DNA of 32,502 nt from the IMG/VR virus record IMGVR_UViG_3300025131_000233, positions 1 through 32,502 of that record. One strand, 5' to 3'. Positions within the stretch are counted from its first letter, which is position 1, and each line of letters opens with the position of its first letter. A program made the translations under genes and the position numbers. Shown piece after piece: positions 1 through 32,502 of this stretch. Source of the DNA: a virus. The notes below the pieces were generated by a model. It was not told where the DNA came from, did not search any database, and saw only the letters and a list, made by a program, of their open reading frames with translations.

Positions 1-225
1 AGCTTTTTTCTTATATCCTGCCATTTCCCACTCTTTAGTTTGAGTTGGTTGAATAAAGTGCCTCTTGTGACCATCCATATATTCCTTACTCTCCTCACTT
101 TTAGTACCAGTCACCTGTTGTTTAAAAAATGTCTTACGAAAGCCACACTCTTCACATTCTTCATGAGTACGACCTGCGTCATCATCAATTATATTAAAGT
201 TATGACCAATAATATCACATTTCAT
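1..225 (-). CDS. Small zinc-binding protein, 3' end outside window
   Basis: The frame opens at 225 in the context usual here (AATAGTATG) and stays open for 75 codons to the window's left edge, so the C-terminus is missing. The visible part starts MKCDIIGHNF and has Cys3, His8, then H-E-E-C-E-E-C near residues 25-31, a Cys/His layout like a small zinc finger or ribbon. The rest is charged and hydrophilic with no membrane segment. It is the last visible gene of a minus-strand run of tiny genes and follows the preceding stop after one base. No function is recognised; short zinc-binding proteins are common in phage early regions. Confidence 0.65.
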   Translation of the reverse strand, partial: MKCDIIGHNFNIIDDDAGRTHEECEECGFRKTFFKQQVTGTKSEESKEYMDGHKRHFIQPTQTKEWEMAGYKKKA

Positions 226-226
226 A

Positions 227-418
227 CTATTTTATTTTACTCCAAAAGTCTTTCTCTTCTGCAATTTTTACATCTTCAACAGATGGAGTTGTTAATAATT
301 CTGACTTATTTTGTGTCTTTTTAACCAATCTAACAGCCTTGTGTGACAATTTAAACTGAATTGCACCCATTACATAGCCTAGAAAAAACGATAAAACGAC
401 TAAAAATGCACCAAACAT
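227..418 (-). CDS. Small single-pass membrane protein
   Basis: 63 residues. Residues 1-22 (MFGAFLVVLSFFLGYVMGAI) form a hydrophobic segment, followed by a basic stretch (KLSHKAVRLVKK) and a charged tail. This suggests an N-terminal anchor with a cytoplasmic tail. The start has the local TAATATG pattern and follows the upstream stop by one base, so it is probably co-transcribed and translationally coupled. It could be a small early inner-membrane protein (superinfection exclusion or takeover), but nothing in the sequence proves that. Confidence 0.65.
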   Translation of the reverse strand: MFGAFLVVLSFFLGYVMGAIQFKLSHKAVRLVKKTQNKSELLTTPSVEDVKIAEEKDFWSKIK

Positions 419-419
419 A

Positions 420-584
420 TTATTTATCAGGAGTTATTATTTCAGATTCTTTCTTTTTATTAGGAACAACCACAATTTGATCCGGCTGAGGAACTGTAAC
501 CAACCCAACATCATATTCTTTACATAAAGTATCCAACTTCCCTTTGAATTCCTCGATTTTTTTAACAGTTTTCTCATCGTACAT
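420..584 (-). CDS. Small hypothetical protein (54 aa)
   Basis: Begins MYDEKTVKKIEEFKGK and ends in a lysine-rich tail followed by TAA. Its stop is followed by TATG of the next gene, the junction style seen throughout the window. The start context (AAATTTGTATG) has no SD. The N-terminal half looks helical (alternating Lys/Glu and hydrophobics) and the middle has a short beta-like stretch (VGLVTVPQP, QIVVVP). It overlaps out of frame with the 3' part of the 437-685 frame. The composition here is more natural in this frame, so this is the better candidate for the overlap. Function unknown. Confidence 0.55.
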   Translation of the reverse strand: MYDEKTVKKIEEFKGKLDTLCKEYDVGLVTVPQPDQIVVVPNKKKESEIITPDK

Positions 585-685
585 ACAAATTTATTTATTT
601 CTAATTGATTAAAATGCTCACACTCTCCCCTACATTCCCCATCGAACAACACCTCCCCACAAGTTGTACATATTATTATAAGCAT
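437..685 (-). CDS. Small Cys-rich protein, 3' part possibly frameshifted
   Basis: The first ~33 residues look genuine: MLIIICTTCGEV, then C-R-G-E-C-E-H, giving C-x2-C and C-x3-C-x-H zinc ligands. From about residue 34 the frame runs over the MYDEKT gene (start 584) and becomes a Leu/Trp/Lys-rich string typical of out-of-frame reading. A one-base change near 590-600 would bring an in-frame TAA (AATAAATAA occurs there), giving a ~32-residue zinc protein that ends just before the next gene. Either there is a real overlap, a recent indel, or a sequencing error. It is the first gene after the promoter at 904-932 and its long leader. Confidence 0.4.
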   Translation of the reverse strand: MLIIICTTCGEVLFDGECRGECEHFNQLEINKFVCTMRKLLKKSRNSKGSWILYVKNMMLGWLQFLSRIKLWLFLIKRKNLK

Positions 686-897
686 ATTTTATTAGTGACG
701 AGAAGATTTTTTGCCAATCATCAGCGTGAGGTTTTTAGTTCTCGTCAACGCCTTTTAGTAGAACCCCTTAGAAATTCTAGTAAATAAGCCTATAAATTTA
801 AACCTTCCCATCACTAATAAAATAAAAAAGACGTACTTAAAGAACGCCTTCACAATAACTTTTAAATTGATAATATAGATCCATACTCCTTGGTTAT
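686..897 (-). promoter_or_regulatory. Long structured leader upstream of the 437-685 gene
   Basis: About 210 bases without a convincing gene. On the minus strand it would be the 5' leader made from the promoter at 904-932. It contains a weak terminator-like hairpin early on (828-850) and a perfect 9-base inverted repeat, TGACGAGAA at 696-704 with TTCTCGTCA at 739-747, which ends about 11 bases before the start codon. A 15-codon frame beginning MDLYYQF follows an AAGGAG motif near 885, but the motif is too close to its ATG to be convincing. Confidence 0.4.
824..850 (-). terminator. Weak terminator-like hairpin (possible attenuator)
   Basis: On the minus strand AAGGCGT (850-844) can pair with ACGTCTT (834-828), including one G-T pair, around a 9-base loop. 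It is followed directly by a T-rich run (TTTTTATTTTATT). It sits about 50 bases downstream of the predicted transcript start and well upstream of the first gene, as an attenuator would. The stem is short, so confidence is low. Confidence 0.35.
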
Positions 898-903
898 ATT
901 ATA

Positions 904-932
904 ATTATACTAAAAAAAGAAAAGCTTGTCAA
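904..932 (-). promoter_or_regulatory. Consensus sigma-70 promoter
   Basis: Minus strand TTGACA (932-927), a 17-base spacer, then TATAAT (909-904): both hexamers are exact consensus. It should start a leftward transcript near 897. The -35 box lies inside the loop and stem of the terminator at 912-940, so the end of one unit and the start of the next share the same bases. Confidence 0.75.
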
Positions 933-940
933 GCTTTTCT
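912..940 (-). terminator. Intrinsic terminator of the 1609-962 unit
   Basis: A perfect 10-base stem (AGAAAAGCTT at 918-927 with AAGCTTTTCT at 931-940) has a 3-base loop. It is followed on the minus strand by seven T residues (918-912). It lies just downstream of the 962-1147 stop codon, the expected place to end the first minus-strand unit. Confidence 0.8.
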
Positions 941-961
941 CCTTAAATTACGCAGTTTTAG

Positions 962-1147
962 CTAAATTCTAACAGTACAATGATCACAAATGCTAATATA
1001 ATCACCATCATCATTCTCAACATCTTTCATTAGTTCAGTACATTCCCACTGCCCACAACATCTACATTTGACCTGATCACCACGAAGTTCAGCCATCAAA
1101 TCTTCTGCGAACAGTTTTTCAATTAACATATTTTTTAATTGTCCCAT
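962..1147 (-). CDS. Small zinc-ribbon protein
   Basis: 61 residues: a helical N-terminal half (MGQLKNMLIEKLFAEDLMAELR) and a C-terminal zinc module with C-R-C-C near residues 28-31 and C-D-H-C near 54-57. Two Cys clusters separated by an acidic loop fit a treble-clef or ribbon fold. The start is ATATATG, four bases after the upstream stop and with no SD; the terminator at 912-940 follows the stop. Possible roles are inhibition of a host protein or early regulation, but none is demonstrated. Confidence 0.7.
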   Translation of the reverse strand: MGQLKNMLIEKLFAEDLMAELRGDQVKCRCCGQWECTELMKDVENDDGDYISICDHCTVRI

Positions 1148-1151
1148 ATAT

Positions 1152-1316
1152 TTATTTGTTAAGAGTTATTTTTTCAATAACATAATTCTGTCCAGACTCA
1201 ACTTCATCACAATAATCACCATCATCCCACTTTTGATTAGCTTTTGTTAAGCTTTCAGCTTCAATGTCAACATAACCATCACCATCAAAGCTATAATGTA
1301 TTCTAAATTTTTTCAT
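1152..1316 (-). CDS. Small beta-rich acidic protein
   Basis: 54 residues, MKKFRIHYSFDGDGYVDIEAESLTK and onward. The alternating pattern and short length recall small phage proteins with a single alpha/beta domain (strand, acidic loop, helix from the ESLTKANQKW stretch, strand). I chose the start at 1316 because it has the usual TAAATATATG context right after the preceding stop. An upstream in-frame ATG at 1349 would overlap that gene. Function unknown. Confidence 0.65.
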   Translation of the reverse strand: MKKFRIHYSFDGDGYVDIEAESLTKANQKWDDGDYCDEVESGQNYVIEKITLNK

Positions 1317-1323
1317 ATATTTA

Positions 1324-1434
1324 TTAATCTTCATCACCATAATCGACATAATCTTCTAAACCGAGCTCTTGAGCTAACAAGATTTCATCTTCAGAAAGTT
1401 CCATATCGTATATAGTGGCTAAATAATTATTCAT
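1324..1434 (-). CDS. Very small acidic protein (36 aa)
   Basis: MNNYLATIYDMELSEDEILL and onward, ending in an acidic DYGDED tail. The start has the local TAATATG junction immediately after the preceding stop, and the stop is followed by ATATATG of the next gene, so it fits the chain of tiny genes exactly. It is strongly acidic and mostly helical. Acidic micro-proteins in early regions sometimes mimic DNA or bind RNA polymerase, but that is speculation here. Confidence 0.55.
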   Translation of the reverse strand: MNNYLATIYDMELSEDEILLAQELGLEDYVDYGDED

Positions 1435-1435
1435 A

Positions 1436-1609
1436 TTATTCCATTATCTCAGTTCCACTAAGTGGATAAATTACATATGAACCATCATCACTATTGCCAA
1501 CGACCTCTAAACCCTCAAATATCATATTCCACTCCTCATCACACGCAATATGAATCTTCTTATTGTCCGGCAACTGTTTTAAAATTGCCTTAAGTTGTTT
1601 TACCAACAT
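1436..1609 (-). CDS. Small hypothetical protein, first gene of the leftward unit
   Basis: 57 residues beginning MLVKQLKAILKQLPDNKKIH and ending with a beta-like VGNSDDGSYVIYPLSG segment. This layout (short helix, PDN turn, strands) resembles small phage proteins that start 'vkqLkeiLkqlPDd..v'. The start ATATATG has no SD; the TAA overlaps the TAATATG junction of the next gene. It is the first gene after the promoter at 1674-1702, with a leader of about 57 bases that shows no obvious structure. Function unknown. Confidence 0.6.
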   Translation of the reverse strand: MLVKQLKAILKQLPDNKKIHIACDEEWNMIFEGLEVVGNSDDGSYVIYPLSGTEIME

Positions 1610-1673
1610 ATATTTTCCCTTCTAGATCAATTATCCAGGTGCAGACAAATGACCCTTATTTAATTATATTTGT

Positions 1674-1702
1674 ATTGTAGCAGACTACAATAGGGTTGTC
1701 AA
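1674..1702 (-). promoter_or_regulatory. Sigma-70 promoter for the leftward unit
   Basis: Minus strand TTGACA (1702-1697), a 17-base spacer and TACAAT (1679-1674). It drives 1609 to 962. It lies 19 bases from one arm of the iteron repeat, so a protein bound there could control it. Confidence 0.75.
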
Positions 1703-1720
1703 GCAAGTTGTCCACAACAA

Positions 1721-1843
1721 TTAAAGATTTAAAGATTTAAAGATTTTCGGGGGGTACATATGTTTATTTTCCCTATAATAGGTTCAAAAACACGTAGTGT
1801 AGATATAGCCACCTGTGAAATCTTTAAATCTTTAAATCTTTAA
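1721..1843. repeat. 26-base inverted repeat of 8-base iterons: candidate origin/operator
   Basis: Three head-to-tail copies of TTAAAGAT plus TT occupy 1721-1746. The exact reverse complement (three copies of ATCTTTAA) occupies 1818-1843. The 71 bases between contain a G6 run at 1749-1754 and AT-rich DNA. The block sits in the only divergent intergenic region, between a promoter on each strand and just upstream of the replication gene. This is typical either of a replication origin with iterons or of paired operators. No initiator gene is identified. Confidence 0.65.
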
Positions 1844-1919
1844 TCACATAATTGCACTAAAATACACAATCATAATAGTAGGAATATATTGCACTCCACA
1901 GTTATACACACCCATTTGT

Positions 1920-1948
1920 TTGACCACATTTCTGAAAAATGGTATAAT
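1920..1948 (+). promoter_or_regulatory. Sigma-70 promoter of the rightward early operon
   Basis: TTGACC (1920-1925), a 17-base spacer and TATAAT (1943-1948) predict a start near 1955. It is the only good promoter seen upstream of the primase gene at 2093. Confidence 0.75.
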
Positions 1949-1954
1949 TCTATC

Positions 1955-2081
1955 AGATGCAAACTAATACCACATATGCGACAATATTATAATCAAAAAG
2001 CAGTAAAAGAGAGCGAAAGGGTGACCTTAGCAACATGGGTATGTGGTAATTCCCTTGTATCTTCTCTTTTACTGCTTTTTT
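1955..2081 (+). ncRNA. Structured leader/small RNA with terminator-like stem and possible pseudoknot
   Basis: A perfect 18-base stem pairs 1995-2012 with 2063-2080 and ends in six T residues (2076-2081), like an intrinsic terminator with a large loop. Inside it AAGGG (2017-2021) pairs with CCCTT (2052-2056). In addition TACCACATA (1968-1976), before the stem, is perfectly complementary to TATGTGGTA (2040-2048) inside the loop, which gives a crossing, pseudoknot-like topology. The primase gene starts 11 bases after the T-run and no other promoter fits between. The element therefore should attenuate that gene, or release a ~125-nt RNA with some readthrough. Confidence 0.6.
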
Positions 2082-2092
2082 AATATAAGCCT

Positions 2093-4492
2093 ATGGATCT
2101 AGAAAAACTTCCAAAATATGCACAGGACATACTTAACAAGTATTTGATCCCGTTAAGTTCAAACACACCACCAGAACTATTACTGGCAGTTCTTAATGTA
2201 TATTGTTCCAGAATTCTTCTACATAACAGAACAATGATACAACCATTAGATGAAGATCTATTGTATCCAAGTTTATATGTGATAATATTTGCTGAATCTG
2301 GAGTCGGAAAGAATAGAACTGTAAACTTTATAAAGAAGTGTTATGGAGAAGTTGAAGGATACCATATAGAAGAATATGAAAGGCTTAGAGAAGAGGTGGT
2401 AGAAAGATTATATATAAAAGCAGAGAAGTTAAGTCAAAAAGCGGTGGATGAAAACAGAAGGGACAAGCAGTGGAGTAAAACAGAAAAAAATGCATACGTA
2501 GAAAGATATATGCCTAGAACAGTAACAGAAGAGTTTAGCAATGGTACACCAGAGGGGCTTGTGGATATGAGATTAGCATTTTTTAATCTTAAAAAAGATA
2601 AAACCGGGATAGGTTCAGTTCATTTTGAGAATGATGAAATACTAGATTGGATTAAAACCTCTTCATCATCATCCCAAACAGATATAAAAGAACTATTAAA
2701 AGCAGTAGCAGAAGACGGAGATAATGGGACAAAACTTATCAAAGGAGAGAAAGAAATAGTCCCAGTTAAGAATGTACCACAAACACTACTTGCTTTCAGC
2801 TCAATAGCAAAACTATTGGAAAATGGTAAAGCTAACGCACAACTAGAAGAGTTTTTAGAAAGAGGGTTAGGAAGACGCTCAATGTTGTGTTACCCAGATG
2901 AAAAATACCAATCTAAAAAGAAAACATATAATGAACATAAAGAACAAAAAAAAGAAGCTAGAAAATATGTAGCAACACTAGAAGACATCTTTGAAAGACT
3001 ACATACATATACCATACGAGAATTAGTCCCGGATGAGGAAGAGAAATATAATAAAAAAATAGTAGCTACAAATGAGAAATTAGATAGACACATATTTGAT
3101 TATCAACAAGAGTGTTTTGAAAGATCGGCACAAATGAATGATGTAAATAGAGGAATATTTGGTGGAGTAATAAATGGTCACCCTCGCAAGTCATTAAGAT
3201 TGGCAGGAGTTATAACAACAGTAAAGGCTGTATTAGCACAAAAGAAAGAATTTATAATGACTATTGAAGACTATGAAGAAGCAAGATATCAGATAGAATT
3301 TTATTTTGATCAATACTTTAAGTTTTATAATAGAACTGGAACAACAGATGTTGAACATTTATACAACTACATAATTGAAAACCAGGGTAAGGATAGAATT
3401 CATAAAGGGGATGTTAGAAAACAAAAATTTGCTAGAAATAAAGGTAGTTATTTAACAAAGTGGTTGGATGAAGTATTTGATGGAGAATTAGAAGAATATT
3501 GTTACACAAAGAAAAAGGTTGTACTACCAATACTAGAAGGAAGCTCAAAATACCCTCATTATCGTATAGAAGACGTTGTAGAGGTAGAAAACAGTATAGA
3601 GGTATCAGATATCCCAAAAGCATTGTTTAGCACGTCAGATTCAACAAATGGTGAGCACCCGTTTGATGGGTTTGAGAAGAAAGAGGTAGCCTTTAAAGAT
3701 ATACCAGAAATGGTGCAAAAATCAGCTTATACCACTCATTGGTTTAAGAATAACCACAGATCAAAAGAGAACACACAATTCTATGGGAACTTGTTAATAA
3801 TAGATATAGATAATGATGGAGAGGAGAAATTATATATAGAACAAGCAAATGAAATGGTAAAAGATTATAGAGCAATAGTCATCCCATCACAAAATCATCA
3901 AAAAGAGAAGGGTGAACATGGAGTCCAGGATAGATACAGAATAATATTACTTTGTGATTCAGTTATTGAACCAGAGAATGATTATAAACACGTAATGAAT
4001 AAATGTATAGAGTCGCTTGGCTTAAAAGGGTATGAAGATACAAGCGTTACAACAGATAAATCACGTTATTTAAAAAGATCACCAAAAGGATGTAAATACA
4101 CACTACACGAAGGTAATAAATTATTTAGCTGGAAAGGATTTGATAAACCACAGAATATACCAAAAAAATATGTACCAACAAAAGAAGTTGAAGAAATAGG
4201 CAGTATTAGAGAAATACCACTATCATATTTAATGGAAGAAGTTGGTGCTAAATTCAATAAGAAAACTGGTAATAATCTTTTCTATTATTGTCCATTTCAT
4301 GGTGGATCTGGAACATCATTAAGAGTAAATGAAACAAAGAATTTATTCTTGTGCACTCAGTGTACACCTAACCCAGGATACGAAACACTTGGTGGAACTC
4401 CAGTAGACTTGATAATGAAATGGAAGGGTGTAGAATGTGGCAAGGCAATAAAAATGTTAAAAAATTACTTACTGACTAATTCATTAAAATAA
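2093..4492 (+). CDS. Replication protein: P-loop domain, archaeo-eukaryotic-type primase-polymerase, C-terminal CHC2 zinc finger
   Basis: 799 residues. Residues ~55-270 hold a P-loop-like segment (FAESGVGKNRT, Lys73), resembling the helicase-like DUF3987 proteins. The loop is degenerate: Ala replaces the first Gly and Asn follows the Lys. Residues ~545-680 match primase-polymerase (AEP) motifs: DID (571-573) after a hydrophobic strand, S-x2-H (599-602), the RYR strand (614-616) and D655-x-SR near the third acidic motif. Residues 730-790 form a DnaG-type CHC2 finger: CPFH (733-736) and CTQC (754-757), followed by GGTPVDLIM. It would prime and perhaps unwind phage DNA in the cytoplasm. It is first in the early operon and has no SD (start AAGCCTATG). 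Confidence 0.75.
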   Translation: MDLEKLPKYAQDILNKYLIPLSSNTPPELLLAVLNVYCSRILLHNRTMIQPLDEDLLYPSLYVIIFAESGVGKNRTVNFIKKCYGEVEGYHIEEYERLREEVVERLYIKAEKLSQKAVDENRRDKQWSKTEKNAYVERYMPRTVTEEFSNGTPEGLVDMRLAFFNLKKDKTGIGSVHFENDEILDWIKTSSSSSQTDIKELLKAVAEDGDNGTKLIKGEKEIVPVKNVPQTLLAFSSIAKLLENGKANAQLEEFLERGLGRRSMLCYPDEKYQSKKKTYNEHKEQKKEARKYVATLEDIFERLHTYTIRELVPDEEEKYNKKIVATNEKLDRHIFDYQQECFERSAQMNDVNRGIFGGVINGHPRKSLRLAGVITTVKAVLAQKKEFIMTIEDYEEARYQIEFYFDQYFKFYNRTGTTDVEHLYNYIIENQGKDRIHKGDVRKQKFARNKGSYLTKWLDEVFDGELEEYCYTKKKVVLPILEGSSKYPHYRIEDVVEVENSIEVSDIPKALFSTSDSTNGEHPFDGFEKKEVAFKDIPEMVQKSAYTTHWFKNNHRSKENTQFYGNLLIIDIDNDGEEKLYIEQANEMVKDYRAIVIPSQNHQKEKGEHGVQDRYRIILLCDSVIEPENDYKHVMNKCIESLGLKGYEDTSVTTDKSRYLKRSPKGCKYTLHEGNKLFSWKGFDKPQNIPKKYVPTKEVEEIGSIREIPLSYLMEEVGAKFNKKTGNNLFYYCPFHGGSGTSLRVNETKNLFLCTQCTPNPGYETLGGTPVDLIMKWKGVECGKAIKMLKNYLLTNSLK

Positions 4493-4497
4493 AATAT

Positions 4498-4776
4498 ATG
4501 GAAAAAATAAGAAAAATGTTTGGTGACTCATTAGTAGACGAATGGGGAGAGCAATTACTATGTCCAGTTTGTAGTGATTATTATACACATATTGAGAAAG
4601 TAGAGCATTACCCCGATCATGATGATTATTATTGTAAAAATATCCCATCTATTGACTGGGAGGGCAGAGGAGAGGCTGTGGTATTACATTTTTATTGCGA
4701 AAGCAACCACAAATGGGCGATAAGATTTGGTTTCCACAAAGGAAATATTTATGTAAAAAAGATAATAGAAAAATAA
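4498..4776 (+). CDS. Small zinc-ribbon protein
   Basis: 92 residues. C-P-V-C at 22-25 is followed by YYTHIEKVE, then a beta-rich C-terminal half with V-V-L-H-F-Y-C-E-S-N-H-K-W and FGFHKGNIYV. The layout (CPxC, TH, later FxCExxHxW, HKG) is one I associate with small phage and plasmid zinc-ribbon proteins of unknown role. The start TAAAATATATG lies five bases after the primase stop, so the genes are likely co-expressed. It may be a replication accessory or regulator; not established. Confidence 0.75.
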   Translation: MEKIRKMFGDSLVDEWGEQLLCPVCSDYYTHIEKVEHYPDHDDYYCKNIPSIDWEGRGEAVVLHFYCESNHKWAIRFGFHKGNIYVKKIIEK

Positions 4777-4777
4777 T

Positions 4778-5041
4778 ATGAAAAAAATACAACACTGGGG
4801 GCAAGTATGTATTAAATGCAAAGACAAAGGAGATAAAGGATTCTTATCATATTACAAGATAAAGTTCTTCCCGAACCCTCTATACGATGAAAGTGATAAA
4901 AGCACTAAAGGCAGGAATATGCCAAAGTACTCATTCCACTTATCAGAGTACTGCTTGAACTGTAATAGATACAAAAAACATAGATCGCAAAAATCAACAT
5001 TAATGGACTCATTAAAGGACTCAATCTTATCCACAGAATAG
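4778..5041 (+). CDS. Small basic zinc-binding protein
   Basis: 87 residues with C-I-K-C (11-14) and C-L-N-C (59-62) separated by a basic, aromatic segment. The distance between knuckles suits a zinc ribbon. The tail is basic and helical (RYKKHRSQK), which is compatible with nucleic-acid binding. It starts one base after the preceding stop (TAATATG). The next consensus promoter starts three bases after its stop, so it is probably the last gene of the first early unit. Confidence 0.7.
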   Translation: MKKIQHWGQVCIKCKDKGDKGFLSYYKIKFFPNPLYDESDKSTKGRNMPKYSFHLSEYCLNCNRYKKHRSQKSTLMDSLKDSILSTE

Positions 5042-5043
5042 AT

Positions 5044-5072
5044 TTGACCAGTGTATTGCTATGTGGTACAAT
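5044..5072 (+). promoter_or_regulatory. Consensus sigma-70 promoter of the structured RNA/SSB unit
   Basis: TTGACC (5044-5049), a 17-base spacer and TACAAT (5067-5072); start predicted near 5079. Same architecture and same -35 as the promoter at 1920. Confidence 0.75.
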
Positions 5073-5078
5073 AGTATC

Positions 5079-5348
5079 AGATATAGAGGTACACTTTGTC
5101 AGTAGGTTGACAATATATTGCCTCCTCTTATATATTGTTATCAGGTGTAACTAACTACCTACTGACAAAGCGTGACTCTATGTCACCGAACTCGCGTACT
5201 CGCCGGTGCGTAAGCGTAAAAATAAGCTATAACATCCATCACGGATCAAACTTGCAATCTTTGATTGGAGTGGATAACTCATTAGCTAAAGCGTTACAAA
5301 CCGGCGGTACGCAGGTTCAAAAATGCCTGTACATTAACAACTAAATAT
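5079..5348 (+). ncRNA. Highly structured ~270-nt leader or noncoding RNA
   Basis: Domain 1: a perfect 14-base stem (5094-5107 with 5157-5170) carries an 11-base stem (5108-5118 with 5130-5140, one G-U) and an 11-nt loop containing CCTCCTC (5121-5127). A 16-nt one-sided bulge lies at 5141-5156. Domain 2: GCGTAC (5194-5199) with GTACGC (5307-5312) and CGCCGGT (5201-5207) with ACCGGCG (5300-5306) make a 13-pair stem with one bulged T. Inside are AGCTA/TAGCT (5225-5229/5283-5287), ATCCA/TGGAT (5234-5238/5271-5275) and ATCAAA/TTTGAT (5245-5250/5260-5265). A small CAGG/CCTG hairpin follows (5312-5315/5326-5329). No T-run follows, so transcription should run into the gene at 5349. An overlapping 69-codon frame is not credible. 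Confidence 0.7.
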
Positions 5349-5861
5349 ATGTCAAAAGCAAATAAGGCAGAAGCCAATTCAAGCACAAACACAGATTCAA
5401 TTTTAGATAAAGGCAGTCGTGTCAAATTTGAATATCAAGGGTGGAAAACTATCGGTGACCACGTTATTGGATGCTATGTAGGGAAGTACAAAAATACTCC
5501 AAGCAAATATAATCCAAACAACATTGAGGTAGAAAATTATGTTCTACTCCAAGAACCAGATGGTGAAATAAAAGTAGTAGCTGGTAGGCAGCCAAAATCC
5601 AAAACAGATGGCACTAAAGTCTTCTGGGATATGGCAAAAATTCCTCTAGGTGCTCGTGTCGCTTTCATCTATGAAGAAGATAGAGAAAACGAAACTGCAA
5701 ATCCAACTAAGATAATCGCAATAGGATACGAGGGTCAGGTTGATAAAGAAAAATATCTAAACTTCAAAGCTAAATATAACTTATCAGAGTTAGTTGATGA
5801 AGATGAAGAAGCTCCAGAGGAAGAAGAAGTATTAGAACCAGAGGTTGTAGAAGAAATATAA
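5349..5861 (+). CDS. Candidate single-stranded DNA-binding protein
   Basis: 170 residues: a polar N-terminus (1-25), a beta-rich core (26-140, with aromatic and glycine positions such as VKFEYQGW, VIGCYVGKY, VFWDMAKIPLGARVAFIYEE), and a strongly acidic C-terminal tail (148-170, runs of E and D). A small beta core plus acidic tail, encoded beside primase and helicase, is the hallmark layout of phage SSBs (as in T7 gp2.5), where the tail recruits partners. The OB-fold itself cannot be proven by eye. The start AAATATATG has no SD; its expression is presumably governed by the long structured leader. Alternative: another tail-acidic replication accessory protein. Confidence 0.5.
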   Translation: MSKANKAEANSSTNTDSILDKGSRVKFEYQGWKTIGDHVIGCYVGKYKNTPSKYNPNNIEVENYVLLQEPDGEIKVVAGRQPKSKTDGTKVFWDMAKIPLGARVAFIYEEDRENETANPTKIIAIGYEGQVDKEKYLNFKAKYNLSELVDEDEEAPEEEEVLEPEVVEEI

Positions 5862-5865
5862 AATC

Positions 5866-5905
5866 TAAGCACTAATTTAAAACGTACAGGCATTTAAAGT
5901 GCTTA
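5866..5905 (+). other. Intercistronic hairpin
   Basis: TAAGCACT (5866-5873) is perfectly complementary to AGTGCTTA (5898-5905), with extra TTTAAA pairing possible in the 24-base loop. It begins four bases after the SSB-candidate stop and ends 12 bases before the next ATG. It is not followed by a T-run, so an mRNA-processing or stability element is more likely than a terminator. Confidence 0.5.
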
Positions 5906-5917
5906 ATAAATAAACAT

Positions 5918-6115
5918 ATGGACTCAATATTAAACAAAAAAAATAGGGTTAAGAGAGATTATTCTAAACTCCCACCAGTTCGGAAAGACTGTCAATCGTG
6001 TTTTGAGGAATACGAAACTGTAGTCAGATGGAGTAAAAGATGTCCAAAGTGTAAGAAAAATAACTCTCCTTATCGCAAACAAATAGTTAATAAAGATTTA
6101 AAGTCACCATTTTAA
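5918..6115 (+). CDS. Small basic zinc-ribbon protein
   Basis: 65 residues with C-Q-S-C (25-28) and C-P-K-C (42-45), 13 residues apart, embedded in lysine/arginine-rich flanks. This is a minimal zinc ribbon likely to touch nucleic acid. The start AAACATATG has no SD. It lies between the SSB candidate and the coiled-coil gene, so a role in replication or transcription is plausible but unproven. Confidence 0.7.
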   Translation: MDSILNKKNRVKRDYSKLPPVRKDCQSCFEEYETVVRWSKRCPKCKKNNSPYRKQIVNKDLKSPF

Positions 6116-6119
6116 ACAT

Positions 6120-6386
6120 ATGAAAATATTAGCAGAACAAACATTCCACCTTGGGAACAAAGATCAATGGGATAAAACCATAAAGTTTTCAAGATACGCA
6201 GCTAAAGTAGAATTACTAATTTTGGAACACAAAACAGACGGAGATGCACAACTAATAAGATTTAATGAAGAAGAAATAAAAGATCTAAAAAATATCCTAG
6301 AGAACACTAATTATATATTTAACCAAGATAAATATGGAGATAACAAAACAAATAGAGATAATTACCCAGGGTGTCAAGGAATGTAA
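6120..6386 (+). CDS. Small hypothetical protein
   Basis: 88 residues. Strand-like segments (MKILAEQTFHL, AAKVELLIL) come first, then an acidic helix (NEEEIKDLKNILENTN). The start CATATG lies four bases after the preceding stop. The last ~17 residues overlap out of frame with the next gene (start 6334), an unusually long overlap for this operon. The natural end of the fold may therefore be about residue 70. No family recognised. Confidence 0.6.
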   Translation: MKILAEQTFHLGNKDQWDKTIKFSRYAAKVELLILEHKTDGDAQLIRFNEEEIKDLKNILENTNYIFNQDKYGDNKTNRDNYPGCQGM

Positions 6387-6894
6387 GGAGATAAAAATAC
6401 CAACGATCAAATCAAACAAAGACTACAAAAGAGCATCTGACTCAGTGAAGTTTATAAATGATAAGCTAAAGTACGCTGAATCAGAACGTAAGAAAATGGT
6501 AGCACCGCTAGTAAAAGAAAAGAAAGAAATAGACTCAGCATTCAAACCATTAACAGTTCCAATGAAAAGTTTGATGACAAACATCAAAGGATCAATGCTG
6601 AACTATATGAAGAAGAAAGAACTAGAACAAGCCAAATATGAGCAGAAAAAGATAGAAGAAACTCCGGATGAACATACATTGGTAGTGGATGATAAGGTTA
6701 GAAAGATAAAAGACAGTGAGTTTAGTAGCAATACTAAAAAGACAATTATTAAGTATAAGATAAAGGACAAGCAACTAGAAAATGTAATTACAATTAAACA
6801 ACAACTGATGAAAGAATACTTGTTAGCAGGTAACCCATTGCCTGACTACATAGAAACCTACACTGAAGAATCAATAGTTGTAAGAACAAAATAA
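6334..6894 (+). CDS. Coiled-coil protein of replication/recombination type
   Basis: 186 residues. Residues 20-130 are rich in Lys/Glu with heptad-like hydrophobics (KRASDSVKFINDKLKYAESERKKMVAPL onwards, ELEQAKYEQKKIEE), i.e. a long coiled coil. A short beta/alpha C-terminal part follows, ending PDYIETYTEESIVVRTK. The layout resembles the small coiled-coil proteins (DUF1351-like) encoded beside phage recombination genes. The start AAATATGG lies within the previous gene. Its tail continues to within one base of the next small gene. Role inferred from context only. Confidence 0.6.
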   Translation: MEITKQIEIITQGVKECKEIKIPTIKSNKDYKRASDSVKFINDKLKYAESERKKMVAPLVKEKKEIDSAFKPLTVPMKSLMTNIKGSMLNYMKKKELEQAKYEQKKIEETPDEHTLVVDDKVRKIKDSEFSSNTKKTIIKYKIKDKQLENVITIKQQLMKEYLLAGNPLPDYIETYTEESIVVRTK

Positions 6895-6895
6895 T

Positions 6896-6997
6896 ATGCA
6901 AACATTACTAATAGTAGTATGCGTACTGTCCGGAGTTCTACTTGGGATAGCACTATACGATATGTTAAAACAAGATATATGGAACAAGAAAAATTAA
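6896..6997 (+). CDS. Tiny membrane protein (33 aa)
   Basis: MQTLLIVVCVLSGVLLGIAL then YDMLKQDIWNKKN: a single hydrophobic helix (2-21) with a short charged tail. It starts with TAATATG one base after the preceding stop, the standard junction in this operon. Its end overlaps the next gene's start at 6979 by 19 bases, so translation may be coupled. A one-helix protein in an early operon may act on the host membrane; nothing more specific can be said. Confidence 0.6.
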   Translation: MQTLLIVVCVLSGVLLGIALYDMLKQDIWNKKN

Positions 6998-7341
6998 AAT
7001 ATATACAACCAGGAGATTATCTTGTAAGACAATTAAAGAAAAGAAAACAAAGAGTAAGAGTTCTTGGTGTCCAGGATGAATTAATATTCGTAAGCAGATG
7101 TAATGATTTTGATAAATCAGGAGATGCACTAACACAAAAAGATATATTGACAGGAAAATGGAAGTGGATTATTAGCTTGAAAATGGATATGTTAAGAGTA
7201 AGAGCTAATAATGAAGGTAAAATAGAAGAAACACTTATGCCGACCGATGAAGATAAGAAGAAAAAATACTATGGTAAAAGACTTATGGAATTAGTAAAAC
7301 AATATAATGAACAAAATGATCCAAATAACTATAAACAATAA
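6979..7341 (+). CDS. Hypothetical protein with a small beta-barrel-like core
   Basis: 120 residues from the chosen start (MEQEKLKYIQPGDYLVRQ), which has the typical GATATATGG context. An upstream in-frame ATG at 6919 lies wholly inside the tiny membrane-protein gene and would add a low-complexity leader. Residues 8-75 alternate basic and hydrophobic residues with turns (PGDYLVRQLKKRKQRVRVLGVQ, ELIFVSRCN), resembling a KOW/SH3-like module. The C-terminal part is acidic, then helical. It overlaps the helicase start by 35 bases. A nucleic-acid-binding accessory is possible. Confidence 0.6.
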   Translation: MEQEKLKYIQPGDYLVRQLKKRKQRVRVLGVQDELIFVSRCNDFDKSGDALTQKDILTGKWKWIISLKMDMLRVRANNEGKIEETLMPTDEDKKKKYYGKRLMELVKQYNEQNDPNNYKQ

Positions 7342-8686
7342 AATATATATCAAGGGAATGAGTACGGATAGACAGAAGAATTTTAAGAAATTACTGACAC
7401 TTGATAACCCGGTATTTCATACAATGAAAGCTATGAAGAAATCGGTGTGGGGAATACAAAGATATTTTAAGTATTATAGTACATTAGGTAATGATTTAGT
7501 GATTCCACGTGGAATGTTGACTAGGTTGATGCATTTTCTGCATAGGTACGATGTAAAATACACACTAAATGATCAAAGAAATGTAAAGAAACTTGATACT
7601 GACTTACCGGAATTTAAACTACGAGATTATCAGCAGAAAATATGTGATAAGTTATTCCCGGAAGATGATGAACCACAAGAGGGGATGATAGTGATGACTA
7701 CCGGATCAGGCAAAACAGTAATGGCGGCTGAAATAGTACGTAGACTAGGACTCAAAGCCACGATACTAGTGTCAAAACAGACCTTGTTACACCAGTTTGC
7801 GAGTGAGTTTAAACGATTTGTGAACTATGATGTAGGTAAAATGTATAGCAAAGAAAAGACAATGAAAGATATAACAGTTGCAACCTGGGGAATACTAAGA
7901 AACAAAGAACGATTAGAAGAACTGATTCAGCAGACAAGCGTACTAATAATAGATGAAGCACAAGATGTAGCATCTCCAAAAAGAAAAGAGATAATACAAA
8001 GTTTCAATCCAAAGTATATGTATGGGCTGACAGCAACTCCATTAAGGACAGATGGGCAAACGCAAGGGATATTCTTCCTGGTAGGATCAGAAATAGAAGA
8101 TTATAAAGGTAAGCAGATGAAACCAAAAGTGGAGATCTGGCATACAAAAGAAGATATACCAGTTAGACCAGAATACCACGAAATGATAGATGAAATGATA
8201 GAGAATGATGGTCGTAATACCCTGATAACATACATAGCAATGGAAGAAATATCTAAAGGTCGTAAAGTATTAGTCTTAACAAAACGAATAGAACACTACG
8301 AAAAGATACATAAGAAACTCCCGGACAGTGATATGATATATGCAATGGACAGTAGTTCTCCGGATAGAGATTGGTTGTTGGGCGGTATGAAAAATGGGTT
8401 AGTAGATTTTAATTGTATACTCGGCACTACTGCATTACTAAGTTGCGGTGTAGATATCCCGAGCCTGGATACAGTAATAATTGCCTGTGATATGCGATCG
8501 CCAGTATTAACAATACAATCTGTAGGTCGTATAAGAAGATTATTTGAGGGCAAAGCTGAACCAAAAGTGATAGATTTACACGACTCAAGGAATTATAAGT
8601 TAAATAAACAAGCAAAGGAGAGGTTAAAATTATATAGAAAAAAAGAGTGGGAGATTAAAGAAATAAATATAGACTATGGTCACTAG
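7307..8686 (+). CDS. SF2 DNA/RNA helicase (UvsW/XPB-like)
   Basis: 459 residues with all main SF2 motifs in order: YQQ region at ~108-110, Walker A TTGSGKT (131-137), TLLHQF (159-164), DEAQ (216-219, the fourth residue Gln rather than His or Asp), TATP (242-245) and QSVGRIRR (404-411). Residues 1-100 form a small N-terminal domain beginning with a beta-like MIQITINNKIYIKG, as in phage UvsW-type helicases. The enzyme should use ATP to unwind or branch-migrate DNA at forks and recombination intermediates. The start at 7307 (or Met4) overlaps the previous gene. Its tail overlaps the next start by 11 bases, so the genes are tightly coupled. Confidence 0.88.
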   Translation: MNKMIQITINNKIYIKGMSTDRQKNFKKLLTLDNPVFHTMKAMKKSVWGIQRYFKYYSTLGNDLVIPRGMLTRLMHFLHRYDVKYTLNDQRNVKKLDTDLPEFKLRDYQQKICDKLFPEDDEPQEGMIVMTTGSGKTVMAAEIVRRLGLKATILVSKQTLLHQFASEFKRFVNYDVGKMYSKEKTMKDITVATWGILRNKERLEELIQQTSVLIIDEAQDVASPKRKEIIQSFNPKYMYGLTATPLRTDGQTQGIFFLVGSEIEDYKGKQMKPKVEIWHTKEDIPVRPEYHEMIDEMIENDGRNTLITYIAMEEISKGRKVLVLTKRIEHYEKIHKKLPDSDMIYAMDSSSPDRDWLLGGMKNGLVDFNCILGTTALLSCGVDIPSLDTVIIACDMRSPVLTIQSVGRIRRLFEGKAEPKVIDLHDSRNYKLNKQAKERLKLYRKKEWEIKEINIDYGH

Positions 8687-8924
8687 AAAAAACACTCAGG
8701 TACTTTCAATCCTGAAACATAACAAAATATCAATATATAGATTTATAAAGGAGATGGGATTCAACCCGATAAAAGATTATACCAGATGGGTACAAAGACT
8801 AGATGGTACTTTTATGATGTCAAAGTTTGAGAAAGAACTGATGGAGAAAACCTTGAAAAAAATGACAGGTAGTGAGTGCTTGGATACAGAATTAACAGCT
8901 CCAGACAAATATAGAACATTATAA
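8676..8924 (+). CDS. Small helical protein, possibly DNA-binding
   Basis: 82 residues. Residues 8-60 read as successive helices (TQVLSILKHNKISIYRFIKEMGF, then KFEKELMEKTLKKM) with a central 'DYTRWVQRLDGTFMMS' turn or strand. The early pair could be a helix-turn-helix, but no consensus is clear. It overlaps the helicase stop by 11 bases and precedes a nuclease candidate. Function unknown; a helicase or recombination partner is a context guess. Confidence 0.6.
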   Translation: MVTRKNTQVLSILKHNKISIYRFIKEMGFNPIKDYTRWVQRLDGTFMMSKFEKELMEKTLKKMTGSECLDTELTAPDKYRTL

Positions 8925-8941
8925 AACATAACCGGGGAATT

Positions 8942-9349
8942 ATGTTCACCGAAAAACAACTAACTGCTGCTTTTAGTAAATGGTTAAGAAAACAAAGGTG
9001 GCAGAAAAAAATGATGTATTCCTTTGGAATAGAGTTTAAGGTAAAGAGATATAAAAAAAGATTAAACTTTAGATGTGATTTTAGACCTCAACAACTACCA
9101 AGTCTACTTGAAACAAAATATGGATGTATATATAAGAAATATTCTGATATGGATATTTCCACAAAACATTACGATGCGTCACAAATATGTTTTGCTCCGG
9201 CATATGTAGCGTGTTTGTGGTATAGGGAGCGTAAGCCAAAGATTTTATATCTAATGGACATAGATGACGTATATGGAATAATGGATACTCAAAAATCTAT
9301 GACCGAGGATCAAGCAAAAGAAATATCAGAAATAACAATAAAATTATGA
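8942..9349 (+). CDS. Candidate restriction-fold (PD-(D/E)xK) nuclease
   Basis: 135 residues. The order fits the small nuclease fold used by phage resolvase- and RecU-like proteins: an N-terminal helix (TEKQLTAAFSKWLRK), a strand with FRCDFRP around Asp46, ETK (57-59) as a possible E-x-K pair, then K-H-Y-D-A-S-Q (75-81) and A-P-A-Y-V-A-C-L-W-Y (85-94), and a final strand KILYLMDID. The 'H-Y-D-A ... PAYV' portion is the strongest cue. It would cleave recombination or replication intermediates. Catalytic assignment is by eye only. It overlaps the next gene in an ATGA junction (9346). Confidence 0.45.
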   Translation: MFTEKQLTAAFSKWLRKQRWQKKMMYSFGIEFKVKRYKKRLNFRCDFRPQQLPSLLETKYGCIYKKYSDMDISTKHYDASQICFAPAYVACLWYRERKPKILYLMDIDDVYGIMDTQKSMTEDQAKEISEITIKL

Positions 9350-9609
9350 AAATAAATCCACCACCAATCAAACCAATATTTAAATCACACTGTTGTAAGG
9401 CAGGAGTAGATGTAGCAGGAGATGTTACAAAATATTATGTATGTAGTAATTGTTTACAACCTTGTGATGCTATTGCAAAGATGTCTTATTCAAACAACCC
9501 TAAACATTTTGAAAATAAACTTAAAAGAAATTCTAAAAAACCCTTTGATCAACACTGCAACTGCAGAGGATTGAGAAAGATGTGGTGTTGGCTAACTAGA
9601 GAAAGGTAA
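9346..9609 (+). CDS. Small zinc-ribbon protein
   Basis: 87 residues: a proline-rich start (MKINPPPIKP), then H-C-C (15-17), KAGVDVAGDVTKYYV, C-S-N-C (33-36) and Cys40: a classic short ribbon (HCC ... YxCxxC). The basic C-terminal half ends in C-N-C, WCWLTRER. ATGA overlap with the upstream gene. It is the last gene of the SD-less part of the operon before the SD-containing island at 9621. Function unknown. Confidence 0.7.
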   Translation: MKINPPPIKPIFKSHCCKAGVDVAGDVTKYYVCSNCLQPCDAIAKMSYSNNPKHFENKLKRNSKKPFDQHCNCRGLRKMWCWLTRER

Positions 9610-9620
9610 CCTCTTATAGG

Positions 9621-9645
9621 TGTATAGTTCATAGTAAACTATATA
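9621..9645 (+). other. Leader hairpin before the SD island
   Basis: TGTATAGTT (9621-9629) pairs with AACTATATA (9637-9645), nine pairs including one G-T, around the loop CATAGTA. It ends just before the SD at 9652-9658 and shows no T-run. It is probably a leader or spacer structure for the island. Confidence 0.45.
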
Positions 9646-9662
9646 CTATACAGGAGAGTACA

Positions 9663-9770
9663 ATGATTAGATTCATCGTTTGGCTCTGGAGTGTTTTCAA
9701 AGAAGTTGAACACGAAACCCCCGTTGTAGCAGATGAGTGCTATGACAATCACCCGGATAACTACGAATGA
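9663..9770 (+). CDS. Tiny protein (35 aa) with a true SD
   Basis: MIRFIVWLWSVFKEVEHETP and onward, ending NHPDNYE. Residues 1-12 are aromatic and hydrophobic (a short membrane-binding or amphipathic helix); the rest is acidic. A clear SD (AGGAGAG, 9652-9658) precedes the ATG, in contrast to the genes upstream. It ends in TGA, which overlaps the next ATG (ATGA at 9767-9770). Base composition is visibly richer in G and C than its neighbours. Function unknown. Confidence 0.6.
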   Translation: MIRFIVWLWSVFKEVEHETPVVADECYDNHPDNYE

Positions 9771-9916
9771 GAATATTCTGGTACACGATAGTCCAGAGGA
9801 CTTGTAAAACGTGTCGTGATTTTAAACTGCACGAGGTGGGGAGTTGTCCTAAAACAAATGAAACAATTTATGAATGCATTTGTTGCAGAACAAGGGTTGC
9901 AGTGAAAAGGAGCTGA
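9767..9916 (+). CDS. Tiny zinc-ribbon protein (49 aa)
   Basis: MRIFWYTIVQRTCKTC and onward: C-K-T-C (13-16), Cys27, then C-I-C-C (37-40) in a basic tail (RTRVAVKRS). The fold is likely a single zinc knuckle. Its start overlaps the preceding stop (ATGA), so translation is coupled. It ends in TGA inside the SD spacer of the next gene, whose AAGGAG lies at 9907-9912. Part of the SD-containing island; function unknown. Confidence 0.6.
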   Translation: MRIFWYTIVQRTCKTCRDFKLHEVGSCPKTNETIYECICCRTRVAVKRS

Positions 9917-9920
9917 CAAA

Positions 9921-10067
9921 ATGAAACAAGTAACGGAGTATTTCACACATTGTTATAAGTGTAATTGTATGGTGAAGTTCATCGTTTACATAGACTCATC
10001 AAGAGTCTTCCGGTTTGTGGTGGTGGAATGTACCAACTGTCACGATAAGGAAGAACATCAGGTGTAA
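9921..10067 (+). CDS. Tiny zinc-ribbon protein (48 aa)
   Basis: MKQVTEYFTHCYKCNC and onward: C-Y-K-C-N-C (11-16), a beta-like segment (MVKFIVYIDSSRVFRFVVVE) and C-T-N-C-H (37-41). This is the standard layout of a two-knuckle ribbon. AAGGAG at 9907-9912 is a canonical SD, eight bases before the ATG. One base after its TAA begins the pseudoknot at 10068-10111. It may be a paralogue-like partner of the other two zinc genes in this island. Confidence 0.65.
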   Translation: MKQVTEYFTHCYKCNCMVKFIVYIDSSRVFRFVVVECTNCHDKEEHQV

Positions 10068-10111
10068 TAGCAGCTTTCTTGTCCGTTTACTGCTAGAACA
10101 ACTAAACGGAC
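10068..10111 (+). promoter_or_regulatory. H-type RNA pseudoknot upstream of 10134
   Basis: Stem 1: TAGCAG (10068-10073) with CTGCTA (10090-10095). Stem 2: GTCCGTTTA (10081-10089) with TAAACGGAC (10103-10111). The loops are 7 nt (10074-10080) and 7 nt (10096-10102), with no base between the stems, so they can stack coaxially: the geometry of a real H-type pseudoknot. It ends 10 bases before the SD of the next gene, where it could control translation or bind a ligand. It does not match a riboswitch class I know. Confidence 0.6.
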
Positions 10112-10133
10112 TCCATTTTACAAAGGAGAGCGT

Positions 10134-10304
10134 ATGGCTAAAAACACCTTCGTGTATGAGGGGCAAGAGATGAAGTACTGCTTCTGCTGTAAAACCAAGA
10201 CTTGGTTTCAATTGTTTACAATCATCCGTGAGGATGAAAGTAAGCTTGGACAAGTCTGGCTCTGTTCCTGGTGTAACCGGGAACATAAAAGCCAAAACAA
10301 ATAG
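10134..10304 (+). CDS. Small zinc-ribbon protein (56 aa), last gene of the early operon
   Basis: MAKNTFVYEGQEMKYCFCC and onward: C-F-C-C (16-19), a beta segment (KTWFQLFTIIRE) and C-S-W-C (44-47), then a basic tail. A strong SD (AAAGGAG, 10122-10128) lies five bases before the ATG, just after the pseudoknot. Its TAG stop lies inside the terminator stem at 10300-10325. Function unknown; the layout resembles the other island ribbons. Confidence 0.65.
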   Translation: MAKNTFVYEGQEMKYCFCCKTKTWFQLFTIIREDESKLGQVWLCSWCNREHKSQNK

Positions 10305-10331
10305 CGACCTTGATTGGTCGCTATTCTTTTT
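10300..10331. terminator. Shared terminator between converging operons
   Basis: AATAGCGACC (10300-10309) pairs perfectly with GGTCGCTATT (10316-10325) around the loop TTGATT. It is followed on the plus strand by CTTTTT and on the minus strand by TTTGTTTT. It sits exactly where the plus-strand early operon meets the end of the minus-strand 10330-17142 gene. Confidence 0.85.
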
Positions 10332-13300
10332 ATTTAATGGATCTTATTTCTTCTTCTGTTATTTTACCATTCTTGAAGTCTTTTATATATTTTTGAGCAT
10401 CCTCTTTATCAATTGTTTTAGCTCTTAATAGTTTACCCAGATAGTTTTCTATTGGAGTGTACATCTTCCAGTCTTCGGTAGTTACCAGCTCCAGGTTAGA
10501 CTTATTATTGCTTCCACCTAGTTGGAGTGGTATGGTGTGATCAAGTTTAACTTCTACTCCAGCATCTACTTCTTTTCTTATAGCCTGTGATTCAGACAGT
10601 GGCATCCTCTCCACTATAATAGCACCATTATCTGTTCTTCTTATCTTCTGTCCAGTGAATATTCTATTAAAAGCTGTAATTGGATCTGTACCAATAGCTT
10701 TAGCATAAATCAATATTTTACCAATGAATGTTTTATCGCTCTTGCTCTCCATTTCTTTCGCATCTTTTAACATCTTTCCTTTGATAGTCAAAGCACCTTT
10801 AACTTCAGCCGGAGTTAATTCAGCCAAGAGTTTTTCTCTTTCTTTAGTAGTCTTTGCTGCTTCCATTTTTTCATATGCCAATTGACTTGCTTTGTCTTTT
10901 TCAAACTTGATTATCTTATTAGCTAATTCTATTTCAGTTATTTCTCCTTTTTCTAGTTGAGCTGTCCATTCTTTCTTTTTTAACTCTCTAGCTTTTTCAT
11001 AATCTATATGACCTGCGGTAAGCCCATTTTGTATAATCTTAACAAAACGAGGAGTAAGTTGCTTCTTTAACTTTACAACTCCCTTCTTCTGTCCTTTATA
11101 ATATTCACCCAACCTAGAAGATTGATATTCTTCTGCTTTAATAATTGAATTCAAATTGACAATAAGATCTGTTAAGAATGTTTGTATTCTACTCTTAGCC
11201 AAAAACATAACCGGGTTAGCACCCTGCATAAGAGTAGTTAATTCTCTATAAAACTTACTGATCAACTGTCCAACAAAAGATTTGTCTTCTTCATCATTCG
11301 GTAATAATGCTTTGATTATCAATACAAAAGAAGTTATTTCAAGTATTCTATAAAATTCTAGTAATGATTGTTTTCCTTTAGTCTTATTTTTACTAAGTAA
11401 AGTTTTTAGATTATATACATTTTGTAAAACACGTTGCATTATAGGGATAGCCCATTTTTTATACTGCATTTGCATACCAGCCTCAGGTGTAGCACCAAGT
11501 ATGGATACAGCACCTTCAACGTGTCTGAATCTACCCATTGATATTTTCATTTGAGCCAATCTTTTTGGATCAATGATACCTGTTTTGAATTCTTCTTTAG
11601 TCAAACTACCAAGTAAAAAATTCTTATTTGCTCGTACAGTAGCATCTCTAAAGCCAATAAACATAGCTTCCATCAATCTTTCCCCTGCATTTTTAGCAGG
11701 TTCTATCAACTCACTCCAGGGATTTCTACCTACGAACGCTGTATTCTCACTAATAATCTTTTTGCCCTGCTTAGTAAGCATCCTGTATTTACCAAGAGCA
11801 TACGCTTTTTTACCAAGCATTGCATAAGTAGTTACTTGCTCACCACCCAGAGAAGCTATTTGGATTGGTATATTGATAGCTAGATCTAATACAGAAGTAA
11901 ACCTTGTTAAGGCTCTTATAGCTCCTTCAATCTTACCACCTTGTTTTGCGATAAGAGTTATATGTTTACCTTTTTTTGTATTGATCCATTCTTTAACAAA
12001 TTTTAATAAGTTTCCGTGTATCAATACCCCTGTTTTAGATAGTTTTTTTGGTACGATAGAGTGAGCGTATACATCAATAAGTGGAGCGATTTCATCAAGT
12101 GCTTGTTTTTTCTTTAGCGTTCTCATATAAGTTAAGAAGGCTTTGACTACATTGTCAGTCGGGATCATAGCACCTGTACGATGTAAAGCATTACCAAAGA
12201 ATTTATCATAACTTAACAACTCTCCGGTAGCATCCCTGATCTGGAAGTTTTGTTCTTCAACTTTATATTTCTGTGCCAATTCTTTTATTGCTTTAATAGC
12301 ACCAACTTCTTTAACTGACTCTAAGACACCTCTCCTAAGATGGGTAAAGTAGTTATCGGAACTCATACCATATTTCAATGCTTCCATTTTTACCAAATAT
12401 TCAAGAGCATCAGACCATTCTTCCTGCATAAAATTAACCAGATCTGCTTCAGCTTTGGTAAGTTGCACTGTATTTTTGTTTTCAGCCTCAAACCATTTAA
12501 CTATATTTTTGTGTTGTGGAATCAATTTACCAACAAAGCTAGTCTTTAGTTTTTTGGCTAACCTTAGCGTTTTTTTCTCAATATCATAGTATTCTTTTTC
12601 TTTAACAATCAATCTTTCATTGGCACTCTCAACAAATAATCTATAAATAGGGTTGGTTTCAGCAAGGACTGTATCTCCTTTCGCACGATCCAATTCTTTA
12701 GACTGTATGTTTGTTAGTTTGTCCGGAGTAGTACCAATTTCCTTTGCCATTATTTCTCTTACTTCTCTTTGGGTTCTAGCCCCACCCAGTTTTGTACGAC
12801 TAACTGTTTGTAATTGTCTAGGTGATAAAAATACATCACCCTTTAAATATGGTTTTAGTGCTTCATCAAATCTTTTTAACTGACTAGTGGTTAGTTTACT
12901 AATTGGTTTTATTCCATATGCCCTTCTGATCGGATCAATATTAAGCTCTTTATCAAATATTTGTTGCATCAATTCATTTTGTGCCTGTCTTCTTTCTGCA
13001 AAATCTTCTGCCCTAGTTCTTAAATCATCAATGAAAGTCATAAAGTCTTTGTCTGACATTAGTCTTATATCTTTTCTAGTGATCTGCTTTAGTTCATCAT
13101 CAGTAAGTTCAAAGAAATTCTTTATTGCATTTATAGTTGTTCTTCTTTTATCTAATATCTCTTTGGCAGTTTCAATCTTGCCAACTGCATACATTGTTTT
13201 TGTATCTTGTAATTGCTCAATCAATCCAGCGTATTCCTCATCTGTTTCAAGTAGTTTCTTTTTAACAATATTATTTACATTGGTACTTCTAGATATCTCT

Positions 13301-16300
13301 CCAAGTTCTAACTGATTCTCTAAATACTCAAGACCATCTTCAAACCCGGCTTCTGATGCCAATGTATCTATTTCTATATCTTTACTAAAACCCTTTAATA
13401 AAAATTGATCAAGTTCTTTTGGTGTGGCAACTACATAGTTCACAATAACTTTTCCTTTCGGATGTTTTTTGCTCTGTTTACCCCTCAAAGCTTTAGACAT
13501 TAACCAACCTTTGCCCATATCATCTTTTATGGTTTTTTCTTTTCTATAATATGGATTGCTTTTTATTCCTTTCAATACCCCGGAGTTTATATCTTCTAAC
13601 CTGGATATGTTTGATTCTACAGTTACATTCGCCAATGCACCAATTTCACCACGAATCGCCTTCTTCTCTATATCTCTTATTCTTTTTCTTATTTTATAAA
13701 CTTGTTTTGGTGTCATTTGTTTACCAACTGCTTTCATTCCGAGTATTCCTAGTGCTGCTTTTTTTGAATTAATTGTTATATTCCCATCCTCATCTATTTC
13801 AAAACCTGCCATACCGCCATATAACTCACCAAACATCTTACCACTTGTTTTAATCTTTGGAGCTTCACCTCTTATCTTAGCTTTTACTTCTGGTGTTAGT
13901 TCAATTCCTTGTTGGGTTGTTTTCTCTACTGAGATGTCAAAGGTTTCAATAGCTTGTGAATTATTTTCTGACCATTCAAGAATATCTTTTGTAGAATATC
14001 CATCTCTTTCAAATGTCTTCATTTTAGGTACTGCCCTGAATTTACCATTTTCTAAAACCTCTATAACGATAAATTTGGTATCTGCTTCATTTACTAATTC
14101 TATCCCAACTTTTATGTTTTCAGGTGTAAGTAATTCATTATTATAAGCATTTATTTCCCATTTGGTTTTTTTACTAATAGGCAACCCCATATCCATCTTA
14201 ATAACATCAGCACCTGTTAAGTCTTTAACTATATTAGCTACTTGCCTATCATAAAGATTAGAAGCCCATTCTCCACCAAAGGATAATCCTTCTCCTGATA
14301 GAGTACCTTTTGGTTTCTCCATTATCTTATCTGCTAGTCCTTTACCTAATACTTCATCTAGTTTTTTACCTTCCCAACCACCTTGTATACTAGAGTTTAT
14401 TACCCCAGTTTTTGAGTCTACATTTACATCAATTTTATTACCACTCTTTTCTTTAAGTACAACCTCTTTGGCATCATATTTATTTGAAGTCCACTTTACA
14501 TCATCTAACTGTGTAGCTAAATCATATCTAGCACTTGTTTGTTTACCATTTATCCAAGCAAAGTATTCAGCATTAGTATCAACTGCTTCTTTTAATGCTC
14601 TTTTTGTAGACATCTCTTGCCATTTTTTTAGGAGAGGGTTGTTTGGGATACCTTCTTTTTTAATATCATCCAATGCTTTTGTAATCGCTGATTCTTTTGT
14701 ATCTCCAAAATAAACATACTCTCTGTTTGGTATTTCAATCTTCCATTCAGCCCCCTCTTTTGTGACACTTGAACCCTCTGGTAATTCTGTTAAGTTCTGC
14801 ATAAACCCTTTCTCTCTACCCTCTCTAGCCCAATCACTTTGTAGTTCTTCCATGAAAGATACTTTCTTACCTTTGTATGTTCTTTCGTTCATTCTAAGAT
14901 GAGAGATAACATTTGGTTCTTCCCAGTGAGAGGATTTGAAGTTGGTAGCATGTATTTCTTCTTGTCCTTTTACACTAAATAAACTTATACCTTTTTGTCT
15001 TTCTTCATAGGAAACCTTATCGTTCCAATTTTTACCATACTTTTTTGTCATCTCTTGAACATGTTTTGCGTATGGATTACTCGCTTTAACTTCTGGTGCT
15101 TTAATCAATATCTCTTTATAGTTCTTGCCATCAGGGAGTTGGTATTGGGAGTATTTAGTAGGACTTAATGCTTCCACATCATCTTCCAACATTGTTTCAT
15201 CTATGGAATAATAATCATTATTAGATCTTTCAATAAAGGCTTCTGCTTCTCCAACTGAATTAAATGTATCCACAACTTCATCAGTTTGAGTATCAAAAAC
15301 AGAAACATCTGGACTACCAACTGCATCACCATCTTTCATTATAGTTTCTTCTGTACCTTTCAATTCAGGTGCAAAGTCTTTGACTTCGCCACTTACTGCA
15401 TTACCTTTAATGTTTTGGAATTGGTTTTTATTTACTAAATAAGTTTCACCATCTTGTAATAAAATCTTACCATCTTTCATTTCGTATGGTGTTAGTGCTT
15501 CCCCCTTTGGTATAACCTCTTTATTTCCGTGAACATCTTTAGCTACTACATCTCTCTTTAGTTGTATGTTTGGATGCTTCTTCATTATATCATCAGCAGT
15601 CATTCCCTTAGTACCTCTTAATGTTTTTGCTAGATCTTTGTCTATATCAATACTTACTTTTGATACTCCTGTTTTCTCACTGACACCAAACAAAACAGAG
15701 ATGCTTTCATCACCATCTTTTATAGCTTGTGATATTCTATTATATCCATCAATAACTTCACCGCCAGATGAAACTATTGGATTCATCCCAAAAGGCTCAC
15801 CTTCAAAATCTCTAATTTCTCCAGACTTTAGATATTCATTAAGATCTGGATCACCTTTTCTTAAATCATTTATGCTAACCTTTTTTGTTATATAATTTTC
15901 TTTTGCAATTCTACCAATAGTAAAATCACTAAGACCGCCCTGATCGCTACCAAGTGTCTTTGCTTCTTTAGCTACTTCTTTCCCTGTATAAGTCTTTTTA
16001 ACTTTAGGACTAACAGCAGGTTTACTAGGTACTTCTCTGGTAGCTAACCCAAACTTAGGTTGTCTATAAGGTTGAAAAGGTTTGGTAGGGATAGTACCTG
16101 CTTTCTCTGGGAGCAATCCTTTCACACCCAAGAACGGTTCTTTCTCTGGATTCTTCATCCAGTTTTTAATATCACCATCAATAGCTTCCAAAACCTTTCT
16201 TTTAACTTTATCAGTCTTACTGACAGCTTCAATAAAACCATTGCGTTTGACTAGTTCTTTTTGTAAAATTCCATATTGAGTATTTAGTTTACTCATAGCT

Positions 16301-17142
16301 TCTGCAGTACCACCTACATCTGGATGAACTATTTTAGCAGTTCTTCTGTAAGCATCAGCTGCAACGTTTTTTGTTATAGGTTGATTCATTTGCAATCCCA
16401 TTGATAACTTCGCATTCTCTACATTTCTTTGTGCAACAGGTAATTTACTTAATTGTTTCTTTACACTATTTTTTAAAACAGCTCCACCAGTGGTTAAATC
16501 CAACATACCAGAAAAAAAGGCTTGTGAAAAAGCCTGTCCCGGATGACTTTTATAATATGGATCATTTTCTATATTATATTTAAAATGGTCTATTACTGTA
16601 TATATTTGTGGTTTTAATTCTCCTTTAGAATTTACACTAGGCTTTGTTAGTTTTTCATCTATGTTCACACCAAAACTCATTGCTTGTGAAAAAGTTTTAG
16701 CCACTGTTTCAGGAAATTCTACAATTGCTTTTGTTAAATACTGGACACCACGCTGTACCGGATCAATAGTTGGAGCTGCTCCTACATCATAAGGAAGAAA
16801 AGGTACTTTTGCTCTTATTTGTGGTGATGTTACATCTGGTTGAGCAGTTTGGAAGACTTTCTCTTTACCAGTAGCCGACTTAATAACTGTTGGTGGTTCA
16901 TACTCTGGTAGTTGTGATGGGACAGAAATAGGCTCTTTAGATGGAGCAAACTGAATAGTAGATGATTTCGTATCCATCATTTGTGGCTCTGGAAATAGTG
17001 ATTGTTTTTTGTTTCTAGCCTCTATAACTGCTGTTGGGCTTAGATCCTCAATCATCCTGGTAGCCAATTGTTTTTTTAAATCTTGGTCAACTTTTTTGTC
17101 AACACCAAGCAATCTACTTTTTAATGTATCAAAGAATCCCAT
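10330..17142 (-). CDS. Giant polyvalent virion/ejection protein (2270 aa)
   Basis: Recognisable parts: a helical, proline-rich N-terminus (1-250); a J-like segment with HPD (273-275); a ParB-like segment (418-490, with IDGYNRI at 464-470); beta-rich repeats (500-620); a domain known from many large phage proteins, carrying MEELQSDW (764-771), WQEMSTKRALKEA (841-853) and a later GLSFGGEWASNLYDR (952-966); long helical and amphipathic regions with a hydrophobic helix near 1930-1948; and an HNH-like C-terminus (DH at 2201-2202, GG, Asn2216). The last HNH histidine is not obvious. Its position at the end of the late operon and its length fit a T7 gp16-type protein ejected with DNA, carrying enzymatic 'polyvalent' cargo. 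Start context AATTTTATG, no SD. Confidence 0.75.
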   Translation of the reverse strand: MGFFDTLKSRLLGVDKKVDQDLKKQLATRMIEDLSPTAVIEARNKKQSLFPEPQMMDTKSSTIQFAPSKEPISVPSQLPEYEPPTVIKSATGKEKVFQTAQPDVTSPQIRAKVPFLPYDVGAAPTIDPVQRGVQYLTKAIVEFPETVAKTFSQAMSFGVNIDEKLTKPSVNSKGELKPQIYTVIDHFKYNIENDPYYKSHPGQAFSQAFFSGMLDLTTGGAVLKNSVKKQLSKLPVAQRNVENAKLSMGLQMNQPITKNVAADAYRRTAKIVHPDVGGTAEAMSKLNTQYGILQKELVKRNGFIEAVSKTDKVKRKVLEAIDGDIKNWMKNPEKEPFLGVKGLLPEKAGTIPTKPFQPYRQPKFGLATREVPSKPAVSPKVKKTYTGKEVAKEAKTLGSDQGGLSDFTIGRIAKENYITKKVSINDLRKGDPDLNEYLKSGEIRDFEGEPFGMNPIVSSGGEVIDGYNRISQAIKDGDESISVLFGVSEKTGVSKVSIDIDKDLAKTLRGTKGMTADDIMKKHPNIQLKRDVVAKDVHGNKEVIPKGEALTPYEMKDGKILLQDGETYLVNKNQFQNIKGNAVSGEVKDFAPELKGTEETIMKDGDAVGSPDVSVFDTQTDEVVDTFNSVGEAEAFIERSNNDYYSIDETMLEDDVEALSPTKYSQYQLPDGKNYKEILIKAPEVKASNPYAKHVQEMTKKYGKNWNDKVSYEERQKGISLFSVKGQEEIHATNFKSSHWEEPNVISHLRMNERTYKGKKVSFMEELQSDWAREGREKGFMQNLTELPEGSSVTKEGAEWKIEIPNREYVYFGDTKESAITKALDDIKKEGIPNNPLLKKWQEMSTKRALKEAVDTNAEYFAWINGKQTSARYDLATQLDDVKWTSNKYDAKEVVLKEKSGNKIDVNVDSKTGVINSSIQGGWEGKKLDEVLGKGLADKIMEKPKGTLSGEGLSFGGEWASNLYDRQVANIVKDLTGADVIKMDMGLPISKKTKWEINAYNNELLTPENIKVGIELVNEADTKFIVIEVLENGKFRAVPKMKTFERDGYSTKDILEWSENNSQAIETFDISVEKTTQQGIELTPEVKAKIRGEAPKIKTSGKMFGELYGGMAGFEIDEDGNITINSKKAALGILGMKAVGKQMTPKQVYKIRKRIRDIEKKAIRGEIGALANVTVESNISRLEDINSGVLKGIKSNPYYRKEKTIKDDMGKGWLMSKALRGKQSKKHPKGKVIVNYVVATPKELDQFLLKGFSKDIEIDTLASEAGFEDGLEYLENQLELGEISRSTNVNNIVKKKLLETDEEYAGLIEQLQDTKTMYAVGKIETAKEILDKRRTTINAIKNFFELTDDELKQITRKDIRLMSDKDFMTFIDDLRTRAEDFAERRQAQNELMQQIFDKELNIDPIRRAYGIKPISKLTTSQLKRFDEALKPYLKGDVFLSPRQLQTVSRTKLGGARTQREVREIMAKEIGTTPDKLTNIQSKELDRAKGDTVLAETNPIYRLFVESANERLIVKEKEYYDIEKKTLRLAKKLKTSFVGKLIPQHKNIVKWFEAENKNTVQLTKAEADLVNFMQEEWSDALEYLVKMEALKYGMSSDNYFTHLRRGVLESVKEVGAIKAIKELAQKYKVEEQNFQIRDATGELLSYDKFFGNALHRTGAMIPTDNVVKAFLTYMRTLKKKQALDEIAPLIDVYAHSIVPKKLSKTGVLIHGNLLKFVKEWINTKKGKHITLIAKQGGKIEGAIRALTRFTSVLDLAINIPIQIASLGGEQVTTYAMLGKKAYALGKYRMLTKQGKKIISENTAFVGRNPWSELIEPAKNAGERLMEAMFIGFRDATVRANKNFLLGSLTKEEFKTGIIDPKRLAQMKISMGRFRHVEGAVSILGATPEAGMQMQYKKWAIPIMQRVLQNVYNLKTLLSKNKTKGKQSLLEFYRILEITSFVLIIKALLPNDEEDKSFVGQLISKFYRELTTLMQGANPVMFLAKSRIQTFLTDLIVNLNSIIKAEEYQSSRLGEYYKGQKKGVVKLKKQLTPRFVKIIQNGLTAGHIDYEKARELKKKEWTAQLEKGEITEIELANKIIKFEKDKASQLAYEKMEAAKTTKEREKLLAELTPAEVKGALTIKGKMLKDAKEMESKSDKTFIGKILIYAKAIGTDPITAFNRIFTGQKIRRTDNGAIIVERMPLSESQAIRKEVDAGVEVKLDHTIPLQLGGSNNKSNLELVTTEDWKMYTPIENYLGKLLRAKTIDKEDAQKYIKDFKNGKITEEEIRSIK

Positions 17143-17154
17143 AAAATTATATTA

Positions 17155-18891
17155 TTATTTACCAATTTTCCAAGCATCTAATGCTGCTTTCTGTGCATCT
17201 GAATATGTGGTTGATTTTTTATCATATAAAAAAGCATCAGCTTTCTTAGTGTCTTTTGGATCAATTCCAGCGTTCCTCAATTTCTTTAGTTCTGTATTAG
17301 TATATTTTAATTTTTCATCAGGAGCTTTTAATGATTTCTCTCTCTTTTTAAGTCCTGTTGATCCTCCTGTTTCTTGCCACCTGCTCCACTCTGCTTCAGC
17401 AGTTGAATCTCCTTTTTCTGCTGGGACACCAAAGCTATCATAAAACCAAGCTTTAAAAGAATCAGTAAAGTTTTTTGGTTTTGTAGTCTTATTACTAGGT
17501 GCTTTATATGTTAGTCCTTTGTCTATTTTATGAGTGATGATATCAGGATTTTTTGGGTTATAAAACGCTCTATATGTATGTCCATCAGGATCTTTTATAT
17601 CAGTGAAACTTAATTTAGTTTCAAGAGTTTTTCTAGTCTTTAATAAATTACGATAATCATTGTATACATTTCTAGCAGCTGCTTCTTTCTTTTCTCCTGC
17701 AGTGATTCTTGTTTTCATAGCTTCAATCACAGCAGCCTGATCTTCCTTATTAGCTTTCAAACTAACCTCAAGAGCTTTAACATTGCGTGTCACTTTAGTA
17801 AATAACTTACTTAGTGGTAATGCTTCAGCAGCACTAATTCTACCAAGTTGAGTAGCATTGACTACAAAGTCTTTTACACGATCACGCATTTCCTCTGGCA
17901 CATCTTCAATTTGTTCTTCCAAGTCATCAAGCTGTGTATTCCGTGCATCTATCCTAGACTGAATAGCTGAATTAGATTGTGTTTCAATCATTGTTGCCAA
18001 CTTTTTTCTTAAATCAGATTGACCATCTGCACTGCCCTTAAGTCTGTTATAGAAAGCATCTAGTAATGGATCACCACTACCGGTAGCCCCTGTGCTACCA
18101 CTTGTAGCCCCTGTAGCCCCGGCAGTTCCACTAGCACCAATAGCAGGTGAAGCAGAAGAAGCAGCTCTTTTGTCAGGCATGGTTGGCTGTATCCCCGGAA
18201 CTGACATACCCTGACCAGCAATAATCATATTCGGATCAGAGATCTGTGGGTTTATTTTCATTAGTTCTGCGACAGTTGTTCCGTGTTTTAAGGCTAAAGC
18301 TGACAATGTATCACCGCCCATTATAGTATATTGACCATTTTTTACAGTACCAGGAACAGCACCAGACTGTTGTGTTGTAGGTGTGTTATCAGGTATAGCC
18401 TTACCAGTAGCTCTATCTATTGTTTGACCACCTGCTGAAGTAAGCTTTGTCGGATCAAAGTTAGATGGATATTTCTTTTGTTGTTGTTGTGGGATATTGT
18501 TGATGTCAAACTTAAATGTTGCCTTCGAATCTCCAGTTGGCGAAATTTTCTTTTTAATAGAGGATTCAGATAAATTACTGGAAGCAAATTTTATAGCTGA
18601 TGTCAGCTGACTAAAACCGTGATGTCTTTCACCTCTTGCAAAACCGCCCATAATATTATTAATATCCTGTCTAGAGGTATTAAACTGGTCATTACCGCTA
18701 CCTTTTAAAATATCTGGTAATTTCTTTATATATTGAGGCAAAGAGGCTGAATCAACAAAAGACTCAAAATATTCTTTACCTTTACCGTAGGCATCTACAA
18801 AAGCACCTATCTTTTGATTGTGGTTCATTCTATTGAGGTTTATGCTTTTTTGTATAGATGACCTTTGTTCACTTGTTAATTGTTTAGGCAT
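17155..18891 (-). CDS. Virion-associated protein with LysM domain
   Basis: 578 residues. Residues ~187-233 are a clear LysM (YTIMGGDTLSALALKHGT, then INPQISDPNMIIAGQGMSVP), which binds peptidoglycan or chitin-like glycans. Before it lies a Gln/Ser/Thr-rich linker; after it a Gly-Ala-Thr stretch (252-273), then a long helical C-terminal half. No catalytic motif is evident. Its place beside the giant protein suggests an internal or tail-tip protein that engages the cell wall during DNA delivery. The start follows TAATATG. An endolysin is unlikely, as that gene lies elsewhere (24138). Confidence 0.7.
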   Translation of the reverse strand: MPKQLTSEQRSSIQKSINLNRMNHNQKIGAFVDAYGKGKEYFESFVDSASLPQYIKKLPDILKGSGNDQFNTSRQDINNIMGGFARGERHHGFSQLTSAIKFASSNLSESSIKKKISPTGDSKATFKFDINNIPQQQQKKYPSNFDPTKLTSAGGQTIDRATGKAIPDNTPTTQQSGAVPGTVKNGQYTIMGGDTLSALALKHGTTVAELMKINPQISDPNMIIAGQGMSVPGIQPTMPDKRAASSASPAIGASGTAGATGATSGSTGATGSGDPLLDAFYNRLKGSADGQSDLRKKLATMIETQSNSAIQSRIDARNTQLDDLEEQIEDVPEEMRDRVKDFVVNATQLGRISAAEALPLSKLFTKVTRNVKALEVSLKANKEDQAAVIEAMKTRITAGEKKEAAARNVYNDYRNLLKTRKTLETKLSFTDIKDPDGHTYRAFYNPKNPDIITHKIDKGLTYKAPSNKTTKPKNFTDSFKAWFYDSFGVPAEKGDSTAEAEWSRWQETGGSTGLKKREKSLKAPDEKLKYTNTELKKLRNAGIDPKDTKKADAFLYDKKSTTYSDAQKAALDAWKIGK

Positions 18892-18892
18892 A

Positions 18893-19111
18893 TTACTTAA
18901 TAATGTTTATTAACTCAATATCAAGGTTTTTGATACTAAAGTTCTTTTTTAATATTTGTTTCAGTTTAGTTTGGGAGTTTATAATCTGAGCTTCTGTAAA
19001 TTCTCTTGTGGTTTCAACAACTATATTATTCATTTCCATAGTTACTTTAAAATCTCCTGAAATATCAGACTCTTTCTTCATATTAATTGTAGGTTTGTAA
19101 ATATAATACAT
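18893..19111 (-). CDS. Small hypothetical protein
   Basis: 72 residues with the start at 19111, one base after the preceding stop (TAGTATG). An alternative ATG at residue 11 (MKKESDISG) also has a good AATATG context. The core is beta/alpha (DFKVTMEMNNIVVETTREFT, then helix IINSQTKLKQILKK). Its position between fibre and LysM genes suggests a small virion, chaperone or assembly protein. No family recognised. Confidence 0.6.
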   Translation of the reverse strand: MYYIYKPTINMKKESDISGDFKVTMEMNNIVVETTREFTEAQIINSQTKLKQILKKNFSIKNLDIELINIIK

Positions 19112-19112
19112 A

Positions 19113-21437
19113 CTAAACTTGTAATTGGATTAATAAACCATCGTTTCCATCATTTCCAGTAGTTCCTGCTACACCATCTTCTCCGCCAGAGCCACCTTTT
19201 GCACCACCAGAACCAGCTGAGCCACCATCTCCCTTTACAACAGTAATAGTTCCAGTATCTGTTAATTTAGAATAAACAAGTAATGCAACACCGCCATTTC
19301 CTCCAGCTCCGCCTCCTGCTCCTCCACCACCACCACTATCATATTGTGTAGCACCACCACCACCATTGCCACCATCTCCGCCATCTCCGCCATCTCCGCC
19401 CTTTGTAGTTATAGTTCCAGCATTGATAATTATTCTTGCATAAATTGGTAGTATCCCCCCAGTACTTCCCCCTCCACCTGCCCCACCGCCGCCTCCGCCG
19501 CCAGGTCCAGTACCAGAAAAACTATTGCCTGAACCGCCGCCGCCGCCGCCACCAGAGCCACCACTAGCTGCAGAAACTTCTAATTGTGTTAATGTTGGTA
19601 AATCATCAAATAATCTTAAACAATGAAAAGAGTTATGAGGTGTATTGAAAATAGTTCCTGAATTTGTCCCAGCTGCAGTTCCAGCACCACCTGGACCATC
19701 GTCATAAGTTGGATCTTCTCCATCTCCTCCACGCCCCCCAGCTACACCAGCAACACCATCTTCCCCAGTTATTCCTTTTGTAGAATTAGCACCTACACTA
19801 GCTCCAGGACTTCCAGGTTGTCCGTCTGGGTTACCTATTTCTGTTCCTCCCAAGCCACCATCTCCACCTGCTATCCCTACATAGCCACCAAATACTGTAC
19901 CTGAAGTTAATGCTGCACCTCCTGCACCGCCAACCCCAGCATCAAAAGGATTTCCAGGTTGACCGCCATTTGTACCATTACTACCATCATTACCTGCCTG
20001 ACTTATAGTTCCGTTGTTTGTTAATGTGTCTTTTACAAAAATTCTATATCCTCCTGATTTTAAAGTGTATGTATTATCTACAGTTAAATTATTATAGTAC
20101 ATATCTCTAGTAATAGTCGTATTAGAAGATATAGTTACATCTCCATCATCCCCATCACCATAAATATCTTGGTTAGAAATTACACTATCATTTACAACTA
20201 AATCACCATCAGTTGAATTATATTCTAAATAGTTACCAGCGTCCTTATCTCCAATAAATATCCCGTACTTATCACTAGTTTCACCACCAATACCATTCAA
20301 ATTACCAACTCTTACTTCCTGAGTTATAGTTGTCCACGGACTTCCAGCGTGAGTTTGAACCTCTAAATACGGAGCATTTGTTTCTCCTGCCGTCATATAT
20401 ATTAAACCATCGCCTGATTGTCTATAATTAACTACAGTAGCACCTTGCAACCAAGCAGGGTTATTATCAGCTGTATAATCACCACCTCTATCACGAGTTA
20501 CAGTATAAGTTGGAGCAGAGCCAATATTAGTGACCTCTAGCCATTCATCATCAGTACCATCTTTTATTCTTAAAATATCACCTACTGCAAAAGTTGTATT
20601 ACCATCAATAGTTAGTGTACTAGCATCTAAAGCAGTCATATCAGTTGCCAATACATCACTATCTATTACTGCAAAATTACCACCAACAGAAGAAATAACA
20701 TCTTTTTGAAAAACTGCTGTTCTTATTATTCCTCTACAAGCTATATTACCGACTTCCAGTAAATCAGGTTCAAGAGTAAATCCTGATCCATTAGTACCAG
20801 TAACATAATTAGAACTTCTTACTCTTAAATTAGCTCCATCCATTGTTAGGTAATCACCTGATGTTGGTCCTAGTCTAATTAAAGTATTTGATTGATCAAT
20901 TAAGACATTAGATGCTGCATCACTTGCTCCGCTCCTCAAACCTGTTGTTGTCATAAACCAAGCACCTACACGACCAGAGGTAGCGTAAATTGATCCATCT
21001 TCATAAACAGTAAAAGGAGAAGCAGCCAAAACACCACCAGCCCATATCCTTAAATCATTTCCACCAGTAACAGCTGATGATAAACCAACAGTAGCTGCTG
21101 AATCTTGTATTGTGGTTGCAGTGATTGTCCATCCACCGATCGCACCAGAAGTAGCAGTGATTGTACCAACAGCTATAATCTCTTGGAATTCAGCTCTACC
21201 CTTACCAGTAATTTGCCAACCAGATGATCCGGATACAAAATTAGCTGAATGTAAAATAGAAGCAGCCGGGATACTATAATCAGTAGAACCACTACTTAAT
21301 GGTGTATTTGTCTGTACATCACCAGCAGAAGTAATGGGAGTGCCAGTATTAGAAATAGAACTTGTATTATAAATAGCATTCCCCTCTGTTGGGATATTTT
21401 TTAATGTTGATAGTTTTGATTCTTTTATTTCAGCCAT
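19113..21437 (-). CDS. Tail fibre/adhesin with glycine-rich C-terminal domain
   Basis: 774 residues. Residues ~65-175 have GGWTIT and tail-fibre-like beta repeats (SGAIGGW, SIYATSG). The middle (230-450) is beta-rich with short Gly turns. From about residue 460 there are long glycine-rich runs (many GGxGG and up to seven Gly in a row) separated by short beta strands. That layout resembles the polyglycine-II receptor-binding sandwich of T-even gp38-type adhesins. The DNA here is a long series of CCx-rich codons. It probably binds the host surface at its tip. Start context is CATAATATG, no SD. Confidence 0.65.
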   Translation of the reverse strand: MAEIKESKLSTLKNIPTEGNAIYNTSSISNTGTPITSAGDVQTNTPLSSGSTDYSIPAASILHSANFVSGSSGWQITGKGRAEFQEIIAVGTITATSGAIGGWTITATTIQDSAATVGLSSAVTGGNDLRIWAGGVLAASPFTVYEDGSIYATSGRVGAWFMTTTGLRSGASDAASNVLIDQSNTLIRLGPTSGDYLTMDGANLRVRSSNYVTGTNGSGFTLEPDLLEVGNIACRGIIRTAVFQKDVISSVGGNFAVIDSDVLATDMTALDASTLTIDGNTTFAVGDILRIKDGTDDEWLEVTNIGSAPTYTVTRDRGGDYTADNNPAWLQGATVVNYRQSGDGLIYMTAGETNAPYLEVQTHAGSPWTTITQEVRVGNLNGIGGETSDKYGIFIGDKDAGNYLEYNSTDGDLVVNDSVISNQDIYGDGDDGDVTISSNTTITRDMYYNNLTVDNTYTLKSGGYRIFVKDTLTNNGTISQAGNDGSNGTNGGQPGNPFDAGVGGAGGAALTSGTVFGGYVGIAGGDGGLGGTEIGNPDGQPGSPGASVGANSTKGITGEDGVAGVAGGRGGDGEDPTYDDGPGGAGTAAGTNSGTIFNTPHNSFHCLRLFDDLPTLTQLEVSAASGGSGGGGGGGSGNSFSGTGPGGGGGGGAGGGGSTGGILPIYARIIINAGTITTKGGDGGDGGDGGNGGGGATQYDSGGGGGAGGGAGGNGGVALLVYSKLTDTGTITVVKGDGGSAGSGGAKGGSGGEDGVAGTTGNDGNDGLLIQLQV

Positions 21438-21438
21438 A

Positions 21439-22890
21439 TTATGATTGATAGTCTGTTATTCCCTCGTTTGTTTCAAAGAATATATCTGCTTCTATAATAG
21501 ATACACCACTAACTGATTCAATTCTTACTTCAAGTTCAAACGCTTTTATGAAATTGCCATTGCTATCCTTAAAAGCAAACTTCTTGTTATTTTGAGCTCC
21601 GTGTGTTGTAAAGCTGAAAGTTCCTAAAGTAGACCAAGCAGCTGCACGATCTGCCTTGTATTTAACAACCACACTATCACCAGAAGCGAGAGTAGATGTT
21701 AAAAGCTTGATATCTTGGTATGTTTTACGTCTATATGGTTGATTGTCATCGTGTAATAAACTCTCATAAACAACAGTAGATTGCTGATTTGATGTTGAAA
21801 TCAAATCTATCCCATATGTTGAGTCATCTTTCCACCCAACATACAGTTTTGTAGGAGAAACCGCTTTAACTGCACCAATAGAGATGTTAGTAGCCTGTGT
21901 ATTACCTGTGGATATCGGGTAGTCATAATTCAAAACATACGGATAATTCTTCTCTACCTGCCCCCAAGTATACACACCTTGATATAAAGTGGCAGAATCA
22001 GTATCACCAGAAGTACCAAAATGTAAGAGTCCGTTAAAAGTAGTAACAGCCCCAGGGTAAACATCAGCATATTCGCCAACACCAATATTAGGAATACGTT
22101 TAATTTTGACATATTGTCCGTTTACATATTGATAAATATTACCTCTCGTACCGGCAAAAGCATAAATAGTATCATTTTGGTTGATCAAAGCATTAACTCC
22201 ACTTTCGTTTATAAATTCAGCACTATTCCAAGTAGAACTCGTTCCATCCCAAGTAAATAAAGCTCCCTCTTCATAATCAGTGACAGAAGTACCCTTAAAA
22301 CAACCTATATACAAAAAATCACCCCTTACTTCCATTGATTTGATAACCCAACCAATTGGTAGAGTTATTGCACTTGCAACCCAAGTAGCACTGTCATCTA
22401 ATGTAGATATTGTACGCCCGTGACCAACACAAAGCTTATTCAAAAAAACTTTCATTGGAGCAAAGTTGTGAGCAGAAGTATCGGTTAGCCCCGTTTGATA
22501 GTTATCAGTGAATGATGGAGAACCACTCAAAGCACCATACCTACCTAATTGAGTGTCCTGCGTATAATAAAGATAATCATTGAATATCTCCATCCCTTGA
22601 CCACCTGAATTGGCTACAGTTCTTAACGAAGTCCAACTTGAAGCATTACTATGTATCTTACCATCGTCAGCGTAAGCATAGTAAGTAGTAGCATTTTGTA
22701 CAATCCATTTCGGTAGTCCTGTAACGTTTGTAGAGCTACTTTTTTCAAGAGCATAATTAGATTGCAACAAATCCGGATTAGAACCAAAATCCAAACCTTG
22801 TCCAAAACTAAAAGAACCATCAATACCAATTTTATTACCTGTTGATATTCCACCATACCATTTGTTTAAACGCCAAACTTTTTTAGCCAT
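21439..22890 (-). CDS. Beta-propeller-like tail protein (nozzle candidate)
   Basis: 483 residues. Repeated blades of about 45-60 residues can be seen, each with a W/Y-G-hydrophobic strand pattern (MEIFNDYLYYTQ, MEVRGDFLYIGCFKG, LINQNDTIYAFAG, TTFNGLLHFGTSG, VSPTKLYVGW). This suggests a beta-propeller with a beta-sandwich C-terminus (from about 385). In short-tailed phages a propeller nozzle (T7 gp12) follows the adaptor gene, as it does here. A side fibre is the alternative. The start lies four bases after the adaptor gene's stop. Confidence 0.55.
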   Translation of the reverse strand: MAKKVWRLNKWYGGISTGNKIGIDGSFSFGQGLDFGSNPDLLQSNYALEKSSSTNVTGLPKWIVQNATTYYAYADDGKIHSNASSWTSLRTVANSGGQGMEIFNDYLYYTQDTQLGRYGALSGSPSFTDNYQTGLTDTSAHNFAPMKVFLNKLCVGHGRTISTLDDSATWVASAITLPIGWVIKSMEVRGDFLYIGCFKGTSVTDYEEGALFTWDGTSSTWNSAEFINESGVNALINQNDTIYAFAGTRGNIYQYVNGQYVKIKRIPNIGVGEYADVYPGAVTTFNGLLHFGTSGDTDSATLYQGVYTWGQVEKNYPYVLNYDYPISTGNTQATNISIGAVKAVSPTKLYVGWKDDSTYGIDLISTSNQQSTVVYESLLHDDNQPYRRKTYQDIKLLTSTLASGDSVVVKYKADRAAAWSTLGTFSFTTHGAQNNKKFAFKDSNGNFIKAFELEVRIESVSGVSIIEADIFFETNEGITDYQS

Positions 22891-22894
22891 ATTT

Positions 22895-23836
22895 TTAACT
22901 TGTTAGATTCAAAGGATATGCATTTGGATCTCGCAATCCAACCTCTTGTTTAACCTTTAGCATATCGCCTGAAATAATTGCTGATTCAAATTTAGCTCTT
23001 CTATCATTCAAGAACATATCAAGCATAGCACCCGGATCTTTTCTTACTCCTATAGAATAGCCACCATCATATTGCATCCAAAAGTTTTTAGCGGTTGCTT
23101 CTTCACCCTTTTGCATATAATAAAGTGCTGTTGGTCTCCAAATAAGTAGTTCGTGATAAGCTTCTGGGATAAGTGGCATTTCTCCAATGGTATATGCTTC
23201 TGATCCGGCAGCAATTGTAGTACCAGCGAAGTTTTTCTTTGTATCAATAGTGGTAGTATTAGTAAAGGTGTCTATTTCATACCAATAACCATCAGATGTT
23301 ATGTTTATAAATCTACCAACCATAGCAGAAGTAAAAGTTGTACCAGATCCAGTAACTGTTGTAGCTCCATTTGCTATAGCAGAAATGTTACCAGTAGTAT
23401 AATCAGCGGCTGACATCCTCTTTACTATCTTATGATAATATTGAGTAATTGTATTACCAGATGATGATGGTGTTGGATATAAATAGAATTGTCCGTCACT
23501 TATATAGCAAAATTGTGGAATATCTGATGTATAACTAGCCCCACGAGCGATTAAATTCCTCCACAAGACCTCATCTTCAATGAAAGTCACAGGATATGCT
23601 ACGCTTCCAACAGTTACAGTCACAGCATACATCTTTCCATAGTTATATGGAGTATTATAATTTGCCTGACTTGCAACAGTATTTTGAGTGGAAGAAGTCT
23701 CTGTTAAATCCAATCTATAAGCTAGTAAGTTTTCTTGAGTCTGGTTGATCCAACTTTTGATAATAGTTAGAGTGTTTGCGTCTGTATCATTACATAAGTT
23801 TTGAACTTGTGTATAGATATCTTGGTATGTCATCAT
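22895..23836 (-). CDS. Head-tail adaptor (tail tubular A-like) protein
   Basis: 313 residues. An N-terminal helical region (MMTYQDIYTQVQNLCNDT, IKSWINQTQENLL) precedes a beta insert (about residues 150-215, with AIANGATTVTGSGTTFTSAMVGRF) and a return to a helix (LIPEAYHELLIWRPTALYYMQKGE). This is the pattern of gp4/gp11-like adaptors that stack under the portal. It precedes the propeller candidate. A palindrome overlapping a TATAAT lies just upstream (23858-23885). Start context AATTTATGATG; a second ATG follows at once. Confidence 0.55.
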   Translation of the reverse strand: MMTYQDIYTQVQNLCNDTDANTLTIIKSWINQTQENLLAYRLDLTETSSTQNTVASQANYNTPYNYGKMYAVTVTVGSVAYPVTFIEDEVLWRNLIARGASYTSDIPQFCYISDGQFYLYPTPSSSGNTITQYYHKIVKRMSAADYTTGNISAIANGATTVTGSGTTFTSAMVGRFINITSDGYWYEIDTFTNTTTIDTKKNFAGTTIAAGSEAYTIGEMPLIPEAYHELLIWRPTALYYMQKGEEATAKNFWMQYDGGYSIGVRKDPGAMLDMFLNDRRAKFESAIISGDMLKVKQEVGLRDPNAYPLNLTS

Positions 23837-23857
23837 AAATTTAAAGTTAATTTACTT

Positions 23858-23885
23858 ATTATAGTTCCTAGTTAACTAGGAACTA
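23858..23885 (-). promoter_or_regulatory. 24-base perfect palindrome overlapping a -10 box
   Basis: The half-site TAGTTCCTAGTT (23862-23873) continues into its exact reverse complement (to 23885). The minus-strand TATAAT (23863-23858) overlaps its edge; no good -35 is seen at 16-18 bases. The site lies between the holin and adaptor genes. It may be an operator, a promoter needing an activator, or a transcript-processing stem. Confidence 0.5.
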
Positions 23886-23895
23886 GGTATGTAAA

Positions 23896-24090
23896 CTATT
23901 TTGCACTCAATGGCATAGTAGTTTTGTGTCTGATAAATACATCTATTGCACCCCAGACAATAGGTAAGATTTCTATTGCTGTATTTAACATAGTTTGTTC
24001 CCCGGTACACAATAGACCTATACCAGCTACTATTTTTAATATACCACTCCAAACTGTTTTTGATTTTAACGCCTGTTTAATATATTCCAT
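23896..24090 (-). CDS. Small membrane protein, holin candidate
   Basis: 64 residues: a short basic start (MEYIKQALKSK), a hydrophobic segment (TVWSGILKIVAGIGLL), a polar turn (CTGEQT), a second amphipathic/hydrophobic segment (ALEI, LPIVWGAIDVFI) and a basic tail (RHKTTMPLSAK). Two segments with charged ends fit a small class II-type holin, and the RHKT ending is typical of phage holins I know. It lies directly after the lysin gene. It would time lysis by releasing the lysin through the membrane. Confidence 0.6.
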   Translation of the reverse strand: MEYIKQALKSKTVWSGILKIVAGIGLLCTGEQTMLNTAIEILPIVWGAIDVFIRHKTTMPLSAK

Positions 24091-24137
24091 ACGTATTTGA
24101 TTAATTTCTTAATATGTAAGAGTTAGTTTCTTTTTTC

Positions 24138-25208
24138 CTACCCATACAATTCGTTTAACTTTTTAATAGTCTTCGGACCACATGAACGGCCGCCCAAAGA
24201 ATTTAATTCGTTTATACTAGCTACCTTGTGTTTTACCTGCCACTTATACACCGAACGGCACGTAATCGACCCATAATAGCCCGTACAGTCGATATTAGAT
24301 GGAAACAATCCCTCTGCCTTCAAAATCTTCTGTAACTCCTTTACATCCTCTTTCACGTTGAATGTTGGAGAAAAGTGCATAGTTCTTGTGAATTTCTGCA
24401 TAGGTTCTGGATCGGGAGTAGGTACTGGAGTTTCCTCACCGTATTTAAAATTCATTATATGAGCTACATAAAAGTTTCTTTTCTCAAAGAAATCTCTACT
24501 GATAAGTCTTCTACCTTCTAGCCCGAAAGTCGGTCCCCAACTATCTTCTATTAAAATGTATTGTTTACCTTTATATTTGAATACATCTGTACCAGCTACT
24601 GAATGACGGCAAGTAGAGCTACCATTTAGTTTAATATCTTTTTTTACTTCTGGAGTATCAGTCCACTCACCATATTCAAAATAGAACCACAACATAACTG
24701 CTTTGCCAGTAGCTTGAATTGTAGAAGCTACTCGGTCAAAATCCTTTTCTGGCAAAACCATTGTACTGCCAGCCTTAAAAACCTTTCTAATATTTTCATT
24801 ATAATCTTCAACTATTGCTTCATCCATCTGCTTATCATTCATATCTGTACTCGGCACTAAAGTTTCTAGTGTGATACCTTTACGAGCAATGTTTAACACA
24901 TCCCAACCAGCCATACCGCTATTAGGCTTATTCCAACGTCTCTGATATGGATCAGTGGCTGAGAAGTGAACAAAAATTCCACTCTTTAACCATTCCATTA
25001 CGCCAAACATCTTTTTAAGGGTTTGAGCAACGCAAGAGCCTGAACCGTCTTGATTATAAATAGGAAACTTACGCCACTTTGTCTTACCTTTTTCTACCCA
25101 CTTGACTGGAGAAACAGAAGCAACTGCTTCTTCGTGTTTGAAGTCTTGAGCCTTTTCTTCGCCTAGGCGCTCATCTAGGACTGCACCTTTATATGTTTTT
25201 TCAGTCAT
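24138..25208 (-). CDS. Endolysin: papain-like (C1) peptidase with peptidoglycan-binding domain
   Basis: 356 residues. The peptidase region is ~35-255: Gln53 and Cys59 in YNQDGSGSCVA, His202 in CRHSVAG, and Asp222 in IEDSWG where papain enzymes usually have Asn-Ser-Trp-Gly. The C-terminal ~275-356 is a PG_binding-like module (DVKELQKILKAEGLFP, then CTGYYGSITCRSVYKWQ). Peptidases of this fold would cut peptide cross-links or a protein surface layer rather than glycans. It sits between two small membrane genes in a lysis cassette. The start is AATAATATG. The Asn-to-Asp change is notable but need not abolish activity. Confidence 0.75.
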   Translation of the reverse strand: MTEKTYKGAVLDERLGEEKAQDFKHEEAVASVSPVKWVEKGKTKWRKFPIYNQDGSGSCVAQTLKKMFGVMEWLKSGIFVHFSATDPYQRRWNKPNSGMAGWDVLNIARKGITLETLVPSTDMNDKQMDEAIVEDYNENIRKVFKAGSTMVLPEKDFDRVASTIQATGKAVMLWFYFEYGEWTDTPEVKKDIKLNGSSTCRHSVAGTDVFKYKGKQYILIEDSWGPTFGLEGRRLISRDFFEKRNFYVAHIMNFKYGEETPVPTPDPEPMQKFTRTMHFSPTFNVKEDVKELQKILKAEGLFPSNIDCTGYYGSITCRSVYKWQVKHKVASINELNSLGGRSCGPKTIKKLNELYG

Positions 25209-25209
25209 A

Positions 25210-25440
25210 TTATTTTTGTTTAACTGGTCCAGACCAAATTCTTTTGACCACTATAGCCATAACGGCTAAATAAATTGGAATTGTAGCACCAACCATTATA
25301 TCAACTTTCCAACCAATCTCTTTGACATAGTCTCTCAGCTCTCCCATTTCATGATTTTGGACAGAAAGATGACAAGCATTTTCACGTGTTAAACTCCAGT
25401 TTAAATCTATTGCTTGTTGATCACAATCTGAGCCACGCAT
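25210..25440 (-). CDS. Small single-pass membrane protein of the lysis region
   Basis: 76 residues. A polar, Cys-containing N-terminal half (MRGSDCDQQAIDLNWS) leads to an amphipathic helix (MGELRDYVKEIGWKVDIMVG), then one hydrophobic segment (ATIPIYLAVMAIVVKRIW) and a short basic tail. Its stop precedes the lysin ATG by one base. It could be a holin, a lysis regulator or a spanin-like component. The alternative start at MGELRD would give a classic short helix plus TM protein. Confidence 0.55.
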   Translation of the reverse strand: MRGSDCDQQAIDLNWSLTRENACHLSVQNHEMGELRDYVKEIGWKVDIMVGATIPIYLAVMAIVVKRIWSGPVKQK

Positions 25441-25461
25441 AATTCTGTGATTAATTATTTA

Positions 25462-27363
25462 TTACACTATTCCCAAGTGTTTAGTTAGTGAGTGGTTACC
25501 TCCTATATCTGCGAACGATATCATGTCCAAATTATCCATATCTATGACTATGTATGACAGTGATGTGTGTGTGTTATTTGTAACTGGATTAGTACCACCT
25601 GTTACTGGCACAAGGACATCATCTACATAAACACTGAATTCTCCTACATTGTTTCTGGTTATCTTGAATTTGTACCATTGGTCTACATTGAAAAATCCTG
25701 CATCTGTTGTAGCCAGATCTGCTACTACACCAGCTGTTTCTCTTCTTAATCTAAATCGCTCTGAAGCACCCATCCTGAATATATATCCATTAGCCGAGCC
25801 TCCTCTTGGTAAGTTAACCTCATCTTTAATTGAAACATGTAAAGCATTACCATCGCCACCTTTGTATAACCAGTATTCCCATGTTCCATAGGCTGCTTCT
25901 GTGTTGTCTATGTCTGCAGCTCCTACAGGCAAATACATGATTGAATTGTTGGTAGTACTTTTAATTACTTTTACCTTCTTGCTTTCTATCTCATTTGTTA
26001 CTACTTGAAATGTACCAGTGTCTAGTTGCCAATTACTACTAGCTATTTCACCAGAAGTTAAATCAGCTGCACTAGTATCTACTCCCCAGTCTGTTTTATA
26101 TTGTGCTGCTTTAGCACCCTTATTATAGTCTTCTGATACCCACTTAGCCACCTTAGCATCACTGTATAGTTGTACATCTCCAATTAATCCATCAAAGAAT
26201 CCTGTCTCTTTACCAATATCTAGGTCGCTGGCTGCAAAGCCTGTGTCTGTTGTTATTACTACTCTTTGCATTAAGCCAGCTGCCAATGAGCTTGAGACTG
26301 CTCCATCAACGTATATTGTTGGGCTAGTAAACCCTGTTGCTGTTAAAGTGCCCGATGCTACTTCTATGGTATGAGTACCACCGTCTAGGTCTATAATGTC
26401 TTCGGTTATAGTTGTTGGGTTTACCCAAAAAGCTATAGTCTTAATAGTTTGTCCCGTATTCCCTATGTCTATAAAATCATCAACACCATCAAATCTCATA
26501 AAATCCCCTAATAATCTAGTTTCTATGGTTGGACCACCAGTTATTGTTCCATCGTTTACTTTGTCTGATAAATCTTTTATTAATCCGTTTTGTGGTGTCA
26601 TCACCCATGCTCCTACCAAACCTGTAGTATCTAATGCTGGCTTTTGTGGCGTTAATGACTTACCCTGAGATTTAAGTGGATACTTTCCTCCCTCTAACTC
26701 TGCGTATATTCCTGCTACCTCTGTGGCTGTTAACACACGATTTACCACTAAGACTGCCCTCATTATCCCATCATAATTGTTTGTAGTTTGTGCAAGAACT
26801 CTGCCTAGCTGTAGTGCAGAGTTTGAATCCAAGTCGTTTTGTCTATCCCCAGGATTTGTTTCCGTGGTGTCAACAAGTAGTCCTTGATGATATCCTAACC
26901 CTTCTACATCTCTATCTATGGTGAAACATATATGGTTGTCTATTGACGGAGAAATGGTGTTATCAAAGTCAAGTTTATAGGTAGATCCTACCTCCATAAA
27001 GAACCTTGGTGTGTTTCCATAAATATCACAAAATATTCCTCCTGGTGAAGCAGCATCTGCATTAGATAATAGGCGGTTATCCAAAGCTCCAGACAAGTCC
27101 TTTCTGGTCCTAAACCACATATAAACTGAAATATCGGTAGATGTGCCAAAATCGAAGTCTGCGTGGTTTGCTATTGTGGTATACTGTGTTCCCACTGTGC
27201 CATTTACCATCTCGAGTGCATACCCTTTGTGTTCCTTTTTCAGGATAGTCCCTACAGGTGTCCAATTATGTGAATTACCAGAGAAATCATCATAAGTACC
27301 TGACCTGAAATCAGAATAGAGCTTTAGTACGCCTTCATTTTTTAATGATTGTATTACGCTCAT
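25462..27363 (-). CDS. LamG/concanavalin-like receptor-binding protein (three-module)
   Basis: 633 residues in three beta-sandwich-like modules: ~15-225 (LYSDFRSGTYDD, FDFGTSTDISVYMWFRT, ATEVAGIYAELEGG), ~245-410 (TTGLVGAWVMTPQNG, FDGVDDFIDIGNTGQTI) and ~430-633. The middle module contains 'SGTLTATGFTSPTIYVDG', nearly the same as in the neighbouring 27366-28619 protein. Such folds bind sugars and decorate phage tails or capsids. It lies between virion genes and the lysis cassette. No enzyme motif is visible. Confidence 0.65.
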   Translation of the reverse strand: MSVIQSLKNEGVLKLYSDFRSGTYDDFSGNSHNWTPVGTILKKEHKGYALEMVNGTVGTQYTTIANHADFDFGTSTDISVYMWFRTRKDLSGALDNRLLSNADAASPGGIFCDIYGNTPRFFMEVGSTYKLDFDNTISPSIDNHICFTIDRDVEGLGYHQGLLVDTTETNPGDRQNDLDSNSALQLGRVLAQTTNNYDGIMRAVLVVNRVLTATEVAGIYAELEGGKYPLKSQGKSLTPQKPALDTTGLVGAWVMTPQNGLIKDLSDKVNDGTITGGPTIETRLLGDFMRFDGVDDFIDIGNTGQTIKTIAFWVNPTTITEDIIDLDGGTHTIEVASGTLTATGFTSPTIYVDGAVSSSLAAGLMQRVVITTDTGFAASDLDIGKETGFFDGLIGDVQLYSDAKVAKWVSEDYNKGAKAAQYKTDWGVDTSAADLTSGEIASSNWQLDTGTFQVVTNEIESKKVKVIKSTTNNSIMYLPVGAADIDNTEAAYGTWEYWLYKGGDGNALHVSIKDEVNLPRGGSANGYIFRMGASERFRLRRETAGVVADLATTDAGFFNVDQWYKFKITRNNVGEFSVYVDDVLVPVTGGTNPVTNNTHTSLSYIVIDMDNLDMISFADIGGNHSLTKHLGIV

Positions 27364-27365
27364 AT

Positions 27366-28619
27366 TTATATATCGTTAATTTTCTTAAATTCTCTTTGGT
27401 ATAAGTCTGCTATTTGCAATGCAGTTAAAGCACTACCCCACATTTTTACACCCATCATATCCCCTGCGAACCAATTCCCAGCAGCACCAGTATCGGTCGA
27501 TCTTGACCCTATGAAGAAATTAGATGAATTAGTGCCTACAGAAGAATCACCTGTAACAGTTGTGTAAGTTCTTTGTATATCAAGAGCACCATCAATATAA
27601 AAATCTACAACATCATCAGTTACAACAGCACAAACAAGATGCCAAATACCATCATTTACCGTAGCACTCCCGACTTCCCTTTCTGCTGTAGAGGCATCTG
27701 ACCTTCCTAAAGAGAGTGTGTTTGACTCAATACCAAAACTAAAAGCAGTATCAATATCAGATGCAGTTTCTTCTCTAAGCTCCATTATAACATCATTTGC
27801 CCACCAACTAGCACCTCCTCCTGTACCCCCAGATGTTTTAATCCAAACAGCTATAGTGTAATTATCACTTGCACCTATAGTCTGATAGGCAACATCTACT
27901 GTCCCACTATTTGTTAAATACATCAAGTCAGCAGTGCCATCAAAAGTGTACCCCTTGTTGGCAGTTAATTTTGTTGGAGCTGTCGCTCCTGCTGTCCATG
28001 TTGCATCATTCCCAGTAGCACTTAAATCAAGAGTCTGTGTATTTGTAATGTCATGCTGCCCCATTCCCATGGGCAAATCCAGAATAGTCTCATTTATATA
28101 CTCGTAAGTGCTATCATTTGCCAAGTCTGTCACTTCAGCAGCAGTTAATTCAGTAGTCCACATTTTTACATCCTCTATTTTGAACTGTCCGAATGAAGCA
28201 TCCTGTCCGATTTGGATAGCATCTGCGTTAAAAGCAGTTGCAGTTGTAATAGTCACATGACTTCTAGTTGTTGTGATTGTAGCAGTAGCTACTCCATCTA
28301 CGTAAAACGTAGGTGAAGTTAAGCCTGTCGCTGTTAAAGTACCAGACCCAGCTTCTATAGAGTGACTTGCACTAAGTTGCATTATATTCTCTGTATCAGT
28401 AGCTAGTGTCACCCAGAATGAAATAGACTTCGTATTGTTTATATCCTGAGCATAAGTTACTTCATCATCTACCCCATCCGTTGTTAGACCATTATTTATT
28501 ACTGGGCTTCCTCCAACAGTAGCACCATTTCTTGCTACCTGATTAGCATTTTCAAAGTCTTCTGCAAACATACAACCCCGACTACGTTCTGCTGGTGTTG
28601 AGTTTGTTATAAGTGTCAT
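27366..28619 (-). CDS. LamG/concanavalin-like virion protein (two-module), paralogue of the 25462 gene
   Basis: 417 residues. The first module (~20-175) includes 'SGTLTATGLTSPTFYVDG', shared with the preceding protein. The second (~185-415) has YTFDGTADLMYL, DNYTIAVWIKTSGG and WHLVCAVVTDDVVDFYIDGA, characteristic LamG strands (W-x-H-x3 and FYIDG). It probably binds glycans as a fibre or decoration protein. The start, GTATG, is one base from the preceding stop. The shared module suggests duplication and module shuffling. Confidence 0.65.
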   Translation of the reverse strand: MTLITNSTPAERSRGCMFAEDFENANQVARNGATVGGSPVINNGLTTDGVDDEVTYAQDINNTKSISFWVTLATDTENIMQLSASHSIEAGSGTLTATGLTSPTFYVDGVATATITTTRSHVTITTATAFNADAIQIGQDASFGQFKIEDVKMWTTELTAAEVTDLANDSTYEYINETILDLPMGMGQHDITNTQTLDLSATGNDATWTAGATAPTKLTANKGYTFDGTADLMYLTNSGTVDVAYQTIGASDNYTIAVWIKTSGGTGGGASWWANDVIMELREETASDIDTAFSFGIESNTLSLGRSDASTAEREVGSATVNDGIWHLVCAVVTDDVVDFYIDGALDIQRTYTTVTGDSSVGTNSSNFFIGSRSTDTGAAGNWFAGDMMGVKMWGSALTALQIADLYQREFKKINDI

Positions 28620-28620
28620 A

Positions 28621-28884
28621 CTATTTCTTTAATTCCTCCAGTTTAGGTTCTGGAAGTTTATAATCATCTGATTTCTTTAAGCTATCTATTACTGCTATTA
28701 GTTCATCATTAGTGTAGAATTCTTTTTCATCTTTTCTGATGTGAGCAATGATTTCTTCGTAAGATTTCTTTTTATCTTTTGGGCAAAAAGATTCAATTTT
28801 TGCTTTTAAAGATGTCTTTTTTTCTGGAGATAAAGCCTTTTTGTCGCTTTTAGACGCTTTATAATCTTTTCCCTGTAAATACAT
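28621..28884 (-). CDS. Small lysine-rich helical protein
   Basis: 87 residues, strongly Lys/Glu-rich with long helices (DYKASKSDKKALSPEKKTSLKAKIESF, then YEEIIAHIRKDEKEFYTNDELIAVIDSLKKS). No Cys or membrane segment. It is placed among structural genes, so a small virion component, chaperone or assembly factor is plausible. The gap of 42 bases before it (28885-28926) is very AT-rich and shows nothing definite. Confidence 0.55.
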   Translation of the reverse strand: MYLQGKDYKASKSDKKALSPEKKTSLKAKIESFCPKDKKKSYEEIIAHIRKDEKEFYTNDELIAVIDSLKKSDDYKLPEPKLEELKK

Positions 28885-28926
28885 AAGTTTATTAATTAGT
28901 TATTTTTAATTATTTTAGTAATATTA

Positions 28927-29433
28927 TTAGCCTATACGTTTAATTAATATTTGTGCTGCTACTGGTGTGTCTAGGTTTCCTTCGCCCTTCCATTGGGAGG
29001 TGTTACTATCTGTTCTTCCTTGTAGTGTGATGTAGTCATTAGCCGCTAGGTCTGCGATGATAGTCACTGAAATTGAGAAAGCATAACTAGCGTGAGTTGT
29101 CTCTGGAGCACCACTACCGACCAACTCAGTAGTGCCATTTTTTATCAGTCTTGTGTAGGTAGTATGAATACTGTTGTCACAGAATCCATTCACCATATAA
29201 GATATTTTGTATTTACCTGCTAAGTCTACTGCTACTCTTTCAGGGTTAGTTCCTGTGTCGTGAGTAACATTAACTTTAACCACACTACCACCAGTAAACT
29301 CGGTGTCAGTCCACCCAGTACTTTCGATACCAGATAGGTCAGCGGTTCTATAAATGAACCCATAAACAGATTCTTGTACAGAACTCTGTCCATTGATGAT
29401 TAAATCATCATTTTCTATTCCTGTTTTTGCCAT
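28927..29433 (-). CDS. C1q-like/jelly-roll virion protein
   Basis: 168 residues. The pattern matches C1q/TNF-like trimeric heads found on phage fibres: early strands, then GKYKISYMVNG, TYTRLIKNGTTELVGSG, SVTIIADLAANDYITLQGR and a terminal strand (VAAQILIKRIG). It would trimerise as a receptor-binding tip or decoration. The start is CATAAATATATGG (no SD). Fold recognition by eye only. Confidence 0.55.
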   Translation of the reverse strand: MAKTGIENDDLIINGQSSVQESVYGFIYRTADLSGIESTGWTDTEFTGGSVVKVNVTHDTGTNPERVAVDLAGKYKISYMVNGFCDNSIHTTYTRLIKNGTTELVGSGAPETTHASYAFSISVTIIADLAANDYITLQGRTDSNTSQWKGEGNLDTPVAAQILIKRIG

Positions 29434-29437
29434 ATAT

Positions 29438-30082
29438 TTATGATACTAAAGTAAATTTAATAGTAGCTACCCAATCAATAGTTGTAGCAGCTTTACCAGT
29501 TACATCTATGTCAATCTGCTGGTTTTCTGTATCAGCAGTTAGGTTACAATCCCAAGTACCATCACTTTCAATGGTGCTAAGTGAAGTTGTTGAACCTTGC
29601 TGTGTTACATCACCACCAGTATTACGATAGAATAAACCAGCTAATTTATATTGTGCTCTGTCTGCACCAGTGGCATTTTCTCTAGCTACTACGTCAACTT
29701 CAACACTGTAAACCTCATCTACAGCAACTGGAATAGCTGCTGCTTGAGTAACAGTAGCATCAGTTGTTTGAACTGTAGATGTATACATTGTATGTGTAGC
29801 TGTGTTTGCTGAGTTTTCTACTTCAAATAAACCAATAGCCTTTGTTGAGCCACCACCCTTTGGTTCAATGAAAATACTTGCGTCAGCATCATCTCCATCA
29901 GCTGAAATTATTGGACCATCGCCAGTAGGAAGGGCTGTGATTTTTAAGTGGTTCACCGCATCATCCTCAGCTTCAAGGGTTAAGGCTCCGGAATAATTAC
30001 CTGTGGTATTTTCAAGGACTTGTATTGTTCTGTCACTATAAAGTTTTAATGTCGGAACAGCCGACGAAGAACTTGGTCTCAT
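29438..30082 (-). CDS. Beta-rich fibre/decoration protein
   Basis: 214 residues. Residues 1-90 contain short beta repeats (TLKLYSDRTIQVLENTTG, LTLEAEDDAVNHLKI, DASIFIEPKGGG) typical of phage fibre shafts. Residues 100-214 form a probable sandwich domain (VYSVEVDVVARENATGADRAQYKLAGLFYRN, DIDVTGKAATTIDWVATIKFTLV). It is acidic and Thr/Ala-rich. A fibre or head-decoration protein; exact role unknown. Confidence 0.55.
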   Translation of the reverse strand: MRPSSSSAVPTLKLYSDRTIQVLENTTGNYSGALTLEAEDDAVNHLKITALPTGDGPIISADGDDADASIFIEPKGGGSTKAIGLFEVENSANTATHTMYTSTVQTTDATVTQAAAIPVAVDEVYSVEVDVVARENATGADRAQYKLAGLFYRNTGGDVTQQGSTTSLSTIESDGTWDCNLTADTENQQIDIDVTGKAATTIDWVATIKFTLVS

Positions 30083-30103
30083 ATTTTTAATCTGTTAAAT
30101 TTA

Positions 30104-30976
30104 TTAAGCGTATCTAACTTTCCAGTGGTACTGAACTGCATTTGTTCCATCAGCTGTGACTGACTTAATACGTATTTTTTTAGCGTTTAACTGGTCAAAA
30201 TCAAGAGCGAAGTTTGTATCTACAAAACTTGCTCCACCTGTTACGTTTGTTAATAGATCATATCCTGCTGGAGTTACATCAACCCAATCTGGACTAGCTG
30301 CATCATCCCAAGTAGCCTCAACAGTAGTTGTTACACCACCACTTATCATACCTTGGATACTTACTAAATTCATTGCACCTAAAACCTTACCATCACTAGA
30401 TGGGTAATAGTTGGTTGCTGCTGCAACGTTAGTGTCGTCAATTAATTCTTCTTCTGCGTAGTGTTCTGAAACTGGGTCAATCTCTTCTACTCTGTCTGAA
30501 GAAGTTGCTGTTGTGAAACTTTGTCCTGCGCTTGGTCTTGCAACATTTGTATATACTACAAAAGTATCACTTGCAGCGAACGTTGCACTTGATACAGTTA
30601 ATACATCACCACTCATAGTCATAATTGAATCATCACGAGTATAAGTCGCTGTAACTGATCCATCGGTTGCGATTTGAACAACAGTCGCAATATCATCAGC
30701 TACAAAAGCTGTAATATCACTTGGTAAACTACTTAAAGTTAGAGTTGTACCAGAAGTATATGCAGTAGTAAAATCTGCATTAGTACCACTTGCTTTACCT
30801 ATATAACCACTTGTGTCAATAGATGTAGCATCTACGTTGACATCGCCCGTGTTGTCCACAAGCAAACGACCAGTGGTGTCGTCTACCCTTAGGTTTCGCA
30901 GTTCTTCACCAGTACTTGTTATAGCACTAGAACCATGTCTCCCATTGGCGTCTATTTTTAATACTTCGTCAGCCAT
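30104..30976 (-). CDS. Beta-rich virion structural protein
   Basis: 290 residues: an acidic, Thr/Ala/Val-rich beta protein. The start has a short leader-like repeat (MADEVLKIDANGRHGSS). It has several strand pairs (TTLTLSSLPSDITAFVADD, TVVQIATDGSVTATYTRDD) and a C-terminal domain ending AKKIRIKSVTADGTNAVQYHWKVRYA. No enzyme or membrane motif. It belongs to the string of structural genes between the decoration and lysis genes and is likely a fibre or capsid-associated protein. Confidence 0.55.
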   Translation of the reverse strand: MADEVLKIDANGRHGSSAITSTGEELRNLRVDDTTGRLLVDNTGDVNVDATSIDTSGYIGKASGTNADFTTAYTSGTTLTLSSLPSDITAFVADDIATVVQIATDGSVTATYTRDDSIMTMSGDVLTVSSATFAASDTFVVYTNVARPSAGQSFTTATSSDRVEEIDPVSEHYAEEELIDDTNVAAATNYYPSSDGKVLGAMNLVSIQGMISGGVTTTVEATWDDAASPDWVDVTPAGYDLLTNVTGGASFVDTNFALDFDQLNAKKIRIKSVTADGTNAVQYHWKVRYA

Positions 30977-31000
30977 ATTTTTATTTACTTAATAAGTTAG

Positions 31001-31360
31001 CTAAGACTTGTTTAAATCTTCAAATTCTTTTTCTTTTTCCTTAACTGGTTTATCTTCTGATACTTTTGCTACAGGTACATCAACTTTTTTTGTAACCATA
31101 GTTATTTTTGCAGTATCTAGTATTTTATCAAATAATTCGTCTCTACCCTGTCCAAGATCAGACGTAGTTCTTTCAATTCCTACCTCTGCCCAAGTTTTAG
31201 GATGGAGAATTATATAATCAACTAGATGTTTTGAGCCGTGTTTTGCTAAGTAAGGCTCTAAAGGTATCGTATCCCCAGCAGGGATGGTGTATGGTTTCTT
31301 ATCCCACCTAAAGGTGAAATCCTCTTTTAGTGGGTTATGAAAACTAACAAATGAATCCAT
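31001..31360 (-). CDS. Small structural protein of the head region
   Basis: 119 residues. Residues 1-70 read FVSFHNPLKEDFTFRWDKKPYTIPAGDT then LEPYLAKHGSKHLVDYII: a pattern (F-x-W-x-(K)-P-Y-x-I-P-A-G, then A-K-H-x2-K-H-L-V-D) I recognise as recurrent in phage head-region genes without a known function. A lysine/glutamate-rich tail follows. It is preceded by a long structured leader (31361-31441). The start ATGATATGG lacks an SD. Confidence 0.6.
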   Translation of the reverse strand: MDSFVSFHNPLKEDFTFRWDKKPYTIPAGDTIPLEPYLAKHGSKHLVDYIILHPKTWAEVGIERTTSDLGQGRDELFDKILDTAKITMVTKKVDVPVAKVSEDKPVKEKEKEFEDLNKS

Positions 31361-31441
31361 ATCATTATGTTTTTTGCAGGGATGAGCTGCTAGATTAGCA
31401 TCCTATTATCTCTCCCACCGGAGTGAGAGAGATTAACGATT
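31361..31441 (-). promoter_or_regulatory. Leader/3' region with stable UNCG hairpin
   Basis: Directly downstream of the 31442 stop on the minus strand there is an 11-pair stem (31433-31423 with 31418-31408, one U-G) closed by C(UCCG)G, the UNCG tetraloop type. A second, weaker hairpin (GGAT with ATCC and GCT with AGC, ~31384-31404) follows. There is no T-run. It is probably an mRNA stability or processing element between two structural genes. Confidence 0.6.
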
Positions 31442-32161
31442 CTAGTCTATAGACAATAGTAATCCGAAATTTTGTGTATCTGCACCAGCTGAAACAGCTC
31501 TACCAACTAGTGGTTGAGCATCAGTTGCGTCAGCACCGGCTTCTACTGCACCAGCAGTTCCGTTGCTTACAACAGCGGTTTCACCAACTGCGATTGTGCC
31601 TTGACACAATACACCAGCAATACCTCTAGTTTTGATCCATCCAAAACTAGCAGCAGTACCTACATACAAAGCTACTCCAACAGGAGCTCCAGTTTCAGTT
31701 GTAGGACTTTGGATAACACCAGCAAAAGGATTAAGTACCATATCAACAGTTGTAGAAGCAGTGATAGCAATTATCAAAGGATCTTCAAGAGTTAATACCA
31801 ATGTTGCTGAAGCATCAGCAGCAGGATGACTTTTAATCTTTAGTGCGTATCCGTGACCAGGTGTGCTTGAAGTTACTAGGTAACCTTCTGCATACTGATT
31901 AGCAGTAGCAGCAGTTGCACCTAAAGTAACAGTAACTTCGGTTGCACCAATAGCGGCAACTGCAGGTGTCATTGATGAATGATTAGCAATTGTGGCAGGA
32001 GATTGTAACACATTCCCAGCAACAGTAGCTGATCCACCGAACTTTGCATAACGATATAGATCACCATTCACAGCTTCACCGCAAGTCCCCAATGGAAGGT
32101 TCTGTGAAGTACTTTCTGTCCAGATGTCCTGGGGTGATAAGGGTTTAGTTAATTGACTCAT
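31442..32161 (-). CDS. Capsid-region structural protein (decoration candidate)
   Basis: 239 residues, Ala/Thr/Gly-rich and almost free of charged residues, with long beta repeats (ATEVTVTLGATAATANQYAEG, ASATLVLTLEDPLIIAIT, TIAVGETAVVSNG, GADTQNFGLLLSID). The repeated beta-sandwich look and its nearness to head genes suggest a capsid decoration protein. It could also be a minor head protein. A strong hairpin follows its stop. The start ATTATG lacks an SD. Confidence 0.6.
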   Translation of the reverse strand: MSQLTKPLSPQDIWTESTSQNLPLGTCGEAVNGDLYRYAKFGGSATVAGNVLQSPATIANHSSMTPAVAAIGATEVTVTLGATAATANQYAEGYLVTSSTPGHGYALKIKSHPAADASATLVLTLEDPLIIAITASTTVDMVLNPFAGVIQSPTTETGAPVGVALYVGTAASFGWIKTRGIAGVLCQGTIAVGETAVVSNGTAGAVEAGADATDAQPLVGRAVSAGADTQNFGLLLSID

Positions 32162-32202
32162 AATTTTATATTATGTGATTTAAGGTTTGAAGTATTCAAC
32201 AG

Positions 32203-32448
32203 TTAAAAGATTAGGTATTTAAAGGTGTGTCCTGTTTCATCATCACTTGATTCAACAATGAAACTACCAGCTGTTACTGTTGTAACTGCTATATGACCAG
32301 TAGGAACAGCTAAGTCCATCAATAAGATGAAACTTCTAGCTGTAACTTTTGCATCAGTAACAGTGTGGGTTGTACCAGATGTCCAGGTTTGAGTAGTTTT
32401 TGTATCTAACTTCAAAGCTGGGTTATAATTCTCGTGATTTATACTCAT
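32203..32448 (-). CDS. Small beta-rich structural protein
   Basis: 81 residues: MSINHENYNPALKLDTKTT and then a C-terminal beta pattern (RSFILLMDLAVPTGHIAVTTVTAG, SFIVESSDDETGHTFKYLIF) that resembles small head-decoration or collar domains. The start AGAATATG has only a weak purine run upstream and no SD. The gap of 41 bases to the next gene is AT-rich and featureless. Confidence 0.55.
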   Translation of the reverse strand: MSINHENYNPALKLDTKTTQTWTSGTTHTVTDAKVTARSFILLMDLAVPTGHIAVTTVTAGSFIVESSDDETGHTFKYLIF

Positions 32449-32475
32449 ATTCTTTTCCAGTTAACCGATCTTATC

Positions 32476-32502
32476 TCACTGTGGATTACGACCGGGTTCT
32501 AA
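32476..32502 (-). CDS. Possible C-terminal end of an upstream gene
   Basis: The minus-strand frame entering from the right edge is open for eight codons (LEPGRNPQ) to TGA at 32476-32478, 27 bases before the start at 32448. Only the tail would be inside the window, so this is a guess. The frame could also be closed in the other two phases. If real, it is likely the gene before the small structural protein (capsid or scaffold). Confidence 0.25.
   Translation of the reverse strand, partial: LEPGRNPQ

Follow-up and report, generated by a model that had tools for sequence, protein, structure and literature searches.

A structured, origin-related candidate mRNA leader downstream of a DnaA-box promoter in the early region of a phage

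What function might a phage assign to about 240 nt of almost continuously self-complementary sequence, placed between an early promoter and the next gene on the same strand? Such a stretch could serve as part of the message, as an RNA of its own or as a site on the DNA, or it could be a by-product of rearrangement. An initial annotation, made from the sequence alone, regarded it as a promoter-driven RNA, either a regulatory leader or a processed species, preceding a candidate gene for a single-stranded DNA-binding protein (SSB). Here we describe the element, its unusual tie to the replication origin and the readings that it allows.

Genome context

The window, i.e. the whole stretch of DNA analysed, comprises 32,502 bp of an IMG/VR record and represents part of a phage genome. 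The genome appears to be circular and about 38.5 kb long, since contig L009, derived from a sister phage, bridges the window ends (31638-32502 and 1-1777, 96-100%) via 6.0 kb containing terminase, portal-like and capsid-like genes (portal and capsid judged by position and look only). Contigs L005-L008 and L010 are near-identical to the window and originate from several metagenomes; judging from the types of sample, we take the phage to be marine. In most of its genes (e.g. those at 2093, 4498, 5349, 5918 and 6120, and the late genes on the minus strand) the ATG start is preceded by A/T-rich sequence that contains no Shine-Dalgarno motif. A cassette of small Cys-rich ORFs at 9600-10330 carries strong Shine-Dalgarno sequences, unlike nearly all other genes of the window, and looks like a recent acquisition; it includes a terminator-like hairpin with a T-run (about 10305-10330) and ranks second in structure within the window. 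The leftward early region contains one further candidate structured region, a 25-nt inverted repeat (88%) with a 90-nt spacer at 685-824.

Table 1. Coordinates of the features discussed in the text.
Feature	Position	Strand	Remarks
Probable main origin/divergent promoter region	1708-1957 (within 1690-1960)		source of paralogous modules
Primase	2093-4492		early region
DnaA box TTATCCACA	5027-5035	+	exact consensus; 8 bp upstream of the -35 of P5044
P5044, sigma-70-type promoter	5044-5072	+	TTGACC-17-TACAAT, extended TG
Domain 1	5080-5184	+	MFE -43.9, z -8.35; pair probabilities near 1
Third promoter-like copy, inside domain 1	5107-5144	+	TTGACA-18-TATATT-GT-TATCAG; 11/12 consensus matches
Domain 2	5188-5318	+	MFE -49.3, z -6.9
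Origin-derived element, top of domain 2	5247-5283	+	iteron TTGCAATC and inverted DnaA-like box
Long-range helix, 5' strand AAATGCCTGTAC	5321-5332	+	12 exact complementary bases with 5884-5895
ORF, 170 aa, acidic tail	5349-5861	+	inside the long-range helix; no homologue found
Long-range helix, 3' strand GTACAGGCATTT	5884-5895	+	in loop of hairpin 5866-5873/5898-5905
Exonuclease-like protein	6334-6894		early region
UvsW-type helicase	7307-8686		early region

Fold of the element

The stretch 5079-5348 has a minimum free energy (MFE) of -96.5 kcal/mol, compared with -55.7 +/- 4.4 for its shuffles (z -9.4; 0 of 200 shuffles equalled it), and ranks first among the 720 windows of that length on either strand. 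The earlier assertion that the fold exceeds chance is thus borne out. Two domains are formed (Table 1). The 28-nt arms of domain 1 (5080-5107/5157-5184) make 24 Watson-Crick and two U.G pairs and close an 11-bp hairpin (5108-5118/5130-5140, one G.U) with the loop UUGCCUCCUCU. Domain 2, as delineated by pair probabilities, has a long stem of 5+6+7 pairs, interrupted by one mismatch and one bulge, within which further stems are nested (5210-5217/5291-5297, 5225-5229/5283-5287, 5234-5239/5270-5275 and 5244-5250/5260-5266). The perfect 14-pair stem described initially (5094-5107/5157-5170), the 11-pair stem that it carries and the 13-pair stem with one bulge (5194-5199 + 5201-5207 / 5300-5306 + 5307-5312, enclosing nested stems) are all present, and both big stems reach beyond their original extent, to 5080/5184 and 5188/5318, respectively. 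The outermost pair of domain 1, 5080/5184, coincides with the predicted +1 of the P5044 transcript, where the helix stops. The region 5080-5318 is a real, strongly non-random structured element in a single phage, and it is probably transcribed.

A DnaA-box promoter and its copies

The consensus promoter proposed upstream of the element was confirmed as P5044. A DnaA box precedes P1920, the early promoter before the primase operon, in the same arrangement (1902-1910), and the segment consisting of DnaA box, P5044 and TATCAGAT (from 5027 to 5081) aligns with ~1902-1958 over 57 columns with a score of 35. By sequence comparison, the P5044 module is a paralogue of the P1920 module. Of 104 sites that share this promoter pattern, only the two in the window have a DnaA box <=30 nt upstream, and none of the 99 stretches matched in a promoter-pattern search had a DnaA box upstream, the matches resembling unrelated promoters by inspection. 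A third promoter-like copy is embedded in domain 1 and constitutes the third and last occurrence in the window of a -10 followed by NN and TATCAG (0.62 expected). Neither the paralogy nor this third copy had been noticed before.

The P1920 leader (1956-2092) contains an 8-bp helix (1969-1976/2040-2047) that crosses an 18-bp helix (1995-2012/2063-2080), potentially a large pseudoknot immediately upstream of the primase start. The fold of this leader has a z of -4.3, with the pseudoknot excluded.

A helix around the downstream gene

A further feature absent from the initial annotation is a 12-bp helix between 5321-5332 and 5884-5895, the strands of which flank ORF 5349-5861, the second lying shortly after its stop codon. 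The chance of finding at least 12 exact complementary bases between random stretches of these lengths is 3.5e-4 (0.035%). The helix has P > 0.999 in the ensemble fold of 5080-5915, with a duplex energy of -19.5 kcal/mol, and in the fold of the 836-nt transcript it coexists with both domains (P > 0.99), leaving the start codon unpaired. Domain 2 follows domain 1 after 3 nt and is itself followed after 2 nt by the 12-bp helix; the predicted leader would therefore be paired almost without a break from +1 to 5332, 16 nt before the start codon. The about 16 unpaired A/U-rich bases in front of ORF 5349-5861 are to be expected, given that genes of this phage lack Shine-Dalgarno sequences.

The ORF 5349-5861 product had been called an SSB because of its position and its acidic tail. 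This assignment is unproven and finds no backing from profiles, PDB sequences or significant fold matches, and the single-sequence model of the product is of low confidence and beta-rich (pLDDT 49). The product should better be named the 170-aa early protein.

Coding potential and searches for relatives

An open frame crosses the element, beginning with TTG 5135 or ATG 5180 and ending at the stop 5342-5344. Its codon score (-0.27/-0.21) is below that of every gene scored (-0.09 to 0.64 among the genes listed) and matches that of its own shuffles (z -0.3 for -0.27). A protein-coding explanation was rejected because the codon statistics are those of shuffled DNA, in line with the original view that no protein frame accounts for the region.

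That view also held that no named RNA matches the element and suggested an Rfam search. Rfam 15, including GOLLD, ROOL, riboswitches, introns and tmRNA, gave 0 matches at gathering score in the window, the best sub-threshold matches being at chance level, and ARAGORN detected neither tRNA nor tmRNA in the window. An intrinsic terminator is absent from the plus strand here, as had been claimed. The hallmarks of a riboswitch or attenuator leader were not seen: the terminator is missing and the start region is unpaired in the ensemble fold; with a free ribosome-binding site and no terminator there is no classical switch platform, which makes riboswitch readings less likely. Nor was a reverse transcriptase, expected next to a retron msr-msd, present among the neighbouring proteins scanned. 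Of the original proposal, a promoter-driven, highly structured leader that codes for no protein, lacks a terminator and matches no named family is supported; the SSB downstream is not.

Scans of viral contigs, GTDB genomes, and phage or plasmid records revealed no homologue of the RNA. A DNA-pattern search with domain 2 gave no match, and covariance models of domains 1 and 2 had 0 matches in about 1 Mb of sequence from structurally related phages. The ORF 5349, primase and helicase peptides had no relatives in IMG/VR; the sole match to a helicase-motif sub-query (40%) was in a 141-kb phage. Searches of GTDB genomes with ORF 5349 and a primase alignment found none, and neither the ORF 5349 product nor the primase had a homologue in the records of structural-protein relatives.

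Relationship to the replication origin

The region 1690-1960 contains inverted iterons (1720-1746/1818-1844), an AT-rich spacer, a G6/C-run, DnaA boxes at 1708 and 1902, and the divergent promoters P1702(-) and P1920(+). From the inverted iterons, together with the DnaA boxes and the divergent pair of promoters, we consider this region, as well as positions 1-200 of L009, a probable replication origin. The apex of domain 2 resembles an iteron/DnaA-box arm of such an origin, a likeness that had gone unnoticed. Its DnaA-like box, TTATCCACT, lies on the minus strand at 5269-5277, and the whole segment 5247-5283 matches the origin arm of the sister phage (L009, 107-143) at 35/37 positions (94.6% over 37 nt; score 66, null maximum 30). 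L009 was the only match in a DNA-pattern search with the origin element. To the phage's own origin (1702-1729, minus strand) the similarity is 21/28, the next best in the window being 18 (score 36, null maximum 35). The iterons of the two phages are of different types, AAAGATTT in the window phage and TTGCAATC in L009, within flanks that are 96% alike. The match of the domain 2 apex, together with this difference in iteron type amid similar flanks, suggests that the leader and an origin most likely exchanged sequence.

RNA leader or DNA element?

Stabilising 5' stem-loops and hairpins processed by RNase III are familiar from the early R sites of T7, the lambda N leader and the ompA leader, and a duplex of the length of domain 1 suffices for RNase III. 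The element resembles these in having a long near-perfect hairpin near the 5' end or between operon genes, before a translated gene, and it shows the characteristics of this kind of structure, a kind rather than a homologous family: a stem from +1 and a duplex of at least about 20 bp. We tentatively favour, at somewhat less than even confidence, a cis-acting structured leader providing 5'-end protection, RNase III-type processing and a closed mRNA module. The region would then form the 5' untranslated part of an mRNA of the early/middle class, transcribed from the DnaA-box promoter P5044 in the replication operon. The paired 5' end would withhold a landing site from 5'-end-dependent decay enzymes; the ~26-pair helix of domain 1 may act as an RNase III-type duplex, cut in read-through transcripts from P1920, and such a cut could part the read-through RNA from the downstream message; the long-range helix would shut ORF 5349-5861 into a protected module. 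The sequence elements, fold statistics, paralogous promoters and origin-derived element are observed, and from these we infer the existence of the transcript and its function in protection or processing. The window RNA departs from the known stabilisers in being much larger and two-domain, with a long-range helix around an ORF and an origin-derived segment, and its processing is predicted.

The leader reading gains from the top-ranked, non-coding fold and from the presence of a structured leader on the other rightward early transcript, that from P1920. It loses from the failure to find a homologue, from the origin-type repeats and the promoter inside domain 1, which mRNA protection does not need, and from the strong fold scores likewise obtained for the inverted iterons of the origin, which are not RNA genes.

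Less probable, and the most serious of the alternatives, is a DNA-level second origin or control region, in which the hairpins would act as cruciforms or in single-stranded DNA, for instance as initiation or protein-binding sites. Folding alone does not establish RNA function, because the minus strand (z -8.05) and single-stranded DNA (z -7.6) fold nearly as well, and the origin-derived pieces, i.e. the iteron arm 5247-5283 with the DnaA boxes 5027 and 5269(-), favour a role of the DNA, as do the promoter paralogues P5044 and P5107. Yet the iteron is single, with no inverted array like that at 1720-1844. The stem terminates exactly at the transcription start, and the helices are 3 and 2 nt apart with the start codon free, both of which modestly favour a plus-strand RNA; so, weakly, does the excess of U.G/G.U pairs on the plus strand over A.C (about 7 to 2) in the two big stems. 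Considering the DnaA boxes, the two promoter-like copies and the origin-derived iteron arm, the region counts, in part at least, as a control region besides being a transcribed leader.

It is unlikely that domains 1 and 2 are released as a processed RNA working in trans via exposed loops. For the top of domain 2, the partner could be the complementary strand of an origin, the phage's own or that of L009-type rivals, and the 35/37 matches to the origin arm of the sister phage speak for this; complementarity to the phage's own origin is 21/28 only. The domain 1 loop, through its CCUCC, could bind the Shine-Dalgarno sequences of other mRNAs, sparing the phage's own genes; the loop sequence and the early genes without Shine-Dalgarno sequences would fit, but no terminator or second promoter boundary delimits a separate RNA.

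More doubtful still, the region could be a remnant of inverted duplications or recombination among control regions, functionless as RNA or DNA structure. It is visibly a patchwork of copied promoter and origin modules, and inverted repeats by themselves yield high fold scores; if unused, however, the near-perfect long stems, the G.U-compatible changes and the separate 12-bp helix would decay fast. There is only a slight chance that the leader is a replication regulator made from the phage's own control DNA, in which a DnaA-box promoter would drive a stable RNA with an origin-arm apex and a base closing the replication-protein mRNA; hybridisation of the apex to its own origin, or better to that of L009-type rivals, would then set or block initiation. 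Equally improbable is an antiterminator like put of phage HK022, i.e. a nascent two-domain RNA that, once bound to RNA polymerase, would take the enzyme through the operon: two stem domains directly follow an early promoter, much as putL sits right behind PL, and the early region has no terminator on the plus strand, but put is about 70 nt long, with two stem-loops and two similar copies behind PL and PR (PMC9378689), whereas the window RNA has about 240 nt and the P1920 and P5044 leaders have only the promoter and first bases (TATCAGAT) in common.

Should the cis-acting leader be real, it would far exceed known 5' stabilisers in size, physically close the message of a replication-operon gene and be tied by sequence to the replication origin, and the DnaA status of the host, the type of origin and the expression of replication proteins would become linked. 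The element, with its tie to the origin and the long-range closure of the next gene, is interesting, if unproven; it is a single, well-documented candidate, and it also makes a clean target for experiments in this phage, the early genes of which have no Shine-Dalgarno sequence.

Other structured phage RNAs and hairpins in related phages

GOLLD and ROOL are likewise sizeable structured non-coding phage RNAs without known function, often located near tRNA islands, GOLLD often exceeding 800 nt (PMC12286853). The window RNA differs from them in being smaller (about 240 nt), in having no Rfam match and no tRNA in the window, and in consisting of simple nested hairpins rather than multi-pseudoknot folds. 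IsrK RNA of Gifsy-1 offers a parallel in that one phage region may be both an mRNA leader and a small RNA (PMC4825925); it has no known sequence relation to the window RNA.

When relatives were searched for long hairpins in tandem, one strong parallel emerged, at 17790-18090 (+) of L095, a structurally related phage of 41 kb. This 300-nt tandem double hairpin lies between integrase and AAA-ATPase genes, has stems longer than 20 bp (-145.8 kcal/mol, z -8.5) and is similar in layout to the window RNA; it had no sequence similarity to the latter and no match in Rfam or phage records. In other related phages, single hairpins of very high stability, 100-250 nt long, lie between genes: in L101 (13500-13850, -), L093 (18050-18400, -), L108 (5870-6180, -), L126 (13850-14100, +) and L118 (13900-14200, -). 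They may represent RNAs, sites on the DNA or terminators. L095 also encodes, near its terminase gene, a peptide deformylase (14531-14953, minus strand; Pfam PF01327, E 6e-27).
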